Assembly: GCF_007988885.1 (NCBI RefSeq)
Contig: NZ_BJUZ01000002.1
Location: forward strand, 186,001 to 250,000
Length of the DNA: 64,000 bases
Reading direction: 5' to 3'
Source: Gluconobacter wancherniae NBRC 103581
GTDB lineage: Bacteria > Pseudomonadota > Alphaproteobacteria > Acetobacterales > Acetobacteraceae
A program made the translations under genes and the position numbers. Positions 1-64,000 of this stretch are shown here, piece by piece. The number at the start of each line of letters is the position of its first letter. Position 1 is the stretch's first letter. Below the pieces are notes generated by a model. The model saw only the letters and a program-made list of their open reading frames with translations, was not told the origin of the DNA and made no database searches.

Positions 1-1
1 G

Positions 2-2398
2 CCGACGGTCAGCCGCATTTATGCGTCCGATGATCGTTTGATGGCGGAATTGGTTAATGAACGGCGCATCTTTGTGCCGATCAGTGCGGTTCCAGATCGG
101 GTAAAAAACGCATTCATCGCAGTTGAGGATCAGAATTTTTACACGCATGGCGGTGTGGATTTTCTGGCGATCGCGCGGGCTGGCGTAACGGATCTGGTGG
201 CCCGTCATGGACGTCGCCCTCTCGGGGCTTCGACGATCACCCAGCAGGTCGCCAAGGTGATGCTGCTCAATAGCAATGTCCTAACCCTTGATCGCAAGAT
301 CAAGGAAGCGATGCTCGCGATGAAAATCGAGCAGACGCTGCCTAAAGACAAGATTCTGGAGATCTATCTCAACGGAATCTATCTTGGGAACGGTGCTTAC
401 GGTGTGGCCGCTGCGTCCCAAACCTATTTCAACAAGCCTCTTGATCAGTTGAACGATGCCGAGGCCGCGTCTCTTGCGGCGCTTCCGAAATCACCGACAA
501 ACTACAATCCGTTCCTGCACCCTCAGGCTGCCCTTGAACGTCGCAACTTTGTGCTCTCGCGTATGGAGGCAGTCGGTTTCATTTCCGCCGATCTGGAACA
601 GCAGGAAAAGCAGGAGCCTCTGGTTCCGCAAAAGAAAGAGCGCTTTGGTCCGCTGCCGGAATCCGAGTGGTTCGGGTCTGAGGTCCGTCGGCAGCTTATT
701 GCACAATATGGCAATGACCGGGCATTGCAGGGTGGTCTTGAGGTTCATACGAGCCTTGATCAGAACCTTCAGCTCGCGTCCACCCGGATTCTGCGTGAAG
801 GCCTCATGGCCTATGATCGCGCACATGGTGGCTGGCGTGGCCCGGTTACGCACCTGAACGATATCCAGAATGACGGTTGGGAAGCTGCGCTTCAGGGTAC
901 CAAGGCACCGGGTGGTATGCTGCGGAGCTGGCGTCTAGCAGTGGTTCTCCCCGGGGCAACTCATGTCGGCTGGATGGAAGAGGATAGCACTCACACCTCC
1001 GCGCTCATTGGTGCGGATCTGGCCTGGGCCAGACGCATGCACCCGCTGCGAGCCGGAGATGTTGTGATGATCGAACCACAGGAAGGTGGTTCGGCTGCAT
1101 TGCGTCAGGTGCCGCGTGTTGAAGGTGCTGCAGTAACGATGGATGTGCGAACCGGGCGTGTTCTTTCGCTCGTCGGTGGCTGGTCTTTCCATGACAGCCA
1201 GTTCAACCGTGCCACACAGGCTCTGCGTCAGCCGGGCTCATCGTTCAAGCCGTTCGTTTATCTGGCGGCCATGGAAGCGGGCATTTCCCCTTCCGAAAAG
1301 TTTGACGATTCGCCTGTCTCATACGGGGACTGGCATCCGCGTAATTATGAACACGACAACTGGGGCCCTACCACGCTGCATGATGCGCTGCGTGAAAGTC
1401 GCAATCTCGTGACAATTCGCGTTGCTGCCCATCTGGGTATGAAGGCCGTTGCTGACACCGCAATCAGGGCTGGGCTTGTGGATCAGATGCCACATGTTCT
1501 GCCTGCGGCTCTGGGTGCCGTTGAAACCACGGTTCTCAGGGAAGCGGGTGCCTATGCAGCAATTGCAAATGGGGGGCACATCGTCACACCAAGTCTGGTT
1601 GACGATGTTCAGGATCCCGATGGCACGGTGATTTGGCAATCCAAAAACTACACACTGGGCACGGTCATGCAGGCTCCGCCTGCCAGTTCTTCTGCTGTGC
1701 CATCACCTACGATAGCGCCTGCTTCAGGTGCACCCGCAGTTCCGCCGGTGACTGCGTTGCCTGTTCCGGGAAGCGTGCAGGTGCCCTTGCTGACCGATGG
1801 ACGTCCAACTCTGGCGAGCGAAGACAGTGCGTTTCAGATCGTCACCATGATGCGTGATGTGATTGCGAATGGAACTGGCCGTATGGCTGGCAGCGGGATT
1901 GATAGCCCCATTGCTGGAAAGACGGGCACCAGTCAGGATTTTCATGATGCGTGGTTTGCAGGCTTTTCCCCCGATATCGTGACGGTGGTCTGGGTTGGCT
2001 TCGACACCCCCGAGACATTGGGAAAAAACGAAGATGGTGGGCGTATTGCTGGCCCGATCTGGAACAGGATCATGAAGGTGGCTCTCGCAGATCGCCCGAA
2101 GCTGGATTTCAGAGTGCCCGCAGACATCACTCTTGCTCGTTATGACACGGGGCGTATCTCTGCCGTGGACGGGTTCAAGCCAGACCAGATTCCAGGTGCC
2201 TCTGTTGCTCTTCATGGTTTTGGCGCGGGTACAGAAGCCCTTACAGCAGCAGACACTGGTGCTGATACGATTTCAGATTCTGAAGCTGATATGGCGCAGG
2301 CTGCCCCTTCCGCGAGTGGTGTGGCGCCGACAAACGGGCAATCTGCGCAGAAACCTGCTGTTTCGGATGGTGACATCGGTGTGGGTGGGCTGTACTGA
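2..2398 (+). CDS. mrcA: Penicillin-binding protein 1A, 5' end cut by the window
   Basis: Bifunctional peptidoglycan synthase of the inner membrane that polymerises glycan strands and cross-links peptides. The reading frame is open from base 2 with SRIYASD-like residues before the first in-frame TTG/ATG (38-43), so the true start and membrane anchor lie upstream of the window. The GT51 domain shows the EDQNFYTHGG catalytic motif near base 125, GASTITQQ near 230 and the EIYLN-YLGNGAYG block near 360-400. The transpeptidase shows the active-site serine in GSSFKP near 1240, SRN near 1400 and KTGTS near 1920. The last 60 or so residues are a low-complexity Ala/Ser/Thr tail. prfB follows 35 bp downstream on the same strand. 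Family assignment is secure; 1A rather than another class A member rests on the motif spacing. Confidence 0.93.
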   Translation, partial: PTVSRIYASDDRLMAELVNERRIFVPISAVPDRVKNAFIAVEDQNFYTHGGVDFLAIARAGVTDLVARHGRRPLGASTITQQVAKVMLLNSNVLTLDRKIKEAMLAMKIEQTLPKDKILEIYLNGIYLGNGAYGVAAASQTYFNKPLDQLNDAEAASLAALPKSPTNYNPFLHPQAALERRNFVLSRMEAVGFISADLEQQEKQEPLVPQKKERFGPLPESEWFGSEVRRQLIAQYGNDRALQGGLEVHTSLDQNLQLASTRILREGLMAYDRAHGGWRGPVTHLNDIQNDGWEAALQGTKAPGGMLRSWRLAVVLPGATHVGWMEEDSTHTSALIGADLAWARRMHPLRAGDVVMIEPQEGGSAALRQVPRVEGAAVTMDVRTGRVLSLVGGWSFHDSQFNRATQALRQPGSSFKPFVYLAAMEAGISPSEKFDDSPVSYGDWHPRNYEHDNWGPTTLHDALRESRNLVTIRVAAHLGMKAVADTAIRAGLVDQMPHVLPAALGAVETTVLREAGAYAAIANGGHIVTPSLVDDVQDPDGTVIWQSKNYTLGTVMQAPPASSSAVPSPTIAPASGAPAVPPVTALPVPGSVQVPLLTDGRPTLASEDSAFQIVTMMRDVIANGTGRMAGSGIDSPIAGKTGTSQDFHDAWFAGFSPDIVTVVWVGFDTPETLGKNEDGGRIAGPIWNRIMKVALADRPKLDFRVPADITLARYDTGRISAVDGFKPDQIPGASVALHGFGAGTEALTAADTGADTISDSEADMAQAAPSASGVAPTNGQSAQKPAVSDGDIGVGGLY

Positions 2399-2433
2399 GA
2401 TCGGCCCAACCCACCCTCTAGTGGAGAAAGACC

Positions 2434-3565
2434 ATGTCGGCTGAGACCGAATCCCTCTCCGAGCAGATTAAGCAGTCGATCGCGCTGCTGAGGAGGCATC
2501 TTTGACTGGGATGTCGCCAAAACACGCCTCGCGGAACTGAATCACCGCGTAGAAGATCCAGAACTCTGGAACGACGCTGAAGCCGCACAGAAGCTGATGC
2601 GCGAGCGTACGACGCTTGCCAATCAGATTGAAGGCGTCGAACAGCTCGAAGTTGACGTGCAGAACACGCTCGAACTCGTTGAGCTTGCCGAAATGGAGCA
2701 GGATCAGGGCATGGTGGAAGACGCCATAGCCACCCTGCGTGAGTTCGCGCAGCAGGTTCACAAGCGCGAAATCGAGAGCCTCCTCTCGGGTGAAGCTGAC
2801 GCCAACGACTGCTACATCGAAGTTAACGCCGGTGCGGGCGGCACGGAGGCTCAGGACTGGGCCGAAATGCTGCTTCGCATGTACACCCGTTGGGCCGAGC
2901 AGCATGGCTATAAGGTCACGCTGATGGAAAGCAGTGAGGGTGAGCAGGCTGGCATCAAGTCTGCCACCATGCAGATCACAGGCCCCAACGCCTATGGCTG
3001 GCTGAAGACCGAGGCTGGTGTTCATCGTCTGGTGCGTATTTCGCCGTTCGATGCCGCCGCCCGCCGCCAGACATCGTTCGCGTCGGTCTGGGTTTATCCC
3101 GTGGTTGATGACTCGATCGAAATCGAGGTTCTCGATTCAGATCTGCGCGTGGATACTTTTCGTGCATCGGGTGCTGGTGGACAGCACGTCAACAAGACGG
3201 ATTCTGCCATCCGCATCACACATATCCCCACGGGTATCGTGGTGGCCTGTCAGACTGATCGTTCCCAGCACCGCAACCGTGCTACGGCCATGGAAATGCT
3301 TAAGGCTCGCATGTACGAAGCGGAGCTGCAGCGTCGTGAAGCCGCTGCTGCGCAGACTGAGGCTGCCAAGACGGACATTGGATGGGGGCATCAGATTCGC
3401 TCCTATGTTCTGGCGCCTTACCAGTTGGTCAAAGATCTGCGCACGGGCGTCGAGAAGGGCAATCCGGATGCTGTTCTGGACGGTGCACTGGATGATTTCA
3501 TGTCGGCATCGCTTGCACAGCGTGTGGGAGCCACGCGCTCCGAGGCGAGTGCTTCGGCGCAGTAA
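2434..3565 (+). CDS. prfB: Peptide chain release factor 2 (programmed +1 frameshift)
   Basis: RF2 reads UGA and UAA stop codons on the ribosome. It is encoded in two frames: ATG at 2434 opens 23 codons ending in CTT (2500-2502) before an in-frame TGA (2503-2505). Skipping base 2503 continues in the +1 frame with GAC TGG GAT to the TAA at 3563-3565, giving 376 residues, the normal RF2 length. A caller that ignores the shift would start falsely at 2597. Key motifs are SPF (near base 3040), the RF2 codon-recognition tripeptide, and GAGGQHVNK (near 3170-3195), which carries the GGQ that triggers peptide release. It sits just downstream of the PBP1A gene, a common alphaproteobacterial arrangement. 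Autoregulation by RF2 level is expected from the frameshift. Confidence 0.97.
2491..2506 (+). promoter_or_regulatory. prfB programmed +1 frameshift site
   Basis: AGGAGG (2491-2496), three bases, then CTT TGA C (2500-2506). This is the classical RF2 recoding signal: an internal Shine-Dalgarno element three bases upstream of the slippery CUU codon, followed by the poorly recognised UGA C. Scarce RF2 lets the ribosome slip and make more RF2. Confidence 0.96.
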
Positions 3566-3602
3566 GGAACTTTTCCTGTAGAGGGAAACATTCTTTTTTC
3601 AT

Positions 3603-3636
3603 AAGGGGTGCGCAACAAAGCGTGCCCCTTTTTTAT
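3603..3636 (+). terminator. Intrinsic terminator after prfB
   Basis: An 11-bp stem (AAGGGGTGCGC with GCGTGCCCCTT, two G-T wobbles), six-base loop AACAAA, then a T-rich run. It lies 38 bp after the prfB stop. Confidence 0.9.
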
Positions 3637-3965
3637 TTAAGACATAATTTTATTACATTTAGGTCTCAACTTAGTCACAAACGATCAAAATTGCCGGATA
3701 AATGCGTTTTTCTGAGCATTAAAAGCCGAGAAACGGTATAAAATGATGGAAAGAAGAAAGATTTTCGTTTCGATCCAGCCAATAACAAGCTTGACACCAT
3801 GGCTTCTAGCCTGCCCAATCAGCATATCGGGTATGTCCTAACGTCATGCAACGAATCACGCTTGCGTGACTGCAGTGTGCCTAGATGAGGGGACAACGAT
3901 CGGACCATACCATTCGGCAGGTGTGGACCGTTGCAGGTGTCAGTGAGGGGTAAGAAGGTTACGAC
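3637..3965. other. Intergenic region ahead of tonB, AT-rich, no gene seen
   Basis: About 330 bp between the prfB terminator and tonB, AT-rich at its start. A TTGACA hexamer at about 3791 could be a -35 element, but no good -10 follows at 16-18 bp. No convincing Fur box was found by eye. The tonB ribosome site is AAGAAGG near 3951-3957. Confidence 0.5.
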
Positions 3966-4634
3966 ATGAAGAGCTACGCCGCACAGCAGCGCAAGCCGAC
4001 GGACTACATTGTCGCGATTGTCGTGGCCGTCCTGGCTATGGGCGCGGTGATCTACGGGCTCATGAGTGGTGCGGTGGGCAAGCTGGTCCACGAAAAGCCA
4101 CCCATCAAGACGGAAGTGATCAAGGAGACGCCCAAGCCGCCTCCGCCGCCACCTCCGCCGCCGCCACCAGTGATGGAGCAGCCGCCGCCGCCTTATATTC
4201 CGCCGCCAAAGATCAGCGTGCCGCCTCCGCCGCACCCGATCCAGCGCGTCACCCATGTGAAGCCGCCGCATCCGCAGCCGCCGACGCCGACTCCGTCTCC
4301 GGAGCCGTCTCCGACACCGGCACCTCCGGGTCCGCCAGTGCCAGCAGTTCCTGACCACACGGCAGGTGCGTCGCCGATCAATGGTGCCAAGCCGGAGTAT
4401 CCGGAAGAAGCCCAGGAAGAAAACCGTGAAGGCAAAGTTACCGCCTCATGCGATATTCTCCCGACAGGCAGAACCGCAAACTGCACGATCGTCAGCTCAA
4501 GCGGTGGTCATGAGTTTGTGGAAAGTGCCATGGACTTCCTCGGCCGTGCCCGTTACCAGCCCGCCGTCGTAAACGGACAGGCTGTCACCGAGCACCACCA
4601 CATCCTGCATGTGGACTTCACAATGGGCGACTAG
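3966..4634 (+). CDS. tonB: Energy transducer TonB
   Basis: TonB carries proton-motive energy from the ExbB/ExbD motor to outer-membrane receptors for iron chelates and other scarce nutrients. The 222-residue protein has a short cytoplasmic N-terminus, one membrane segment at about residues 13-35, and a long proline-rich spacer at about 48-130 with an unbroken run of prolines meant to span the periplasm. The C-terminal TonB domain is at about 140-222, containing PEYPEEAQ and the YQPAVVNGQAV block. It is followed by exbB and two exbD genes on the same strand, which supports the role. A reverse-strand arginine-rich ORF across the spacer is an artefact of the CCG repeats. No receptor gene is in the window. 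Confidence 0.92.
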   Translation: MKSYAAQQRKPTDYIVAIVVAVLAMGAVIYGLMSGAVGKLVHEKPPIKTEVIKETPKPPPPPPPPPPPVMEQPPPPYIPPPKISVPPPPHPIQRVTHVKPPHPQPPTPTPSPEPSPTPAPPGPPVPAVPDHTAGASPINGAKPEYPEEAQEENREGKVTASCDILPTGRTANCTIVSSSGGHEFVESAMDFLGRARYQPAVVNGQAVTEHHHILHVDFTMGD

Positions 4635-4664
4635 TGTTGCCATTGGCACACTAATCAAGATTTT

Positions 4665-4731
4665 CCTGCCCTGTCCTCCGGGATAAGGCAGGTTTCACAA
4701 TTAAGGGCTGGTCCTCCTCCTTGGGACCGGC
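4665..4731 (+). other. Two tandem hairpins between tonB and exbB
   Basis: CCTGCC (4665-4670) pairs with GGCAGG (4687-4692), with a weaker inner TCC/GGA pairing. GCTGGTCC (4707-4714) pairs with GGACCGGC (4724-4731). Neither is followed by a T run, so they look like mRNA processing or stability elements, or leaky terminators, rather than strong terminators. Confidence 0.5.
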
Positions 4732-4773
4732 ACTCAAGACAGCTCCGGAAACGGGCATCTCTATGACGAGGAT

Positions 4774-5844
4774 ATGGAGTTCATGACCAGACTGTTCCGC
4801 CTTCCTGCTCTCGCCGTTCCGACGAAGGCGCGCGCCGTTCGGGCCAGCGCCATGGCCCTGACGCTGGCCCTGGCTTCTGGTGCGGTTCTGCCGGCCGTTG
4901 CATTCGCTCAGCCGGCCCCGAGCGATCAGACTGCTCCTGCAGCAGCTCCCACCGATCCGTCTGCTGCTCCGGCTGCACCGGCTCCGACCGACTCTTCTGC
5001 TGCCCCGGCTCCTGCAACAACTGACCCGGCAGCAGCTCCTTCTGCGCCGTCAGCTGATGCAACGGCCCCTGCTGCTGCTCCTTCAGACGCAGTAACGGCA
5101 ACTCCGGAAGCACCTGCTCCCCAGGGTAACCCATATGGTCTGGGTGCTCTTTGGGCCAATGGCGATATCATCGCTCGTGGCGTGCTGATCATCATGGTCA
5201 TCATGTCTGCCGGTACCTGGATCATCATGGTCATGAAATTCCTTGAGCAGGGCCGCGTTTTCTCTGCTGCCAAGGAAGCTTCCAACCAGTTCTGGACCAA
5301 GACCTCCGTGCATGACGGCGCAGCATCCCTTAAGGCTGCTTCTCCGTTCCGCTACATCGCTGAGACCGGCATTGTTGCTGCAGAGCACCATGAAGGCTCA
5401 ATGCGCGACGCCATTGATCTGCATTCCTGGACTGAAATGTCCATTGGTCGTGCAGTTGATACCATCAACACCCGTCTTCAGGGCGGCCTTGCATTCCTTG
5501 GTACGGTTGGTTCTACCTCGCCGTTCGTTGGTCTGTTCGGTACCGTTTGGGGTATCTATCACGCTCTGACGGCCATCGGCATTGCAGGTCAGGCTTCTAT
5601 CGACAAGGTTGCTGGTCCGGTTGGTGAGTCCCTCATCATGACGGCTATCGGTCTTGCAACTGCTGTTCCGGCTGTTCTCGGCTATAACCTGCTGGTTCGT
5701 CGTAACAAGGGTGCCATGGACCGCGTTCGCAACTTTGCTGCTGACGTCCAGTCCGTGCTGATCGGTGGCTTCCGCCATGGTGTCTCTCCGGAGGCAGCGC
5801 GCATGGAAACGCCGACAACCATCACCACCAGCCAGCGGGTCTAA
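4774..5844 (+). CDS. exbB: ExbB/TolQ-type proton channel with Ala/Pro-rich N-terminal extension
   Basis: Inner-membrane component of the TonB motor, forming the proton-conducting pore with ExbD. The first 45 residues look like a signal peptide ending near AFAQPA. A low-complexity Ala/Pro/Thr/Ser segment to about residue 115 follows, then the MotA/TolQ/ExbB domain with three membrane segments, the first at about 128-155. The GTVGSTSPFVGLFGTVWGI block and the downstream GESLIMTAIGLATAVPAV helix are typical of ExbB. The long exported N-terminus is a known variant of ExbB. ATG at 4783 is an alternative start with a GGAG four bases ahead; either gives nearly the same protein. It lies 139 bp after tonB and directly before exbD. 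Confidence 0.92.
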   Translation: MEFMTRLFRLPALAVPTKARAVRASAMALTLALASGAVLPAVAFAQPAPSDQTAPAAAPTDPSAAPAAPAPTDSSAAPAPATTDPAAAPSAPSADATAPAAAPSDAVTATPEAPAPQGNPYGLGALWANGDIIARGVLIIMVIMSAGTWIIMVMKFLEQGRVFSAAKEASNQFWTKTSVHDGAASLKAASPFRYIAETGIVAAEHHEGSMRDAIDLHSWTEMSIGRAVDTINTRLQGGLAFLGTVGSTSPFVGLFGTVWGIYHALTAIGIAGQASIDKVAGPVGESLIMTAIGLATAVPAVLGYNLLVRRNKGAMDRVRNFAADVQSVLIGGFRHGVSPEAARMETPTTITTSQRV

Positions 5845-5848
5845 TACC

Positions 5849-6274
5849 ATGGGAATGAACGTCGGAGGAGGCGGCGGTGACGACGAGGTGGTGTCGGCAA
5901 TCAACACCACCCCCCTCGTCGACGTCATGCTGGTTCTGCTCATCATCTTTCTGATCACGATCCCCGTTGCGACACATACGGTGAAGGTCAAGCTGCCGGT
6001 TGATGCAAATCAGCCGACGCAGACCAAGCCCAACAATGTTGTCCTGGCTGTCACGGCCAATGGCCAGACTTTCTGGAACGAGGTTCTTGTGAAGAACCAT
6101 GATGAGCTTCTGAATCGCCTCGAAAAAGTGGCTGTACAGAAGCCTCAGCCTCAGGTGCAGATCCGAGGTGACGGTGCTGCAAAGTACCTGGCGATCGGAC
6201 AGGTTGTTGCAACCTGTCAGGAAGCTGGCATCGCTCATGTGGATTTCATCACAGAGCAGCCGCACTCGAACTGA
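5849..6274 (+). CDS. exbD: ExbD biopolymer transport protein, first copy
   Basis: ExbD is the single-pass partner of ExbB whose membrane aspartate carries protons and whose periplasmic domain contacts TonB. The frame is open upstream, but ATG 5849 follows the exbB stop by four bases and gives the normal short N-terminus with a glycine run. The membrane helix is at about residues 20-42, preceded by INTTPLVDVMLVLL, whose Asp is the conserved protonatable residue. The periplasmic domain fills the rest of the 141 residues. A second exbD follows 75 bp later, and the two share only the helix motif strongly. Confidence 0.93.
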   Translation: MGMNVGGGGGDDEVVSAINTTPLVDVMLVLLIIFLITIPVATHTVKVKLPVDANQPTQTKPNNVVLAVTANGQTFWNEVLVKNHDELLNRLEKVAVQKPQPQVQIRGDGAAKYLAIGQVVATCQEAGIAHVDFITEQPHSN

Positions 6275-6283
6275 GTGCTTGAT

Positions 6284-6311
6284 ACCGGGTCGTTTGTATG
6301 AGCGACCCGGT
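6284..6311 (+). other. Hairpin between the two exbD genes
   Basis: A 9-bp perfect stem (ACCGGGTCG with CGACCCGGT) and a 10-base loop with no T run behind it. It probably marks an mRNA processing or stability point inside the tonB-exbB-exbD operon. Confidence 0.5.
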
Positions 6312-6349
6312 CCCTTGACCTATCTGGACCCTTTTGGAGAACCGCCGTC

Positions 6350-6784
6350 ATGGGCATGAGCGTCGGATCGGACAGCACGCACGAAGACGAAGGCATTGTC
6401 GATATCAACACCACGCCGTTGATCGACGTGATGCTGGTGCTGCTGATTATGCTGATCATCACCATCCCGCTACAGACACATTCAGTGGCTATTGATCTCC
6501 CACAGGGAAATCCGCCGCCATCTACCGAACAGCCCAAACTTGTCACCGTCAGTATTGGCTATGACAACGGTATCAGCTGGAACGGTGAGCCGATTACGTC
6601 TGAAGCTTCTCTTCAAGCCCATTTCCGTGATGCTGCTGCCCAAGCAGATCAGCCGGAAATGCACATTCATCCTGACCGCCTTTCAGACTACAAGACGGTT
6701 GCCCATGTTATGGCAGACGCACAGCGTCTCGGCGTAACCAAGTTGGGTATCGTTGGTCTGGATCAGTTCATGGAAGGACAGTAA
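6350..6784 (+). CDS. ExbD biopolymer transport protein, second copy
   Basis: A 144-residue ExbD/TolR family protein with membrane helix at about residues 24-46. It again carries the DINTTPLIDVMLVLLIML motif with the conserved membrane aspartate, followed by a periplasmic domain. GGAGA sits about ten bases before the ATG. Tandem exbD genes behind one exbB occur in other proteobacteria and may give different ExbD partners or a mixed complex. Sequence alone does not say which copy serves TonB. The next gene starts three bases after its stop. Confidence 0.92.
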   Translation: MGMSVGSDSTHEDEGIVDINTTPLIDVMLVLLIMLIITIPLQTHSVAIDLPQGNPPPSTEQPKLVTVSIGYDNGISWNGEPITSEASLQAHFRDAAAQADQPEMHIHPDRLSDYKTVAHVMADAQRLGVTKLGIVGLDQFMEGQ

Positions 6785-6787
6785 CCC

Positions 6788-8026
6788 GTGTTTTTGACCC
6801 GTCACCGCTTTCTGAGCCCCCGTAATCTTCTTCTGGCTGGAGCTTTGGGCATTACCCTAGCCGGAAACGCTTCTGCTGACGATGTTCTCGGACAGGCAGT
6901 TGGCAAGGATCTTCAGCAGGCCCAGAGTGCGCTCGTCTCCAAAAACTACGCCAAGGCAATGTCTGGCGTGGATGCAGCTGACGCGGTCAAAGGTAAAACG
7001 GATTACGAAGCATACACCATTGCCCAGATGCGTGCGGCTATCGCTGCGCAGTCGGGCAATGTTGCTGCTGCGACCAAAGCTTATGACGTTCTGATCAATA
7101 GCCCGCGGACACCGAAGGCTGCTAAAGGTCAGATGTTGATGGCACAGGCCAGCATGGCTTATGGCGCCAAGGACTATGCGCACGCGGTTCCTCCCGCTCA
7201 GCGTTATCTCAACGAGATCGGCCCGGATCCCCGTGTCCAGACGATGCTAATCCAGAGCTTCTACCTCCAGCAGGACTGGAAGGGCACCTCGAAGGTCGCT
7301 CAGGATCAGGTGGATGCTACAATAAAGGCAGGCAAGATTCCTACGGAAAACCAGCTCCAGATGCTGGCGACTGCCTATACGAATCTGCACGATTCCACGA
7401 ACCAGACACATACATATGTGCTGCTCGCAAAGTACTATTCCAAGCCTGACTACTGGGCGATGCTGATCCATAATCTGGTTGCAGATCCGAACATGTCTCC
7501 GCCGCTGGTTTTTGCGGTAGAGCGTCTGCGTCTTGCTACTGGTGTGCTGAAGGATCCGTCCGATTATCAGGATATGGCTGAGCGCGCTGTCCAGATGGGG
7601 CTTTCCCAGCTTGCTCTGAATCTACTGAACCAGGGTTATGCCAATCATTCACTGGGTAACGGTGCTCAGGCGCCTGCTCAGGCAAAGTTTCATGCCTTCG
7701 TAGCGCAGCATGCCGCTACGGAACGTGCTCAGCTTCCTGCCGCTGCTGCTCAGGCTGAAACGGCTTCGACGGCTGGTCCTGCTCTGACGGCAGGCTACAA
7801 TCAGGTTCTCAGCGGCCAGGCAGATCAGGGCCTTGCGCTGATGCAGAAGGGTCTTGCCAAGAATCCGCGTTTCCCGGATCTGGCTCAACTCCAGTTTGGT
7901 ATGGCTCAGATGGATGCTGGTCGTAAGGCTGATGCCATTAAGACTCTGAGTGCTGTTTCTGGTACCGGTTCTGCTCATGATATTGCACAGCTATGGGCGC
8001 TTCTTCTTGCGAAGCCTTCTCCTTGA
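6788..8026 (+). CDS. Secreted TPR-like protein of the TonB/ExbB operon
   Basis: A 412-residue protein of unknown exact role, starting at GTG 6788 three bases behind the second exbD. Residues 1-30 form a signal peptide ending near GNASADD. The mature part is almost all helix, with Ala/Gln-rich repeated pairs resembling tetratricopeptide repeats, such as KNYAKAMSGVDAADAVKG near 55 and AKDYAHAVPPAQRYL near 125. Its position as the last gene of the tonB-exbB-exbD-exbD operon suggests a periplasmic scaffold for the motor, which is inference. A strong terminator follows 25 bp after the stop. Confidence 0.75.
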   Translation: MFLTRHRFLSPRNLLLAGALGITLAGNASADDVLGQAVGKDLQQAQSALVSKNYAKAMSGVDAADAVKGKTDYEAYTIAQMRAAIAAQSGNVAAATKAYDVLINSPRTPKAAKGQMLMAQASMAYGAKDYAHAVPPAQRYLNEIGPDPRVQTMLIQSFYLQQDWKGTSKVAQDQVDATIKAGKIPTENQLQMLATAYTNLHDSTNQTHTYVLLAKYYSKPDYWAMLIHNLVADPNMSPPLVFAVERLRLATGVLKDPSDYQDMAERAVQMGLSQLALNLLNQGYANHSLGNGAQAPAQAKFHAFVAQHAATERAQLPAAAAQAETASTAGPALTAGYNQVLSGQADQGLALMQKGLAKNPRFPDLAQLQFGMAQMDAGRKADAIKTLSAVSGTGSAHDIAQLWALLLAKPSP

Positions 8027-8050
8027 GCTGATCAGTTTTAATAAATTTGG

Positions 8051-8085
8051 AAGCCGTCAGAACCTGTTTCTGGCGGCTTTTTTTT
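8051..8085 (+). terminator. Intrinsic terminator ending the tonB-exb operon
   Basis: A 12-bp stem (AAGCCGTCAGAA with TTCTGGCGGCTT, one G-T pair), a loop of five bases, then eight T residues. It lies between two convergent genes and only the plus-strand side has the T run. Confidence 0.92.
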
Positions 8086-8096
8086 GTTTATCTCGA

Positions 8097-8846
8097 TTAG
8101 AATGGAAGGATGGAATCCAGAACCTGTTGACCGTAGCGTGGCGTCTGGATCTGGGTGATTGTCCCGCGACCACCATAGGATATGCGTGCTTCGGCCATTC
8201 GGTCATGGGTGACGGTATTGTCTGCAGTGATGTCCTGAGGGCGCACGATCCCGCTGACACCGAGTTCACGCAGTTCACTGTTCACACGCACTTCCTGCTT
8301 GGCCATCACAACGAAGTTGCCATTCGGCAGAACCTGCGTGATTGTTCCCGCCAAACGAAGCGTAACGGCTTCATTTCTGGTTATTTTACCTGTTGCAGAG
8401 CTGTCGTCACTGCTTGAGGTTTTAAGGGTGTTGGAGCCTGTTACGGCGTCTATGATCTTGCCTTTGGCTCCAAAGAAATTTGGTATCCCAAAATTCTGAT
8501 CCGCGGCGCGCGTGGCGGTCGTGCCGTTATTGAATGCGGCATTATCGGTAATGTCGACGATGATGGTGACCAGATCTCCAACCTGAGACGCGCGCTGATC
8601 CTTGAAAAAGGCCCTGCTGCCAGGGCGCCAAAGGCTGGCGAGCTCTTCAGGGGGAGCCTGGAGGGGAGGCATCGGCATTGTTATGGGTCGATAGCTTGCA
8701 GCCAGCGTTGGATCGCTGATTGATGTCATGCGCGGTGGCCGCCCCACTTCTGAAAGCTGGGCAAGTGAACTGCAGCCTGTAAGCAGCAAAGGCATCCCGA
8801 AAAAGGCTGCAAAACTAACATTGCGGAATATGGGGTTCGCGCGCAT
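8097..8846 (-). CDS. flgH: Flagellar L-ring protein FlgH
   Basis: FlgH forms the L ring around the flagellar rod in the outer membrane. The 249-residue protein has a lipoprotein signal peptide with lipobox LLTGC near residue 25. It keeps the family blocks: SLWRPGSRAFFKDQRA-GDLVTIIVDI in the first half, then NGNFVVMAKQEVRVNSE and the SGIVRP-DI-DNTV block. It ends YGQQVLDSILPF, a normal FlgH C-terminus. FlgH is usually next to flgI or flgA within a flagellar operon, but here its neighbours are the TonB operon and an MscS channel, so it stands alone. Whether the rest of the flagellar genes exist elsewhere cannot be seen. Confidence 0.93.
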   Translation of the reverse strand: MRANPIFRNVSFAAFFGMPLLLTGCSSLAQLSEVGRPPRMTSISDPTLAASYRPITMPMPPLQAPPEELASLWRPGSRAFFKDQRASQVGDLVTIIVDITDNAAFNNGTTATRAADQNFGIPNFFGAKGKIIDAVTGSNTLKTSSSDDSSATGKITRNEAVTLRLAGTITQVLPNGNFVVMAKQEVRVNSELRELGVSGIVRPQDITADNTVTHDRMAEARISYGGRGTITQIQTPRYGQQVLDSILPF

Positions 8847-8908
8847 GGGGTGTTGGAAATTCCCGTGTGTTGATAGGTCTGATAAAGCCGTTTTTGTGTA
8901 AATACTCA

Positions 8909-8958
8909 GTTAAGAGTGCCCGCTTTTCTTAACGTCTCTCAGGAGACGTATCGTTTTT
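8909..8958. promoter_or_regulatory. Inverted repeats in the flgH/mscS divergent region
   Basis: GTTAAGA (8909-8915) is repeated inverted as TCTTAAC (8927-8933). It is directly followed by a 7-bp hairpin, ACGTCTC (8932-8938), loop TCAG, GAGACGT (8943-8949), and then a short T run. They could be a repressor site overlapping a start region, or a short terminator. No regulator is identifiable. Confidence 0.4.
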
Positions 8959-9090
8959 AGGGATAATTTTTCCTTGGAACATCAGGGAGTTTCGTGCGTA
9001 GAAACGTTGAGGGTGCGTTTCTTTTTGCCTGGCAGGAAGTCTGTATATCGCGCCGTGATTCTACGCCCCGATTCTTGAGGAGCAGACCGA

Positions 9091-11769
9091 ATGCAGGCGC
9101 GTGCCGGCTTTTGTCTTTCGACCTATTCATTATTAAACTCCAGCCAGGGCCATAAATCCTTGTCAGGCCGCATGCGTATTGCGCTCGCCGTCATGATGCT
9201 GTGTCTGGGGCTGATGCCGGGTTTTCAGGCCCGCGCCGAGACAGCGCCCGCAACTGCTCAGCCTGCCTCTGGAAGCAAGATAGACGCTTCTACGCCTCAT
9301 CTGACGGCAGCACAGGCACAACAGCTTCTGGGCGTTCTGGATAATGATTCCAAACGTGAGCAGTTTGTAACTACTCTCCGCAACCTTTCTGCAGCCCAAG
9401 GAGCGGCGCCGACGGCTACTGCCAGTGGGCAGACCACACAGCCTATCCGCGCAAACAGTCTGGGTGGTCAATTACTGGGCAGCTTCTCGAATCTTGGAAA
9501 CACATCCCTGCGTGAGGTTCACGTTCTGACGCGGACTGTAGGTAATTTCCGTTCTCTGGGGCCCTGGATCCGGCATGTTTCGAACACGCCGGAACTTCGC
9601 AATGAAATGCTAAAGGTTCTGCTGCGTGTAGCGGTGATGATCGCCGTAGCCTCGGCTCTTGCGTTTCTTGTGCGCCTCCTTCTACGCAAGCCCAGAGCCC
9701 GTCTTGAGGGGTATGCACGGCAGCGCAATCTGCGTGAGCAGATACTGGAGCAGGAAGATGCGAAAGACGCCAAGGAGGCTGCGGAGCGCGCTACTGGACA
9801 GGAAGCTTCTACCGACTCAGGCGCAACTGTATCCGAGCAGGTCGAGATGCAGCAGCGTGCTTTGGCAACGCCCATTACCGACCCTTATCAGGGCGAGGAG
9901 GGTGCAGAGCGACTTGTCAAAGCTGAGACTGAGCAGAATGAGCGGCTGAAGCATCAGGGGGCATTAGCCAAGCTTCTGATGGCACTCCGTCGCCTGCCGT
10001 TTTCGATTGGCTGCTTTTTGCTCGATCTTCTGCCAGTTGCAATGTTCCCGCTTGTGGCGTTCATCATGCAGAGCTTTGACCCTGATGGTGACGCTCAGAC
10101 CGCAGATGCACTGCAGAACGTGGCATGGATTGCCAATGTGACAATCGGGGTCTGGGTTGCGTTTCTTTATGCGACGCTGGCACCCGGAAAGCCCTGGTTG
10201 CGGCTTACGACGTTCAGCAATGATGTTTCCCGCTTTCTCTTCGGCTGGCTCCGTCGGATCGGGTTTGTGCTGAGCTGGGGGATCGCGACACTCGCTGTCC
10301 TGGACGATTGCTCCATGCCAGACAACATCACAACGGCATTGGGAAAGATTCTGGCGCTGGTCGGGCATGTCATGCTCGCGATCATGATCATCCGTTCGCG
10401 CGGGTATGTTTCTCGTGCTTTTGAGCCCCTTATGAAGCAGGGGCGCCTTGCAGTTGTTGTGAAGCTGTTCGTTGGGATCTGGTGGATCGTTGCGCTGTTC
10501 TTTGATTTGAGTCTGTGGTTGGTCTGGGCCGCCGAAATTCATGGTGGTTATGCTCGGATTACGTATATTTTCGTACGATCCTGCATCGCATTGATCATTA
10601 TGCGGATTATCAGCATTGCGGCCTATGGTGCGTTGGAGCGCTTTTTCCGGTTGGTCGCGGAATGGAAGTTTCTTGCTAATGATTCACAGGATCGGATTGC
10701 GCGATACTATCCCTCTGCCCGTCGTGTGCTGGGTGTTCTTGTTGCGCTGCTGACACTTGGGGCTTTGTGTGTTGCCTGGGGTGTGCCGCTGGAGAGCATT
10801 TTCGGTAAGGGAGCACTTGGCTCGCGGCTGCTGTCTTCTGTCAGCACAATCGTCATAGCGCTGTTGATTGGCGTGCTGATCTGGGAAGGTGTGAATATCG
10901 CCATTGAGCGCCATATCCGGAACCTTGGTAACTACGATGATTCCAAGGCGCGGATGGCCCGCTTCCGCACTCTGCAGCCGATGCTTCGAATCATTCTGAT
11001 GGTTGTGCTGGTGGGCGTTGTGGGGCTCACGGTGTTGTCCCAGATCGGGGTGAACACTACGCCGCTTCTTGCCAGTGCTTCGATTTTTGGTGTGGCTTTG
11101 GGTTTCGGTTCCCAGAAGCTCGTTCAGGATTTTATCAGCGGTATTTTCCTGTTGATGGAAAATGCACTTACGGTTGGCGATGCGGTAACTCTGAGCGGCA
11201 CTTATGGCGTGGTGGAGAAGCTTTCCCTCCGGACGGTTCATGTGCGTGCAAATGATGGCTCCATGAACATTTTCCCGTTCAGTTCCCTCAATCAGATCAC
11301 GAACTACAACCGTGATTTTGCTCGTGCGATTATTGTGGCTGAAGTGGGTTATTCTGTTGATACGGACGACGTGGTGAAGGCTCTGAACGACATCACTGCC
11401 GAAATGCGCGCGGACGAGAAATTCCGCGATCTTATCATCGACAATTTCCAGATGTGGGGTGTTGATTCCCTGAACGATTCTTCCGTGACTGTTCGTGGAA
11501 CGCTCCCCACGACGACGGCCGGTCGCTGGCCCGTACAGCGTGAATTCTATCGCCGGATGAAAAAGTGCTTCCAGGCACGTGATATCGACATTCCGTTTCC
11601 TACACGTACTCTGGAAATTTCCGGGATTGAACGTCTGATGGATTATCAGGCACCGAAAACAAGAGCGGAATGGATTGGGAAAGAGCCAGAGGATGCGGTT
11701 GAAAGTGGTGATCCGAAAGCACAGGGCGAGAGCGGGGATGGCAGCATAGCAGCGCCTTCCGATCAATAA
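9091..11769 (+). CDS. Large mechanosensitive ion channel, MscS family
   Basis: An 892-residue inner-membrane channel that would open under membrane tension and release solutes during hypo-osmotic shock. Residues 1-50 contain a signal peptide ending near QARAE. A periplasmic domain, a charged cytoplasmic loop (about 210-290) and many membrane helices follow. The conserved MscS core is at about 650-760: the glycine/alanine-rich pore helix with ASIFGVALGFGSQKLVQDFISG, then the beta domain with DAVTLSGTYGVVEKLSLRTV and FPFSSLNQITN. The size places it with the large MscK/YjeP-like members rather than the small MscS. GAGGAG eight bases before ATG 9091 supports this start; ATG 9172 is possible. Confidence 0.9.
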   Translation: MQARAGFCLSTYSLLNSSQGHKSLSGRMRIALAVMMLCLGLMPGFQARAETAPATAQPASGSKIDASTPHLTAAQAQQLLGVLDNDSKREQFVTTLRNLSAAQGAAPTATASGQTTQPIRANSLGGQLLGSFSNLGNTSLREVHVLTRTVGNFRSLGPWIRHVSNTPELRNEMLKVLLRVAVMIAVASALAFLVRLLLRKPRARLEGYARQRNLREQILEQEDAKDAKEAAERATGQEASTDSGATVSEQVEMQQRALATPITDPYQGEEGAERLVKAETEQNERLKHQGALAKLLMALRRLPFSIGCFLLDLLPVAMFPLVAFIMQSFDPDGDAQTADALQNVAWIANVTIGVWVAFLYATLAPGKPWLRLTTFSNDVSRFLFGWLRRIGFVLSWGIATLAVLDDCSMPDNITTALGKILALVGHVMLAIMIIRSRGYVSRAFEPLMKQGRLAVVVKLFVGIWWIVALFFDLSLWLVWAAEIHGGYARITYIFVRSCIALIIMRIISIAAYGALERFFRLVAEWKFLANDSQDRIARYYPSARRVLGVLVALLTLGALCVAWGVPLESIFGKGALGSRLLSSVSTIVIALLIGVLIWEGVNIAIERHIRNLGNYDDSKARMARFRTLQPMLRIILMVVLVGVVGLTVLSQIGVNTTPLLASASIFGVALGFGSQKLVQDFISGIFLLMENALTVGDAVTLSGTYGVVEKLSLRTVHVRANDGSMNIFPFSSLNQITNYNRDFARAIIVAEVGYSVDTDDVVKALNDITAEMRADEKFRDLIIDNFQMWGVDSLNDSSVTVRGTLPTTTAGRWPVQREFYRRMKKCFQARDIDIPFPTRTLEISGIERLMDYQAPKTRAEWIGKEPEDAVESGDPKAQGESGDGSIAAPSDQ

Positions 11770-11779
11770 ATGGCGATAT

Positions 11780-11808
11780 GCATGGCTTTGAGTTGAATCT
11801 GGCCATGC
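11780..11808. other. Short hairpin behind the MscS gene
   Basis: GCATGGC (11780-11786) pairs with GCCATGC (11802-11808). No T run follows, so it is only a weak terminator candidate. Confidence 0.3.
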
Positions 11809-11874
11809 AAATAACCTGCAACCATTGGTCAGGCGAACCGTTCTGATTTTTCCTGTTATGTGAAGGAAAATACT

Positions 11875-12042
11875 GTGCGTAAAACCGTTCTTCTACTTCT
11901 GGCACTTTCCTTTACGACGGTTACGCTGAGTGCGTGCGAGCAGCACCGTACCTTTGGGCAGAAGGTTCGTGACACCGTCGATCCTCCTCAGGGACCGATC
12001 GAAAAGGCAGGTCGTTCGATTGATCGCGCTACTGGAAACTGA
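11875..12042 (+). CDS. Small lipoprotein of unknown function
   Basis: A 55-residue protein starting at GTG 11875, with GAAGGAAAA just upstream; an in-frame GTG at 11860 would overlap that ribosome site. A hydrophobic signal peptide ends in the lipobox LSAC near residue 22, so about 34 residues remain after cleavage. The mature part includes FGQKVRDTVDPPQGPIEKAGRSIDRATGN, which recalls the short entericidin- or YtxH-like surface lipoproteins of alphaproteobacteria, but I cannot name it. A strong terminator follows. Probably anchored in the outer membrane; the function is unknown. Confidence 0.75.
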   Translation: MRKTVLLLLALSFTTVTLSACEQHRTFGQKVRDTVDPPQGPIEKAGRSIDRATGN

Positions 12043-12076
12043 TTGCCTGAACTCAGGTTTCTGTTGTCCGGTCTAG

Positions 12077-12116
12077 AAAAGCCAGTGCATCTCCTTTGTG
12101 GAGATCACTGGCTTTT
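12077..12116 (+). terminator. Intrinsic terminator after the small lipoprotein
   Basis: An 11-bp outer stem (AAAAGCCAGTG with CACTGGCTTTT) continues into a 6-bp inner stem (ATCTCC with GGAGAT). The symmetric A/T ends would let it work in both directions. Confidence 0.9.
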
Positions 12117-12250
12117 CTGATTCTGGGGGGTAGCTTCACCTCTTGCAGGTGCTAGTTTGCAGTTCCATTGCCATTCCCGCGGGCATGGCGCGTGAGCTGC
12201 TCCTCACAGGGTCCTCCTGCATGATCGGTGCGAGCTCGGAGGAGATCGCA

Positions 12251-13159
12251 ATGCGTGTGCTGGTAACGGGTTTTCGTGGCTTTGTCGGCCATCATCTCCG
12301 CCTTCGTCTGGCGGCGCGTGCTCCGCAATCTGCGTTTATTGAAGCGCCGTTCGATGTGACGGACAGGGACGCAGTCGATACGGTTATTGGCAATGTTCGG
12401 CCGGATGCCTGCATTCATCTGGCGGGCATATCTGACCCGGAAAAAATAGCCGCAGATACGCGCCGTAACTGGTCTGTCAATCTCGATGGTGCACTGAATA
12501 TTGGTGAGAGTCTTCTGAAGCATGTGCCGCATGCACGAATGGTGTTTGCATCAACGTCTGAAGTGTACGGGGCAAGTTTTCATGCAGAAAGTCCTTTGAC
12601 TGAACATGCATCTCTTGCCCCACTGAACCCGTATGCCGCGTCCAAGGCTGCGGCCGATATGGCATTGGGTGTTCTGGCGCGTGACGGATTGCAGGTAGTG
12701 CGTTTTCGCCCATTCAATCATACTGGCACGGGACAGGAGCCGTTTCGTGTTGTTGCAGCTTTTGCGAGACAGGTGGCTCGGGTCGAGGCCGGGTTACAGC
12801 GGCCTGTCATTGAGGTGGGTAATCTGGAGGGGCAGCGGGACTTCATGGACGTTCAGGACGTCTGCGATGCGTATATTGATGCGATTGCGCCCCAGATCGG
12901 CCTTCAGCCTGGAACGATACTGAACCTCTGTTCCGGCTCGCTTCGTTCCGTCCGCTCAGTGCTGACGGATTTTCTGGAAATTTCCGGTGTGAGCGCTGCG
13001 GTTCACGAAGATCCGGCGCGTGTGCGGCTTCTGGATGTTGCTGTAACGCGAGGAGACGCTTCACAGGCGCATCGTCTCCTTGGATGGGAGCCACGGGTGC
13101 CGTGGTCCCGTACCCTGCATGATGTGCTTAATGACTGGCGTAACAGGGTTCGGGCATAA
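12251..13159 (+). CDS. NAD-dependent epimerase/dehydratase, GDP-deoxyhexulose reductase type
   Basis: A 302-residue short-chain dehydrogenase of the extended type, acting on a nucleotide sugar in the cytoplasm. The frame is open to 12143, but ATG 12251 has GGAGGAG seven bases ahead and opens directly on the Rossmann motif TGFRGFVGHHL. The Ser of the catalytic set is in FASTSEVYG, and the Tyr-Lys pair is in NPYAASKAA near residue 138-142. The RPFNHTGTGQ segment and the EVGNLEGQRDFMDVQDV block are typical of GDP-6-deoxy-4-keto-mannose reductase (Rmd) and GDP-mannose dehydratase relatives. The exact substrate is not proven. The gene converges with gmhA, so surface polysaccharide synthesis is plausible. 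Confidence 0.82.
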   Translation: MRVLVTGFRGFVGHHLRLRLAARAPQSAFIEAPFDVTDRDAVDTVIGNVRPDACIHLAGISDPEKIAADTRRNWSVNLDGALNIGESLLKHVPHARMVFASTSEVYGASFHAESPLTEHASLAPLNPYAASKAAADMALGVLARDGLQVVRFRPFNHTGTGQEPFRVVAAFARQVARVEAGLQRPVIEVGNLEGQRDFMDVQDVCDAYIDAIAPQIGLQPGTILNLCSGSLRSVRSVLTDFLEISGVSAAVHEDPARVRLLDVAVTRGDASQAHRLLGWEPRVPWSRTLHDVLNDWRNRVRA

Positions 13160-13166
13160 AAAGCTT

Positions 13167-13811
13167 TCAGATCGAGGCGGTGTGACCTGATTGCGGGCAG
13201 AGTTCTCGTTCCACCAGCGCGCAGACGACATGTGATGCGGTGATGTGAATCTGCTGGATCAGAGGAGTCCAGTCTGATGGTGCACGGAATGCGATGTCAC
13301 AGTCGTCGACCACAACGCCGTTGTCTCCCATGAACACGACTGTTGTGAGGCCGTGAGCGCGTGCTTCAGCCAGAGCGCGAACGATGTTGGGCGAGCGGCC
13401 GGAGGTCGTAATGCCAATGAACACGTCTCCAGGGCGCCCAAGAGCTGCGACCTGACGTGAGAACACGTGGTCATAGCCGTAATCATTGCTGATGGCTGTC
13501 ATGGCGGAACTGTCAGTGGTGAGTGCTATGGCAGCGAGGGGACGCCGATCATACATCAGGCGTGCTGTGAATTCGCCCGCAATGTGCTGTGCGTCGGCGG
13601 CACTTCCACCATTCCCTGCGACGAGCAGCTTGCCCCCGCGATGCAGGGAGGCTGAGATTGTCTGGGCTATTTCAGCCAGACAGTTCTTGCAGGTACTGCT
13701 GTCAGCAAAGTCGCGCATCGTGTCTGCGGAGCGATTGAGAAAATCGTCCAGATAGCTGGCTTCGCTATCGGAGAGGACGTTCGTCAGCGCTTCTGTCGTG
13801 GACTGAGACAT
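13167..13811 (-). CDS. gmhA: Phosphoheptose isomerase GmhA
   Basis: Converts sedoheptulose 7-phosphate to D-glycero-D-manno-heptose 7-phosphate, the first step to the heptose of lipopolysaccharide. The 214-residue protein is one SIS domain with GGKLLVAGNGGSAADAQHIAGEF near residues 58-80, the TTSGRSPNI phosphate loop near 130 and the QIHITASHVVCALVE helix at the end. The frame extends further upstream, but ATG 13811 gives the usual GmhA length. Upstream codons read as low-complexity sequence. Its neighbours are a nucleotide-sugar epimerase on one side and a divergent MOSC gene on the other, with no other heptose gene adjacent. Confidence 0.9.
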   Translation of the reverse strand: MSQSTTEALTNVLSDSEASYLDDFLNRSADTMRDFADSSTCKNCLAEIAQTISASLHRGGKLLVAGNGGSAADAQHIAGEFTARLMYDRRPLAAIALTTDSSAMTAISNDYGYDHVFSRQVAALGRPGDVFIGITTSGRSPNIVRALAEARAHGLTTVVFMGDNGVVVDDCDIAFRAPSDWTPLIQQIHITASHVVCALVERELCPQSGHTASI

Positions 13812-14011
13812 CGATGGAAAAACTCCGGGCAGGGCGTCTGGAATGTATGGGCGGCGCGCTGCTGCCACATGGGCGTATGGGTGGTGAGACAGTCGTTTTT
13901 CTGCACTTCTGTCAAGGGGATATGGGGTTTGGGGCGCTGGATGCAAATCGCGTTTCGGGAATGGTCAGTTGCGTGTTCGCATGCACATGTCCGACAAGGG
14001 GAGGTTACTTC

Positions 14012-14035
14012 ATGAAGGATTTGCTCGCGTGCTGA
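14012..14035 (+). CDS. Seven-residue upstream ORF overlapping the MOSC start
   Basis: ATG 14012 is preceded at good spacing by AAGGGGAGG, the strongest ribosome site in this intergenic region. It encodes MKDLLAC and stops at TGA 14033-14035, four bases past the GTG proposed as the start of the next gene. It could be a coupling leader peptide. A one-base sequence change joining the frames is the alternative. Confidence 0.4.
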   Translation: MKDLLAC

Positions 14036-14826
14036 GTATCGCCTCCCTGCATCTTTATCCTGTCAAAAGCCTGCGCAGCCTCGAGCCAGAAGTGATGGAT
14101 CTTGAAGCATGGGGCGCGCGCGGAGACAGGCGTTGGGTCGTGGTAGACGCTGACGGGATATTCCTGACACAGCGCAAAGACCCGATCATGGCAACGGTTC
14201 GCGTTCTTCAGTATCCCAATGGGATTGTTCTGCAACACGCTACACGGCCTGATCTGAGAGTTCCGTTTCCTGATGGTGGACCAATCGCAGATGTAGCTGT
14301 TTGGAAGGACATGATTTCAGCGCGTGATGCTGGTGATGAGGCTTCCTTATGGTTGAGTGCGATTATCGGAAAGTCGTGTCGCCTGACTTACATGGATGCT
14401 CCGGCTTCTGCCCGTCCGGGGCATCACGCAGGGCACGATTTTCAGGTGTCTTTTGCAGATGGCTTTCCGTTGCTTGTCTGCACGACAGCCTCTTTGCAGG
14501 ACCTGAATACGAGATTGAAAGTTCCCGTTCCCATGGAGCGGTTCCGGCCCAATATCGTGATTGCCGGGGCAGCGCCATGGGAGGAGGATAGCTGGGTAAC
14601 ATTGCGGATCGGTGACGTGGAACTCAGAAACGTCAAGCCATGCAGCCGCTGCGTGATGACGACTATTGATCAGGCAACGGGCACCATCCTGCACAAGGGT
14701 GAACCCCTGCGCAGTCTTGGGGCGTTTCGTCGCCAGGAGGGCGGGATCATGTTTGGCCAGAACGCCCTTGTAGTGCGGGGAGGGCGCATAAAGCTGGGTG
14801 ATCCCGTCCAGCTTTCAAAAAACTGA
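14029..14826 (+). CDS. MOSC domain protein
   Basis: A 265-residue protein with an N-terminal MOSC beta-barrel domain (LHLYPVKSLRS at the start, then GDRRWVVVDADG) and a C-terminal MOSC domain. The conserved cysteine of the latter is in NVKPCSRCVMTTID near residue 205. The family includes the amidoxime-reducing proteins YcbX and mARC, which bind molybdenum cofactor. Such proteins reduce N-hydroxylated compounds, but the substrate here is unknown. GTG 14029 is the chosen start, with GAAGGA ten bases ahead. In-frame ATGs at 13981 and 13987 lack ribosome sites. A small ORF with a better ribosome site ends inside this start. The stop is 5 bp from the convergent nagB. Confidence 0.82.
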   Translation: MLSIASLHLYPVKSLRSLEPEVMDLEAWGARGDRRWVVVDADGIFLTQRKDPIMATVRVLQYPNGIVLQHATRPDLRVPFPDGGPIADVAVWKDMISARDAGDEASLWLSAIIGKSCRLTYMDAPASARPGHHAGHDFQVSFADGFPLLVCTTASLQDLNTRLKVPVPMERFRPNIVIAGAAPWEEDSWVTLRIGDVELRNVKPCSRCVMTTIDQATGTILHKGEPLRSLGAFRRQEGGIMFGQNALVVRGGRIKLGDPVQLSKN

Positions 14827-14831
14827 GCCTT

Positions 14832-15593
14832 TTAGAGGTTTGACGCCGATTTCTGCTGCTTCCAGATCGCGGCAGCTTCATGGTCCAGAATAACCGTGCA
14901 GTTTGCGTGAAGCCTGATTGCGGAAGCGCTGATGTCTGGCGTCAGTGGGCCCAGAAGTGCTTCTGCAACGATGCGGGCTTTGCTTGAACCCGTGGCCACG
15001 AGCAGCAGTTCCCGTGCCTCTAGAATGGTGCCGACGCCCATGGTCAGGGCAGTGTGTGGGACGGCATCGGGCTGTCCACCAAACATTGCAGCGTTCTGTC
15101 GGCGTGTGACGTCATCAAGGGTGACGGGTCGTGTGCGCGTATCGAATGCGGAGGGCGGTTCGTTGAAGCCGATATGGCCCGTTTCACCAATGCCCAGGAG
15201 TTGTAGTCCTAAACCGCCTTCATTTTGAATTGCAGCCTCATATGCCGCGCATTCAGCAACAAGGTCCGAAGCTGTGCCATCAGGTACATGGACATGTTCC
15301 GGGCGCATGTTCACATGCCCGAAAAGGTGCTCCTGCATGTAGTGTCTGTAAGAGCGTGGATCTGTGGGGGACAGGCCGACATACTCATCGAGATTGAAGG
15401 AAGTGAGCTGTGAAAAATCGAGCTTTCCAGCCTGATGATCGGAAACCAGAAGCGCATAGATGCTTTCCATCGTGCGGCCGGTTGCCAGTCCAAGAACCGG
15501 GTGTGCGGCACCGCGAATGTGGTCTGCCAGAAAGGTGGCTGCCCGCTGGAAAGCGCTTGCTGTATCGGGCGCAATGATGACGTTGAGTGGCAT
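14832..15593 (-). CDS. nagB: Glucosamine-6-phosphate deaminase, NagB-I type
   Basis: Converts glucosamine 6-phosphate to fructose 6-phosphate and ammonia, the last step of amino-sugar breakdown. The 253-residue protein has the family blocks GLATGRTMESIY near residue 38, TSFNLDEYVGL near 68 and the active-site loop GIGETGHIGFNEP near 128. It also has RTRPVTLDDVTR. ATG 15593 has GGGGAGA behind it; the longer frame adds an unconserved basic leader. It ends the nagK to nagB operon on the minus strand and lies 32 bp after nagA. A second, unrelated SIS-type deaminase is encoded in the same operon, so the step appears doubled. Confidence 0.93.
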   Translation of the reverse strand: MPLNVIIAPDTASAFQRAATFLADHIRGAAHPVLGLATGRTMESIYALLVSDHQAGKLDFSQLTSFNLDEYVGLSPTDPRSYRHYMQEHLFGHVNMRPEHVHVPDGTASDLVAECAAYEAAIQNEGGLGLQLLGIGETGHIGFNEPPSAFDTRTRPVTLDDVTRRQNAAMFGGQPDAVPHTALTMGVGTILEARELLLVATGSSKARIVAEALLGPLTPDISASAIRLHANCTVILDHEAAAIWKQQKSASNL

Positions 15594-15625
15594 GGGTTTT
15601 CTCCCCGTTCTTGCGTATGAGACGG

Positions 15626-16732
15626 TTACAGACGCCGCTCGCCGCCGACCCACACTTCCAAGATGTTCAGCGTGGCATCAAGAATGGTGAAGTCCGCCAG
15701 AAAGTCAGGCGCGAGAACACCGCGGTCATGCAGGCCCAGATATTGTGCGGCATTGGAACTCACCAGACCTGCGGCCTTGGGAAGTGACATGCCTGATGCA
15801 ACAGCATTGCGGAGTGCCTGATCGAGCGTAAGAATGCTTCCTGCCAATGAGCCGTTTGGCAGTCGGACAACGCCATCCTGGATTGTGACATCCTGCCCGC
15901 CGAGCTGACTGGTGCCATCTGGTCCGCCGGTTCCGCGCATTGCGTCCGTTACGAACAGCAGGCGCTTGCCCATGACGCGTTCGACCAGACGGAAGCTGGC
16001 TGGATGCACATGGTGTGTATCGAAGATCATCTCGCCATAGGCGCTGTCACTGCACATGAGTGCGGTAACCGGGCCGGGCCTGCGTCCTTCAATGGGAGAC
16101 ATGGCGTTGAAAAGATGGGTGGCACCAATCGTGCCTCCCGCTGCGCAGACAGTGCAGATCGCGCGTTCCGCACCTTCGAAATCCGTTGTGGTGTGCCCGA
16201 GACTGACCCTGACACCCGCCCGTGAGAAACGGCGCATGGCATCATCCGCATGCTCCAGCTCGGGTGCTAGCGTAACCACCCGCACGCATCCTGTCGCAAG
16301 CGCTTCTTCCACTTTTTCGGGTGAAGGCGTGATGGCAAACGGGGGCTGCGCTCCGAGTTTGTGGGGGCTGACAAATGGTCCTTCCAGATGTGCACCATGC
16401 ACGCGCGGACCGTTTGCCACCCCGTTCCGGCAGACTTCAGCCACGGCACGGAGCGCGCACATGACATCATCCCAGGGGCGGGTGATTGTGGTGGGAAGGA
16501 TGGTGGTCGTGCCGTGGCCCATATGGAAGTGCGAAAGCGTTTCGATGGCGCTGACGCCGTCCATCGTATCTGCCCCACCACCGCCATGGACGTGGCCGTC
16601 GATAAAGCCCGGCAGGATATAGCGCTCGCTGCTGGTCCTGAGGGGATCAAGCGCGCGGATATGGGTGTCGAACGTGATGCGGCCGGGAAGGATGCGATCC
16701 GCAAGGACGAGCTGGCCGTCTAGGTAGGGCAT
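15626..16732 (-). CDS. nagA: N-acetylglucosamine-6-phosphate deacetylase
   Basis: Removes acetate from N-acetylglucosamine 6-phosphate, giving glucosamine 6-phosphate for the deaminases. The 368-residue amidohydrolase has metal ligands in IDGHVHGGGGAD near residue 45, LEGPFVSP near 115, the GHTTTDF block near 180, the HLFNAM block near 200 and the catalytic aspartate in FVTDAM near 265. Its ATG overlaps the stop of the transporter gene by one base (TGATG), so the two are translationally coupled. It sits in the order transporter, nagA, nagB. Length and motifs are normal. Confidence 0.95.
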   Translation of the reverse strand: MPYLDGQLVLADRILPGRITFDTHIRALDPLRTSSERYILPGFIDGHVHGGGGADTMDGVSAIETLSHFHMGHGTTTILPTTITRPWDDVMCALRAVAEVCRNGVANGPRVHGAHLEGPFVSPHKLGAQPPFAITPSPEKVEEALATGCVRVVTLAPELEHADDAMRRFSRAGVRVSLGHTTTDFEGAERAICTVCAAGGTIGATHLFNAMSPIEGRRPGPVTALMCSDSAYGEMIFDTHHVHPASFRLVERVMGKRLLFVTDAMRGTGGPDGTSQLGGQDVTIQDGVVRLPNGSLAGSILTLDQALRNAVASGMSLPKAAGLVSSNAAQYLGLHDRGVLAPDFLADFTILDATLNILEVWVGGERRL

Positions 16733-18009
16733 CAGGAGTGATCCAGTGGTAGAAGGCCCGTCTTTCCGAAGCGGCGGGCATAGAAGAGGATTGCAACGTA
16801 GGACGGGAGGACGAGTAGGGCGAACATGGCCTGAAAGCCGACGAAGGGTTTGAGGGCGACATAAATCTGAGGGACGACCGCGCCGCCACTATATGCCATG
16901 ACCAGAAATGCTGATGCGAGTGGCGTCCATGCTCCCGCGCCACGGATGGCGATTGGGAAGAGGGTTGGCATCATCATGGCGTTTGTGGCCCCTAGCAGCG
17001 CCACGCACATGACAGACGGATAGCCATGCGTGAGAAAGGCGGCCACGGTCAGGCAGAAGCCACCTATGCACGCAAACTCCAGAAAGCGCTCCTGCGAGAT
17101 CAGGCGGGGGATGACCACGATCCCCGTCATGTAACCTGCCAGCATTCCTGCCAGTGTGAGGGACGTAAAGAATTTGGTTTGGCTGAGCGGCAGGCCAAAG
17201 CCCTGCCCGTAAGTGCCAATGGCGTCTCCTGCCATGACTTCGACGCCAACATAGAGAAAAATTGCAATGATGCCGAATACTAGATGTGGCCGAAAAACGC
17301 GGTTTTTCTGATCTGGAAGGCCTGGCAGAGAAGGGGCTTCAAGTTCGGGTAAGGGAAAAAATATGATCGCGCATGCAGCGATCAGCAGAACGACAGCCAT
17401 GCCCATGTAGGGCGCATAAATTGCCTGCACAAAGTGTGCGAGAATGGTATCGCGCGTGGCTGCGTCCGGGGCCTGCTCCGCTTTTTCAGCAACGCTGCCG
17501 ATATCGCCCATGACTACGGTGGCAAGAACGATCGGAGCCAGGATACCGGCAAATTTGTTGCATACGCCCATGATTGCAATGCGCTGTGCCGCGCGGTTCT
17601 GCGGGCCGAGAAGGCTCACCAGCGGATTGATGACGACCTGCATCAGTGAAAGACCGGCGCCTAGAACAAGCAGGCCAGTTAGAGCACCTCCATAGGAACG
17701 CATGGTGACGAACTGCCCGAACAGTGCAACGCCCACAGCGCATAGGGCCAGCGATCCGGAAAGCCCCTTACGCAGACCCAATTTGCGGGCCAGCACGGAG
17801 GCAGGTAGCGAGAAAAAGAAATAGGAAAGATAAAAGACCATCGGCACAAGAAAAGCGCTGACGTCCCCAAGCGAAAATGCAACGCGGACGAACGTGATGA
17901 GCGGCCCGTTGATCCAGGTTACGAACCCGATCATGAAGAAAATACAGGCTGCCAGCCCCAGAGGGGCCAGCCCGTAGCGGCCAGTCAAACTGTCGGGAGA
18001 GTGCATCAT
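16732..18009 (-). CDS. nagP: Sugar MFS transporter, NagP/FucP type
   Basis: A 425-residue twelve-helix permease of the FucP/GluP branch of the major facilitator superfamily. The first helix begins AACIFFMIGFVTWINGPLI, which is the signature region of this branch, and the MGVCNKFAGILAPI segment near residue 145 is also typical. In Shewanella such a permease, NagP, brings N-acetylglucosamine across the inner membrane unphosphorylated. The adjoining kinase, nagA and deaminase genes make that the best guess here. It does not use the PTS route. Fucose or glucose as substrate cannot be excluded from sequence. It overlaps nagA by one base. Confidence 0.87.
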   Translation of the reverse strand: MMHSPDSLTGRYGLAPLGLAACIFFMIGFVTWINGPLITFVRVAFSLGDVSAFLVPMVFYLSYFFFSLPASVLARKLGLRKGLSGSLALCAVGVALFGQFVTMRSYGGALTGLLVLGAGLSLMQVVINPLVSLLGPQNRAAQRIAIMGVCNKFAGILAPIVLATVVMGDIGSVAEKAEQAPDAATRDTILAHFVQAIYAPYMGMAVVLLIAACAIIFFPLPELEAPSLPGLPDQKNRVFRPHLVFGIIAIFLYVGVEVMAGDAIGTYGQGFGLPLSQTKFFTSLTLAGMLAGYMTGIVVIPRLISQERFLEFACIGGFCLTVAAFLTHGYPSVMCVALLGATNAMMMPTLFPIAIRGAGAWTPLASAFLVMAYSGGAVVPQIYVALKPFVGFQAMFALLVLPSYVAILFYARRFGKTGLLPLDHS

Positions 18010-18059
18010 GGTCTTGAAACTCCACGGACCCCACAGGGATCCGGTGTCGACAGGGGCGT

Positions 18060-19013
18060 TCAGGAAATCGTCACGACTTTCGTCAGGTGTCTGGGTGCCA
18101 GTGTGTCCAGGCCTTTGGCGCGCGCCACGTACTCGCCCAGCATCTGAAGGGCAGGCAGAACCACAAGCGGTCGCGTTTCTGCATCGCTTTTAACGGTCAT
18201 TGAAATCGTGCCCGGTCCTCCAATTCCGATAACCCGCGCGCCTTTTGCCATCAGCTCAGTGGCGAGCAGGCTTTCCTCCTCCAATGTCTCAGGGTGATAG
18301 AGGAAAATGACGAGTGAGTTTTCGTCGATCAGACTTATGGGCCCATGGCGGTATTCTAGTGGGTGATGCGCTTCGGTCTGGCTCAGACTCATTTCCTGAA
18401 GCTTAAGTGAGCCTTCCCGGGCCACGCCGTACAGGGCACCGCCACCGAGAAAAACAAAATGCGTGCGCCCTGCTATTATTTCGGCGAGACGTGGTTCGAT
18501 GTCATTCAGGAGGTTTTCGGCAGTCGAAGTCGTGCTGGGTGTTACGGAAATTCCAGCATAGCGCAGACCCATCAGTAGCATCAGGCTGGCTGATGCGGTC
18601 ATGACGATGCCTTCCTCGGGGTGTGTCTCGGCCATCACGACAGTGTCTGCGTTTTCAGCAAGGCTGGTGCTTTCGGCGCATGTAAATGCGGTAACGTGCA
18701 GGCCGTGTGCTCGGCTGGCCGCTGCGGCTGCGACTGTTTCGGTAGATTCACCGCTGCGTGAAAGTGCCAGAATTCTGGGGTTCAGCGCTGTGGGTACGTA
18801 ATCGCCCGGGCGTCTGGTCCATTCGTTTCCCGCCACGGCGCGGGCGAAAAAGCCCTTTCGGTTGAGTGTGTCTGCAATCGAATCAGCTATGTGGACAGAT
18901 GTGCCACACCCCACCACGACATGGACTGTGCCTGCCTCAGGGCGGCCTACATTCTGACTGACCTTGTTCCATAGGGGAAACTGTTCGCGGATCCCGCGTT
19001 CCGTGGCGTTCAT
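18060..19013 (-). CDS. SIS-domain glucosamine-6-phosphate deaminase, NagB-II type
   Basis: A 317-residue protein with two SIS domains, related to the isomerase half of GlmS. The first has VVVGCGTSVHIADSIADTL near residue 33 and LALSRSGESTET near 83. The second has VFLGGGALYGVAREGSLKLQEMS near 198 followed by HHPLEYRHGP. There is no glutaminase domain, so it would release ammonia rather than make amino sugar, as in the NagB-II deaminases of Shewanella. It lies between nagK and the transporter in the same operon. An AgaS-like role on another amino sugar is possible. The same operon ends with an ordinary NagB-I gene. Confidence 0.85.
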   Translation of the reverse strand: MNATERGIREQFPLWNKVSQNVGRPEAGTVHVVVGCGTSVHIADSIADTLNRKGFFARAVAGNEWTRRPGDYVPTALNPRILALSRSGESTETVAAAAASRAHGLHVTAFTCAESTSLAENADTVVMAETHPEEGIVMTASASLMLLMGLRYAGISVTPSTTSTAENLLNDIEPRLAEIIAGRTHFVFLGGGALYGVAREGSLKLQEMSLSQTEAHHPLEYRHGPISLIDENSLVIFLYHPETLEEESLLATELMAKGARVIGIGGPGTISMTVKSDAETRPLVVLPALQMLGEYVARAKGLDTLAPRHLTKVVTIS

Positions 19014-19026
19014 GATGATATGCCTC

Positions 19027-19983
19027 TCAGGAGCTTAGGCCAGATTCATGCAGATTGTGCGCAAGTCTGTCGATCCATTCCGGTTCACAGTTCCATCCGG
19101 CCAGTCGTGCGGCGGAAAGAAGTCCTCCACCCGCGGGGGGGAGGATGGGTTTGATCGGTGCCCCACACTGTCTGGCGATTGCGTTGCGGAGGAAGGGGCT
19201 CTGCAAGGTGCCACCTGCGTAGCTCCAAGGCATTGTGATACCTGCGAAGCGGGTGCGGATGGCTTTAATATGGGCCGCGAGTTCGTCCGCTGCGTCTGTC
19301 ATCAAGTGTTGGGCAGTCAGGTTTCCGCTTTCGGCCATTCCGGACACGATGCGTGCCAGGGCTGCCACGGAGGAGCGTTCATGTGTCAGGGACGCATACC
19401 ATTCCAGAAGTGCTGAGCCACAGAGCTCAGGATTTTTGGGTAGACCAGCACCCTCGCAGAATGGCGCCAGAAAATTTGCGTCTGCTGTATTTCTGCCATC
19501 AAGAATTTCCGTGAGAAGGGAGAGCGCTTTTCGCCCGATCCAGAACGCGCTTCCCTCATCCCCGAAGAGGGCACCCCAGCCACCGACCCTGCACTGTCTC
19601 TTGTGGCCGTCCGTTCCCCATGCCATCGAACCTGTGCCGGAGAGCAGCAGAATGCCACTTTTGCCGGCAAAAGCTCCCGTGCAGGCCATATCCACATCGT
19701 TTTTGATAAAAAACGGTACGGATATGAGCGAATTTACAGCTTCATCCTGTCGTGATCGGAGCGTTTCGCTTTCTCCATACCCCGCAAGGCCAAACGAAAC
19801 AGCTTCAAGAGACGAGGGTAGATTACCGAGAAGGTTTTCGAGAACAGAGCGCCACAACGGCTGGTCAAAAGGGTTTGAGCCAGCACCGCGCCTGATTTCG
19901 ACAATTGTGGAATCCTGCCGTGCGATGACCAGAAGCGTTTTTGTGCCTCCACCGTCCATTGCTGCAATACAGGGTTCGCTCAC
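19027..19983 (-). CDS. nagK: N-acetylglucosamine kinase, BadF/BadG ATPase family
   Basis: Phosphorylates N-acetylglucosamine with ATP after uptake. The 318-residue protein starts with the ASKHA phosphate-1 loop AMDGGGTKTLLV, has the LLLSGTGSMAWG phosphate-2 loop near residue 110 and a DEGSAFWIGRKAL segment near 140. The YAGGTLQSPFLRNAI block near 265 completes the fold. It is the first gene of the minus-strand nag operon, 13 bp ahead of the SIS gene, and diverges from the DeoR-type regulator over 173 bp. The substrate could also be glucosamine. The family assignment is secure, the substrate is from context. Confidence 0.87.
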   Translation of the reverse strand: MSEPCIAAMDGGGTKTLLVIARQDSTIVEIRRGAGSNPFDQPLWRSVLENLLGNLPSSLEAVSFGLAGYGESETLRSRQDEAVNSLISVPFFIKNDVDMACTGAFAGKSGILLLSGTGSMAWGTDGHKRQCRVGGWGALFGDEGSAFWIGRKALSLLTEILDGRNTADANFLAPFCEGAGLPKNPELCGSALLEWYASLTHERSSVAALARIVSGMAESGNLTAQHLMTDAADELAAHIKAIRTRFAGITMPWSYAGGTLQSPFLRNAIARQCGAPIKPILPPAGGGLLSAARLAGWNCEPEWIDRLAHNLHESGLSS

Positions 19984-20011
19984 GGTAATCTTTCTCGTGC
20001 AAATGGTGTTG

Positions 20012-20021
20012 ATATCGATAT
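20012..20021. promoter_or_regulatory. Ten-base palindrome upstream of nagK
   Basis: ATATCGATAT is a perfect palindrome 28 bp upstream of the nagK start, in the shared region with the DeoR gene. It is a possible operator, but I know no consensus that would confirm it. Confidence 0.3.
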
Positions 20022-20156
20022 GATCGTTCGGGAAGCGCTCATGTCAAGCCACCTTACTGATCGTTAGGTATAACTTTCTGGCATGATTATGCGCGTTTTG
20101 GTGAAGGTGCTGCAAGGCAGGTTTCGAGAGCGTATGCCCGTAAAGGAGAAACTGTT

Positions 20157-20918
20157 TTGGTCGCCGACCGTCTGACGCAGATCCGCCGTTATCTCTACCT
20201 GAACGGCATGACCGGCGTGCATGAACTTGCCGAAAAAATAGACGCATCATTGGCGACTGTAAGGCGTGATCTCCAGAGACTGGAAGATGAAGGTATTATC
20301 GTCCGAACGCATGGCGGTGCGGCGATTGCGGAATCGAAGGACCGGGAAATCGCTTTTGAGACCCGCGAGAAACTCAATATCGAAAACAAGCGTGCAATAG
20401 CGCAGGCTGCATTTCCGCACCTGAAAAAGGGGTCTGCGGTGTTTTTTGATTCCGGGACGTCTGTTCTTCAGTTTGCGCGCCTCCTCCGGCTCGACCCCAT
20501 GCCCCTGAAAGTATTTTCCAACAATATTCTGATTGCAGAAATGCTCAGCGGAGTTTCCGGAATTGATATGACCCTGCTCGGCGGAAAGGTGCGGCATACC
20601 CAGCGCAGTATTGTGGGTTGGCTGGCGGAGCAGGTGATTGGCGGATTGTGGTTCGATCAGGCCTATCTCGGAGCCCACGCTGTTCAGTCCGATGATTCCA
20701 TTGCAACGCCGGATGGGGAAGAAGCCAGCCTCAACGCGGCGATTATGCGGCGGACTGATGAGTGTCATCTTCTTGCTGATCATACAAAATTCGATCGTCA
20801 TTCGACATACAGAGTGGGTGGCCTCAATCAGCTTTCGCATATATTTACGGATACGAAACTTGATCCTGCGCGGCTGCGCGCGCTCAGGGAACGGGGGCAC
20901 AAGATTATCGTGGCCTAG
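20157..20918 (+). CDS. DeoR-family transcriptional regulator
   Basis: A 253-residue sugar-phosphate-responsive repressor. The N-terminal winged helix shows VHELAEKIDASLATVRRDLQRLEDEG near residues 20-45 and the wing RTHGGA. The C-terminal DeoR sensor domain has FFDSGTSVLQFAR near 95, LLGGKVRHTQRSIVG near 140 and the LGAHAV block near 170. The start is TTG 20157 with AAAGGAG eight bases upstream and no better in-frame ATG. It is divergent from nagK, so control of the nag operon is likely. Its stop is only 16 bp before hpxZ, so it may also be transcribed with and control the ureide genes. Confidence 0.9.
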   Translation: MVADRLTQIRRYLYLNGMTGVHELAEKIDASLATVRRDLQRLEDEGIIVRTHGGAAIAESKDREIAFETREKLNIENKRAIAQAAFPHLKKGSAVFFDSGTSVLQFARLLRLDPMPLKVFSNNILIAEMLSGVSGIDMTLLGGKVRHTQRSIVGWLAEQVIGGLWFDQAYLGAHAVQSDDSIATPDGEEASLNAAIMRRTDECHLLADHTKFDRHSTYRVGGLNQLSHIFTDTKLDPARLRALRERGHKIIVA

Positions 20919-20934
20919 ACCGACAAGGATGACG

Positions 20935-21315
20935 ATGCTCAACGATCCTGAAACTCTGGCAGAAATCACGTCACTCGCGGACCTTTATGAAAAAGCTTTG
21001 GGAGACAATGATCTGGGCACGCTTGATGCGCTCTTTCATGATGGCCCGGAGACGGTTCGTTATGGTGTGGGAGAGAATCTTTACGGTTTCGAGGAAATTC
21101 ACGATTTTCGGAAGCGTCGGCCTGGTGGCTCTCCTCCGCGCAAAGTTCTGCGGCGTGTGATTACGGCCATCGGACGAGATGTTGCTGTTGTCGATCTTGA
21201 GTTTCAGCGTCTTGGTGGGACGAAAATTGGGCGGCAGAGCCAGACCTGGTTTCGCACTGGGCAGGGTTGGAAGATTCTGGCGGCACATGTTTCTCTGATG
21301 GCTGACGTCTCCTGA
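20935..21315 (+). CDS. hpxZ: AtzH/HpxZ-like NTF2-fold protein (DUF3225)
   Basis: A 126-residue protein of the family that includes HpxZ of the Klebsiella oxalurate cluster and AtzH, a 1,3-dicarboxyurea hydrolase of cyanuric acid breakdown. Features are the helix LADLYEKALGDNDLGTLDALF, then YGVGENLYGFEEIHDFRKRRP and the closing strand RQSQTWFRTGQGWKILAAHVSLM. ATG 20935 has AAGG six bases ahead; ATG 20929 is the alternative. It is followed by an AtzG-like gene and an AtzE-like gene, matching the hpxXYZ and atzEGH sets. A role in carboxylated urea intermediates is inferred from these relatives. Confidence 0.85.
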   Translation: MLNDPETLAEITSLADLYEKALGDNDLGTLDALFHDGPETVRYGVGENLYGFEEIHDFRKRRPGGSPPRKVLRRVITAIGRDVAVVDLEFQRLGGTKIGRQSQTWFRTGQGWKILAAHVSLMADVS

Positions 21316-21360
21316 TCAGCGCTAAAAAACTCTCTGTTGGATAAGGAAGTAGGGCACGCG

Positions 21361-21537
21361 ATGAAAGACGACATGGAAATCCGAATTCTGGCTGCGGCGA
21401 GTGGTCTGACGGAACTGCCTGCTGAATTTTATCCCGGCATACGGTTGAATCTGGATCTGTTGCGGAGCTATGGAGCGCTTGTGGAAGGGTTGGAACTCTC
21501 AGACCGTCTAGAGCCTGCGTTCGAGTACGAGCCATGA
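21361..21537 (+). CDS. hpxX: AtzG/HpxX-like small subunit (DUF4089)
   Basis: A 58-residue protein with the helical pattern of AtzG, containing LTELPAEFYPGIRLNLDLLRSYGALVEGLEL and ending in an acidic tail. In cyanuric acid degradation AtzG binds AtzE and is needed for a working amidase, in the manner of GatC with GatA. The start at ATG 21361 is preferred over TTG 21337. Its stop overlaps the ATG of the amidase gene (ATGA at 21534-21537), which fits a fixed subunit ratio. It is easily missed because of its size. Confidence 0.85.
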   Translation: MKDDMEIRILAAASGLTELPAEFYPGIRLNLDLLRSYGALVEGLELSDRLEPAFEYEP

Positions 21538-22871
21538 GCACCGGACTGGAACTGAAGACGTGTGATATCGCGGCACTTGTCCGGAGTGGAAAGCGCTCTG
21601 CGGTTGATGTGACGCAGGCTGTTCTCGCAGATATTGAGGCTCGGGATAGTACACTCAACTGCGTCACACGTCTGCTGCATGAGCGTGCGCTGCAAGCTGC
21701 GGCAGAAGTGGATCGCAAGGTTGCAGCGGGCGAAGACCCAGGTGCGCTGGCGGGTGTACCGTTTGGCATCAAGGACCTCTTTGATGTGCAAGGACAGATA
21801 ACGACTGCTGGTTCAGTTGTTTTACGGAATGATCCGCCTTCGGATGAAGATGCGGTTCTGGTTGCTCGCCTTTTGGAGGCAGGTGCAATTCCGGTAGCGC
21901 TGACGAACATGGACGAGTTTGCATACGGCTTTGCGACGGATAACGCCCATAATGGCGTGACCCGCAATCCGCATGCCCCTGACCGGCTTGCGGGTGGGTC
22001 TTCAGGCGGTTCAGCTGCTGGTGTTGCTGCGAGTATGTTTTCGCTTGGTCTGGGGTCCGATACGAACGGCTCCATTCGTGTTCCCGCTTCATTGTGTGGG
22101 GTATGGGGGTTACGTGCCACGCAGGGCCGTCTTTCCGTAGAGGGCAGTTATCCGTTTGTGGCGAGTCTCGACACCGTTGGCCCATTTGCGGACAGTGCAT
22201 CTGGTTTACAGGCGTGCTTTGAAGCTCTTACCAAAGAGACGATGGTGCCCGTCGATACGACAAATCTGCGGATAGCGCGGCTGGGTGGATGGTTTGCCGA
22301 TAATATGTCTGCACCTATGCAGGCAGCGGTTGACGGTTTGGCGGAGTTTCTGGGAGCAGGCACAGTTGTGGAGTTGCCGGAGGTGGCTCGGGCGCGTGCT
22401 GCGGCCTTTATTATCAGTGCATCCGAAGGGGCGGCTTTGCATCTGGACCGCTTGAAAGAACGTGCTGCGGATTATGATCCTGCCGTTCGGGATCGTCTGC
22501 TGGCGGGTGCATTGCTGCCCGCTACGTTGATTTTCAAGGCACATCGCCTCCGCAACTGGTTCAGGGCGGAAATGCACAAGGCATTTACCGATGTCGATGT
22601 TCTGATTGCTCCGGCTGTGGTTGGGGAAAGCCCGCGTTTCGACGAACCGTTGATTGAGGTTGGTGGGGAAATGGTGTCGGCGCGCGCCAATCTGGGTCTG
22701 TATACGCAGCCTCTGACGCTTGCAGGTTTTCCGGTTCTGACGGTGCCTTTGGTTGTACCAGGGTTGCCATTAGGGGCTCAGCTTGTTGCCAGGCCGGGGC
22801 GGGAGGATATTCTTCTAGCCCTCGGGCGTCGGCTCGAAGAAAGCGGTATCGCGTTGGCGCGGCGCGTTTGA
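21534..22871 (+). CDS. hpxY: AtzE/HpxY-like amidase
   Basis: A 445-residue amidase-signature enzyme. The catalytic lysine is in FGIKDLFDV near residue 80, the cis-serine in GGSSGGSAAG near 155 and the nucleophile serine in DTNGSIRVPASLCG near 180. It belongs with AtzE (1-carboxybiuret hydrolase) and HpxY, rather than with GatA, because the small AtzG-like partner gene overlaps its start. In Klebsiella the corresponding gene is needed for oxalurate use, and here the aminotransferase at 28987 would supply oxalurate. The substrate is therefore probably oxalurate, which is inference from context. Confidence 0.87.
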   Translation: MSTGLELKTCDIAALVRSGKRSAVDVTQAVLADIEARDSTLNCVTRLLHERALQAAAEVDRKVAAGEDPGALAGVPFGIKDLFDVQGQITTAGSVVLRNDPPSDEDAVLVARLLEAGAIPVALTNMDEFAYGFATDNAHNGVTRNPHAPDRLAGGSSGGSAAGVAASMFSLGLGSDTNGSIRVPASLCGVWGLRATQGRLSVEGSYPFVASLDTVGPFADSASGLQACFEALTKETMVPVDTTNLRIARLGGWFADNMSAPMQAAVDGLAEFLGAGTVVELPEVARARAAAFIISASEGAALHLDRLKERAADYDPAVRDRLLAGALLPATLIFKAHRLRNWFRAEMHKAFTDVDVLIAPAVVGESPRFDEPLIEVGGEMVSARANLGLYTQPLTLAGFPVLTVPLVVPGLPLGAQLVARPGREDILLALGRRLEESGIALARRV

Positions 22872-22876
22872 TTTAG

Positions 22877-22905
22877 CACCATGGGAGAGTGTGCCTCCCG
22901 TGGTG
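22877..22905 (+). terminator. Hairpin behind the amidase gene
   Basis: An 11-bp stem (CACCATGGGAG with CTCCCGTGGTG, one T-G pair), seven-base loop, six bases after the stop. The downstream sequence is AT-rich but without a T run, so termination is likely but not certain. Confidence 0.55.
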
Positions 22906-22924
22906 AAACATTATCCCATAGAGC

Positions 22925-22943
22925 GTTATTGATAATCGTTTGC
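22925..22943. promoter_or_regulatory. Probable Fur box upstream of the iron cassette
   Basis: By my count 14 of 19 bases match the classical Fur consensus GATAATGATAATCATTATC, including a central TGATAATC. It lies 117 bp upstream of the DUF3649 gene, the first gene of a cassette whose families are usually iron-regulated. No experimental support is available. Confidence 0.55.
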
Positions 22944-23059
22944 ATTTACGTCCTCCGCACATTAGGTTCCGCTTTCGCGTTTCCGGGGCTTGATGCGTGC
23001 AGATGTCGATTGTTCGAATTATTAATCTGAGTCTTGTTTGTGACGGGTGGAACGCCTGA

Positions 23060-23326
23060 ATGGCGCAGGACCGGTCTGAATATTTCGGACGTAGGGTAGC
23101 GCTGGCCTGTGCGCTGTATGCGTCAATGTTGCTGCTGTTTTCGAGCCTTTGTGGGTTCTGGGGCGCAGAGGGGCAACAGGCGTTCAGTATCGCGGGTGTA
23201 TTGTTTGTCCCGTGTCTGATGAGTTGGGCGTTTATTGCAACTGGTTTGCGTATCCCTGCATGGACCTGCGGCCTCATGCTCTTCGTAGCGGCTTCTCTTT
23301 TGGGTATTAGGCTCTGGGTAGGCTGA
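23060..23326 (+). CDS. DUF3649-like small inner-membrane protein
   Basis: An 88-residue protein with three hydrophobic segments at about residues 12-32, 40-62 and 66-86. It resembles the small iron-uptake membrane proteins that precede PepSY permeases. Its stop overlaps the ATG of the PepSY gene (TGATG). Function is unknown; iron acquisition is inferred from the operon and the upstream Fur-like site. Confidence 0.72.
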   Translation: MAQDRSEYFGRRVALACALYASMLLLFSSLCGFWGAEGQQAFSIAGVLFVPCLMSWAFIATGLRIPAWTCGLMLFVAASLLGIRLWVG

Positions 23327-24819
23327 TGGATATTTCTCTCCGTCGGCGCATGGGTTGGCTGCATGAATGGGGTGGTCTGCTGTTTGGCTGGCTGCTGTTT
23401 CCGGTCTTCGTGACGGGTACGCTGGCAATGTTTGATACCGAAATCACGCGCTGGATGCAGCCTGAAGTCCATCTTGTTCGTGGCGTTGCTCCCACGGATG
23501 AAGCTCTGGACCGTGTGGCTGAACGACTGCGGGCGGCGGCCGCGCGTGGAGAGAGCGGATCATTTATCCTGCTGCCACAACCTCGCGATCCATCTTTACG
23601 AGTCCTGAAATATAACGGCCGGGCGTTCATGGGGGATCTTGTGGACCCTCGCGACGGACGTGTGCTGTCAGTACGCCAAACGATAGGTGGGCAGTTCTTC
23701 TTTGGGTTTCATTTCACGTTGTGGCTTGGTCCTTTTTGGGGGGCGGAGCTCGTTTGTTATGCAGCTCTTGGCATGTGCATTACCTTGATTTCAGGCATCA
23801 TGTTGCATCTGAGGCAGATCCTGCCGGATTTCTTTACGTTCAGGCCTGCTTCGACGCCGACGCGATGGTGGCTGGACATGCATGTCCTTATGGGCATCGC
23901 CGTATTGCCATTTCATATCATGATTGCCTGTACTGGCCTGACTGTTGCAGCGAACGCATTTCCTGTGCGGGATCTGGTGGATTTTGTTTCAGCCAAGCCG
24001 TCTCCTGCGCCCGTGGCCGCTTCTGCTCCCATATCTGAGGAGAGCTGGGCTCCCACAGCTCCGCTTGGTCCGTTGATCCGGCAGGCGGAGGCGCTTTCAG
24101 GTGCTCCTGTCCGATATGTTCTGTTTTCGCCGGGTATGGCCACGGCTTACATGGAAAACACCGGCCATCTTTCCCTGTCTAATGCGTGGGTGACGTTCGA
24201 TGCCCATGACGGACATCTGGTGTCGAAAAGCCCACCGGATGGTTGGGTGGCGAAGACAAACAAGTTACTGAACGGTCTGCATCTGGCGACGAATGTCACG
24301 CTTGGGCTGCGCTGGCTGTATTTCTTCGGCGGGATATGTTCGACGCTGATGATGGGAAGCGGGTTGGTTTTTTATACCGCCAAACGCCGGGCAAAACTGG
24401 AGCGTGGAAAGTCGGGTCCCAGCGCTTTTCTTTCGATTGTTGAAGCCATCAATGTTGGTGTTGTTGGTGGGGTGCCTTTAGCCTGTGTGGTCTATCTCTG
24501 GGCCAACCGCCTGCTTCCGGTAGCTTTGGAGCATCGGTCCAGAGACGAGGTTGCTGCGTTTTTCTTGGTCTGGGGCATAAGCTTTGCGCTGGGAGTATTG
24601 ATGGTCCGGTCGCAGGCTCGTCATCTCGTATGGATTTGCGTCTTGTCGCTATGGGCGTTTCTGGGGCTGGGTCTACCGTTTTTGGATGCTGCGACTGCAT
24701 CAGTGCTCCGTGTGGGAGGCATTGACCGCGTGCTTTATGCCACCGTGGATTTAACAGCTTTTGCGTTTGGGTTCTGCGCATTGATTGGGGCTCTGCGGCT
24801 TGGGCGTAGAGCGGCGTAA
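23326..24819 (+). CDS. PepSY-domain inner-membrane protein, PiuB-like
   Basis: A 497-residue membrane protein of the PepSY-associated transmembrane family. It has an N-terminal helix at about 12-35, a periplasmic PepSY region, and helices with conserved histidines (FHFTLWLGPFWG near 130, LDMHVLMG near 185, LNGLHLATNVTLG near 318). More helices form the C-terminal third. Members of this family occur with siderophore receptors and are thought to reduce or move iron across the inner membrane. It overlaps its upstream and downstream partners by one base each, so the three genes are one operon. No receptor gene is next to it. Confidence 0.85.
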   Translation: MDISLRRRMGWLHEWGGLLFGWLLFPVFVTGTLAMFDTEITRWMQPEVHLVRGVAPTDEALDRVAERLRAAAARGESGSFILLPQPRDPSLRVLKYNGRAFMGDLVDPRDGRVLSVRQTIGGQFFFGFHFTLWLGPFWGAELVCYAALGMCITLISGIMLHLRQILPDFFTFRPASTPTRWWLDMHVLMGIAVLPFHIMIACTGLTVAANAFPVRDLVDFVSAKPSPAPVAASAPISEESWAPTAPLGPLIRQAEALSGAPVRYVLFSPGMATAYMENTGHLSLSNAWVTFDAHDGHLVSKSPPDGWVAKTNKLLNGLHLATNVTLGLRWLYFFGGICSTLMMGSGLVFYTAKRRAKLERGKSGPSAFLSIVEAINVGVVGGVPLACVVYLWANRLLPVALEHRSRDEVAAFFLVWGISFALGVLMVRSQARHLVWICVLSLWAFLGLGLPFLDAATASVLRVGGIDRVLYATVDLTAFAFGFCALIGALRLGRRAA

Positions 24820-25148
24820 TGCATGTATTCTTTGTAGCATCCGGGCTGATTGTTGGAGCGTGTTTCTGTCATGCCGGGAGCCTGACACACCCGCGCCGTA
24901 GCGCTGGATTTACGTCTCGGTGGGGGAAGCCCATGAAATTGCGTGGGTATTGTCTTGAAGCAGCGCTCCTCGCGGTTGCACTCGTATTGTGTCTTGTCAC
25001 TTCGCCGGTGTTCGGTTTTTTGGACTGGATGATGCTGTTGTCCGTGGGATGTGTGGGCAGTGCATTCTGGATCGGGTTTGCTGCCCGGAATTATTTCCGA
25101 ACAGCGCCCGTACTGGGTGTGATGCTTGTGCTTCTGGGTTGTGTGTAG
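24819..25148 (+). CDS. DUF3325-like small membrane protein
   Basis: A 109-residue protein with an N-terminal hydrophobic segment and two further helices near residues 48-68 and 70-105, of the DUF3325 type that often closes PepSY iron operons. Its ATG overlaps the PepSY stop (TAATG). It ends six bases from the convergent hpxW-like gene with no visible terminator between them, so the two transcripts may collide. Confidence 0.72.
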   Translation: MHVFFVASGLIVGACFCHAGSLTHPRRSAGFTSRWGKPMKLRGYCLEAALLAVALVLCLVTSPVFGFLDWMMLLSVGCVGSAFWIGFAARNYFRTAPVLGVMLVLLGCV

Positions 25149-25154
25149 GTGGTA

Positions 25155-26753
25155 TTACCAGCCTGCTACGGCGCCATCACTTCTGGGATCTGTGGCGCCT
25201 TCCAGTCGGCCATTCTCGTGCCGTATGATTGCACCGGCGTGCCCCATCAGCATTGAGAGGGCCGGAAGCTCTTCAATTTCATGTCCGGCAGTGCGTAATG
25301 CGGAAATGACGGCCGGATCAAATCCCGGTTCTATTTTTAGGGACGTGCTGCCATGACCCCATATGCGTCCTAGCAGCCAACGCGGGCGGGAAATGGCTTC
25401 CTGTAGGGGCGTGCCGTAATGGATATGGCGGCTGAAAATTGTCGCCTGCGTCTGTGGTTGGCCTTCGCCGCCCATCGTTCCGTAGACCATTAATCGTCCA
25501 TCGTTGAGGCGGGCTGCTGCCGGGTTCAGTGTGTGGAAGGGTTTTGCGCCCGGTGTAAGGGCGTTCCAGCCTCCTGATGTCAGACGGAAGGAGCTGCCGC
25601 GATTTTGCCAGAGCAGCCCGCTTTCTGGCAGCATCACGCCAGAGCCGAACTCGAAATACAGACTTTGGATCATGCTTACGGATAGGCCCGAGCTGTCGAT
25701 CGCTCCCATCCATGTCGTATCGCCCCATTGGGTTTTTTCGTTCCACGGATAGGCGTGATTCATGGAAATACGATCGGCCATATCCGTGAGGCTGGTGGGG
25801 TCACTCAGGAGTGCGCGGGCATTTGCTTCTGATGTGGGGCGACCATCGACCTCTGTGTTGCGGTAGCGAAAGGCCTGTTTTGTGGCTTCGACTATGCCGT
25901 GAATATGTTCGTAGCTGTCTACATTTTCACGGTTCAGGCCAAGGCGGTCAAAGAGTGACAGAATGAGCAGGGAAGCGACGCCCTGAGTTGGTGGTGCGGT
26001 GTTGTAGAGGCGACCCCAGGAAGTTTCTGTCTCAAGGGGGAGGCCGGTTGTTGCTTGATGGTTCAGGAGATCTGACAGGCGGACGGGGCTTCCCGCAGCT
26101 GCCAGATCGGCAGCGATCATGCGCGCTAGCGGGCCTTCATAAAAGCTCCGCAGGCCATGTGTGGCGAGGTGCCTGAGGGTTTGTGCAAGGGCTGGGTTTT
26201 TGCGGATGTCGCCCTCGACCAGAGGAATGGTGTCTGACAATAATGCCTGACGAAAGGCATTGTTGTCAGAAAGTTCGTGTTTTTTTTCTCGCAACAGGCC
26301 AGCTTCGCTGGACGTCACCACGCGGCCGTTTTCGGCGTAGTGAGTGGCATCTCGCAACAACCGCTCCAGCGGGAGGGGTGTTTGTATTTTGGAGCTCTCA
26401 CGAAGAGCGGCTTCCCAGCTCGATACAGCTCCCGCCACGGTGTTTGCTGCGAACCCGCCCCGCCAAGGGATCGTTTTGTGTCCGGCTTGCTCGTAAAAAT
26501 CGTTGGTAGCGGCTTGTGCGAGCTTTCCGCAGGCATCAATGGCAAGTGTGCGTCCGTCTGGAAACGCAATGAGCCAGAAAGCATCTCCACCGAGGCCCGT
26601 CATGTGTGGATAGACGGCTGAGAGTGTTGAAGCTGTGGCGATAATAGCCTCGATGGCGGTGCCGCCATCCTTCAGAACGTCCAGACCGGCCTGACTGGCC
26701 AGATGGTGTGGGGATGTGACCATCCCGCGTAATGAGTTTGAAGTATGCACCAT
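25155..26753 (-). CDS. hpxW: HpxW-like oxamate amidohydrolase (gamma-glutamyltransferase family)
   Basis: A 532-residue Ntn-hydrolase of the gamma-glutamyltransferase family, expected to cleave itself before a nucleophile threonine. The likely nucleophile is in QWGDTTWMGAID near residue 345. The N-terminal GLGGDAFWLIAF and the GSSFRLTSGG and GTMGGEGQPQTQ blocks also fit. There is no signal peptide, unlike periplasmic glutathione-cleaving members. This and the neighbouring hpxXYZ-like and allantoate genes point to HpxW, which in Klebsiella turns oxamate into oxalate and ammonia. A general gamma-glutamyl role is the alternative. It is the downstream partner of the LysR gene, 11 bp away. Confidence 0.82.
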   Translation of the reverse strand: MVHTSNSLRGMVTSPHHLASQAGLDVLKDGGTAIEAIIATASTLSAVYPHMTGLGGDAFWLIAFPDGRTLAIDACGKLAQAATNDFYEQAGHKTIPWRGGFAANTVAGAVSSWEAALRESSKIQTPLPLERLLRDATHYAENGRVVTSSEAGLLREKKHELSDNNAFRQALLSDTIPLVEGDIRKNPALAQTLRHLATHGLRSFYEGPLARMIAADLAAAGSPVRLSDLLNHQATTGLPLETETSWGRLYNTAPPTQGVASLLILSLFDRLGLNRENVDSYEHIHGIVEATKQAFRYRNTEVDGRPTSEANARALLSDPTSLTDMADRISMNHAYPWNEKTQWGDTTWMGAIDSSGLSVSMIQSLYFEFGSGVMLPESGLLWQNRGSSFRLTSGGWNALTPGAKPFHTLNPAAARLNDGRLMVYGTMGGEGQPQTQATIFSRHIHYGTPLQEAISRPRWLLGRIWGHGSTSLKIEPGFDPAVISALRTAGHEIEELPALSMLMGHAGAIIRHENGRLEGATDPRSDGAVAGW

Positions 26754-26764
26754 GTCGTCGGCTT

Positions 26765-27646
26765 TCAGGTCTGGGATGTCATGACGGCGGGAGCGATATG
26801 GTCCTGCAGGACCTGTGTCAGAAGTTCCTCGGGACCCTGGGCTGTCTGGTGGCGTGTTGAGGCAATGAATTCCACGTCTGGAAGGGCTGGCAGTATGCCC
26901 GACGCGCAGGGGGTTATGAGTTTGTTGCCCGTGAGGAAGGCGGGTTGAGCGGTGATGCCATAACCTGCGCGCACGGCTGCCAGAATAGCGCTGAGGCTGT
27001 CACTCGTGAACGCCAGATGCCAAGGACGGCCTGCGCGATTCAAGGCTTCTATGGCCAGACGTCTGGTGACGCTTCCATCAGGGAACGTGACGAGAGGCAG
27101 GGAGTCCTCTGAGGATGGAAGCATGCCGTCGGGTGAGTACCAGCGCAGGCGTTCCGTCCAGAGTTTGCGGCCATGTGTGTCTGTGGAGCGGCGCATCCCG
27201 CACAGCAGGTCGATGGAGGATTCTTCTAGGAGCTTTGCGAGGTTTGCACTGAGGCCCACTGTCAGAGTGACTTTAAGCAAGGGGTGTGCAGCGCGAAACA
27301 TCCCCAGAATTTCGGGGAAACGAGTCAGCAGAAGATCTTCTGTAACGCCCAGGCGGATTGTGCCTCGTGGTGTGTCTTTGCTGAAGCGTGAGAGGATTTC
27401 GTCCTCGCACTGGAGCAGTTTTCGCGCGAGAAGAATCAGTTGCTGCCCGCTTTCCGTCAGGCGCACGCTTTTCGTGCTGCGGGCCAGAAGGCGTGTACCT
27501 AATACATCTTCCAGCTTGCTGATATGCTGGCTGATCGTGGACTGGCTGACACCCTGCATCTGCGCGGCAGATGTGAAATGCAGCGTCTCCGCAACGGCGA
27601 GAAACGATCTCAGATGAAACGGATCAAGATGCGACTGATCATTCAT
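26765..27646 (-). CDS. LysR-family transcriptional regulator
   Basis: A 293-residue regulator with the usual N-terminal helix-turn-helix, LRSFLAVAETLHFTSAAQMQGVSQSTISQHISKLE, at residues 10-45 and an effector-binding domain behind it. The frame is open far upstream, but ATG 27646 gives the standard LysR start; ATG 27670 adds eight residues. Neither has a good ribosome site. It is divergent from the allantoate amidohydrolase gene and 11 bp ahead of hpxW, so it probably controls both sides. The co-inducer would be a ureide or oxalurate, which is inference. Confidence 0.9.
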   Translation of the reverse strand: MNDQSHLDPFHLRSFLAVAETLHFTSAAQMQGVSQSTISQHISKLEDVLGTRLLARSTKSVRLTESGQQLILLARKLLQCEDEILSRFSKDTPRGTIRLGVTEDLLLTRFPEILGMFRAAHPLLKVTLTVGLSANLAKLLEESSIDLLCGMRRSTDTHGRKLWTERLRWYSPDGMLPSSEDSLPLVTFPDGSVTRRLAIEALNRAGRPWHLAFTSDSLSAILAAVRAGYGITAQPAFLTGNKLITPCASGILPALPDVEFIASTRHQTAQGPEELLTQVLQDHIAPAVMTSQT

Positions 27647-27751
27647 ATAAATATGTGAAGGCAAATTCATTGGCCGGTCAACTTGATCTGATGCCGGTAT
27701 GAGCGCAAACTTCCACCGAAAATGACACTTGGCGCACAGACGGGAGAGAGC

Positions 27752-28990
27752 ATGACCAGTCATGGGGGAAGGGCGGTCGAAAGATGCAGGATTCTGGCGA
27801 GCGCACCCTTCAGCGAAATGGAAGGCGGCCTGTTTCGTTTCTGGCTTGGAGATGCATACCGCAAAGCCCTCGAGCAGGTGCGGATATGGATGGAAGAAGC
27901 GGGGATGTCTGTGCGCATCGATGCTGCCGGCTCTATCATCGGTCGCTATGAGGCGCTGACACCTGATGCGCCTGCCCTGATGACGGGCTCCCACCTTGAT
28001 ACTGTGCGCAATGGTGGCGCCTATGACGGTATTTTGGGCGTAATGCTCGGGATCGAGATGGTTGCAGCCTTGAATTCAGACGGAATTCGGATGCCTTTCG
28101 CGATAGAAGTGGTGGGTTTTGGAGATGAGGAAGGGTCGCGTTTCCCGGCGCCAATGCTGTGTTCGCGCACAATGGCCGGGCAGGTGGATACCGTTCCATC
28201 CGCTATCGTAGACGCTCAAGGCAAGAGTATTGCTCAGGCCATGGAAGATTACGGGCTGGACCCGGCGCTTCTTAAAAATGCGGTGCGTCAGAAGGGCGAG
28301 ATTCTGGCATTTATTGAAGCGCATATTGAGCAGGGCCCCTGCCTGGAAGCAGAAGACGGGTCTTTGGGTGTGGTCAGTGCAATTGCTGCTCAGACCCGTC
28401 AGCGTGTGCGGATTTATGGGCAGGCAGATCATGCGGGAACCACCCCCATGACATTACGGCGTGATGCGCTGGCCGCCGCGGCAGAGGTGGTTTCCGCAGT
28501 TGAGCGGATTGGTGTTGCTTCGGGGGAGAACCATGTTGCTACCGTAGGCTTTCTGGAGGTGCATCCGAATGTCTCGAACGTCATTCCGGGGGAAGTACGT
28601 TTTTCTCTGGACATGAGAGCTGAAACGGAAGCCCAGCGTGACCGGATGGTACTGCAAATTCAGGAAGAAATACGGAATATCGTAGCACGCCGTGGGCTGA
28701 AAGCGTCATTTGAGCAGAGCCATTTTCTGCCGAGTGCTGCGTGTACGCCTGAGATGGTGAGTCAGCTTGAAAAGGCGGTTTCCAGTGTTACAGGGCGTCC
28801 TGCTTCCCGCCTTCTGAGCGGTGCCGGACATGATGCGATGGCGATGGTCCATCTGTGTCCGATGGCCATGCTGTTTATTCGCAGTCCTGGCGGTCTGAGC
28901 CATCATCCGGATGAAGATGTCCGGGTTGAAGATGTTGAGCTGGCCCATCGTGCCCTGCTTGCTTTTGTCAAGGAGTTCCACTTGTCGTGA
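27752..28990 (+). CDS. allC: Allantoate amidohydrolase (M20 zinc family)
   Basis: A 412-residue metal-dependent amidohydrolase of the allantoate/N-carbamoyl amino acid hydrolase group. Metal ligands are in TGSHLDTVRNGGAYDGILG near residues 80-95, the acidic GFGDEEGSRFP near 120-130, EAHIEQGPCLE near 190 and the closing HHPDEDV near 390. ATG 27752 is favoured by GGGAGAG just upstream over ATG 27722. It would convert allantoate to ureidoglycine with release of CO2 and ammonia. The next gene overlaps its stop and encodes the enzyme that uses ureidoglycine, which makes allantoate more likely than another carbamoyl substrate. Confidence 0.85.
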   Translation: MTSHGGRAVERCRILASAPFSEMEGGLFRFWLGDAYRKALEQVRIWMEEAGMSVRIDAAGSIIGRYEALTPDAPALMTGSHLDTVRNGGAYDGILGVMLGIEMVAALNSDGIRMPFAIEVVGFGDEEGSRFPAPMLCSRTMAGQVDTVPSAIVDAQGKSIAQAMEDYGLDPALLKNAVRQKGEILAFIEAHIEQGPCLEAEDGSLGVVSAIAAQTRQRVRIYGQADHAGTTPMTLRRDALAAAAEVVSAVERIGVASGENHVATVGFLEVHPNVSNVIPGEVRFSLDMRAETEAQRDRMVLQIQEEIRNIVARRGLKASFEQSHFLPSAACTPEMVSQLEKAVSSVTGRPASRLLSGAGHDAMAMVHLCPMAMLFIRSPGGLSHHPDEDVRVEDVELAHRALLAFVKEFHLS

Positions 28991-30207
28991 CCCTGTCTTT
29001 CAGCCAGATTGATCCTCCTTCCCGTCTGTTAATGGGGGCGGGTCCTGCCAACGTGCATCCCCGTATCCTGCGCGCCATGGCAGCGGACGTGATTGGGCAG
29101 ATGGACCCGGAAATGACGGCCTACATGGATGAGACAATGGCGCTCTACCGTGAGGTTTTCCGGACGAAGAACAAGCAGACGCTGTTGGTCAACGGATCTG
29201 CGCGTTCGGCGATTGAGGCAGCGCTTGTCTCGCTCGTCACTCCGGGCATGAAGGTTGTTATTCCGCGTATTGGCCGATTTGGTCTGCTGCTGACAGAAAT
29301 TGTATCCCGATGTGGGGGTGTGCCTTGCACGATTGATGTTGAGTGGGGGCAGGTCGTGCGCCCTGAACAAGTTGAAGCGGCGATCATTGAGCATAGGCCG
29401 GGGCTGGTTGCGGCTGTTCATGGGGATACATCCACCACGACCGCGCAGCCTCTCGCCGACATCGGGGCGATCTGTCGTCGTCATGATGTGCTGTTCTATG
29501 TTGATGCAACGGCTACGCTGGGTGGTATGGAGTTTGAAACTGATGCCTGGGGCATCGACGTTGCGACGGCAGGGCTTCAGAAATGTCTGGGTGGGCCGCC
29601 GGGCTCTGCGCCTATCACGCTATCGGATCGCGCAGTGGCGGCTGTTCTTGCGCGACGCCATGATGAGGCTGGAATTGCGACTGGCCAGCCGCAGGGTGAG
29701 GGGCCGGTCATCCATTCGAATTATTTCGATCTGGCGATGCTGATGAATTACTGGTCCCCTGCCAGAATGAATCACCATACCGAGGCAACCTCCATGCTCT
29801 ATGCCTCACGCGAAGCTGCGCGGATTGTGGTAGAGGAAGGTGTCGCTGCGCGTGTTGAGCGCCATACGCGTGCGGGGCGCGCAATGGTGGCGGGGCTGCG
29901 GGCGATGGGTCTGCAGATCTATGGGGACGATGCGACCCGAATGTCCAACGTAACGGGGGTCTGGGTTCCTGAGGGTGTGGACAACGCCCGGGTGCGGGAG
30001 CAGATGCGGCAGGATTTTGAGATCGAAATCGTCTCGTCTTTCGGGCCATTGACCGGCAAGATCTGGCGGATTGGTGCGATGGGTGTGAACGCTCAGAAAC
30101 ACAAGGTCCTGCTGACCCTTGGAGCATTTGAGGCTGTGTTGGCCGGAGAAGGTTTCAAGCTGCCACGTGGTGCGGGTGTGGACGCTGCAAGGGAAGCCTG
30201 GGGCTAG
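28987..30207 (+). CDS. pucG: (S)-ureidoglycine-glyoxylate aminotransferase, PucG type
   Basis: A 406-residue fold-type I PLP enzyme of the alanine-glyoxylate aminotransferase group. The glycine-rich start LLMGAGPANVHPRIL, VNGSARSAIEAAL near residue 70, the aspartate in FYVDATATLGG near 172 and the PLP lysine in TAGLQKCLGGPPGS near 198 are present. The SNYFDL segment near 242 is typical of the group. GTG 28987 overlaps the allC stop (GTGA). Moving the amino group of ureidoglycine to glyoxylate gives oxalurate and glycine, and oxalurate is the expected substrate of the hpxXYZ-like genes at 21 kb. Plain serine or alanine-glyoxylate transfer is the alternative. Confidence 0.86.
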   Translation: MTLSFSQIDPPSRLLMGAGPANVHPRILRAMAADVIGQMDPEMTAYMDETMALYREVFRTKNKQTLLVNGSARSAIEAALVSLVTPGMKVVIPRIGRFGLLLTEIVSRCGGVPCTIDVEWGQVVRPEQVEAAIIEHRPGLVAAVHGDTSTTTAQPLADIGAICRRHDVLFYVDATATLGGMEFETDAWGIDVATAGLQKCLGGPPGSAPITLSDRAVAAVLARRHDEAGIATGQPQGEGPVIHSNYFDLAMLMNYWSPARMNHHTEATSMLYASREAARIVVEEGVAARVERHTRAGRAMVAGLRAMGLQIYGDDATRMSNVTGVWVPEGVDNARVREQMRQDFEIEIVSSFGPLTGKIWRIGAMGVNAQKHKVLLTLGAFEAVLAGEGFKLPRGAGVDAAREAWG

Positions 30208-30249
30208 ACCTGTTTTGTAAGTATGTTGTCTTTGCTCTGACGTGAATTC

Positions 30250-30276
30250 CCGTCGGCACACCGGTTGTGCCGACGG
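30250..30276. terminator. Perfect inverted repeat between pucG and dnaB
   Basis: An 11-bp stem (CCGTCGGCACA with TGTGCCGACGG) and five-base loop CCGGT between two convergent genes. There is no T run on either side, so it may act as a Rho-independent-like pause or roadblock. Confidence 0.6.
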
Positions 30277-30316
30277 AGGGTGGTCTGCCTATACTCGGAT
30301 TTGTGCAGCTGAATGC

Positions 30317-31834
30317 CTATTCGTGGATCATGTCGAGGTCGTTGAAGCGGGTGAATTCGCCTTCGAAGTAGAGATGGATCGTTCCCGTCGGCCCGTGACG
30401 CTGCTTTTCGAGGATCAGTTCTGCTTTGTTATGGACGAGTGCCATTTTTCGTTGCCACTCTTCGGTGGCGATCTGGAATTTGTCCGTGCTGTCGTAAGCA
30501 CTTTCCTTCGGCATGCGCTGCTGCAGGTAATATTCATCGCGGTAGACGAACATCACGGCGTCAGCATCCTGCTCGATGGAGCCGGATTCACGAAGATCAG
30601 AGAGCATGGGGCGCTTGTCTTCGCGTGACTCGACCTGACGGGAGAGCTGGGACAGTGCGATGACGGGAACCGAGAGTTCCTTGGCGATTGCCTTGAGACC
30701 CTGTGTAATCATGGAAATTTCGAGCACACGGTTATCCGGTTTCGTGCCGATGGCCGGACGCATGAGCTGAAGATAGTCGACGACGACGAGGCTCAGGCCT
30801 TTTGTTCGTGCGAGGCGTCGGCAGCGGGTTCGCATTGCTGACAGGGAGATGGCCGGAGTGTCATCGATATGAAGGGGCAGGCGCTGGAGTTCGCGGGAGA
30901 CGCGTACGAAGCGATCAAACTCTTTCTGGCCGATGTCGCCACGACGGATACGCTCACCTGAGACTTCGGCCTGTTCAGACAGAATACGGGTTGCCAGCTG
31001 CTCGGACGACATTTCTAGTGAGAAGATTGCAACAGCACCCTTGGGGGGAACGCCTTCGTCTTCGGCATCACGCAGTAGGGCGCGTGCCGCTGAGAAAGCG
31101 ACTTTGGTTGCAAGTGCGGTTTTGCCCATTGCAGGACGACCGGCAAGAATGATGAGATCGGAAGGGTGAAGGCCGCCTGTGCGCTTGTCAAAATCGCGTA
31201 GGCCGGAGGTGAGCCCCACGACATCGCCGGAGCGGTGGAATGCTTTTTCAGCAACGTCGATCGCACCCGTTAGGGCTTTGCCGAAAGAGACGAACCCACC
31301 TTCCTGACCTTTATCGGTGGCGAGCTTGAAAAGTGCCTCTTCGGAGGCTGCGATCTGGTCCACGCCGTCCAGATCGGGGCGCGCACCGAAGGCGTTGTTG
31401 ACGACGTTTTCGCCAATGTCGATCAGTTGTCGTCGCACCCATGCATCGTGAATGACGCGGCCATAATCGCCAGCATTGACGATGCCTACCATGGCAGTCA
31501 GCAGGCGTGCGAGATATGCGGGTCCACCGGCCGCATTGAGCAGTCCGGTATGTTCGAATTCGGCACGCATTGTGACAGGGTCTGCAAGCTGGCCGCGTTC
31601 GATCCGGCGGGCAACGGCTTCGTAAATCCGGCCGTTGACCTCGTCCGAGAAATGCGAAGGTTCCAGAAAGTCTGAAACGCGCTCGTAGGCTTTGTTGTTG
31701 GTTAGGATGGCGCCAAGAAGGGCCTGTTCTGCTGCCTGACTCGCAGGAGGAGAACGGCGCAGAAGGGCACCCAGGCCATCCTTGGGGCTGGTTTCCGACA
31801 CGGGGGAGGATGTTGGCGATTCGATCATATTCAC
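30317..31834 (-). CDS. dnaB: Replicative DNA helicase DnaB
   Basis: The hexameric 5'-3' helicase that unwinds DNA at the replication fork and binds primase. The 505-residue protein has the N-terminal scaffold domain (SQAAEQALLGAIL near 32) and the RecA-like core with Walker A GRPAMGKTALA near 233. It also has the FSLEMSSEQLATRILSEQ block near 270, LVVVDYLQLM near 345, and LSQLSRQVESREDKRP with DLRESGSIEQDADAV near 390-420. Length is normal and there is no intein. It converges with pucG. Its upstream region of about 130 bp is shared with the small ORF at 31961. Confidence 0.97.
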   Translation of the reverse strand: MNMIESPTSSPVSETSPKDGLGALLRRSPPASQAAEQALLGAILTNNKAYERVSDFLEPSHFSDEVNGRIYEAVARRIERGQLADPVTMRAEFEHTGLLNAAGGPAYLARLLTAMVGIVNAGDYGRVIHDAWVRRQLIDIGENVVNNAFGARPDLDGVDQIAASEEALFKLATDKGQEGGFVSFGKALTGAIDVAEKAFHRSGDVVGLTSGLRDFDKRTGGLHPSDLIILAGRPAMGKTALATKVAFSAARALLRDAEDEGVPPKGAVAIFSLEMSSEQLATRILSEQAEVSGERIRRGDIGQKEFDRFVRVSRELQRLPLHIDDTPAISLSAMRTRCRRLARTKGLSLVVVDYLQLMRPAIGTKPDNRVLEISMITQGLKAIAKELSVPVIALSQLSRQVESREDKRPMLSDLRESGSIEQDADAVMFVYRDEYYLQQRMPKESAYDSTDKFQIATEEWQRKMALVHNKAELILEKQRHGPTGTIHLYFEGEFTRFNDLDMIHE

Positions 31835-31960
31835 TGGGTGATCTTAGCACTGGGGGCCACCGTAAGCAGCGTATGAAATGGCATCCTGTTAGTGAGCTGA
31901 TGCGTTGGGATATGTGAAACCCCCGGGAAATGGCGCTTCAGCCAGCAGAAAGGAAAAACC

Positions 31961-32254
31961 ATGGTTGATTCCAAGGATTTCCACGCGAGTCTCAAGGCTG
32001 CAAAACCGCCTGAGCGTCTGAATCGTGTTCAGCAGGCATTGTGGTGGGCCGGACGGCGGGACTGGGCACGTGCACATGAGATAGTTCAGAAGGCCGAAGG
32101 CACGAGGGACTGTGACCGTGTCCACGCTTTCCTGCATCGACAGGAAGGGGATCTGTCCAATGCGCGTTACTGGTATCGTCAGGCTGACGCACGAATGCCG
32201 GATGTGAGTATTCAGGAGGAATGGACTGAACTGGTTCGTCTTTACGTACGGTGA
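31961..32254 (+). CDS. Conserved hypothetical protein, TPR-like
   Basis: A 97-residue soluble protein rich in tryptophan and arginine, with AAKPPERLNRVQQALWWAGRRDWARAHEIVQKAEG followed by a second helix pair HAFLHRQEGDLSNARYWYRQADARMP. The two helix pairs look like a short tetratricopeptide unit. AAGGAAA lies seven bases before the ATG. Similar small proteins are common in alphaproteobacteria, but I know of no assigned function. It is divergent from dnaB. Confidence 0.72.
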   Translation: MVDSKDFHASLKAAKPPERLNRVQQALWWAGRRDWARAHEIVQKAEGTRDCDRVHAFLHRQEGDLSNARYWYRQADARMPDVSIQEEWTELVRLYVR

Positions 32255-32322
32255 CAGTCTGAGAGAATGCCTTCAGTGGAATCATGCTTCTGATTTAAGC
32301 GGAATTCCGGAAGGGTGAATGT

Positions 32323-33171
32323 ATGACGATTGAATTGGCTTTTCATCAGGTTGATGTGTTTGCGGCAAGCCCGTTCAAAGGTAATCCGCTGGCTGTCGTT
32401 GTTGGTGCAGACGGTCTGACGGACGTTCAGATGACCGTAATCGCCAATTGGACCAATCTCAGCGAGACGACTTTCCTGCTGAAGCCGACGCATCCTGATG
32501 CTGATTATCGGGTCCGCATTTTTACGCCTCAGAGTGAACTTCCTTTTGCGGGGCACCCGACGCTGGGTACTGCTCATGTCTGGCTGACCTGCGGTGGTGT
32601 GCCTAGAGGCAGTGTTGTAGTTCAGGAATGCCCTGCTGGTTTGGTGCGGGTTCGGACTGACGGAGGCAGGGTGGCGTTTGCAGCCCCTCCGCTTGTGCGA
32701 TCCGGGTCGGTTGAGCCTGCTGATTTGCTGAAGGCGATGGCGGCACTGCGGCTTGCGCCGGAGGCGGTTGTTGCGGCGCAGTGGTGTGACAATAGCCCTG
32801 GGTGGCTTGGGGTGCAGTTACGATCACGCGCCGAAGTGTTGTCTATTCGACCGAATTATCAGGCTTTGGTCGGGCAAAATTTGGGGGTTGTCGGGGCTTG
32901 GGATCCGGCGTTTGACGGTAGCGAGGCGCAATTTGAATTGAGGGCGTTTGTGGGCGCCGAGAACGGATTTGAAGACCCCGTGACAGGAAGCCTGAACGCG
33001 TCGATTGCCCAATGGCTGATCGGGGCGGGAATTGCACCCGCGCAGTATGTTGCCAGTCAGGGGACCACTATGGGACGTGAGGGGCGCGTCATTCTGGAGC
33101 AGAGCGGTTCGGACATCTGGGTGGGTGGTCGTGTTGTGACACGGATTTCAGGAATTATCCGGACCGAATAA
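32323..33171 (+). CDS. PhzF-family isomerase
   Basis: A 282-residue member of the PhzF/diaminopimelate epimerase fold family. The first half has QVDVFAASPFKGNPLAVV near residues 8-25 and the conserved NLSETTFL with its glutamate near 46, then RIFTPQSELPFAGHPTLGTAH near 65-85. The second half repeats the fold with EDPVTGSLNASIAQWL near 218. The mark of the family, GHPT followed by a later DPVTGS, is intact. In phenazine makers PhzF rearranges dihydrohydroxyanthranilate, but no phenazine genes are here, so the substrate is unknown. A terminator follows 26 bp after the stop. Confidence 0.88.
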   Translation: MTIELAFHQVDVFAASPFKGNPLAVVVGADGLTDVQMTVIANWTNLSETTFLLKPTHPDADYRVRIFTPQSELPFAGHPTLGTAHVWLTCGGVPRGSVVVQECPAGLVRVRTDGGRVAFAAPPLVRSGSVEPADLLKAMAALRLAPEAVVAAQWCDNSPGWLGVQLRSRAEVLSIRPNYQALVGQNLGVVGAWDPAFDGSEAQFELRAFVGAENGFEDPVTGSLNASIAQWLIGAGIAPAQYVASQGTTMGREGRVILEQSGSDIWVGGRVVTRISGIIRTE

Positions 33172-33197
33172 TATTCGACGACGCGGAGTTGTTGAGA

Positions 33198-33229
33198 TCC
33201 CTGCCTCGTAGATCGAGGCAGGGAGATTT
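33198..33229 (+). terminator. Terminator after the phzF-like gene
   Basis: A 10-bp perfect stem (CCCTGCCTCG with CGAGGCAGGG), extended by one T-A pair, five-base loop, then a short T-rich stretch. It overlaps the end of the convergent folC region. Confidence 0.75.
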
Positions 33230-34554
33230 TAGTCTGCCTGCCAGCCATCCTGTGCGAGTGCGACGCCTGCCAGATATAGGCTTCCACAAATTAGCACCCG
33301 TGCTTTTGGAGCGTGGGGCAAGGCATTAAGGCGTGCGAGAGCTTCCTGGATCGTCGGGCCCGGCGTTGCGACATTGCCAGATGCGGCGATGATATCTTCA
33401 ACTGGCATGGCAAGATGCTGTCCCGGCTCGGCAACGGCCTGGACGGATGTGGCACGGGAGACGATTGGGGCAAGAAAGCCTGAGGCGTCTTTGCTCTGCT
33501 TGACGCCAGCAATGATATGGATGGGAAGGTCTTTCCACCCGTCCATGACTTTTCCCAGAACCTCACCTGCACCGGGGTTGTGGCCACCGTCCAGATAAAG
33601 CTCCCAGCCTTCCGGGAGCATCTGTGTCAGATTGCCGTGGAGCCTTTGAAGGCGGGCTGCCCAGCGTGTGTTGGCGATTCCGGCATAGGCGGCGTCTGGA
33701 ATTTTGACGTGGCACAGGCGCAGGGCTGCAACGGCCAGTGCTGAATTTTCGATCTGATGCGGGCCCGAGAGGCCGGGTAGAGGAAGCTCGAGTGCTCCGT
33801 CAGCATCTGCATAATGCAGGTGTACGCCGTCTGTGGTGATCGTCACGTCTGTGCCAACAACGCGCAGGGGGGCATTGAGGGATGCAGCTCTTGCGTGGAT
33901 TGTGGCGAGGGCTTCGGGCTTTTGTGCTGCGCAGACCACAGGCACGCCCTGTTTGATGATGCCCGCTTTTTCCCCTGCAATGGCTGAGAGCGTTTCACCG
34001 AGAAATGCCTGATGGTCGAGACTGACGGGTGTGATGACGCAGACGGCCGGGTTAGGAACGACGTTTGTTGCGTCCAGTCTGCCACCAAGCCCGACTTCGA
34101 GAATGACGAGATCTGCCGGAATACGTGAGAACAGGAGCAGGCCTGCAGCGGTCAGGACTTCGAAGACCGTAATTGGGGCGCTGTCGTTTGCGCGCGCGAC
34201 TTCCTCGAACGCTTCGACGAGCAGGTTTTCATCTACCAGCTTGCCTGCCAGACGAAAGCGCTCGCGAATGCTGACAAGATGCGGGCTTGTCATGACGTGG
34301 ACGCGCAGGCCTGCTTCTTCCGCGATGGCGCGGAGATTTGCGCAGGTGCTGCCTTTGCCATTGGTACCCGCCACGTGAATGACGGGGGGTAGTGCGCGCT
34401 CGGGGTGACCAAGCTTTGCCAGAAGGACTTCCAGACGGTCGAGCGAAAGATCGATCAGCTTTGGATAAAGGTCCTGAAGACGAGCGAGGACCGCACCCGG
34501 GCGGCCCTCATACTCACTGGCCAGCTTTACTGGCTCGCCCTTCTGGGTGGCCAT
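33229..34554 (-). CDS. folC: Dihydrofolate synthase/folylpolyglutamate synthase
   Basis: Adds the first glutamate to dihydropteroate and further glutamates to folates, in the cytoplasm. The 441-residue ATP-dependent ligase has the P-loop VAGTNGKGSTCANL near residues 63-76, the LEVGLGGRLDATN loop near 150-162 and the carbamylated-lysine region with TPVSLDHQAFLG near 175-187. A C-terminal YLDGGHNPGA motif near 325 completes it. Its ATG overlaps the accD stop by one base (TGATG), so the two genes are coupled, the common alphaproteobacterial pair. Motifs and length are normal. Confidence 0.95.
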   Translation of the reverse strand: MATQKGEPVKLASEYEGRPGAVLARLQDLYPKLIDLSLDRLEVLLAKLGHPERALPPVIHVAGTNGKGSTCANLRAIAEEAGLRVHVMTSPHLVSIRERFRLAGKLVDENLLVEAFEEVARANDSAPITVFEVLTAAGLLLFSRIPADLVILEVGLGGRLDATNVVPNPAVCVITPVSLDHQAFLGETLSAIAGEKAGIIKQGVPVVCAAQKPEALATIHARAASLNAPLRVVGTDVTITTDGVHLHYADADGALELPLPGLSGPHQIENSALAVAALRLCHVKIPDAAYAGIANTRWAARLQRLHGNLTQMLPEGWELYLDGGHNPGAGEVLGKVMDGWKDLPIHIIAGVKQSKDASGFLAPIVSRATSVQAVAEPGQHLAMPVEDIIAASGNVATPGPTIQEALARLNALPHAPKARVLICGSLYLAGVALAQDGWQAD

Positions 34555-35420
34555 CAGGCTGCTTCTGAAGCTGCAGGCTGCTTGGTCAGCAGGCCGATGA
34601 TGCGGCCAAGAGTTTCCGGCAGTTCGCTGCGCTTGGCGACGATATCCACCATGCCGTGTTCGCGCAGGTATTCGGAGCGCTGGAAACCCTCTGGAAGAGT
34701 TTCTCGCACGGTGTCCTGAATGACGCGGGGGCCAGCAAAGGCGATCAGTGCGTTGGGCTCGGCGATGTGGATATCACCGAGCATGGCGAAGGATGCGGAA
34801 ACGCCGCCCGTCGTCGGGTTTGTGAAGACGACGATATAGGGCAGTCCGGCTTCACGCAGCATCTGAACACCGATGGTGGTGCGGGGCATCTGCATGAGGC
34901 TGACGGCGCCTTCCTGCATGCGTGCGCCACCTGACGCCGTGAAGACCACGAGCGGTGCTTTCTGCAGAACGGCCAGACGGCAGGCTGCGATGAAGGCTTC
35001 GCCCAGTCCTGCGCCCATGGTGCCCAGAAGATATTCGGGAGCCATGACAGCCACGACAGCTTTCTGCTGCTTGATCAGGCCGTGGGCCACGAGCAGGCCC
35101 TCGTCCAGATGGGATTTGCTGCGTGCTTCTTTCAGGCGATCCGTGTAACGCTTGGAGTCACGGAACGAGAGCGGGTCAACCGGCATCTTGGGGAGTTCGA
35201 TTGTGGTGTATTCACCATTATCGAATGTCCATGCCATGCGCTCGCGGGCTTTGGCGCGCATGTGGTGGCCACAATGCGGGCAGACCTTTTCGTTGCGCTC
35301 AAGGTCCTTGATGAGGACCATCTGGCTGCAGGATTCGCAGTTGGTCCACAGGTTGTCCGGCACGTCGCGCTGAAGCAGGCCACGCAGCTTGGGTCGGACG
35401 TATTCGGTCAGCCAGCTCAT
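34554..35420 (-). CDS. accD: Acetyl-CoA carboxylase carboxyltransferase subunit beta
   Basis: The beta half of the carboxyltransferase that makes malonyl-CoA for fatty acid synthesis. The frame is open well upstream, but ATG 35420 opens on MSWLTEYVRPKL, the conserved AccD start, with GGAGAG ten bases ahead. A four-cysteine zinc ribbon (CESC near residue 27 and CPHC near 46) is followed by the crotonase-fold core with ASGGARMQEGAVSLMQM near 155 and the TNPTTGGVSASFAMLGD block near 185. The 288-residue length is normal. It is followed by folC with a one-base overlap. Confidence 0.96.
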   Translation of the reverse strand: MSWLTEYVRPKLRGLLQRDVPDNLWTNCESCSQMVLIKDLERNEKVCPHCGHHMRAKARERMAWTFDNGEYTTIELPKMPVDPLSFRDSKRYTDRLKEARSKSHLDEGLLVAHGLIKQQKAVVAVMAPEYLLGTMGAGLGEAFIAACRLAVLQKAPLVVFTASGGARMQEGAVSLMQMPRTTIGVQMLREAGLPYIVVFTNPTTGGVSASFAMLGDIHIAEPNALIAFAGPRVIQDTVRETLPEGFQRSEYLREHGMVDIVAKRSELPETLGRIIGLLTKQPAASEAA

Positions 35421-35666
35421 GTTTCTCGTTACTCTCCGTCTGCCGTCGTTGAGGAAGGCAGCAATATGGGGGCCCGGCTGGGGCTGGGTATTGGGGCGCG
35501 TTTTTAACGCTGGTCGCCTGAATTTGCCAGCCTTCTCCTTAAACGCGCTTTTTACTGCGCTTCTGCCATGCGGGAAAGGGCAACCCAGACCCGCCAAATG
35601 CTGTTAGAACGATGACTTTCCGGAACGCATATTCCAGACGTATCCGGCCTGAAGAAGGACGCAATC

Positions 35667-36233
35667 ATGTCGGACCGTTTTGTCAGTTTTCGTAATCCGT
35701 CAGGGCAGGGGCTCAAGCCGGGCTGGTTTATTGGCGTTGGTATATTTTTTGTTCTTCTGGGCATGCTTGCCTGGACCGACGTTGTAACCACCACGCTTGC
35801 GAGTGTGGTGATTCTGGGTGTGCTCCTGATCATGGCGGGCATGGCTCAGGTCCTTCAGAGCTTCATGCATCGCGGATTATCCGTGTCGGGGCAGTGGCTC
35901 TCAGGGATTATGGGTATTTTCTACATCATCGCAGGCTTGCTGATGATCGAGGAGCCAGCGACAGGCTCTGTATTCCTGACGGCTGTGCTCGCAGGGTGCC
36001 TGATTTTTGCCGGGTTAAGTCGGACATTCTGGGCGGCGGGCCATCGAGGACTGAGCACCTGGTGGACGGCGGCAGCAAGCGGGCTTGTGACGCTGCTGGT
36101 TGGTATTCTGTTGTACGCCACGTTGCCGTGGTCCGGGCTTTCCCTGTTTGGGACGCTTATTGCGGTAGAGCTGATTTTCGCAGGGATCGCTGCCATTTTA
36201 TTTGGCATGTCCCTGCGTAAGAATGCTCTCTGA
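35667..36233 (+). CDS. HdeD-like membrane protein (DUF308)
   Basis: A 188-residue integral membrane protein with six hydrophobic segments in pairs, the pattern of HdeD, which in enteric bacteria contributes to acid tolerance at high cell density. Recognisable parts are PGWFIGVGIFFVLLGMLAW near residue 18, the SVVILGVLLIMAGMAQVLQSF segment and a repeat of the same pair later. GAAGGACG precedes the ATG. An acid-stress role would suit an acetic acid producer, but this is inference. It sits on the opposite strand between trpA and accD, which in many relatives are adjacent. Confidence 0.82.
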   Translation: MSDRFVSFRNPSGQGLKPGWFIGVGIFFVLLGMLAWTDVVTTTLASVVILGVLLIMAGMAQVLQSFMHRGLSVSGQWLSGIMGIFYIIAGLLMIEEPATGSVFLTAVLAGCLIFAGLSRTFWAAGHRGLSTWWTAAASGLVTLLVGILLYATLPWSGLSLFGTLIAVELIFAGIAAILFGMSLRKNAL

Positions 36234-36250
36234 GAAACCAGTCCGGAGCC

Positions 36251-37063
36251 TCAGCTCCGGACTGCTGTTGCCAGTTCACGAAGCTGGCTGAGGACGCTTG
36301 GCACAGTCTGCTGTGTGGCTTTGCCATCGTGCAGTGTGGCTGCCAGCGTTTTGATCAGGGCTGAGGCCACGACTGCTGCGTCACCGATGCGCGAAGCGGT
36401 TCTTGCCTGCTCAGGTGTGCTGATACCAAAGCCTATGGCGACGGGCAGATCCGTGGCTTCGCGGATGCGCGGCAGGGCCTTTGAGAGATCTTCGGCGCTG
36501 GCGCTGTTTGTACCTGTTATGCCTGTTATGCTGACGTAATAGACGAAGCCTGAGGCCGCTTTCAGCACGTGAAAGAGGCGTGAGCGGGACGTGTTCGGCG
36601 CAACGAGGCTGATGATGTCCAGTCCGGCTTCGCGGGCGTGGTTGTCCAGAAGGTCGGCTTCTTCGGTGGGCATATCCACCACGATGATGCCGTCCACACC
36701 CGCTGCAGCAGCGTCAAAGCAGAATTTGGCAGGCCCATAGCTATCGATTGGGTTGAGATAGCCCATCAAGACGATAGGGGTGTCGTTGTCGTCCTTGCGG
36801 AACGTGCGCACCATATCGAGCACGCGCGCCATGGTCGCGCCTGCCTTCAAGCCGCGGATGGCGGCATTCTGGATCGTGATGCCATCGGCGGCCGGATCGG
36901 AGAACGGAACGCCGATCTCGATGAGGTCTGCGCCTGCGCCCGGCATTGCACGGAGCAGTTCGAGCGAAGTGTCGAAGTCGGGGTCGCACGCCTGAAGATA
37001 AGGGATCAGGGCGCCGCGGCCCTCGGCCTTGAGGGCGGCAAAACGGGCCTGGATACGGCTCAC
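36251..37063 (-). CDS. trpA: Tryptophan synthase alpha subunit
   Basis: Cleaves indole-3-glycerol phosphate to indole, which passes to TrpB through the complex. The 270-residue TIM barrel has the catalytic glutamate in [16 protein letters not shown] near residue 49, the aspartate in [11 protein letters not shown] near 104, and the phosphate loops YVSITGITG near 178 and [10 protein letters not shown] near 215. It starts at GTG 37063, overlapping the trpB stop (GTGA). trpB-trpA order is standard. The HdeD-like gene converges on it, 17 bp beyond its stop. Confidence 0.96.
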
Positions 37064-38286
37064 AGCTTTACTCCGAGATGGCTGGCGACGGTGAAGATGT
37101 CCTTGTCTCCGCGACCGGAGAGGTTCAGGACAATGATCTGATCAGGAGACATGGTTGGCGCGATCTTGGCGACATGCGCCAGCCCATGGGCGCATTCGAG
37201 CGCAGGAATGATGCCTTCCGTACGTGTGCAGAGCTGGAAGGCGTCCAGTGCTTCCTGATCGGTGACGCCAACATATTCCGCACGTCCGATATCGTTGAGC
37301 CAGGAATGCTCCGGGCCGATACCGGGATAATCTAGGCCCGCGCTGATCGAATGTGCTTCCTCGATCTGGCCGTTGATGTCTTGCAGCAGATAAGTACGGT
37401 TTCCGTGCAGTACGCCGGGGCGTCCGCGCGAAATGGATGCTGCTGTTTTGCCGGAATCCAGGCCGTGCCCTGCTGCTTCTACGCCGACCAGCCGGACAGA
37501 AGTATCATCGAGGAACGGGTGGAAAATACCCATGGCATTGGATCCGCCGCCGATTGCTGCCACGATGACATCTGGCAGGCGGCCCTCCGCGCGGATGATT
37601 TGTTCTTTGGTCTCGATGCCGATGATGGACTGAAAGTCGCGCACCATCTCCGGATAGGGATGTGGACCTGCGACTGTTCCCACGAGGAAATACGTATCTG
37701 CCACGTTCGCGACCCAGTCGCGCATGGCCTCGTTCATGGCGTCCTTGAGGGTGCCTGCACCCGCAGTGACGGGTTTTACCTCGGCACCAAGCAGGTGCAT
37801 GCGAAAGACGTTGGGCTTTTGCCGCTCGACGTCTGTTGCGCCCATGTAGATGGTGCATTTCAGGCCGAACAGGGCGCAGACGGTTGCTGTTGCAACGCCG
37901 TGCTGGCCCGCGCCTGTTTCTGCAACGATGCGCTTTTTGCCCATGCGGCGTGCCAGAAGGATCTGGCCCATCACGTTGTTGAGTTTGTGAGACCCGGTGT
38001 GGTTCAGTTCTTCACGCTTGAGATAGATTTTTGCCCCCCCAAGCTCTTCGCTCAGGCGTCGTGCATGCCATAGCGGGCTGGGGCGGCCGACATAGTCCCG
38101 GTAGTAGTAATCCAGTTCCTCGCGGAAGCTGGGGTCAGCCTGGGCCGCACGATAAGCTTCCTCAAGTTCCAGAATCAGCGGCATGAGCGTTTCGGCGACG
38201 AAGCGTCCCCCGAAGATTCCGTAGCGGCCGCGGTCATCCGGGCCGGAACGCAAGGAATTGGGCAGGGAGGGAGTTGAAGTGGTCAT
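37060..38286 (-). CDS. trpB: Tryptophan synthase beta subunit
   Basis: Joins indole and serine to make tryptophan with PLP. The 408-residue protein has the PLP lysine in [11 protein letters not shown] near residue 98, [14 protein letters not shown] near 125 and the phosphate-binding [10 protein letters not shown] near 243. ATG 38286 gives the usual N-terminus ending in [16 protein letters not shown]; the longer frame adds 14 unconserved residues. It leads the trpB-trpA pair. trpF, usually just upstream of trpB in alphaproteobacteria, is not there. A divergent corA lies beyond a 171-bp gap in which I see no leader peptide or attenuator. Confidence 0.97.
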
Positions 38287-38457
38287 GCTGCGCTCTGTTC
38301 CGCGTGAAGGGCGTGTCTGCGATACCAAGGTGAAGCCCTTGCGTCTATGCGCGAGAAGGCCGTGACTGTCTGGCGGATGCTGCTACAAAGGATTGCTCTC
38401 TCTGACTGGTGACGACAAGAGTGGGTTTCTTCTTTCCTGCCGTGAGGTGATTTTTTC

Positions 38458-39435
38458 ATGTTTCTCGCCCGCCTTGCCGGCGTGCCGGCCCGCGAGATTG
38501 AACCGGATGACGATCTGTCTGGTATTGTCTGGATCGATTTGATTAACCCGTCTACCGAAGAGATCGACCGGGCTGAGAAAGCCCTGGGTATTCATGTGCC
38601 GCGTCGCGAGGAGCTCGAAGAAATCGAGAGTTCTTCACGCCATTATGAACGCAGCAATGTTCTTTACCTGTCATCTCCGCTTGTTCGGCGTGTGGATGAA
38701 AGTGCGTTTTCGTATCCTGTAGGTTTTGTGCTGACGGCGCAGAAACTCGTGACTGTCCGCTATTCAGACTATTACGCATTTGATGTTGTTGGCCGCGATA
38801 TTGCCGAGACCGCGAATGACGGCACGCTGACTCCTGATCAGGTCATGACCCAGCTTCTGGAAGAGATGATCAATCGTCTTGCGGATATTCTGGAAGGTTT
38901 GGGCCGCACTCTGGATGATGTTTCGCGCAAGGTTTTTAATGCGGATCGTCCACGCAAGAGAGCGAACGCAGGAGAGATGCTCCGCGAAACCCTGCGTCGT
39001 CTGGGGCGGGCAGGGGATCTTGCATCCATGATCCGGGACAGTCTTCTGGGGATCGACAGGATGCTGATCTATGTTGGCGAATTGCCCGGCCATGTGCTGG
39101 TGGATGGGCTCAAGCAGCGCCTGAAGGTCGCGGGACGGGATGTGGCATCTCTGAACGACTTCGTGGCGCAGACGATGAACAAGGTGCAGTTCTTGCTGGA
39201 TGCTACTTTGGGCTTCATCAATATAGAGCAGAATGACGGCATGAAGGTACTGACGGTTGTCAGTTCTGTTGGTATTGCGCCCACGCTCATTGCAGGCATT
39301 TACGGCATGAATTTCAAGATCATGCCCGAATTGTCCTGGCATTATGGCTATCAGTACAGCCTGATGATGATGACGCTTTCGATTGTTTTGCCGCTTTTGT
39401 GGTTTTGGCGCCGCGGGTGGTTTGGCGCCAGATAG
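38458..39435 (+). CDS. corA: Magnesium/cobalt transporter CorA
   Basis: A 325-residue pentameric channel for Mg2+ and related divalent ions. A long cytoplasmic domain with coiled helices is followed by two membrane helices near residues 265-285 and 300-320, with the signature YGMN motif between them (IYGMNFKIMPE near 281). The C-terminal tail is short and basic (RRGWFGAR), normal for the family. A run of T residues precedes the ATG, with GTGAGGTGA as a moderate ribosome site. It diverges from trpB. CorA, not ZntB, is favoured by the intact GMN and length, but zinc transport is possible. Confidence 0.92.
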   Translation: MFLARLAGVPAREIEPDDDLSGIVWIDLINPSTEEIDRAEKALGIHVPRREELEEIESSSRHYERSNVLYLSSPLVRRVDESAFSYPVGFVLTAQKLVTVRYSDYYAFDVVGRDIAETANDGTLTPDQVMTQLLEEMINRLADILEGLGRTLDDVSRKVFNADRPRKRANAGEMLRETLRRLGRAGDLASMIRDSLLGIDRMLIYVGELPGHVLVDGLKQRLKVAGRDVASLNDFVAQTMNKVQFLLDATLGFINIEQNDGMKVLTVVSSVGIAPTLIAGIYGMNFKIMPELSWHYGYQYSLMMMTLSIVLPLLWFWRRGWFGAR

Positions 39436-39447
39436 CGGTTCTTCTGT

Positions 39448-39702
39448 TTACCAGCCTGCTTCTTTCATGCGTTCGAACGACTGTTTCTGAAGCATGAATT
39501 CCGTGTTGTATTTGATGTCGAATTCCTCGTCTGTCATGCAGATGAGGATAATCATTTCAATGAACGAGACGATTGTTGGAATGCCGGTCCAGCAGAAAAG
39601 GATGTAGAGCAGCCCGAGGATTGGGGAGCCGAGATAGAATCGGTGCCCTCCGAATGTTCCAAGGAACATTGCAAGGAGGGTTGCGATGGATTTTTTCTTC
39701 AT
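39448..39702 (-). CDS. TM2-domain membrane protein
   Basis: An 84-residue protein with two membrane helices. The first is preceded by MKKKSIATLLAMFLGTFGGHRFYLG, which carries the TM2 family core with Gly-Gly-His-Arg-Phe-Tyr-Leu, and the second is at about 42-55. A charged C-terminal tail of about 30 residues follows. The function of bacterial TM2 proteins is not known. It ends 12 bp from the convergent corA and follows sucA on the same strand by 38 bp, so it could be the last gene of the sucA transcript. Confidence 0.85.
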   Translation of the reverse strand: MKKKSIATLLAMFLGTFGGHRFYLGSPILGLLYILFCWTGIPTIVSFIEMIILICMTDEEFDIKYNTEFMLQKQSFERMKEAGW

Positions 39703-39740
39703 CAGGCAGTGCTCTTGTTTCGATCGTAACGAAGGGTAAC

Positions 39741-42386
39741 TTACCCGAGCGCGCTTTGCACCAGCTTTTCCTGTTGAGCGGTATGAACGCTTGAAAGGCC
39801 GGTTGCAGGCGATGCTGCGCTGTCACGCCCGACATATTCTGGGCGCGAGACACGATGATTGCATTCGCGCAGGGCACGTTCGATCCTGCGATCTACGAAA
39901 TTCCATGCGCCGTTATTCTGGGGTTCTTCCTGACACCAGATGACCTGATCGGCGTCCGGGTGTCTGGCAAGCTGTTCGACTAACGGGTGATGCGGAAATG
40001 GGTAGAGCTGCTCCAGGCGTATGATTGCTACGTCTGCCCGGTTCTGGCGTGAGCGTTCCGCGAGTAGGTCGTAGAAGATTTTTCCAGAGCACAGGATGAT
40101 TCTCTTCGCACCTTCCGGGAACTGCGGATCGGGCAGGACTGTCTGGAAGCGTGTGCGTGGACCCATTTCTTCCAGTGTCGACACTGCGTCCCGGTGGCGT
40201 AGCAGTGATTTGGGCGTGAAGACGACCAGAGGCTTGTGGCACCGGCGGCCTGTCTGGCGGCGCAGTGCGTGGAAATAGTTTGCAGGTGTCGTGATGTTGC
40301 AGACACGCATGTTGTTTTCAGCACAGAGCTGGAGGATGCGCTCTGGTCGGGCGGAGGAATGCTCAGGGCCGCCACCTTCGTGGCCATGTGGTAGCAGGAG
40401 CGTCAGGCTGGATGTACGGAGCCACTTCGTCTCACCTGAGGCAACAAACTGATCGAGAATGATCTGGGCGCCGTTGGAGAAATCTCCGAACTGCGCTTCC
40501 CACAGGACAAGCGCGTTCGTGTCCCCGAGGGAGTAGCCATACTCGAAGCCCAGAACCGCATACTCGGAGAGGGGCGAGTTCCAGATTTTTAGTGGGGCTT
40601 GATGAGGGGCAATGTGAGTGAGGGGTGTTTCTTCCGCTCCGGTGTCCTGATCCACCAGAACGGCGTGTCGCTGGCTGAAGGTGCCTCGGCGGCTATCCTG
40701 TCCTGACAGACGGACCGGGTGGCCGTCCATGGACAGTGTTCCGAAAGCGAGGGCTTCTGCTGTGGCCCAGTCCAGCGGGCCTCCTGCCTCAACGGCATTT
40801 CCGCGGACAATGATCTGGCGCGCAAGGCGTGGATGAACACTGATGTTGGCCGGGATCGTGCCGATAGCCTCGCCAACGGCGCGAAGGCGTTCAAGCGGGA
40901 CGCCTGTCATGGGCTGGATGCGGTCTGGTTCATCCTGAAGGCGTGTGGGGTCCTGGGGGCCATCCAGCCAGTCTGTGGCATCGGGCTTGTACTCGGCGGC
41001 AGCGGTGTATTCCTGTTCCAGGTCAGCCTGGAAGCTGTCCCACATGCTGCTGACGTCGTCTGAGCTGAGGGCGCCTGAACGGATTAGCTGGTCAGCGTAG
41101 AGGCGACGTGTTGTCGGGCGGGCCTGAATGGCGCGTACCATTGCTGGCTGGGTGAAAGAGGGCTCATCGGTTTCGTTATGGCCGTGGCGGCGATAGCACA
41201 CGACATCCAGCACGATATCGGAGTGGAATTCAGCCCGCCATTGATGGGCAAGTCCTGCGCAGCGGGCAACGGCTTCAGGGTCGTCTGCGTTGACATGGAG
41301 TACGGGCGCCTGAATGGCTTTTGCAATGTCGGTTCCGCAGACACCTGAATGCGCATCTTCGGGGATGGTTGTGAAGCCGATTTGGTTGTTGATGATGACG
41401 TGTACGGTGCCACCAGTCCTGTAGCCTGTCAGGCGGGACAGGCCGAGTGTTTCATACACCACACCCTGCCCGGCAAAGGCGGCATCGCCATGCACGAGAA
41501 TCCCAAGGTGATGATTGCGCTGTGTATCACGGCTGCTGTCCTGATCCGCACGGACGCGACCCAGCACGACGGGATCAACGGCTTCAAGGTGGGATGGGTT
41601 TGGCAGGAGTGAGATACGCATTGTGCGCCCGGCATGTTCGAGCGTGGTTGCCGTGCCGAGGTGGTATTTGACATCGCCTGAGCCCTGAACATCGTCCGGC
41701 TTGAAGGATGCGCCTGCAAATTCGCTGAAAATTGCCGCGAAGGGTTTGCGCAGGATATTGGCCATGACGTTCAGGCGCCCGCGATGGGGCATGCCGAGCG
41801 ATACGGATTTTACGCCGTCCCTTGCGGCTTCGTCGATCAATGTGCGCAGGGCGACGATGACGCTCTCTCCGCCCTCAAGGCCGAAACGGCGCATTCCTGT
41901 GAAGCGCTTCTGGCAAAAGTTCTCGAATCCTTCAGCGCGTGTGAGGGCGAGAAGGATGCGTGTTGGAGACAGGGGACTTTCGGGTGTGCTGTTTTCGAGC
42001 TTGTCGATCCACCATTGCCGCTGGTCTGGGTCTTGCAGATGCATGAACTCCGCGCCGATGGAGCCGCAGTAGATTTTGCGCAGACGTGCCAGCAGGTCCC
42101 TGTCTGCGCCGGGCGGATTCAGTTCACGCAATTCCGGGAGCGGGCGGATTCCGAGTGGGTCCAGTCTGGCAGCGCTGTGGCCGCGCAGACGGAAGGCATT
42201 ACGCAAAGTCTCCGAACCTGTCTCGGGGGCATCTGCCGGAGCTTTTTCCGTGGCGAGGGCGTCGAACAGGGCTGCAAAAGTGGGGTCAACAGATGTCGGG
42301 TCAGCCTGCCAGCGCGCATGAAGCTCCGCCAGATAGACGGTATTTGCGCCGTTGATTGCGTCCCGATCGTCGCGATGATCGCCCAT
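39741..42386 (-). CDS. sucA: 2-Oxoglutarate dehydrogenase E1 component
   Basis: Thiamine-diphosphate decarboxylase that starts the conversion of 2-oxoglutarate to succinyl-CoA. The 881-residue protein has the E1 N-terminal peripheral segment (NTVYLAELHARWQADPTSV near 15), the GMPHRGRLNVMANI block near 200, the thiamine loop HGDAAFAGQGVVYE near 300 and the NNQIGFTT segment near 335. The C-terminal transketolase-like part has GFEYGYSLGD near 620 and WCQEEPQNNGAW near 820. sucB and the E3 gene, usually next to it, are absent here. Gluconobacter is known for an incomplete TCA cycle, so a stand-alone sucA fits, but the rest of the complex may be elsewhere. Confidence 0.95.
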   Translation of the reverse strand: MGDHRDDRDAINGANTVYLAELHARWQADPTSVDPTFAALFDALATEKAPADAPETGSETLRNAFRLRGHSAARLDPLGIRPLPELRELNPPGADRDLLARLRKIYCGSIGAEFMHLQDPDQRQWWIDKLENSTPESPLSPTRILLALTRAEGFENFCQKRFTGMRRFGLEGGESVIVALRTLIDEAARDGVKSVSLGMPHRGRLNVMANILRKPFAAIFSEFAGASFKPDDVQGSGDVKYHLGTATTLEHAGRTMRISLLPNPSHLEAVDPVVLGRVRADQDSSRDTQRNHHLGILVHGDAAFAGQGVVYETLGLSRLTGYRTGGTVHVIINNQIGFTTIPEDAHSGVCGTDIAKAIQAPVLHVNADDPEAVARCAGLAHQWRAEFHSDIVLDVVCYRRHGHNETDEPSFTQPAMVRAIQARPTTRRLYADQLIRSGALSSDDVSSMWDSFQADLEQEYTAAAEYKPDATDWLDGPQDPTRLQDEPDRIQPMTGVPLERLRAVGEAIGTIPANISVHPRLARQIIVRGNAVEAGGPLDWATAEALAFGTLSMDGHPVRLSGQDSRRGTFSQRHAVLVDQDTGAEETPLTHIAPHQAPLKIWNSPLSEYAVLGFEYGYSLGDTNALVLWEAQFGDFSNGAQIILDQFVASGETKWLRTSSLTLLLPHGHEGGGPEHSSARPERILQLCAENNMRVCNITTPANYFHALRRQTGRRCHKPLVVFTPKSLLRHRDAVSTLEEMGPRTRFQTVLPDPQFPEGAKRIILCSGKIFYDLLAERSRQNRADVAIIRLEQLYPFPHHPLVEQLARHPDADQVIWCQEEPQNNGAWNFVDRRIERALRECNHRVSRPEYVGRDSAASPATGLSSVHTAQQEKLVQSALG

Positions 42387-42466
42387 GAAACTCGTCTCCT
42401 GCCAGCGAGGGGGCGGACCTTAGCGGATTGGAATAGTCCGGCCAACGAAAGAAGGATGACGATGCA

Positions 42467-43432
42467 TTAAGGTATGCTGAAGGCGCGTTTCAGGACATCC
42501 AGCCTGCGCTGGCGTGCACGTTGCGCCACGGGTGCATCCGGCTGGACGTCAAAGGCGTGATAAGTGCCGGGGAAGAGGTCCAGCTCGACCGAAATCCCGC
42601 TGTGAATGAGGCGCTGTGCATAGATCAGGTTTTCATCAAGGAAGAGATCCAGCGCGCCGGTGCTGATATAGGCGGGGGGCAGATTCGTGAGGTCTGTTGC
42701 GCGTGCCGGAGCAGCGTAGGGGGAGATGTCCGGGCTACCGGGAAGTTCCGGGCTGAGAAGGACTTCCCATGCATAGGTATTGCTGGCACGGGTCCAGACG
42801 AACTCGCCACCAACGGGCGATGCGTCTGCCTGCCCGTTGACGGTGCGGTCGTCCAGCATCGGGTATACCAGATCCTGAAAGATGGGACGCGGACCTTTGA
42901 GGTCGCGGGTCATCAGGGCCAGAGCCGCTGCGAGACCGCCACCAGCGCTCTCGCCTGTCAGTGCGATCCTGCTTGGATCAATACCGAGGCTGCCTGCATT
43001 TTCTGCCATCCACAGAAGTGTGGCGTAGCAGTCTTCGACGGGTCCGGGAAAAGGTGTTTCTGGGGTCAGACGGTAGTCGGGGGAGACGACGACACAGTCC
43101 AGTTCATGAGCGAATCGGCGCAATGTGCAGAGGCTCTGTTCCGGAAGCCCGGCGAGGTAGCCGCCGCCGTGGAGATGCAGCAGGGCGGGGCGGTCCTGCT
43201 TCGTGTGCTTTGGGTGGACGATGAGGAGCCTGATGTCCGGGGCGCTCTTAAGGCCCGGGATAAGGCTTTCCCTAACGGTGAGGGAGTAGTTATCGGCTAT
43301 ATTGCTGGCAGTGTTTGCGCGCTCCTGCATCAGGGTGCGCACGGCAGAAAGTGTTAGTGGGGATACGTCTTCTCTCGGGTTATCGAGCAGGAACTGACGA
43401 AGTTCAGGCAGGACGAGAGGAAGAGTGTTCAT
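42467..43432 (-). CDS. Alpha/beta hydrolase, hormone-sensitive-lipase-like esterase
   Basis: A 321-residue carboxylesterase of the HSL (family IV) group. The oxyanion-hole motif HGGGYLAG is near residue 87, the nucleophile serine is in LTGESAGGGLAAAL near 160, and the catalytic aspartate and histidine are probably in ALDLFLDENL near 258 and GTYHAFD near 287. There is no signal peptide, so it is cytoplasmic. It hydrolyses short-chain esters, but the natural substrate is unknown. It lies 80 bp upstream of sucA on the same strand and is probably separately transcribed. Confidence 0.9.
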   Translation of the reverse strand: MNTLPLVLPELRQFLLDNPREDVSPLTLSAVRTLMQERANTASNIADNYSLTVRESLIPGLKSAPDIRLLIVHPKHTKQDRPALLHLHGGGYLAGLPEQSLCTLRRFAHELDCVVVSPDYRLTPETPFPGPVEDCYATLLWMAENAGSLGIDPSRIALTGESAGGGLAAALALMTRDLKGPRPIFQDLVYPMLDDRTVNGQADASPVGGEFVWTRASNTYAWEVLLSPELPGSPDISPYAAPARATDLTNLPPAYISTGALDLFLDENLIYAQRLIHSGISVELDLFPGTYHAFDVQPDAPVAQRARQRRLDVLKRAFSIP

Positions 43433-43608
43433 GGAAGCGCTTTCTGTAGGGTCCGGGATGATATTAAGACGCTTAACGTGCGGACGATCCTAGGGTTGGA
43501 ATACGGGATTTTGCATGTCTGCCACAGAATTGCCGCAACTTTTGTAGTTCGAGAGTCGTCATACCCCTGCCGATATATGGAAAACGGCATTGGTCGGGGG
43601 TCAGGCGA

Positions 43609-43923
43609 ATGCGTGCTCTTCTGCTGCTTTTTGTAGGTTTAACAGGTGTTGTTGCGCCCGCTGTACAGGCGCAGGACGAGGCGCATATGGATGGCAGGAT
43701 CATGCTGCATGCCGATGCTGCTGGCCTGTCGGGTGTGGACAGGCGTCTGATCGTGTGCAGGAAAAATGCTGGTGTCCTGCGGACGACGTGGGTCGTCCCA
43801 GCTGAACCTGTAGTGAATCATCCTCAGGTCTGTAATGGGGGCGCCAACCGACTTGGTGCCGGATATGTGCGTTATCTTTCCACGAACCGTGTGACGAAAG
43901 GTCATCCGCGTCTTAGGGGGTGA
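43609..43923 (+). CDS. Small secreted hypothetical protein
   Basis: A 104-residue protein with a signal peptide of about 21 residues ending near APAVQAQDEA. Two cysteines in the mature part (LIVCRKNAG and HPQVCNGG) could form a disulphide in the periplasm. I do not recognise the family. It lies between an esterase on the opposite strand and a 2-oxoglutarate oxygenase gene, and a GGGGGTC stretch precedes the ATG. Its 104-codon open length supports a real gene, but expression is unproven. Confidence 0.55.
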   Translation: MRALLLLFVGLTGVVAPAVQAQDEAHMDGRIMLHADAAGLSGVDRRLIVCRKNAGVLRTTWVVPAEPVVNHPQVCNGGANRLGAGYVRYLSTNRVTKGHPRLRG

Positions 43924-43995
43924 ACAGGTCACCGCTCCTGATATGCCGGGAATGGCACTTGTCGGCAAAGAAAGGCGGGTCTAGCCTCTTTCGCT

Positions 43996-44634
43996 ATGTC
44001 AATGATCTCGCTCGCTTATGATGCTCTGAAGCGCACGCCTGTTGCGGAGGATCCGTTCCCGCATGTGGTTGTTCCACATTTCATCGGGAATGATGATCTG
44101 CAAACAGTGGTGTCTGAACTGCCAGAGATGGCATCCGGGGGATCTTTTCCGCCGGAATCTTTGAAGCTGACACCGAATGTGGCGGCAATGATCAATGAGT
44201 TGCAGGGACCGAAGCTCAAGGCTCTGATTGCAGAGAAATTCGGGCTGGATCTGCTGGATGCGCCGACGATGCTCACGGTTCGTGGCCGGACGCGTGAGAA
44301 AGACGGGCGGATTCATCGGGATTCCGAGGCAAAGCTGGTCACTGTCCTGCTTTATCTCAATCCCCGTGGCGAGGACTGGACGTCTCGCGATGGGTGCCTG
44401 CGTCTGCTGCGCGGGCCTGATGACGTGGAAGACTATGCGGTGGAAGTGGTGCCGGCTGAAGGAACGCTTCTGGTGTTCCCCAATGGGCCAAAAACCTGGC
44501 ATGGACATCGGCAGTTTGTTGGCACGCGCTATGCCATTCAGCTCAATTATATGGCGACGGGACGCAAGGCACAGTACGAACTGGGCCGTCACCGTCTTTC
44601 GGCGCTTGTGAAGCGCTTGCCTTTTTCAGGCTGA
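43996..44634 (+). CDS. 2-Oxoglutarate/Fe(II)-dependent oxygenase
   Basis: A 212-residue protein of the prolyl-hydroxylase-like dioxygenase group, one jelly-roll domain. The first iron pair is in GRIHRDSEAKL near residue 105 (His-x-Asp), the distal histidine in TWHGHRQFVGTRYA near 174, and the nearby arginine binds 2-oxoglutarate. The family hydroxylates proteins or small molecules, and the target here is unknown. It precedes asd by 25 bp on the same strand, but I see no functional link. Confidence 0.82.
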   Translation: MSMISLAYDALKRTPVAEDPFPHVVVPHFIGNDDLQTVVSELPEMASGGSFPPESLKLTPNVAAMINELQGPKLKALIAEKFGLDLLDAPTMLTVRGRTREKDGRIHRDSEAKLVTVLLYLNPRGEDWTSRDGCLRLLRGPDDVEDYAVEVVPAEGTLLVFPNGPKTWHGHRQFVGTRYAIQLNYMATGRKAQYELGRHRLSALVKRLPFSG

Positions 44635-44659
44635 TTACACTTAGGGAACGGAAGAGAAC

Positions 44660-45703
44660 ATGGGTTATCGGGTTGCGGTTGCGGGCGCCACGGGAGCGGT
44701 GGGGCGCGAACTGCTGCGAATTCTGGCAGAGCGTGATTTCCCGGTAGATGAAGTGGTGGCGCTTGCGTCTCCGCGTTCAGTTGGCCGTGAAATTTCTTTC
44801 GGGGAGAAGAAGGTTCTCAAGGTGCAGAACCTTGAGACGTTCGATTTCACTGGCTGGGATCTTGCACTCTTTTCGCCGGGTGGCGAGGTTTCTGCCATCT
44901 ATGCACCCAAGGCTGCTGCTGCCGGTTGCGTGGTGATTGACAATACATCCCACTTTCGGATGGAGCCGGGTATTCCGCTGGTAGTACCAGAGGTGAATGC
45001 GAAGGCGCTTAAAAAGGCTCGTCGCGGCATCATTGCCAACCCGAACTGCTCCACGGCCCAGATGATGGTGGCGCTTAAGCCGCTGCATGACCTGTTCAAG
45101 ATCAAGCGGATCGTTGTTTCGACATATCAGGCTGTTTCAGGCGCGGGTAAAGACGGAATGGATGAGCTTTTCGCTCAGACCAAGGGCACTTTCGTCAACG
45201 ATCCGCCGACCATTGCGCAGTTTACGAAGCAGATTGCCTTCAACGTTATTCCGCATATCGACCGTTTCATGGAAGATGGTTCGACCAAGGAAGAGTGGAA
45301 GATGGCGGTTGAGACCCGTAAGATCCTCGATCCGGATATTCAGGTCATGGCGACCTGCGTTCGCGTTCCTGTTTTCATCGGTCATTCGGAAGCCATCAGC
45401 ATCGAATGCGAAAAGCCGGTTGATCTCAAGAAGGCCCGCAATGCATTGCGCAAGGCTCTGGGTGTGATCCTGCGTGACGAGCGCGAAGACGGTGGATATG
45501 TCACGCCGATCGAGACGGTTGGGGAGGATGCGACTTATGTTTCGCGTCTGCGGATTGATCCGAGCGTTGAGAACGGTCTGGCTCTGTGGTGTGTGTCGGA
45601 TAATCTTCGCAAGGGTGCTGCGCTCAATGCTGTGCAGATTGCCGAAAGTCTGGTTGAGCAGGACCTGCTGAAGGACGGTGTTCTTCTGCCGCCGAAAGTC
45701 TGA
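44660..45703 (+). CDS. asd: Aspartate-semialdehyde dehydrogenase
   Basis: Reduces aspartyl phosphate to aspartate semialdehyde for lysine, diaminopimelate, methionine and threonine. The 347-residue protein has the NADPH loop AGATGAVGRELLRIL near residues 7-20, the nucleophile cysteine in IANPNCSTAQMM near 128 and the histidine region HSEAISIECEKP near 240. GGAACGGAAGAG precedes the ATG. It is followed by murQ after four bases, so the diaminopimelate route and peptidoglycan recycling share a transcript here. Length and motifs are normal. Confidence 0.96.
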   Translation: MGYRVAVAGATGAVGRELLRILAERDFPVDEVVALASPRSVGREISFGEKKVLKVQNLETFDFTGWDLALFSPGGEVSAIYAPKAAAAGCVVIDNTSHFRMEPGIPLVVPEVNAKALKKARRGIIANPNCSTAQMMVALKPLHDLFKIKRIVVSTYQAVSGAGKDGMDELFAQTKGTFVNDPPTIAQFTKQIAFNVIPHIDRFMEDGSTKEEWKMAVETRKILDPDIQVMATCVRVPVFIGHSEAISIECEKPVDLKKARNALRKALGVILRDEREDGGYVTPIETVGEDATYVSRLRIDPSVENGLALWCVSDNLRKGAALNAVQIAESLVEQDLLKDGVLLPPKV

Positions 45704-45707
45704 CCAC

Positions 45708-46595
45708 ATGAGTAATGTCCGGACAGAAAGTGTTCTGCAGGAAAATGAAGGCATTGAGCGGCTTGAGCTTGATGCGCTTCTTGGGCGTCTGCTTTCTTCC
45801 CAGAAGGCAGCACTGGACCGGGTGGAGGAAGCTCTTCCGGACATTCACAGGGCAGTTGAGGCTGCTGTGCCGCGTCTTCGGGCAGGCGGACGCCTGATTT
45901 ACGGTGGGGCCGGGACATCTGGGCGCATTGGTCTTCAGGATGGTGTGGAGCTAACACCAACCTTCGGTTTGGCGCCGGAGCGGCTTGTCCTCCTGCTGGC
46001 CGGTGGCGCTGGGGCCACGACCCAGGCCGCAGAGGGTGCAGAAGACCGCGAAGATCAGGCTCGGCTTGATCTGGAAGCACACCACCCGACAGCCAATGAT
46101 GTTGTTATCGGCATCGCTGCGAGTGGTAATACGCCTTATACGTGCGCTCTGCTGGGCGCGGCGCGGGCGGTAGGTGCGCTGGCCATCGGTGTGGCCGGAA
46201 ATGCTTCATCGCGTTTGTTGAATGAGGCAGATATCGGTATCTGTATCCCGACCGGCGCGGAAGTGCTTGCAGGTTCGACGCGAATGGCTGCGGGAACTGC
46301 CCAGAAAGTCGTGCTTAACCTTTTTTCCACAGCACTGATGACGCGTCTTGGGCATGTCTATCGTGGGCGCATGGTGGATATGAGGATCAGCAACGACAAG
46401 CTTCAGGCCCGTGCGGAGCGCATGGTATTCGAGTTAGCTGGTGGGGAGCCAACTGAAATTGTGGAGGCCCTGCGTTTGGCGGGAGGGAACGTCAAACGTG
46501 CTGTTCTGTTGCGCAAAGGGGTAGAGCAGGCCCAGCTTGAAGACCTGTTGCTGGCGCATGATGGTGATCTGCACAGGGTCCTTGCGACGCTGTGA
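45708..46595 (+). CDS. murQ: N-acetylmuramic acid 6-phosphate etherase
   Basis: Splits the lactyl ether of MurNAc 6-phosphate, giving GlcNAc 6-phosphate and D-lactate for recycling of cell-wall sugars. The 295-residue SIS-domain protein has RLIYGGAGTSGRIGLQDGVELTPTFG near residues 62-85, the IGIAASGNTPYTCALLGAAR block near 130, and GAEVLAGSTRMAAGTAQK near 185. ATG 45708, four bases after asd, gives the usual length; the frame runs further upstream inside asd. anmK overlaps its stop. Its product is the substrate of nagA, located 30 kb away. Confidence 0.95.
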   Translation: MSNVRTESVLQENEGIERLELDALLGRLLSSQKAALDRVEEALPDIHRAVEAAVPRLRAGGRLIYGGAGTSGRIGLQDGVELTPTFGLAPERLVLLLAGGAGATTQAAEGAEDREDQARLDLEAHHPTANDVVIGIAASGNTPYTCALLGAARAVGALAIGVAGNASSRLLNEADIGICIPTGAEVLAGSTRMAAGTAQKVVLNLFSTALMTRLGHVYRGRMVDMRISNDKLQARAERMVFELAGGEPTEIVEALRLAGGNVKRAVLLRKGVEQAQLEDLLLAHDGDLHRVLATL

Positions 46596-47692
46596 CGGTC
46601 AATGGGCTGCGCTGGGCGCTGGGACTCATGAGTGGCACGTCGCTTGATGGCGTTGATGCGGCTTTGATCGAGACGGACGGGGAACAGATCAGCCGTTTCG
46701 GGCCGTCATTGACGCTGCCATATGATGACGCTCTTCGGGTGCGTATCCGCAGTCTTTTGGATCGTGCCGAGGGCGTGGCGGAAGATGAACCGGAACTCCT
46801 TGCAATAGAGCGGGATCTGACCTTTCGTCATTGTGAGGCAGTTGCTGAATTGCGCCTACGGGCGCCTGACATCGTGCCGGCAGTTATCGGTTTTCACGGT
46901 CAGACCATTCTTCATCAGCCAGAAAATGGACGCAGCTGGCAGATTGGTGACGGCGCGCTGTTACAGGACCGATGCGGTGTTCCAGTAATCTGCGATTTCC
47001 GCGCTCGTGATCTGGAGCAGGGGGGAGAAGGTGCGCCACTCGTCCCAGTGATGCATGCGGCGCTGTTGCGCCACCATCCGGAAGCATGTGCCGTTTTGAA
47101 TATTGGCGGCGTGGCAAACGTCACCCTTTTGGGGCCACTTGCGGAGGGGACTCGAGAGATATGGGCATGTGATACCGGGCCAGGAAATGCGCTGCTGGAT
47201 GACTGGGCGTTGAGGTATACCGGTATTGCGTGTGATTTTGATGGTGCTCTGGCGCAGAAAGGGTGTGTTGATGGGCATGTGTTAGCCGCGCTGTTGTCGC
47301 TGCCTTATTTCACACGTCCGATGCCAAAGTCGTTGGATCGCCTCAGTTTTCATCCACAGGCCATGGCGCTGGTTGAGAGTTTATCGGCTGAGGATGGTGC
47401 GGCGACACTCGCGGCCTTTACGGTCGAAACTATTGCACGAACCCCGATGGCGTTGACGCCGGAACGCTGGTTTGTAGCGGGTGGCGGGCGACACAACCCG
47501 GTACTGATGGGTGGCCTCAGGAAGCGGTTGGGAAGTGTTGAGGATGTGGATGTTCTGGGCTGGGATGGGGACGCGCTTGAAGCGCAGTGCTTTGGTCTTC
47601 TGGCAGCCCGGTTCCAGAGAAACCTACCGTCTTCCTGGCCACAAACCACAGGGGTAAAAAACCCCTGTGTCGCGGGTAAGGCTGTCATCTGA
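46592..47692 (+). CDS. anmK: Anhydro-N-acetylmuramic acid kinase
   Basis: Phosphorylates and opens 1,6-anhydro-MurNAc, giving MurNAc 6-phosphate for MurQ. The 366-residue ASKHA kinase begins LGLMSGTSLDGVDAAL, has GFHGQTILHQPE near residue 95, VLNIGGVANVTLL near 170, the DTGPGNALLDDW loop near 190 and VAGGGRHNPVLM near 295. It starts at GTG 46592, overlapping the murQ stop (GTGA). The last codons contain a 9-bp inverted repeat CACAGGGGT/ACCCCTGTG at 47647-47669, without a T run. Confidence 0.95.
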   Translation: MTVNGLRWALGLMSGTSLDGVDAALIETDGEQISRFGPSLTLPYDDALRVRIRSLLDRAEGVAEDEPELLAIERDLTFRHCEAVAELRLRAPDIVPAVIGFHGQTILHQPENGRSWQIGDGALLQDRCGVPVICDFRARDLEQGGEGAPLVPVMHAALLRHHPEACAVLNIGGVANVTLLGPLAEGTREIWACDTGPGNALLDDWALRYTGIACDFDGALAQKGCVDGHVLAALLSLPYFTRPMPKSLDRLSFHPQAMALVESLSAEDGAATLAAFTVETIARTPMALTPERWFVAGGGRHNPVLMGGLRKRLGSVEDVDVLGWDGDALEAQCFGLLAARFQRNLPSSWPQTTGVKNPCVAGKAVI

Positions 47693-47721
47693 GGCGTGAA
47701 TCAACCCAGAGTGCTTTTAGC

Positions 47722-48144
47722 TCAGACGGGGGCCAGTTCTGCCCATCCGGTCTCCGGACGATCGAGGTGTTTCAAGAGATCCCGGTCGCTGGTGTTGGTC
47801 AGGTCTTTGGTGAGTGTTTTGAAAAGCTTTTTGGTGGTTGGTTTATCGAGGTGATCGCGGATATCGTGAAGTGCCTGAGGTGGCGCAATCAGAAACACAC
47901 CTTCAATATTCGTGTCCCGGGCAGCCACGTTGATGTGGCCTGCGAGATCATGCGCAAAACGCACTTTCAACTGACTATGCGGATCTGAATGTGGTGCTTT
48001 GATTGAGCCTACATCTTTCTCGGCGTTTGAGCCCTTATGAAGGTCAAATCTTTCGAGGGTGTGTAGTTCTGAACCTTCAAGTTTCAGAAAGCGGGCTTTT
48101 TCGCCATCTGCGACGACATACAGTACGGGGTCTTGGGTAGCCAT
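47722..48144 (-). CDS. Host-attachment family protein (AtsE-like)
   Basis: A 140-residue cytoplasmic protein of the family named after a plant-attachment gene of Agrobacterium (pfam Host_attach). It begins MATQDPVLYVVADGEKARFLKLEG and continues with FAHDLAGHINVAARDTNIEGVFLIAPPQALHDIRDHL, a pattern close to the bacterial archaeo-eukaryotic release factor relatives. The biochemical role is not established, and plant attachment has only been shown for few members. Its own promoter region is the AT-rich stretch beyond 48145. Confidence 0.82.
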   Translation of the reverse strand: MATQDPVLYVVADGEKARFLKLEGSELHTLERFDLHKGSNAEKDVGSIKAPHSDPHSQLKVRFAHDLAGHINVAARDTNIEGVFLIAPPQALHDIRDHLDKPTTKKLFKTLTKDLTNTSDRDLLKHLDRPETGWAELAPV

Positions 48145-48342
48145 GATCTGATCTTTCGGAAAATTTCAGTCTCTGTGGCTAAAACGACTGGTTAGGAGGT
48201 CAGTTGCCGGAGTTTATGGCGCGGGCAAAATTGGTGTTGCGAAATTCGCGGAAAATAGCCGTTTGAAGGTGACAAAATATTTTTTTGAAATTTTTGCATT
48301 TTTTCTGTTGATCGAATCCATTTCTGTGCCAATCTCTCAATC

Positions 48343-48372
48343 AGACCCATGGAAGACTTTCCTTCTGGGTCT
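48343..48372 (+). promoter_or_regulatory. Two-part hairpin directly before a strong ribosome site
   Basis: AGACCC (48343-48348) pairs with GGGTCT (48367-48372), and inside it GGAAG (48351-48355) pairs with CCTTC (48361-48365). The ribosome site AAGGAGG (48373-48379) begins at the next base. This could be a translational control element for the small ORF at 48385. Confidence 0.5.
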
Positions 48373-48384
48373 AAGGAGGCAAGT

Positions 48385-48516
48385 ATGGCTCTGACGAATA
48401 CTCTAATGCCGTATGTTGGTCCGATTGGCGCCGCTCTGGCGGTGTTTGTCTACGCGGCTTCCCGAGCACAGATGCAATCTAGAATCAGCCCAGCCCGCGT
48501 GCGGCATCGACGATAG
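48385..48516 (+). CDS. Small membrane protein of 43 residues
   Basis: ATG 48385 follows AAGGAGG at five bases, one of the best ribosome sites in the window. The peptide MALTNTLMPYVGPIGAALAV continues with a hydrophobic stretch to about residue 25 and a basic tail ending RVRHRR. This is the pattern of a single-span small membrane protein with a positive cytoplasmic end. It has no homologue I recognise. A GAAA-capped hairpin overlaps its stop, and hemH begins 74 bp later, so it may form a leader gene for hemH. Confidence 0.6.
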   Translation: MALTNTLMPYVGPIGAALAVFVYAASRAQMQSRISPARVRHRR

Positions 48517-48533
48517 CGTCCCGAAAGGGACGC
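48516..48533 (+). other. GAAA-tetraloop hairpin after the small ORF
   Basis: A 7-bp perfect stem (GCGTCCC with GGGACGC) closed by a GAAA tetraloop. No T run follows, so it is a structural element rather than a full terminator. Confidence 0.5.
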
Positions 48534-48590
48534 GCATCTCGCGGTTTGATTTTTTGACCAGAAGTGCCTCGCCCCATATTAAAAGGCATT

Positions 48591-49622
48591 ATGGCTTTTA
48601 CCTTCAAAACTCCTAGCGTTGCAGTGCCCTCTAAGGGCCGCACCGGTATTCTGCTCCTGAATCTTGGTACGCCTGACGATACCGGCTACTTTGCTGTGCG
48701 GCGTTATCTTAAGGAGTTTCTCTCTGACCAGCGCGTCATAGAGAGTCCGCCATTAATCTGGCAGCCTATCCTCCAAGGGATTATTTTAACGAAACGTCCG
48801 TTTGCCAGCGGCGCGAATTATGCGCGCATCTGGGACAGGGAAGAGAATGCATCGCCTTTGCGCGTCTTTACACGCAGACAGGCCGAGAAGCTCTCTGCAC
48901 GCCTCGAAAAGGATGGAATTCCTGTAGCTTGGGGAATGCGCTACGGCCAGCCGTCCGTGAAGGACGCTTTGACGAGTCTGATGGATCAGGGTTGTGATCG
49001 CATCATCAGCATCCCGCTTTATCCGCAATATGCGGCGGCTACGACGGCTACCGCAAACGATCAGCTCTTCCGTGCCCTGATGCGCCTGCGCCGTCAGCCA
49101 GCAGTTCTGACGATGCCCTCTTTTCCAGACCACCCGCTTTTTATCAAAGCGCTTCAGACATCCGTTCGGGAAACACTGGAAAGCCTCCCTTTCAAGCCGC
49201 AGCAAATCGTCGCTTCGTTTCACGGCCTTCCCAAGACCTGCATCGATAAGGGCGATAGCTATCGGGATGAATGCGTCAGGACCATCGTTGCTCTGCGTCA
49301 GGCGCTGGATCTCCGGGAGGAGCAGATGCCGCTTACGTTCCAGTCCAGGTTTGGGCCTCTGGAATGGATCCAGCCATATACTGCGCCCTTCGTATCCGCA
49401 TTGCCAGCTCAGGGCATTACAAAGATAGCGGTTATCATGCCTGGGTTTATGACGGATTGCATTGAGACGCTTGATGAAATCGGCAATGAACTTCGGGAAG
49501 AATTCATGGCTGCAGGCGGTGAGGAATTTGCAATCGTACCCTGCCTTAACGATTCTGAAGGTGCGATTGATCTTTTGGAGGAGCTATCACGCTCTGCACT
49601 TAAGGGTTTTCAGTTCAGCTGA
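48591..49622 (+). CDS. hemH: Ferrochelatase
   Basis: Inserts ferrous iron into protoporphyrin IX, the last step of haem synthesis, at the inner membrane. The 343-residue protein has ILLLNLGTPDDTGYFAVRRYLKEFLSD near residues 20-45, the active-site histidine in ASFHGLPKTCIDKGDSY near 205, and the iron-ligand glutamate region MPGFMTDCIETLDEIGNE near 285. ATG 48591 gives the normal start; the frame also opens at 48564. The acetic acid bacteria need much haem for membrane dehydrogenase chains, so the gene is expected. A strong terminator follows. Confidence 0.95.
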   Translation: MAFTFKTPSVAVPSKGRTGILLLNLGTPDDTGYFAVRRYLKEFLSDQRVIESPPLIWQPILQGIILTKRPFASGANYARIWDREENASPLRVFTRRQAEKLSARLEKDGIPVAWGMRYGQPSVKDALTSLMDQGCDRIISIPLYPQYAAATTATANDQLFRALMRLRRQPAVLTMPSFPDHPLFIKALQTSVRETLESLPFKPQQIVASFHGLPKTCIDKGDSYRDECVRTIVALRQALDLREEQMPLTFQSRFGPLEWIQPYTAPFVSALPAQGITKIAVIMPGFMTDCIETLDEIGNELREEFMAAGGEEFAIVPCLNDSEGAIDLLEELSRSALKGFQFS

Positions 49623-49643
49623 TGGACTAAAAAGGCCGGAAAT

Positions 49644-49676
49644 AAAAAACCCCTGCATTCTGCAGGGGTTTTTTTT
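49644..49676. terminator. Bidirectional terminator after hemH
   Basis: AAAAAACCCCTGCA and TGCAGGGGTTTTTT form a 14-bp symmetric stem with a three-base loop. A and T runs on both sides serve hemH and the convergent secreted protein gene. Confidence 0.94.
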
Positions 49677-49682
49677 ATGCCT

Positions 49683-50042
49683 TTAATGCTGCGGTGCGGG
49701 TTCACCAGACGCCGGTGTGGCCGGGTGTTCAGCATCGTACCACTGTGATTTCTGGGCTACCGAAGCGGCGTCATGGTGCGTCTGCCACCAGCTTGCGTTC
49801 GGGTCTGCCGGGTGTTCCTTATCCCACAGAGCTGCTTTTTCACGCAGGTTCTTGCGATACTCATGGCGGGTATACATACCGGTCGCACAGCCACCCAAAG
49901 CGCCAAGGACGCCATGATGGGCGAGATGTCCGCCAACAGCGCCAACGGCACCATATTTCAGGCATCCACCCGGCTCAGCCAGCGCAGGAGTGGCTGAAAG
50001 CAGGGCTGCGATAGCGAAAAGGGATCGCGTAGTGCGGGTCAT
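49683..50042 (-). CDS. Small secreted protein with glycine-rich hydrophobic segment
   Basis: A 119-residue protein. The frame opens earlier at 50240, but ATG 50042 has GGAGGA seven bases ahead and starts a clean signal peptide ending near TPALAEPGG. The mature N-terminal half has a glycine-zipper-like stretch (GAVGAVGGHLAHHGVLGALGG) between two cysteines, and the rest has a WYDAEHPATPAS tail rich in His and Trp. I do not recognise a family. Secretion to the periplasm or outer membrane association is likely. It converges with hemH across a shared terminator. Confidence 0.65.
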   Translation of the reverse strand: MTRTTRSLFAIAALLSATPALAEPGGCLKYGAVGAVGGHLAHHGVLGALGGCATGMYTRHEYRKNLREKAALWDKEHPADPNASWWQTHHDAASVAQKSQWYDAEHPATPASGEPAPQH

Positions 50043-50157
50043 TGTCATGTCCTCCAATGAGGGTTTCCTGCACATAGCAGGAGACCAACCTTCCTTCAGG
50101 ACATAAGCGTGTTGCGGGTTCGTTTCAATCTGATTGCTTGAAAAGTAGGAAAGAGGG

Positions 50158-50186
50158 TTGCGCCTGAGCGCGGGTTGCTCTAGATA
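50158..50186 (+). promoter_or_regulatory. Sigma-70-like promoter ahead of the candidate small RNA
   Basis: TTGCGC (50158-50163), a 17-base spacer and TAGATA (50181-50186). Transcription would begin near 50193. The hexamers are acceptable but not ideal. Confidence 0.45.
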
Positions 50187-50192
50187 TATGGC

Positions 50193-50287
50193 ACTGAGCC
50201 ACAGATCAAAAAGTGATTTTGGTTCAGAAAATAACGGCACAGACGATTTTGTACGGGACGGAGCTTAAGGCTGCGTCCCTTTTTTTG
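50193..50287 (+). ncRNA. Candidate small RNA or structured leader, about 95 nt
   Basis: From the predicted start near 50193 the transcript would fold a first hairpin with TGAGCC (50195-50200) and GGTTCA (50221-50226), with ATCA/TGAT inside it. It ends in an intrinsic terminator at 50255-50286: GGGACGGAGC with GCTGCGTCCC, one mismatch, five-base loop, then seven T residues. No ORF lies inside. The terminator stops transcription before the phage-like gene at 50312, so it is either a stand-alone small RNA or an attenuator for the downstream genes. Confidence 0.5.
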
Positions 50288-50311
50288 TGCGATTTTTCAG
50301 GAGGTCTTGCG

Positions 50312-50602
50312 ATGGATCTTTCGGGTTTCCTGAATGACATCCCGGCCCGGTACGAACTCTGGGTCGCTCTTTTCATCATCACCTGCAAGCTGCTGACGGT
50401 TTTTGTCCGCCCACCAAAAGACGGTTCTCCTTGGGCAATGCCGTTCCAGATGATTTCACTGCTGGCTCTCAATATCGGGTGGGCTGCGAACAGGCTTCAG
50501 ACTGGGCGCTCCAAGAATGCCATGCCCGGAAAATCAGCCAAGCTGACGCAGTCTTCTGATGCTGCGGGCGTGGGGCTGGGGTCGGCCAACACCAAATCCT
50601 GA
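50312..50602 (+). CDS. Small phage-like membrane protein
   Basis: A 96-residue protein starting at ATG 50312 behind AGGAGG. The N-terminal half has one membrane segment at about residues 14-32 (YELWVALFIITCKLLTVFV). Then comes RPPKDGSPWAMPFQMISLLALNIGWAANR, a pattern I associate with small membrane proteins near phage lysis genes, though I cannot confirm it. The C-terminal tail is soluble and Ala/Ser/Lys-rich. No other phage gene is visible. It precedes the levansucrase by 51 bp, so joint transcription is likely, and a role in releasing that enzyme is a speculative possibility. Confidence 0.6.
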   Translation: MDLSGFLNDIPARYELWVALFIITCKLLTVFVRPPKDGSPWAMPFQMISLLALNIGWAANRLQTGRSKNAMPGKSAKLTQSSDAAGVGLGSANTKS

Positions 50603-50653
50603 TCAGTTTTAGTCAGGAATATTTTCGAAAAAATTTTGAAGGCAAAAAGACAA

Positions 50654-51979
50654 ATGACAGCAATCTCCTCAATCAACAAATCTGCTCTTCTGAGCCAGCG
50701 TAAGACAGGCACGCGCTGGACAATTGCCGACGCGCTGAAGATTCATGCAGATGATCCGACCACGACTATGCCGCTGATTGATTATGATTTTCCCGTCATC
50801 GATTCTGATGTCTGGCAGTGGGATACCTGGGCTCTGCGTGACATTAACGGCCGTACGGTGACCTTCAAAGGATGGTACGTCATGTTTGCCCTTGTCGCGG
50901 ATCGTGCCGCTACGGGCAACACAGTTGAAGGCTGGCACAGCCGGAACAATTTTTCCTATATTGGTTTTTATTACAGCCGCACGGGCAATGGTTCCGATTG
51001 GAAATTTGGCGGTCGTGTGATTCAGCCGGGTGCAAACAAGCGCGACTGGGAGTGGTCTGGCTGCGCAGTGATGCGCGAGAATACAACCAACGTAATCGAT
51101 CTCTTTTACACTTCGGTCAACGGTACACCCGCACAGTCTGTTCCGTCACACACCGCAGGCCGCATTCTCGCGGATGATAACGGCGTGTGGTTTGAAGGTT
51201 TCGATGTCTGCACGGACATGTTTGAAGCCGATGGCGTGAATTACGCTAATATTGCAGAAGATCAATATTGGGATTTCCGTGATCCGCATGTGTTCGTCAA
51301 TCCGGATGACGGTAACATCTACGCATTGTTTGAAGGCAATGTTCCGGGCATGCGCGGGCAGTACACCATCGATTCTGACGAGATGGGCAATCTTCCTCCT
51401 GCCTCGACTGTGCCGGCTGGTGCCCAGTATGGCGCTGCCGCGATCGGCATTGCGCGTCTTGTTTCTGATGCGAACAGTGGTGATTTCTCGCGTTGGGAAA
51501 TGCTGCCCGCGCTCGTGACGGCTCTGGGCGTGAATGACCAGACAGAACGTCCTCATGTCGTGTTCCAGGATGGTCTGACCTATCTGTTCACCATTTCCCA
51601 TCATTCCACGTTTACAGGGAACAGTACCGGCCCTGATGGCGTGTATGGTTTTGTGTCGAGGAATGGTATTTTTGGGCCTTATGCACCGCTGAATGGCTCG
51701 GGTCTGGTTCTTGGAAACCCGAGTGATGCTCCTTACGAAACCTATTCACACTTCGTCGATCCAGCCGGATATGTGCAGTCCTTCATTGATACACTTCCAC
51801 AGCCAGGCACTGTCGATCCGGGTAATCCGCAGACATATCGCATTGGCGGAACACTTGCTCCAACTGTCCGTATTGTTATGGAAGGTGAGCGTACGTTCCT
51901 GACGGAAGTGCACGCCTTTGGAAGTATTTTTGCACAGGTAGCATGGCCGGTTTCATCGGCATTCGACACGCGTTCCTGA
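50654..51979 (+). CDS. Levansucrase, glycoside hydrolase family 68, no signal peptide
   Basis: Splits sucrose and builds levan, a fructose polymer, outside the cell. The 441-residue protein has the nucleophile aspartate in DVWQWDTWALRD (about residue 57), the transition-state aspartate in WDFRDPHVFVN (about 210) and the acid-base glutamate in QTERPHVVFQ (about 298), all in family spacing. There is no hydrophobic signal peptide: residues 1-45 are polar, as in Zymomonas levansucrase. Such enzymes leave the cell by an unusual route. ATG 50654 is chosen with GAAGG about ten bases before; TTG 50636 is an alternative. No levanase gene follows, and the surrounding DNA is AT-rich, so the gene may be recently acquired. 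Confidence 0.93.
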   Translation: MTAISSINKSALLSQRKTGTRWTIADALKIHADDPTTTMPLIDYDFPVIDSDVWQWDTWALRDINGRTVTFKGWYVMFALVADRAATGNTVEGWHSRNNFSYIGFYYSRTGNGSDWKFGGRVIQPGANKRDWEWSGCAVMRENTTNVIDLFYTSVNGTPAQSVPSHTAGRILADDNGVWFEGFDVCTDMFEADGVNYANIAEDQYWDFRDPHVFVNPDDGNIYALFEGNVPGMRGQYTIDSDEMGNLPPASTVPAGAQYGAAAIGIARLVSDANSGDFSRWEMLPALVTALGVNDQTERPHVVFQDGLTYLFTISHHSTFTGNSTGPDGVYGFVSRNGIFGPYAPLNGSGLVLGNPSDAPYETYSHFVDPAGYVQSFIDTLPQPGTVDPGNPQTYRIGGTLAPTVRIVMEGERTFLTEVHAFGSIFAQVAWPVSSAFDTRS

Positions 51980-51987
51980 GTAAAATT

Positions 51988-52046
51988 CAGGCTCGAAAAA
52001 TTATGGTTCGGGCCTGATATTCAATGCGCCTTCTTATGAGGGCGCA
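51988..52046 (+). terminator. Tandem hairpins behind the levansucrase
   Basis: CAGGCTCGAA (51988-51997) pairs with TTCGGGCCTG (52007-52016), then TGCGCC (52025-52030) pairs with GGCGCA (52041-52046). There is no T run, but two stems just 8 bp after the stop suggest transcript end or 3' protection. Confidence 0.55.
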
Positions 52047-52427
52047 GACAGCGAAATGGTGCCTCGTTTATTTTACTCTCAGTCATTTAATATAGCTGGG
52101 GTTATATTTCCTGCTGGATATTGAACGGTTTTTTTAGCAAGCGGGGCACCATACGCTGCGCGGATTATATCCTACTGATAAGAAATTCCTTGTCTAAATT
52201 TGGTATTATCGATTCGAATGATTAGTATTCTGAATTGGTCGGTACATTGATTTTATGTGTTATACTATACTTTTTAAGAGATCATGTCATCTGTACATTG
52301 AAAATGTAGAATTTATTTTCGGCGATGCAGCTTGCGCGCTTGCTTTCAGGCAAGGTTAGCTGGGTGTGAGTAGGGCATCGCTCTCACATGGAAATATCAA
52401 TTATTTTTCAGGAAAGTATGCGCTGCT
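52047..52427. other. AT-rich non-coding stretch between levansucrase and tRNA-Pro
   Basis: About 380 bp, clearly richer in A+T than the rest of the window. No ORF with a ribosome site was found. It contains an 11-bp inverted repeat pair (52056 and 52142), a TGTTATACT extended -10-like element at 52258-52266 on the plus strand, and short AT stretches. It may be a remnant of integrated DNA. Confidence 0.5.
52056..52152. repeat. Inverted repeat pair, possible small element remnant
   Basis: ATGGTGCCTCG at 52056-52066 and CGGGGCACCAT at 52142-52152 match as inverted repeats at 10 of 11 bases, 75 bp apart. They could be ends of a miniature insertion element or chance repeats. No target duplication is obvious. 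Confidence 0.35.
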
Positions 52428-52455
52428 CGATAAAAAGTGCTTAGCTTTTTATCGG
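52428..52455 (-). terminator. Terminator for tRNA-Pro
   Basis: On the minus strand, just behind the tRNA 3' end, CGATAAAAAG and CTTTTTATCG form a 10-bp stem with a seven-base loop. Confidence 0.8.
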
Positions 52456-52456
52456 C

Positions 52457-52533
52457 TGGTCGGAGTGAGAGGATTCGAACCTCCGGCCCCTGCGTCCCGA
52501 ACACAGTGCTCTACCAGGCTGAGCTACACTCCG
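52457..52533 (-). tRNA. tRNA-Pro (anticodon CGG), CCA encoded
   Basis: The 77-base gene folds into a full cloverleaf. Acceptor arms are CGGAGTG and CACTCCG, with discriminator A and encoded CCA. The D arm has GCTC/GAGC, the anticodon stem is CTGTG/CGCAG with loop TTCGGGA, so the anticodon is CGG and it reads CCG proline codons. The T arm has GGAGG, TTCGAAT, CCTCT. Its 3' end faces the AT-rich stretch and the levansucrase, a position often used by integrating elements. No second copy of the tRNA 3' end is visible in the window. Confidence 0.96.
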
Positions 52534-52589
52534 GCCGACGGCGCTTCTCCTACGCCTGTTCAGCCGGGTGTGCAAGAGGTGTAGCCAAT

Positions 52590-53300
52590 TTATGCCAGAG
52601 AAATTATCACTCTGGTGGGATGATGCCAGGACCACAGAACTTCAATAGCCCGACCTGTGACGTTCCACAAAGGTAGTAACCCTACGCCGCCATCGGAGAC
52701 CGGCACCCGCGAGTCAGCGGAATTGTCCCGATTATCCCCCATAACGAAAAGACGACCAGAAGGCACAGTAAACGGCGCAATATCGTCCAGTTGTCCATTC
52801 TCCTGCATTTTTAGGATTTTATGGTGATGGTTGCCAGGCAGTGTCTCGTCGTACTGCTCTGCAGTTTGCCAGATACCTTTGGAACTTTCCTCACGGAACG
52901 TACCTTCGTCTTTCCATGGGAGCATTGTTCCGTTGATCAGAACTCGGCCGCCTCGGAGTTCTATACGATCCCCTGGAAGGCCAATAACACGTTTGACCCA
53001 AGTATCCTTTGGGCTGGCTGGAGCGCGGAAAACGATAACGTCTCCACGGGAAGGCATGTGGCCAAAGAGGCGTGAATTACCACCTTCAGGACTGTGCAGG
53101 AGATTCCCGAAAGGAAGGTTGGCGGTACTGAAGCCGTATTGAGGGATCACTACGCCAATATGATCCCCGATCATCAAAGTGGGTTCCATTGAAGCAGACG
53201 GGACGGTGTAACTCGCCGCAACGGCAGAATGAATCGACAGTGAAAAAACCAGAGCGCCACATATGGAAAGGGCGTTCTGAAGGGCATTTCGCAGGGTCAT
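52590..53300 (-). CDS. lepB: Signal peptidase I
   Basis: Cleaves signal peptides of exported proteins at the outer face of the inner membrane. The 236-residue protein has one N-terminal membrane helix at about residues 8-28. The catalytic serine is in TVPSASMEPTLMIGD near 38, the lysine in DTWVKRVIGLPGDRIE near 96, and the closing GDNRDNSADSR near 190 matches box E. ATG 53300 has GAGGAG ahead; the longer frame adds 20 residues. It is not next to rnc or era, the usual site in relatives, so it may be a second copy. It ends 56 bp from tRNA-Pro. Confidence 0.9.
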   Translation of the reverse strand: MTLRNALQNALSICGALVFSLSIHSAVAASYTVPSASMEPTLMIGDHIGVVIPQYGFSTANLPFGNLLHSPEGGNSRLFGHMPSRGDVIVFRAPASPKDTWVKRVIGLPGDRIELRGGRVLINGTMLPWKDEGTFREESSKGIWQTAEQYDETLPGNHHHKILKMQENGQLDDIAPFTVPSGRLFVMGDNRDNSADSRVPVSDGGVGLLPLWNVTGRAIEVLWSWHHPTRVIISLA

Positions 53301-53423
53301 GACTGCTTCTCCTCTGGCAACACGATGCCATGAGGGGAGAGCAGAGCAAGTTAATCTCACGCAAGGATGCGTCAGGGAAAAACGGGTGATCCGTCATATT
53401 GCGGATCACCCAAAGAAAAAACT

Positions 53424-54332
53424 TCAGAGAGCTTTTTCAAGTTCCGGGAGGATCGTGAAGAGGTCACCGACGATACCGTAATCAGCAACGCGGAAGATCG
53501 GGGCTTCAGGGTCCATATTGATGGCCACGATAACGCGGCTGTCTTTCATTCCAGCAAGATGCTGGATCGCGCCGGAAAGACCCAGTGCAATGTACAGCTC
53601 TGGCGCAACGATCTTACCGGTCTGGCCAACCTGCATTTCATTGGGCGCAAAGCCGGAATCGACCGCTGCGCGAGACGCGCCGATTGCAGCACCCAGTTTG
53701 TCTGCAAGTGGTTCAAGCAGCTTGAAGTGCTCTGCGTCCTTCATGCCTTTTCCGCCAGAAACAACCACTCGGGCAGATTCTAGTTCGGGGCGATCGGACT
53801 TGGACAGTTCGACCCTTACAAAGCGGGAGAAATCTTCGGTTGCGGGAGCATTGAGCGTCTGGATTGTGGCAGAACCACCTTCTTTTGAGACGGGATCAAA
53901 GCTGGAGCCACGAATCGTCAGGACCTTGATCGTGTCGCTGGAGCGCACGGTTGCGAGTGCGTTTCCTGCATAAATCGGTCGGACGAAAGTATTTTCATCC
54001 TTGATTTCCACAACTTCCGGGATCGGCTGCACGTCCAGAAGGCCTGCAAGGCGGGGCAGGATATTTTTGCCACCCGCCGATGCCGCTGCAACGACGTGAC
54101 TGTATCCCGAGGTATGTGCTGCCAGCAGTGCGGCTGCGGGTTCGGCCAGATCATGCGTCAGGGAGGCGGCACTTAGAACGTTTCTGACGCCGGGAAGACG
54201 TGCTGCGGCTTCGGCGCCTTCGCCTAGAACGATGACATCGACGTCACCAAACCGGGAGGCTGCGGCGACCGCTGAGCGCGATGCCTGACGGACTTCACCA
54301 TGCTCGATTTCGAGCAGAACAAGAGCGGTCAT
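53424..54332 (-). CDS. etfA: Electron transfer flavoprotein subunit alpha
   Basis: The FAD-binding half of the soluble electron carrier that takes electrons from acyl-CoA and similar dehydrogenases to ETF-ubiquinone oxidoreductase. The 302-residue protein has an N-terminal ETF fold and the C-terminal FAD domain with VVSGGKGM near residue 190, then DSGFAPNEMQVGQTGKIVAPELYIALGLSGAIQHLAGM near 220-258. ATG 54332 overlaps the etfB stop by one base (TGATG). It is the third gene of the ETF set, on the same strand. Confidence 0.95.
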   Translation of the reverse strand: MTALVLLEIEHGEVRQASRSAVAAASRFGDVDVIVLGEGAEAAARLPGVRNVLSAASLTHDLAEPAAALLAAHTSGYSHVVAAASAGGKNILPRLAGLLDVQPIPEVVEIKDENTFVRPIYAGNALATVRSSDTIKVLTIRGSSFDPVSKEGGSATIQTLNAPATEDFSRFVRVELSKSDRPELESARVVVSGGKGMKDAEHFKLLEPLADKLGAAIGASRAAVDSGFAPNEMQVGQTGKIVAPELYIALGLSGAIQHLAGMKDSRVIVAINMDPEAPIFRVADYGIVGDLFTILPELEKAL

Positions 54333-55081
54333 CAGATCACCTTCGCTTCTGTCTTGAGCTTTTCGACCAGTTCGGCCGCGCTGTTGAGCTTGACGCCTTC
54401 TTTGCGTTCCGCCGGCTCAGCAACGGAAACAATCGTCAGGCGTGGGGCGAGATCAACACCGAGATCTGCTGCGTCCAGCGTTTCCAGTGGCTTCTTGCGT
54501 GCCTTCATGATGTTCGGCAGGGACGCGTATCGAGGCTCGTTCAGGCGTAGATCCGCCGTGACAACCGCAGGAAGCGCGAGCGAAATCACTTCGGTGCCAC
54601 CATCGATTTCGCGCGCGATTTCAGCGCGACCATCTGCAATCGTGACGGCACTTGCGAATGTGCCTTGGGGCCAGCCCAGTTTTGCTGCCAGAATCTGGCC
54701 AGTAGCGTTCATGTCGTCGTCAATCGCCTGCTTGCCCATGCAGACAAGACCAGGTGCTTCGCGCTCCACGATGATTTTGAGAAGACCTGCAACAGCCAAA
54801 GGCTCAAGCGTCTCATTCGTACGGATCAGGATTGCGCGATCTGCGCCCATTGCCAGAGCTGTTCGGAGTGTATCCTGAGATGCCTGCACACCGATGGATA
54901 CGGCCACAACTTCCGTAGCGGCGCCTTTTTCACGAAGTCGTACGGCTTCTTCGATTGCAATCTCGTCGAAAGGGTTCATGGACATTTTCACGCCCTGAGT
55001 TTCGACACCGCTACCATCGGCCGCTACACGTACCTTGACGTTGTAATCGACCACCCGTTTGACTGGAACCAGAACCTTCAT
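54332..55081 (-). CDS. etfB: Electron transfer flavoprotein subunit beta
   Basis: The AMP-binding half of ETF. The 249-residue protein begins [19 protein letters not shown] and has the conserved [15 protein letters not shown] near residue 40, GADRAILIR near 84, and [19 protein letters not shown] near 120. ATG 55081 gives the usual start; ATG 55087 adds two residues. It is followed at once by etfA and preceded by the ETF-QO gene after about 108 bp. Electrons probably come from acyl-CoA or dimethylglycine-type dehydrogenases elsewhere in the genome. Confidence 0.95.
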
Positions 55082-55189
55082 CGTCATCTTTCGCTGCTGT
55101 CGCCGCTGGAAAATCGGACGGCATCGTAACCCCGGTTGCTGCGAAAGTCACACCCGGGGCAGGTTACCGTCGTTTGGTGCAGGCTTGCG

Positions 55190-56827
55190 CTACATGCCTA
55201 CCGGGTAATTAGGGCCGCCGCCGCCCTCGGGGGTGCACCATTCGATATTCTGCGTGGGGTCCTTGATATCACAGGTTTTGCAGTGAACGCAGTTCTGCGC
55301 GTTGATCCGCAGATTCCACTCTGTTCCATCCTGCTCCTGTTCGTACACGCCAGCCGGGCAGTAACGGCTCTCCGGCGAATCAAATACATCATGATTCACG
55401 GTGCGCCAGATGGATTGATTCCGCAGCTTGAGGTGTACTGGCTGGTTCTCTTCGTGGTTCGTGCTGCTCAGGAACACTGAGCTTACCCGGTCAAATGTCA
55501 GCTTGTTGTCAGGCTTCGGGTAGGCAATTTTTTTACAGAGAGCTGCAGGCTTGAGTGTCTCATTATCTGCATGTGGATGATGCAGGGTCCAAGGCGTGCG
55601 ACCCCTGAAGATCATGCTGTCGATCCCGGAATACAATGCACCGAGTTTCATCCCCCATTTCGAGAAAGCCGGGCGGATATTGCGGACATCGCGCAGCTCT
55701 GACCAGAGCCAGGAGTCTTTCACGAGAGCCGTGAAGGTTGAAGCCTCGGTAGTATCTTTTGTGAGTGCCTCAGCTACGGCTTCTGCGGCAAGCATGCCGG
55801 ACTTCATGGCTGTATGCGTGCCCTTGATTTTAGGGACGTTCAGGAAGCCAGCGGAATCGCCCGCCAGAACACCGCCGGGGAAACTCAGGCGCGGAATGGA
55901 CTGGAAACCACCTTCCGAGAGGGCGCGGGCGCCATAGATGATGCGCTTTCCGCCCTCAAAATGCTTGCGAAACGCAGGGTGCAGCTTGGTCCGCTGCATC
56001 TCTTCGAATGGGGAGAGATAGGTGTTTGCGTAATCGAGACCTGTGACGAAACCGTAGCTGACCAGGTTTTCGCCGAAATGGTAAAGCCATGCGCCGCCAT
56101 AGGTGTGATCGTCCAGCGGCCAGCCGAAGCTGTGCTGAACCAATCCAGGGCGATGGTTCTCTTTGGGAATTTCCCAGACTTCCTTGATGCCCAGAGCGTA
56201 TGTCTGTGACTCTACACCCTTCCGAAGGCCGAAGCGCTGCATGGCATGAGCACTCAGGGAGCCTCGTGCGCCTTCTGTCAGGATGGTTTGTTTTGCGCGC
56301 AGGATCATACCGGGGGCAAAATTGCCACCCTGCGTTCCGTCACGTTCAATTCCCATGTCGCCTGTAATGATGCCGGCAACGCGGTTGTTCTCAATCAGGA
56401 GTTCAGCGCCTGAGAATCCCGGATAAATCTCGACACCGGCCTCTTCAGCCTGCTCTCCCAGCCAGCGGCACACTTCACCGAGCGACACCACGAAATTTCC
56501 GTGATTGTTCATATGAGGCATCACGCGGTCCAGCGCGGGTATATTAATGGCGCGATGGGGTGTGAGATAGAGCATGTGCTCTTCTGTCACGGGCGTACGG
56601 AGGGGCGCGTTGCGATCACGCCAGTCAGGGAGGAGTTCTTCCAGTGCGCGAGGCTCTATGACCGCGCCCGAGACAATGTGCGCGCCGATCTCGCTGCCCT
56701 TTTCAATCAGGCATACGGATGTTTCGGGCGCGATCTGGCGCAGGCGTATTGCTGCGGCCAGACCGGCAGGACCGCCACCGACCACCACAACATCGAATTC
56801 CATTTCTTCGCGTTCGATTTGGGTCAT
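55190..56827 (-). CDS. Electron transfer flavoprotein-ubiquinone oxidoreductase
   Basis: An inner-membrane iron-sulphur flavoprotein that passes electrons from ETF to ubiquinone. The 545-residue protein has the FAD fingerprint VVVGGGPAGLAAAIRL near residue 12-27, the ETF-QO central block YGAWLYHFGENLVSYGFVTGLDY near 240, and a C-terminal 4Fe-4S domain with cysteines in CPAGVY and CVHCKTCDIKDP, ending in a GGGPNYPVGM tail. It lies directly upstream of etfB-etfA, so all parts of the chain to the quinone pool are together. Length and motifs are normal. Confidence 0.95.
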   Translation of the reverse strand: MTQIEREEMEFDVVVVGGGPAGLAAAIRLRQIAPETSVCLIEKGSEIGAHIVSGAVIEPRALEELLPDWRDRNAPLRTPVTEEHMLYLTPHRAINIPALDRVMPHMNNHGNFVVSLGEVCRWLGEQAEEAGVEIYPGFSGAELLIENNRVAGIITGDMGIERDGTQGGNFAPGMILRAKQTILTEGARGSLSAHAMQRFGLRKGVESQTYALGIKEVWEIPKENHRPGLVQHSFGWPLDDHTYGGAWLYHFGENLVSYGFVTGLDYANTYLSPFEEMQRTKLHPAFRKHFEGGKRIIYGARALSEGGFQSIPRLSFPGGVLAGDSAGFLNVPKIKGTHTAMKSGMLAAEAVAEALTKDTTEASTFTALVKDSWLWSELRDVRNIRPAFSKWGMKLGALYSGIDSMIFRGRTPWTLHHPHADNETLKPAALCKKIAYPKPDNKLTFDRVSSVFLSSTNHEENQPVHLKLRNQSIWRTVNHDVFDSPESRYCPAGVYEQEQDGTEWNLRINAQNCVHCKTCDIKDPTQNIEWCTPEGGGGPNYPVGM

Positions 56828-56866
56828 GATGTCAGGAACTCGCTGATGTTGTGCATGAGAGGCACC

Positions 56867-57562
56867 TCAGGGGCGCCGTGTGAAAGTCCAGTAGAAAGGG
56901 AAACGTCCTTCCCGGAAGGCCTTGGCCTCATAGCGCGTGGGGGACCAGCCCTCCGGGCGCTCTGTCGCTGGTGGCGGCGCGTCAAACAGGTCCTGATTGC
57001 CCATCACTTCAGTGACCCACTCCTGATAGACAGGATGATCACTTGCGACGCGCCATACAGCACCGGGCTTCAGGACGCGCGCCATCTGTACGATGTTTTC
57101 CGGGTGTACGAAGCGGCGCTTCGCATGTCGGGCCTTGGGCCACGGATCTGGAAACATCAGATAGGCCTGATCCAGACTTTGATCTGGAAGGTCCCGCAAA
57201 AGAATGCGGGCATCTTCGGGCCAGATCCGGAAATGCGGCGGTGGGACGGCGTTTTCTTCCTCGCCTTCCGGCACAAGCCGGGAGAGCAGGGAGCATAATC
57301 CGTTCTCGAAAACCTCGGAGGCGATATAACCGACATCCGGGTTTAGTTCGGCCTGGCCAACGGCGTGTTCGCCACCCCCAAAACCGATTTCGAGAAAAAC
57401 GCGCGAAACCGCGTCGGAAAAACCTGCATGCGGGTTTTTCGGCGTGGCCAACGTGAGACGTGGCAGGGCCTTCTCAAGAAGTGCCTGCTGTCTTGCCCGG
57501 AGCGGATGACCGCGTTGGCGGCCGTATAGCCGCTCCGGCTGAGGTTTAAGAGACTGTGTCAG
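56867..57562 (-). CDS. trmB: tRNA (guanine-N7-)-methyltransferase TrmB, probable CTG start
   Basis: Makes m7G46 in tRNA using S-adenosylmethionine. The core has VFLEIGFGGGEHAVGQA, MFPDPWPKARHAKRR and SDHPVYQEWV, all family motifs. A search for ATG/GTG/TTG starts finds TTG 57451, which would give 194 residues without the conserved N-terminus. In frame upstream are RLYGRQRGHPLRARQQALLE-like codons, typical of TrmB, reaching back to a CTG at 57562. That CTG is four bases after the metK stop and nothing else near-cognate lies before the in-frame TGA. I therefore take CTG as the start (231 residues), probably helped by coupling to metK; this is inference. Confidence 0.85.
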   Translation of the reverse strand: MTQSLKPQPERLYGRQRGHPLRARQQALLEKALPRLTLATPKNPHAGFSDAVSRVFLEIGFGGGEHAVGQAELNPDVGYIASEVFENGLCSLLSRLVPEGEEENAVPPPHFRIWPEDARILLRDLPDQSLDQAYLMFPDPWPKARHAKRRFVHPENIVQMARVLKPGAVWRVASDHPVYQEWVTEVMGNQDLFDAPPPATERPEGWSPTRYEAKAFREGRFPFYWTFTRRP

Positions 57563-57566
57563 GGTC

Positions 57567-58751
57567 TTACCTGTTCAGTGCGCTGCGGAGGGTGTCCACC
57601 AGGTCCGTCTGTTCCCACGTGAAGTTGTCACGCGCGAGATCAGGAACGCGACCGAAATGGCCATATGCCGAGGTCTCGGTGTAGATCGGACGGTTCAGGC
57701 GCAGGTGCTTGCGGATGCCGCGCGGAGAAAGATCAACGGTTTCGTTGAGGATTTCGCCCAGACGATTTTCATCCACATCCTTGCCCGAACCGTCGAGGTC
57801 AACATAGACCGAAAGCGGCTTGGAGACGCCAATGGCGTAGCTGAGCTGGATGGTGCAACGGTCTGCAAGACCTGCTGCAACAACGTTCTTTGCAAGATAG
57901 CGTGCGGCATAAGCTGCCGAACGATCCACCTTCGTGGGGTCCTTGCCAGAGAATGCTCCGCCACCGTGTGGTGCTGCGCCGCCGTATGTGTCCACGATGA
58001 TCTTGCGGCCGGTGAGGCCTGCATCGCCGTCCGGGCCACCAATCACGAAAAGGCCGGTTGGGTTCACGTAGAACTCGTGCTCAGGGCACATCCAGCCTTC
58101 CGGCAGGACTTCGCGAACAACTTCACGAAGCATTTCGCGGATCGTGTTCTGGCGCATTTCTTCAACATGCTGCGTAGAAATCACGACAGACGTTGCGCCG
58201 ACCGGCTTGCCGTCTACGTAGCGCAGGGTGACCTGGCTCTTCGCGTCCGGCAGAAGGCCAACACCGCGGGCGTCGCCGTTCTTGCGGTAGTCACGGATAC
58301 GCTCGAGGATTGTCTGCGCGTAATACAGAGGCGCTGGCATCAGGTGCTCGGTTTCACGCGTGGCAAAGCCAAACATGATGCCCTGATCGCCTGCGCCTTC
58401 ATCCTTCTCGCCGCTGCTATCAACGCCCTGGGCGATGTGAGCAGACTGTGCATGAAGGTAAGATGTGATGTCGGCCTTCTTCCAGGAGAAACCTTCCTGG
58501 TCGTAGCCAATGTCCTTGATGGCCTCGCGTGCGCGGTCGATCAGGGTGTCTTCAACAGCCTTGGGGCCACGGACCTCGCCTGCCAGAATGACGCGATTGG
58601 TCGTGACCATCGTCTCACAGGCGACGCGGGCTTCCGGATCCGCCTCAAGGTAAGCGTCCAGCACGGTATCGGAAATACGATCCGCTACCTTGTCGGGGTG
58701 ACCCTCGGAAACGGATTCGGAGGTGAAAAGGAAATCGCCGTGATTGCGCAC
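57567..58751 (-). CDS. metK: S-adenosylmethionine synthase
   Basis: Makes S-adenosylmethionine from methionine and ATP. The 394-residue protein has [16 protein letters not shown] near residues 13-28, [14 protein letters not shown] near 118, and the signature [23 protein letters not shown] near 265. GTG 58751 is the start, with GCGAGG eight bases upstream. trmB, an AdoMet user, follows in the same operon. It leads a transcript whose leader of about 258 bp contains stems but no riboswitch I recognise. The long reverse ORF across it is a shadow. Confidence 0.97.
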
Positions 58752-59009
58752 TCAGGGACCTCGCAGGGAATGAGTGGTGAAAAGGGCCGCAAATCGCCAT
58801 TTCTGGCGGAGCTACGGCGTCAGGGAACGCACGGCTTGGCCGAATTGAGCCTGTGGGTCAAGACCCAGTCACGATATGGGATCCTCCATCCGCCTCTCTG
58901 AGGCAGCTTTCCGTCCTTGGAATACCATGAACGCCGCTATGTATCAGGTGCCTCTGTTGCGCCTTTTAAGACGAGAGACCGACTCGATTTTCAAGGCATG
59001 AACGGACAA
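58752..59009 (-). other. metK leader region, no known riboswitch seen
   Basis: About 258 bp between the dapB stop and metK. On the minus strand it holds a GCCTC/GAGGC stem and several GC-rich stretches, but not the core of the SAM-I, SAM-II or SAH riboswitches as I remember them. A TTGAAA hexamer followed by TCTTAA after 17 bases could be a promoter. Confidence 0.35.
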
Positions 59010-59744
59010 TCAGCGCAGGGCGTCTGCCATGCTGTATAGTCCGGCCGGACGACCGGAGAGCCAGCGTGCAGCCATGAGAGCGCCCCGCGCGAATACGCGG
59101 CGATCAAGTGCGCGATGGGACAGGGTGATCTGTTCGTCTGCGGCTAAAAGCACCAGATCATGCTCGCCAACAATCTGGCCCCCACGCAGGGCCGCAAAGC
59201 CGATGGCTCCGTCTGGACGGAGCCCGTTTGCATCCATTCTTGCCACGTCTTCGAGCTTTACGCCTCGACCTTCTGCCACCGCACGTCCGATGGCGAGGGC
59301 GGTTCCTGAGGGGGCATCCAGTTTCTGGCGATGGTGCGTCTCGACGATTTCCGCATCGTATTGCGGTAGACCTGCACCGAGTTGTTTTGCAAGGTCCAGA
59401 AACAGCGTTAGCGCGGGCGAAAAATTGGCGGCCTGCAGGACGGGGATGCGTTTGGCGGCCTCATGCACAGCAGCCTGCGCTGTGGCGTCAAGGCCGGTCG
59501 TCCCCAGAACCCAGGCGCATCCCGCATCTGCAAAAATACGTGCATGTCCTACAACATTCGCTGCATGGCTGACGTCAATTGCGACATCACACGAGCATGC
59601 AAATTCTGCCGCATCGTTCGTGATGTTGCGTGCTTCATCCGCTGAACGGGAAAGCCCGACCGAGAGCGCACTTCCTGCCTCCTCGGCACAGAGGGAGCCC
59701 AGTCGGCCAGTGATGCCGGCGATGCCGATGCGTGGGGTCTTCAT
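59010..59744 (-). CDS. dapB: 4-Hydroxy-tetrahydrodipicolinate reductase
   Basis: Reduces hydroxytetrahydrodipicolinate to tetrahydrodipicolinate for lysine and diaminopimelate. The 244-residue protein has the nucleotide loop GIAGITGRLGS near residue 7 and the substrate motif ETHHRQKLDAPSGTALAIG near 134-152, with the catalytic His-His and Lys. DapB proteins are often about 265-270 residues, so this is a shorter form. It is upstream of metK on the same strand. asd of the same pathway is at 44.7 kb, in another operon. Confidence 0.93.
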   Translation of the reverse strand: MKTPRIGIAGITGRLGSLCAEEAGSALSVGLSRSADEARNITNDAAEFACSCDVAIDVSHAANVVGHARIFADAGCAWVLGTTGLDATAQAAVHEAAKRIPVLQAANFSPALTLFLDLAKQLGAGLPQYDAEIVETHHRQKLDAPSGTALAIGRAVAEGRGVKLEDVARMDANGLRPDGAIGFAALRGGQIVGEHDLVLLAADEQITLSHRALDRRVFARGALMAARWLSGRPAGLYSMADALR

Positions 59745-59783
59745 GGGTGTGTCATGGCCTCAAGGACGATAGAGGGCAAGGCT

Positions 59784-60182
59784 TCAGTGGTTTCGGGCAT
59801 CAAAACGTGCGCGTGCTGTCTCGATTTCCGAGCGATGGGCAATGGCCCATTGCCCAAAAGACTCCATGATGATCCAGAGCGAATGCCCGAGCCTTGTCAG
59901 TTCGTAATCCACGCGCGGAGGAGTGCTGGGGGTTACGGTGCGGAGCACTAGGCCGTCGCGCTCCAGATTGCGCAGGGTCAGTGTCAACATTCGCTGTGAA
60001 ATGCCTGTAATGCCGCGGCGCAATGCGCTGAAGCGCTGGGGGCCGCTTCCCATCATCTTGACGATGAGAACGCTCCATTTGTCGCCGGTTCGTGCCAGAA
60101 TGGCTCGCACTGTTTCACAGTCATTGGTGTTGTGTGGCTGTGCCTGTGTTGGTGCACTGATTTCGGTGGCGCTAACATCCAT
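59784..60182 (-). CDS. HxlR-family transcriptional regulator
   Basis: A 132-residue winged-helix regulator. The core reads [52 protein letters not shown], a clear HxlR/MarR-like DNA-binding domain. One cysteine near the N-terminus (TNDCETVRA) could sense quinones or oxidants as in QorR and YodB relatives. It is divergent from azoR over 92 bp that contain repeated GGTTCC half-sites, so azoR is the likely target. AtG 60182 is the only reasonable start. Confidence 0.9.
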
Positions 60183-60189
60183 GTGCCTA

Positions 60190-60262
60190 TGGTTCCCTCA
60201 TGTGCCTTCTTGCGGCCATACGCAAAAGGTTCCTTATGTGATGCTGGTTACGATCAGGAACC
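60190..60262. promoter_or_regulatory. Repeated GGTTCC half-sites between HxlR gene and azoR
   Basis: GGTTCCCTCATGTG (60191-60204) and GGTTCCTTATGTG (60228-60240) are direct repeats. GGTTAC (60246-60251) and GGAACC (60257-60262) form an inverted pair. The first and third groups flank the probable promoters, so binding of the HxlR regulator is likely. Confidence 0.55.
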
Positions 60263-60274
60263 GGAAGTGAAAAG

Positions 60275-60880
60275 ATGAAACTGCTACAAATCGATTCGAG
60301 CATTCTGGGTGGCTATTCTGCCAGCCGCGTTTTGACAGCCGCTATCGTGGCGCATTACCGCGCGCAAAACCCGGATCTGGATGTTGTCTATCATGACGTC
60401 GCTGCCGAGCCTCTTGGCCATCTGACGTCTGCCTGGTTGCCAGGTCGTAGTACGGAACTGCCGGAAGACCCTGTGGCCCGCAAGGATGCGGAGCTGAGCC
60501 AGTATGCGCTGAAGGAGTTCCTGTCAGCAGATGTCCTCGTTATTGGCGCGCCAATGTATAATCTGGGCATTCCGAGCCAGCTCAAGACATGGCTCGACCG
60601 CATCATCGTCGCCGGTCAGACATTCCGCTATGGCCCGAACGGCGTTGAAGGCCTGGCTGCCGGAAAGAAGCTGATCCTCGCTGTTTCGCGTGGTGGTGTC
60701 TATTCCGAGGGCTCTCCGGCTGCTGTTCTCGAACATCAGGAAAGCTACCTGAAGGCCGTCTTCGGCTTCATGGGAATCACGGATGTGACCGTCATTGAAG
60801 CCGAAGGTCTTGCGGCGAATGGTGGTGCGGACCGCGCCCGTATTCTGGAAGACGCGCAGCGCCAGATCGCTGCGCTCTAA
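60275..60880 (+). CDS. azoR: FMN-dependent NADH-azoreductase
   Basis: A 201-residue flavodoxin-fold NAD(P)H:quinone/azo oxidoreductase. It starts [29 protein letters not shown], which forms the FMN phosphate loop, and has [27 protein letters not shown] near residue 90 and [13 protein letters not shown] near 143, all AzoR features. Its natural role is more likely quinone detoxification than dye cleavage. It is divergent from the HxlR regulator gene and converges with the flavohemoprotein gene. A GGAAGTG site precedes the ATG. Confidence 0.93.
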
Positions 60881-60889
60881 CGCCTGAAC

Positions 60890-62074
60890 TCAGGCTGTAA
60901 GGCCGGTATCAGGGCCGAATGTCTCATAGCGCAGACGTTCGGCAGGGATGCCGGCTTTTTGCAGACCCGTGATCATATCCCGCATGAAACCAGCCGGACC
61001 ACAGACGTAACAGGACGCGCCTTGTGGGACGAATGAGGCGGCCCATGTTGCGCAGGGGCGCCCCTCGCTGGCTGTAAGCCGCGTTTCTACGCGGATGCGC
61101 CCATTCGATGCTGCAGACAATTCAGCAATACGCGCCGCAAAAGGTGTTGCCTGTGCCGAGTGGGCGATCTGAACGAGCGTGACAGGGGCGCTAGACGGGT
61201 CTTCTGCAATAAGTTCGAGCATGGGCAGAAACGGTGTGATCCCGATGCCCGCACATAGCAGCGTCATAGGAGCAGATCTGTCTGCCGGAAGTGTAAAATT
61301 CCCCGCAGGCGGTGAGAGGCGCACAACATGCTGTACGCAGTCTGCGCTGTTCAGCCAGCTTGAAACAATACCTCCCTCAACATGCCTAACGCTGATTCGG
61401 TAGCCATCAGTGCCGGGTGTGGAGGTGATGCTGTAGTTTCTGCGTGTCTGGCCATGACCCGGCACATCCAGATCTACACCCAGCGCCTGGCCCGCCAGCG
61501 CCTTTATGACTGGCTTGCCATCTACCGGCTTGAGGTGCAGTGAGGTGACCCCTTCGCATTCCTGCGTCGTGCTCGTGATCGTAAAATCCCGCCATCCGGT
61601 CCAGCCGCCTGCGGCATGAGTGCTGGCGTCATAGATCTGATGTTCACGGCCGATCAGGATATTTGCGAGAGCCCAGTATGCTTTTCCCCACGCATCCAGA
61701 ATTTCCGGCGTGGCTGCATCACCCAGAACCTGTGTGATTGCACCGATCAGGGCGGTTGCCACATGCGGGTAGTGTTCTGGCAGGATTTCAAGGCTGGCGT
61801 GTTTTTGTGCAATGCGTTCAACGGCGCTGCCCAGAACGCCCAGATCATCGATATGTCGTGCATAGGCAAGAACGGCCATTGCGAGGGCGCGTGGCTGGGC
61901 CCCGCTAGCCTGATGAGTGGGATCAAACATCTCGCGGATCGCTGGATCGGCCAGTAATCTCCGATACATTTCCGATGTGATGTCCAGCCCATGGGCTTCG
62001 AGTGCCGGGATGGTGGCTTTGATGATGGCGACCGTCTCTGGCGTCAGCGCACCGCTGGAAGATGGGGAAGACAT
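60890..62074 (-). CDS. hmp: Flavohemoprotein, nitric oxide dioxygenase
   Basis: Turns nitric oxide and oxygen into nitrate using NADH. The 394-residue protein has an N-terminal globin domain with the proximal histidine in IAQKHASLEILPEHYPHVATALI near residue 81. The FAD domain has RRNYSITS near 205 and the NAD domain has LCAGIGITPFLPMLE near 273, with the C-terminal YVCGPAGFMRDM near 360. ATG 62074 has GAGG seven bases upstream; ATG 62086 adds four residues. It is divergent from an nsrR gene, with an NsrR-like site 13 bp before its start, so NO control is strongly supported. Confidence 0.95.
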   Translation of the reverse strand: MSSPSSSGALTPETVAIIKATIPALEAHGLDITSEMYRRLLADPAIREMFDPTHQASGAQPRALAMAVLAYARHIDDLGVLGSAVERIAQKHASLEILPEHYPHVATALIGAITQVLGDAATPEILDAWGKAYWALANILIGREHQIYDASTHAAGGWTGWRDFTITSTTQECEGVTSLHLKPVDGKPVIKALAGQALGVDLDVPGHGQTRRNYSITSTPGTDGYRISVRHVEGGIVSSWLNSADCVQHVVRLSPPAGNFTLPADRSAPMTLLCAGIGITPFLPMLELIAEDPSSAPVTLVQIAHSAQATPFAARIAELSAASNGRIRVETRLTASEGRPCATWAASFVPQGASCYVCGPAGFMRDMITGLQKAGIPAERLRYETFGPDTGLTA

Positions 62075-62086
62075 ACAGAACCTCAT

Positions 62087-62109
62087 AAGATGTATATTAA
62101 ATACACCTT
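62087..62109. promoter_or_regulatory. NsrR operator between hmp and nsrR
   Basis: AAGATGTAT (62087-62095), five bases ATTAA, then ATACACCTT (62101-62109) form an inverted repeat with one mismatch. It resembles the known enteric NsrR site AAGATGCYTTT with its mirror. It lies 13 bp before the hmp start and 44 bp before nsrR, so both genes can be controlled. Confidence 0.85.
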
Positions 62110-62152
62110 ATTAAACGTGACACGTTTCTGTCAATCTGGCAGAGACTCGCTT

Positions 62153-62605
62153 ATGCGCCTGACTGTTCACACGGATTATGCACTGAGAACGCTGATTTTC
62201 CTCGGAACTCAGCCGCAAACACGCGTCTCCATCCGCGACATCGCACAGGCTTACGGCATTTCGGAAAATCATCTGGTCAAGGTGGTGCACCGGCTGGGGC
62301 AGGGTGGTTTCATCCACACGATGCGTGGGCGCGGTGGTGGCATTCTGCTTGCAAGGGACGCAAAGGACATCTGTATCGGCGAAGTGGTCCGATATACCGA
62401 AGATGACATGGCGCTCGTGGATTGTGATGGAAAAAACGCCAATGGAAGGCCCTGTGCGCTCCGGCCCGCCTGCGTTCTGCGTGGAGCACTGCGCGAGGCG
62501 CTGGGTGCATTTTTGGCTGTGCTAGACCGCTATACGCTTGCGGATCTGCTGACTGGCCAGGAAGCTCAGCTCTTCGGGCTGCTGCCTTCGGGCGAGCTTA
62601 AATAG
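62153..62605 (+). CDS. nsrR: NsrR-type nitric-oxide-sensing repressor (Rrf2 family)
   Basis: A 150-residue Rrf2-family regulator with a winged helix (VSIRDIAQAYGISENHLVKVVHRLGQGGFIHT near residues 25-55). The three cysteines that would hold an iron-sulphur cluster are in VDCDGKNANGRPCALRPACVL near 88-108, in the spacing of NsrR. ATG 62153 is preferred; the frame continues upstream. With the divergent flavohemoprotein and a near-perfect operator between them, it is the probable NO sensor. A bidirectional terminator follows. Confidence 0.92.
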   Translation: MRLTVHTDYALRTLIFLGTQPQTRVSIRDIAQAYGISENHLVKVVHRLGQGGFIHTMRGRGGGILLARDAKDICIGEVVRYTEDDMALVDCDGKNANGRPCALRPACVLRGALREALGAFLAVLDRYTLADLLTGQEAQLFGLLPSGELK

Positions 62606-62610
62606 TCTTC

Positions 62611-62656
62611 AAAAAAAGCAACTCTCCGCCCCGGTGTCCCGAAGCGGAGAGTTTTG
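62611..62656. terminator. Bidirectional terminator between nsrR and dnaJ
   Basis: AACTCTCCGC (62619-62628) and GCGGAGAGTT (62643-62652) form a 10-bp stem. There are T residues on the plus side and a run of six A before the left arm, which is a T run for dnaJ on the minus strand. Confidence 0.88.
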
Positions 62657-62662
62657 CTGTCC

Positions 62663-63802
62663 TTAGCGGCCTTCGAAAAAGTCGCGGACCTTGGAAAAGA
62701 AACCGGCGCTTTCGGGGCTGGCTTTTGCATGGTCGCCGCCTGCCTCCTGCTCAAACTCCTCAAGAAGTTCGCGCTGGCGTTTCGTCAGGTGGTGCGGTGT
62801 TTCCACGGATACCTGAATGTACATATCGCCACGAGCAGACGAGCGGAGCACGGAAAAGCCCTTGCTGCGCAGACGGAACTGCTCGCCAGTCTGTGTTCCC
62901 GCAGGAATACGAACCTTCGTCCGGCCTCCGTCAATAACGGGAACTTCCACTTCCGTACCCAGTGCAGCCTGCGTCATGCGAAGCGGCACGCGGCAATAGA
63001 CGTTTGCCCCGTCGCGCTGGAAAATCTGATGTGTCTGAACCGAGACATGCACATACAGATCGCCCGGCTGTACGCCTTCGCCACCAGCTTCACCCTTGCC
63101 TGAAAGGCGGATGCGGGTCCCGTCCTCGACACCAGCGGGGATATCGATGTCGATCGTTTCGGTTTTGGCCTGCGTGCCTGCGCCATGACAGACTTTGCAG
63201 GGATTGCTGATGGTCTTGCCTGAACCATTACAGGTAGGGCAGGGGCGCTCGACGAGGAAAAAGCCCTGCTGCGCGCGGACCTTGCCTGCGCCATGGCAGG
63301 TAGGGCACGTCGAACTGCCAGCATTCGGGTCCGCCGAGCCGCTTCCGTGGCAGGATTCGCACTTGACGCGGGTCCGCACTTCAACAGGCTTGGAAACGCC
63401 GGAAAACGCTTCTGTCAGGCTGATCTCGACCTGCACCTGAACATCTGCGCCGCTACGACGTCCACCGCCACGGCGGCCACCCATCATGTCGCCGAACATC
63501 TGGTCAAAGATGTCGCCCAGTCCGCCGCCACCGAAACCGCCAAACCCGCCGCCCATGCCACCGGGTCCGCCGCCTTCGAAGGCATCGTGACCATACTGGT
63601 CATAGGCCGCGCGCTTCTGATCATCCTTCAGGATGTCATAGGCTTCGTTGATTTCCTTGAATTTGTGCTCGGCAGCATCATCACCAGGGTTGCGGTCCGG
63701 ATGAAACCGCATTGCCTGTTTGCGATAAGCCTTCTTGAGGTCATCCGCAGATGCTGTGCGGGTAACCTCCAGAATTTCGTAATAGTCGATTTTCGTAGCC
63801 AT
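62663..63802 (-). CDS. dnaJ: Chaperone protein DnaJ
   Basis: Hsp40 that brings unfolded proteins to DnaK and stimulates its ATPase. The 379-residue protein has the J domain with HPDRNPGD near residue 33 (the HPD motif), a Gly/Phe-rich stretch near 75-100 with [10 protein letters not shown], and four CxxCxGxG zinc repeats near 145-210 (starting CESCHGSGS). The C-terminal client-binding domain follows. The order dnaK-dnaJ on the minus strand is standard. It is followed by a terminator shared with nsrR. Confidence 0.97.
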
Positions 63803-63881
63803 GGACGGTCCTTATCGCGAGGGCCGGAAACAAGAACGGCGCCCACCCCCTTGCGGGAACGGGCGCCCGTAGAGAAACAGT

Positions 63882-63908
63882 CCGGGCGGGCCTTTATGGC
63901 CTACCCGG
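63882..63908 (-). other. Hairpin between dnaK and dnaJ
   Basis: An 11-bp stem with one mismatch (CCGGGCGGGCC and GGCCTACCCGG on the plus strand) and a five-base loop TTTAT, placed 14 bp after the dnaK stop. There is no T run; it may reduce read-through into dnaJ. Confidence 0.5.
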
Positions 63909-63921
63909 AATAGTCGCCCGA

Positions 63922-64000
63922 TCAGTGCTTGCCGTGGTTGTCGTCGACGTCTTCGAAGTCGGCGTCCACAACGTTCTCGTCCTTGGGCGTTTCACCAGCC
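63922..64000 (-). CDS. dnaK: Chaperone protein DnaK, C-terminal end only
   Basis: The last 25 codons of a gene that continues beyond the window. The visible end reads GETPKDENVVDADFEDVDDN followed by HGKH and TGA, which is the acidic C-terminal tail of DnaK (compare the usual EEVDD ending region). The following dnaJ on the same strand supports this. Hsp70 folds proteins with DnaJ and GrpE. Confidence 0.9.
   Translation of the reverse strand, partial: AGETPKDENVVDADFEDVDDNHGKH

Follow-up and report, generated by a model that had tools for sequence, protein, structure and literature searches.

A Gluconobacter wancherniae gene cluster for the probable lower half of a Klebsiella hpx-type pathway of purine nitrogen salvage

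Where would the allantoate come from that an acetic acid bacterium appears equipped to degrade at this locus, and where would its nitrogen go? Hereinafter, the window denotes the whole 64,000-nucleotide stretch of DNA that was analysed, G000 its genome, C1 and C2 contigs of that genome, and other G and L numbers the compared genomes and loci; AAH, UGXT and Flav stand for allantoate amidohydrolase, ureidoglycine-glyoxylate aminotransferase and the upper-locus FAD protein, respectively. Gene families, gene order, overlaps, co-occurrence and the presence of upper-pathway genes, with every reaction assigned by homology, suggested that a complete aerobic pathway of purine nitrogen salvage, of the same type as Klebsiella hpx, has its lower half in this cluster (probability roughly 0.86). 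Profile searches and searches for structural relatives found every gene named in an earlier note on this DNA where that note had put it, and the order of the region was HpxZ, HpxX, HpxY, membrane block, HpxW, LysR, AAH and UGXT, as follows.

20929..21315, plus strand: HpxZ (AtzH-like); NF033625, PF11533; second ATG at 20935
21361..21537, plus strand: HpxX (AtzG-like small subunit); assigned by position and 4-base overlap with HpxY; TTG start at 21337 possible
21534..22871, plus strand: HpxY (AtzE-family amidase), proposed oxalurate amidohydrolase; NF006631, TIGR02715, 6c62
23060-25148: three membrane-type ORFs, one of them PepSY_TM, splitting the cluster between HpxY and HpxW
25155..26753, minus strand: HpxW, proposed oxamate amidohydrolase of the N-terminal-nucleophile type; best relative 5hft
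26765..27646 (alternative start 27670), minus strand: LysR regulator; Pfam HTH_1 and LysR_substrate
27722..28990, plus strand: AAH (M20 family); NF006775; alternative ATG 27752
28987..30207, plus strand: UGXT (class V, PLP); 3nnk, 3isl

The LysR gene and the three membrane-type ORFs had been omitted from the earlier note. The former lies on the same strand as HpxW, 11 bases apart, is divergent from the AAH gene, and had a counterpart in each of the 20 named Gluconobacter loci. The ORFs of 23060-25148 were considered as HpxX or HpxZ candidates and rejected, since they are of membrane type, one being PepSY_TM, and have no counterpart between HpxY and HpxW in locus L034.

The amidase HpxY exceeded the cut-offs of both the AtzE-family model NF006631 (580.4 vs 461) and TIGR02715 (538 vs 425.75), and its closest solved structure was 6c62. 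HpxX was weak when taken alone, scoring 18.7 bits with PF13318 against a cut-off of 24 and matching no NCBIfam model; it adjoined HpxY in 20 of the 20 named Gluconobacter loci. AAH was well above its NF006775 cut-off (588.9 vs 479), and the UGXT gene overlaps this upstream gene by 4 bases. While UGXT reached no NCBIfam cut-off, by far its closest solved relatives were 3nnk, a ureidoglycine-glyoxylate aminotransferase (E 1e-142), and 3isl (E 4e-116).

As for HpxW, the best solved relative was 5hft, deposited as a gamma-glutamyltranspeptidase, which we take to be the Klebsiella oxamate amidohydrolase. The small chain of 5hft starts opposite residue 346 of HpxW, a threonine, and self-cleavage of HpxW before Thr346 is predicted. 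The protein was 52.5% identical, over 99%, to a Klebsiella pneumoniae copy.

HpxZ passed the NCBIfam model NF033625, 'oxalurate catabolism protein HpxZ' (154.8 vs cut-off 135), and scored 175.8 bits with PF11533 against a cut-off of 27 when the ORF was taken from 20932. In the alignment all nine AtzH pocket residues were kept, AtzH Tyr22 being matched by a tyrosine at residue 20 or 18 depending on the start, a conservation that fits the proposed decarboxylation of N-carboxyoxamate by HpxZ. No HpxZ was found at the locus in 14 of the 20 Gluconobacter loci, even at E<=1, or in any of 17 Komagataeibacter-type arrays. An AtzH-like gene was absent from 6 of the 34 HpxW-positive genomes of the family; its presence in 28/34 of these vs 122/215 of the other genomes amounts to a modest association, uncorrected for kinship.

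In the proposed route, AAH would convert allantoate into ureidoglycine, ammonia and CO2, and UGXT would pass the amino group of ureidoglycine to glyoxylate, yielding glycine and oxalurate. HpxX-HpxY would then deaminate oxalurate at its terminal amide, releasing ammonia and forming N-carboxyoxamate, which HpxZ would decarboxylate to oxamate; finally, HpxW would hydrolyze oxamate to oxalate and ammonia. Of the four allantoate nitrogens, three would thereby be released as ammonia and the fourth would end up in glycine, no urea being formed. Oxalate is probably an end product, because an oxalyl-CoA decarboxylase over its cut-off was found in none of the 26 genomes of the genus. The sequence from allantoate through oxalurate and oxamate to oxalate, as the earlier note had read it, was in agreement with the family assignments and the synteny, its chemistry being drawn from homology.

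The earlier note had also suggested a search of the whole genome for allantoinase and urate genes. A locus at C2:70.7-76.5 kb, 130 kb from the window cluster, carries guanine deaminase (TIGR02967, 565 vs cut-off 375), Flav, PuuE allantoinase (TIGR03212, 516 vs 425), OHCU decarboxylase (TIGR03164, 167 vs 96) and HIU hydrolase, which is 73% identical to a copy in G218 that passes its model. Xanthine dehydrogenase is located near C2:482-485 kb; its large subunit scored 1305 with TIGR02965 against a cut-off of 849.5, its small subunit, truncated by the end of the locus, 380 against 467, and XdhC and an NCS2-type permease adjoin it. Neither Uox nor PuuD had a match anywhere in the window genome. 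A dedicated transporter for allantoate or urate was not found there, and the xanthine-type permease that neighbours HIU hydrolase in G218 has no counterpart at the matching place. Allantoate would be supplied by guanine deaminase, xanthine dehydrogenase, Flav as the probable urate-hydroxylating enzyme, HIU hydrolase, OHCU decarboxylase and PuuE.

Flav matched general FAD/NAD(P)-binding families only, and a PDB search found no relative of it. All 45 genomes carrying Flav, a set cut by hand at 55% identity, also carried OHCU decarboxylase, and none had Uox or PuuD, counts that are uncorrected for kinship; eight genomes whose only PuuD match failed to reach E 1e-50 were counted as PuuD-negative, and none of these belongs to the Flav set. 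This distribution fits a role as urate hydroxylase, and Flav is probably a urate-hydroxylating flavoprotein, perhaps HpyO. Weaker homologues occur, for example, beside OHCU decarboxylase in G023 (46%) and as a paralogue in the window genome at C1:863 kb (41%).

The HpxZ and Flav steps are the most inferential of the route. We give about even odds to the joint proposition that HpxZ is the N-carboxyoxamate decarboxylase and that acetic acid bacteria use Flav as their urate hydroxylase, so that purine nitrogen would end in ammonia and glycine, alongside oxalate, without urea; within it, an HpyO-like Flav is favored and a further urate oxidase family is less likely. By analogy, N-carboxyoxamate would be the unstable product of oxalurate deamination, and the role of HpxZ would mirror that of AtzH on 1,3-dicarboxyurea.

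Comparison of genomes further connected the two halves. In 17 of 73 named loci, Flav, HpxY, HpxW, AAH, UGXT, PuuE, OHCU decarboxylase and HIU hydrolase formed, in this order, one same-strand array of about 9 kb. These joint arrays, together with the upper genes in the same genome, largely settle the entry substrate, which the earlier note had left open: the likely route, as far as gene content indicates, would run from purine through urate, allantoate, oxalurate and oxamate to oxalate. HpxW orthologues were accompanied by OHCU decarboxylase in 32/34 genomes vs a base rate of 92/249, uncorrected for kinship. In Novosphingobium PP1Y, eight pathway genes lie in one 8-kb run, AAH being unmatched within the 20-kb stretch. 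The nine Asaia and Swaminathania loci contain HpxY-HpxW and upper genes; within 10 kb they have neither UGXT nor AAH at 40% identity, and five of them show an M20 match at 32-34%. HpxW can also stand apart from purines, since 10 of 72 named HpxW loci had no HpxY, AAH, UGXT, Flav, PuuE or OHCU decarboxylase in the examined stretch, 8 of them consisting of LysR-HpxW only.

The purine nitrogen-salvage route is already known from Klebsiella, where PMC3560190 describes the cluster as an hpx operon, and the genes predicted for it in the acetic acid bacterium are arranged differently. In Enterobacteriaceae, ggt(hpxW)-atzG-atzE-atzH is accompanied by LysR, an ABC transporter, a transaminase and AAH (PMC6219798, section 14). 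The enzyme set and the LysR regulator are common to Klebsiella hpxWXYZ and the Gluconobacter cluster, whereas the latter has the order Z-X-Y, HpxW on the other strand paired with LysR, and the PepSY membrane block between HpxY and HpxW; the ORF scan, which covered 9.1 to 39.4 kb of the window, detected no neighbouring ABC transporter. The AAH-UGXT-HpxZ-HpxX-HpxY stretch of Zymomonas mobilis plasmid pZM33 shares the Z-X-Y order and the AAH-UGXT pair (UGXT 61%, HpxY 55%, AAH 49% and HpxZ 49% identical), but lies on a single strand, lacks HpxW, has a LysR of the upper-locus type, and is preceded by a DctA-type transporter and a porin. In Komagataeibacter and Novacetimonas, HpxY, HpxW, AAH, UGXT and the upper genes form the single 9-kb same-strand array in 17 loci, with HpxX in 14 of them and no detected HpxZ, while the pathway of the window genome is split into separate loci.

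The AtzG/E/H-like genes might alternatively act on carboxybiuret or a biuret-type compound, in which case they would sit beside allantoate genes fortuitously or as an all-purpose module for amide nitrogen. Indeed, HpxY shares 46.6% identity with the AtzE and HpxZ 50% with the AtzH encoded by plasmid pADP-1, whose cyanuric acid operon atzDGEHF has its G gene at the corresponding position, and the AtzH pocket is retained in full. That operon, however, includes AtzF, whereas the window genome has purine genes instead and no allophanate hydrolase over the cut-off (4 of the 26 genus genomes have one), its two sub-threshold matches being HpxY and an amidase of 497 aa that is probably GatA. Moreover, the purine/ureide synteny recurs in Gluconobacter, Komagataeibacter, Novacetimonas, Asaia, Novosphingobium and a Zymomonas plasmid. 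We consider this explanation very improbable, and the biuret-type substrates that the earlier note had allowed for are weakened by the allophanate hydrolase result.

Chemically possible, too, is a cut of oxalurate by HpxXY at the inner amide, giving urea and still oxalate, with HpxZ and HpxW serving something else. This is unlikely, considering that, according to PMC6219798, AtzE takes off the nitrogen of the terminal amide, with AtzH presumed to follow it, and that HpxW co-occurs with the pathway, its relative in Klebsiella being an oxamate amidohydrolase as reported in PMC5270733. If HpxW were instead a gamma-glutamyltransferase (GGT) or peptide hydrolase, the pathway would stop at oxamate; its Pfam family, G_glu_transpept, the frequent public annotation of relatives as gamma-glutamyltransferase, and the Zymomonas plasmid stretch without HpxW are in line with such a view. 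Against it, HpxW fell short of the GGT equivalog TIGR00066 (311.2 vs cut-off 357.85) with 5hft as its closest solved relative, which points to HpxW rather than GGT. Across the 249 family genomes, HpxW orthologues were at least 53% identical and GGT-like proteins 31-38%, the gap holding one 48% fragment, from G128, which was left out of the orthologue set together with the GGT-like matches. Misannotation of this very kind is described in PMC3560190, and we judge the GGT alternative highly unlikely.

Under the purine salvage reading, the branch of purine breakdown that passes through oxamate to oxalate, for which Klebsiella is the best-known example, would extend to acetic acid bacteria, and oxalurate offers a starting point for a direct test of what HpxZ does. 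These bacteria inhabit places with urate and ureides, such as insects and plants, and the route, if true, would bear on nitrogen recycling and oxalate output in these habitats. The open-access literature, to which the search was largely confined with most subscription papers outside it, yielded no account of allantoate or of urate/purine catabolism in acetic acid bacteria and no mention of carboxyoxamate.

An NCS1 permease and a second M20 hydrolase at C1:49-52 kb were also considered as an allantoin permease and amidohydrolase, and were rejected. The pair follows dihydropyrimidine dehydrogenase-domain genes, an amidohydrolase encoded on the opposite strand was taken for a dihydropyrimidinase, and the pair was therefore assigned to pyrimidine breakdown.

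The complete gene set named in the earlier note was confirmed in the window (C2:186001-250000; genome of 2.78 Mb, completeness 99.88%), with the following layout.

20929-22871, + strand: HpxZ-HpxX-HpxY (AtzH-, AtzG- and AtzE-like)
23060-25148, between HpxY and HpxW: three membrane-type ORFs, one PepSY_TM
25155 to 27646 or 27670, - strand: HpxW and a LysR gene
27722-30207, + strand: allantoate amidohydrolase (AAH) and ureidoglycine-glyoxylate aminotransferase (UGXT)

HpxX/HpxY and AAH/UGXT each share a 4-base overlap, and a DnaB gene on the opposite strand comes next after UGXT. In the relative locus L034, HpxW directly follows HpxY on the other strand, whereas in the window genome the three membrane-type ORFs intervene. 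A DeoR-family regulator gene (20157-20918), lying on the same strand as HpxZ and ending 10 bases before it, possibly shares a transcript with HpxZXY; it faces amino-sugar-type genes at 14832-19983 (BadF, SIS, MFS, amidohydrolase and glucosamine isomerase families), and the order BadF-SIS-DeoR-HpxZ is also kept in L034.

HpxZ scored 154.8 against a cut-off of 135 for 'oxalurate catabolism protein HpxZ', an equivalog model of NCBIfam, HpxY 580 against 461 for an AtzE-family model, and the M20 protein 589 against 479 for the allantoate amidohydrolase equivalog, while HpxX gave a weak match when taken alone. The aminotransferase fell under every NCBIfam cut-off, its closest solved relative being 3nnk, a ureidoglycine-glyoxylate aminotransferase. 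HpxW fell under the gamma-glutamyltransferase cut-off; its nearest named relatives, 20 loci titled Gluconobacter at 69-72% identity, mark the organism as Gluconobacter-like, and its best solved relative was 5hft, which we take to be the Klebsiella oxamate amidohydrolase. The second chain of 5hft begins opposite residue 346 of HpxW, and this HpxW residue is a threonine, matching the expectation for a self-cleaving N-terminal-nucleophile enzyme. The activity of HpxW is stated in PMC5270733, and hpxW is noted in PMC3560190 to have been mistaken for ggt in alpha and gamma proteobacteria.

The following upper genes are present elsewhere in G000, the window genome.

L130, the upper locus: guanine deaminase, LysR gene, FAD protein, PuuE allantoinase, OHCU decarboxylase, HIU hydrolase
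C2:482-491 kb: xanthine dehydrogenase, XdhC, TonB receptor, NCS2-type permease

The allantoate-to-oxalate interpretation was supported and could be extended upstream to purines. A search for OHCU decarboxylase located its gene at C2:75.7 kb, 130 kb from the window cluster, and gave a match in 25 of the 26 genomes of the genus, G000 counted. In G218, a xanthine-type permease gene (L131:1643-3088) follows that of HIU hydrolase, whereas it is absent there in G000, in which an AT-rich stretch lacking such a gene occupies L130:12498-12740. MoCoBD_1 matched in 22 of the 26 genomes, with no match in G054, G131, G180 and G268. Purine loci of relatives within the GTDB genus contain a Rieske (VanA_C) oxygenase (L037:13616-14692, L133:7485-8525), possibly an HpxD-like substitute for xanthine dehydrogenase.

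Neither uricase (PF01014) nor PuuD (PF06181) matched in the G000 genome. Among the 249 family genomes, FAD protein orthologues (at least 55% identity) were found in 45, all of which carried OHCU decarboxylase (92/249 overall) and none PuuD or Uox; the 47 OHCU-positive genomes lacking the FAD protein comprised 25 with PuuD, 7 with Uox and 15 with neither, all being raw genome counts uncorrected for kinship. This distribution is what an alternative urate oxidase would show. PMC4562309 describes HpyO of Xanthomonas as an FAD/NAD(P)H urate hydroxylase, and the upper-locus FAD protein is a likely HpyO candidate; its family is large, with a 41% paralogue within G000.

The upper and lower genes most likely make up one pathway. 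HpxW retrieved 73 named loci. In 17 of them, belonging to Komagataeibacter, Novacetimonas and Gluconacetobacter entanii, the genes run FAD protein-HpxY-HpxW-AAH-UGXT-PuuE-OHCU-HIU along a single strand over 8.9-9.0 kb; HpxX was seen in 14 of the 17 and HpxZ in none. All 20 Gluconobacter loci showed UGXT-AAH-LysR-HpxW-HpxY-HpxX, with HpxZ also there in six. Outside the family, Novosphingobium PP1Y has HpxY-HpxW-UGXT-PuuE-HpxZ-OHCU-FAD protein-HIU in ~8 kb, with no AAH match within the 20-kb stretch. Speaking against a single pathway, 10 of 72 HpxW loci had none of six partner genes over the stretch covered. In all nine Asaia and Swaminathania loci, UGXT, and AAH at 40% identity, were absent within 10 kb; five showed an M20 match at 32-34%.

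Clusters of this kind are already known from published hpx/ggt-atz examples, including the enterobacterial ggt-atzG-atzE-atzH cluster, which also holds genes for a LysR regulator, an ABC transporter, a transaminase and an allantoate amidohydrolase (PMC6219798, section 14). New elements are the form found in an acetic acid bacterium and the way it is split up, its connection with the upper genes, and the roles proposed for HpxZ and the FAD protein. Gene contexts give little evidence of a specific AtzH function (PMC6219798, section 14), and in PMC12625717 HpxY is an oxalurate amidohydrolase in the text and an oxamate carbamoyltransferase in a figure legend. Since oxalurate resembles 1-carboxybiuret, a pair of steps like those of AtzE and AtzH, by analogy, would convert oxalurate via HpxY and HpxZ to N-carboxyoxamate and then oxamate; the word carboxyoxamate was not found in the open-access literature searched. 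HpxZ of the window retains all nine AtzH pocket residues, as do 14 of 14 relative loci with a match covering all nine (two, L034 and L056, being the same genome), and an incomplete fifteenth relative keeps the five visible; AtzH having the same nine, these residues cannot distinguish the two substrates. An AtzH-like gene occurs in 28 of 34 HpxW-positive genomes versus 150 of 249 overall, at times distant from HpxW (e.g., in G215), and loss of HpxZ could be explained by spontaneous decarboxylation.

In Acetobacter, a LysR-HpxW pair stands without other purine genes in the stretch (L072, L073, L075-L077, L110, L120, L124), and the strains that carry L110 and L120 have a further HpxW locus as well (L115 and L101); this pair may represent an additional HpxW that acts on oxamate in a role of its own. 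The Zymomonas plasmid pZM33, also from outside the family, carries the order AAH-UGXT-HpxZ-HpxX-HpxY; HpxW is absent from this stretch, and the module (L143:4398-10317) is preceded upstream by genes for a DctA-type transporter and a porin.
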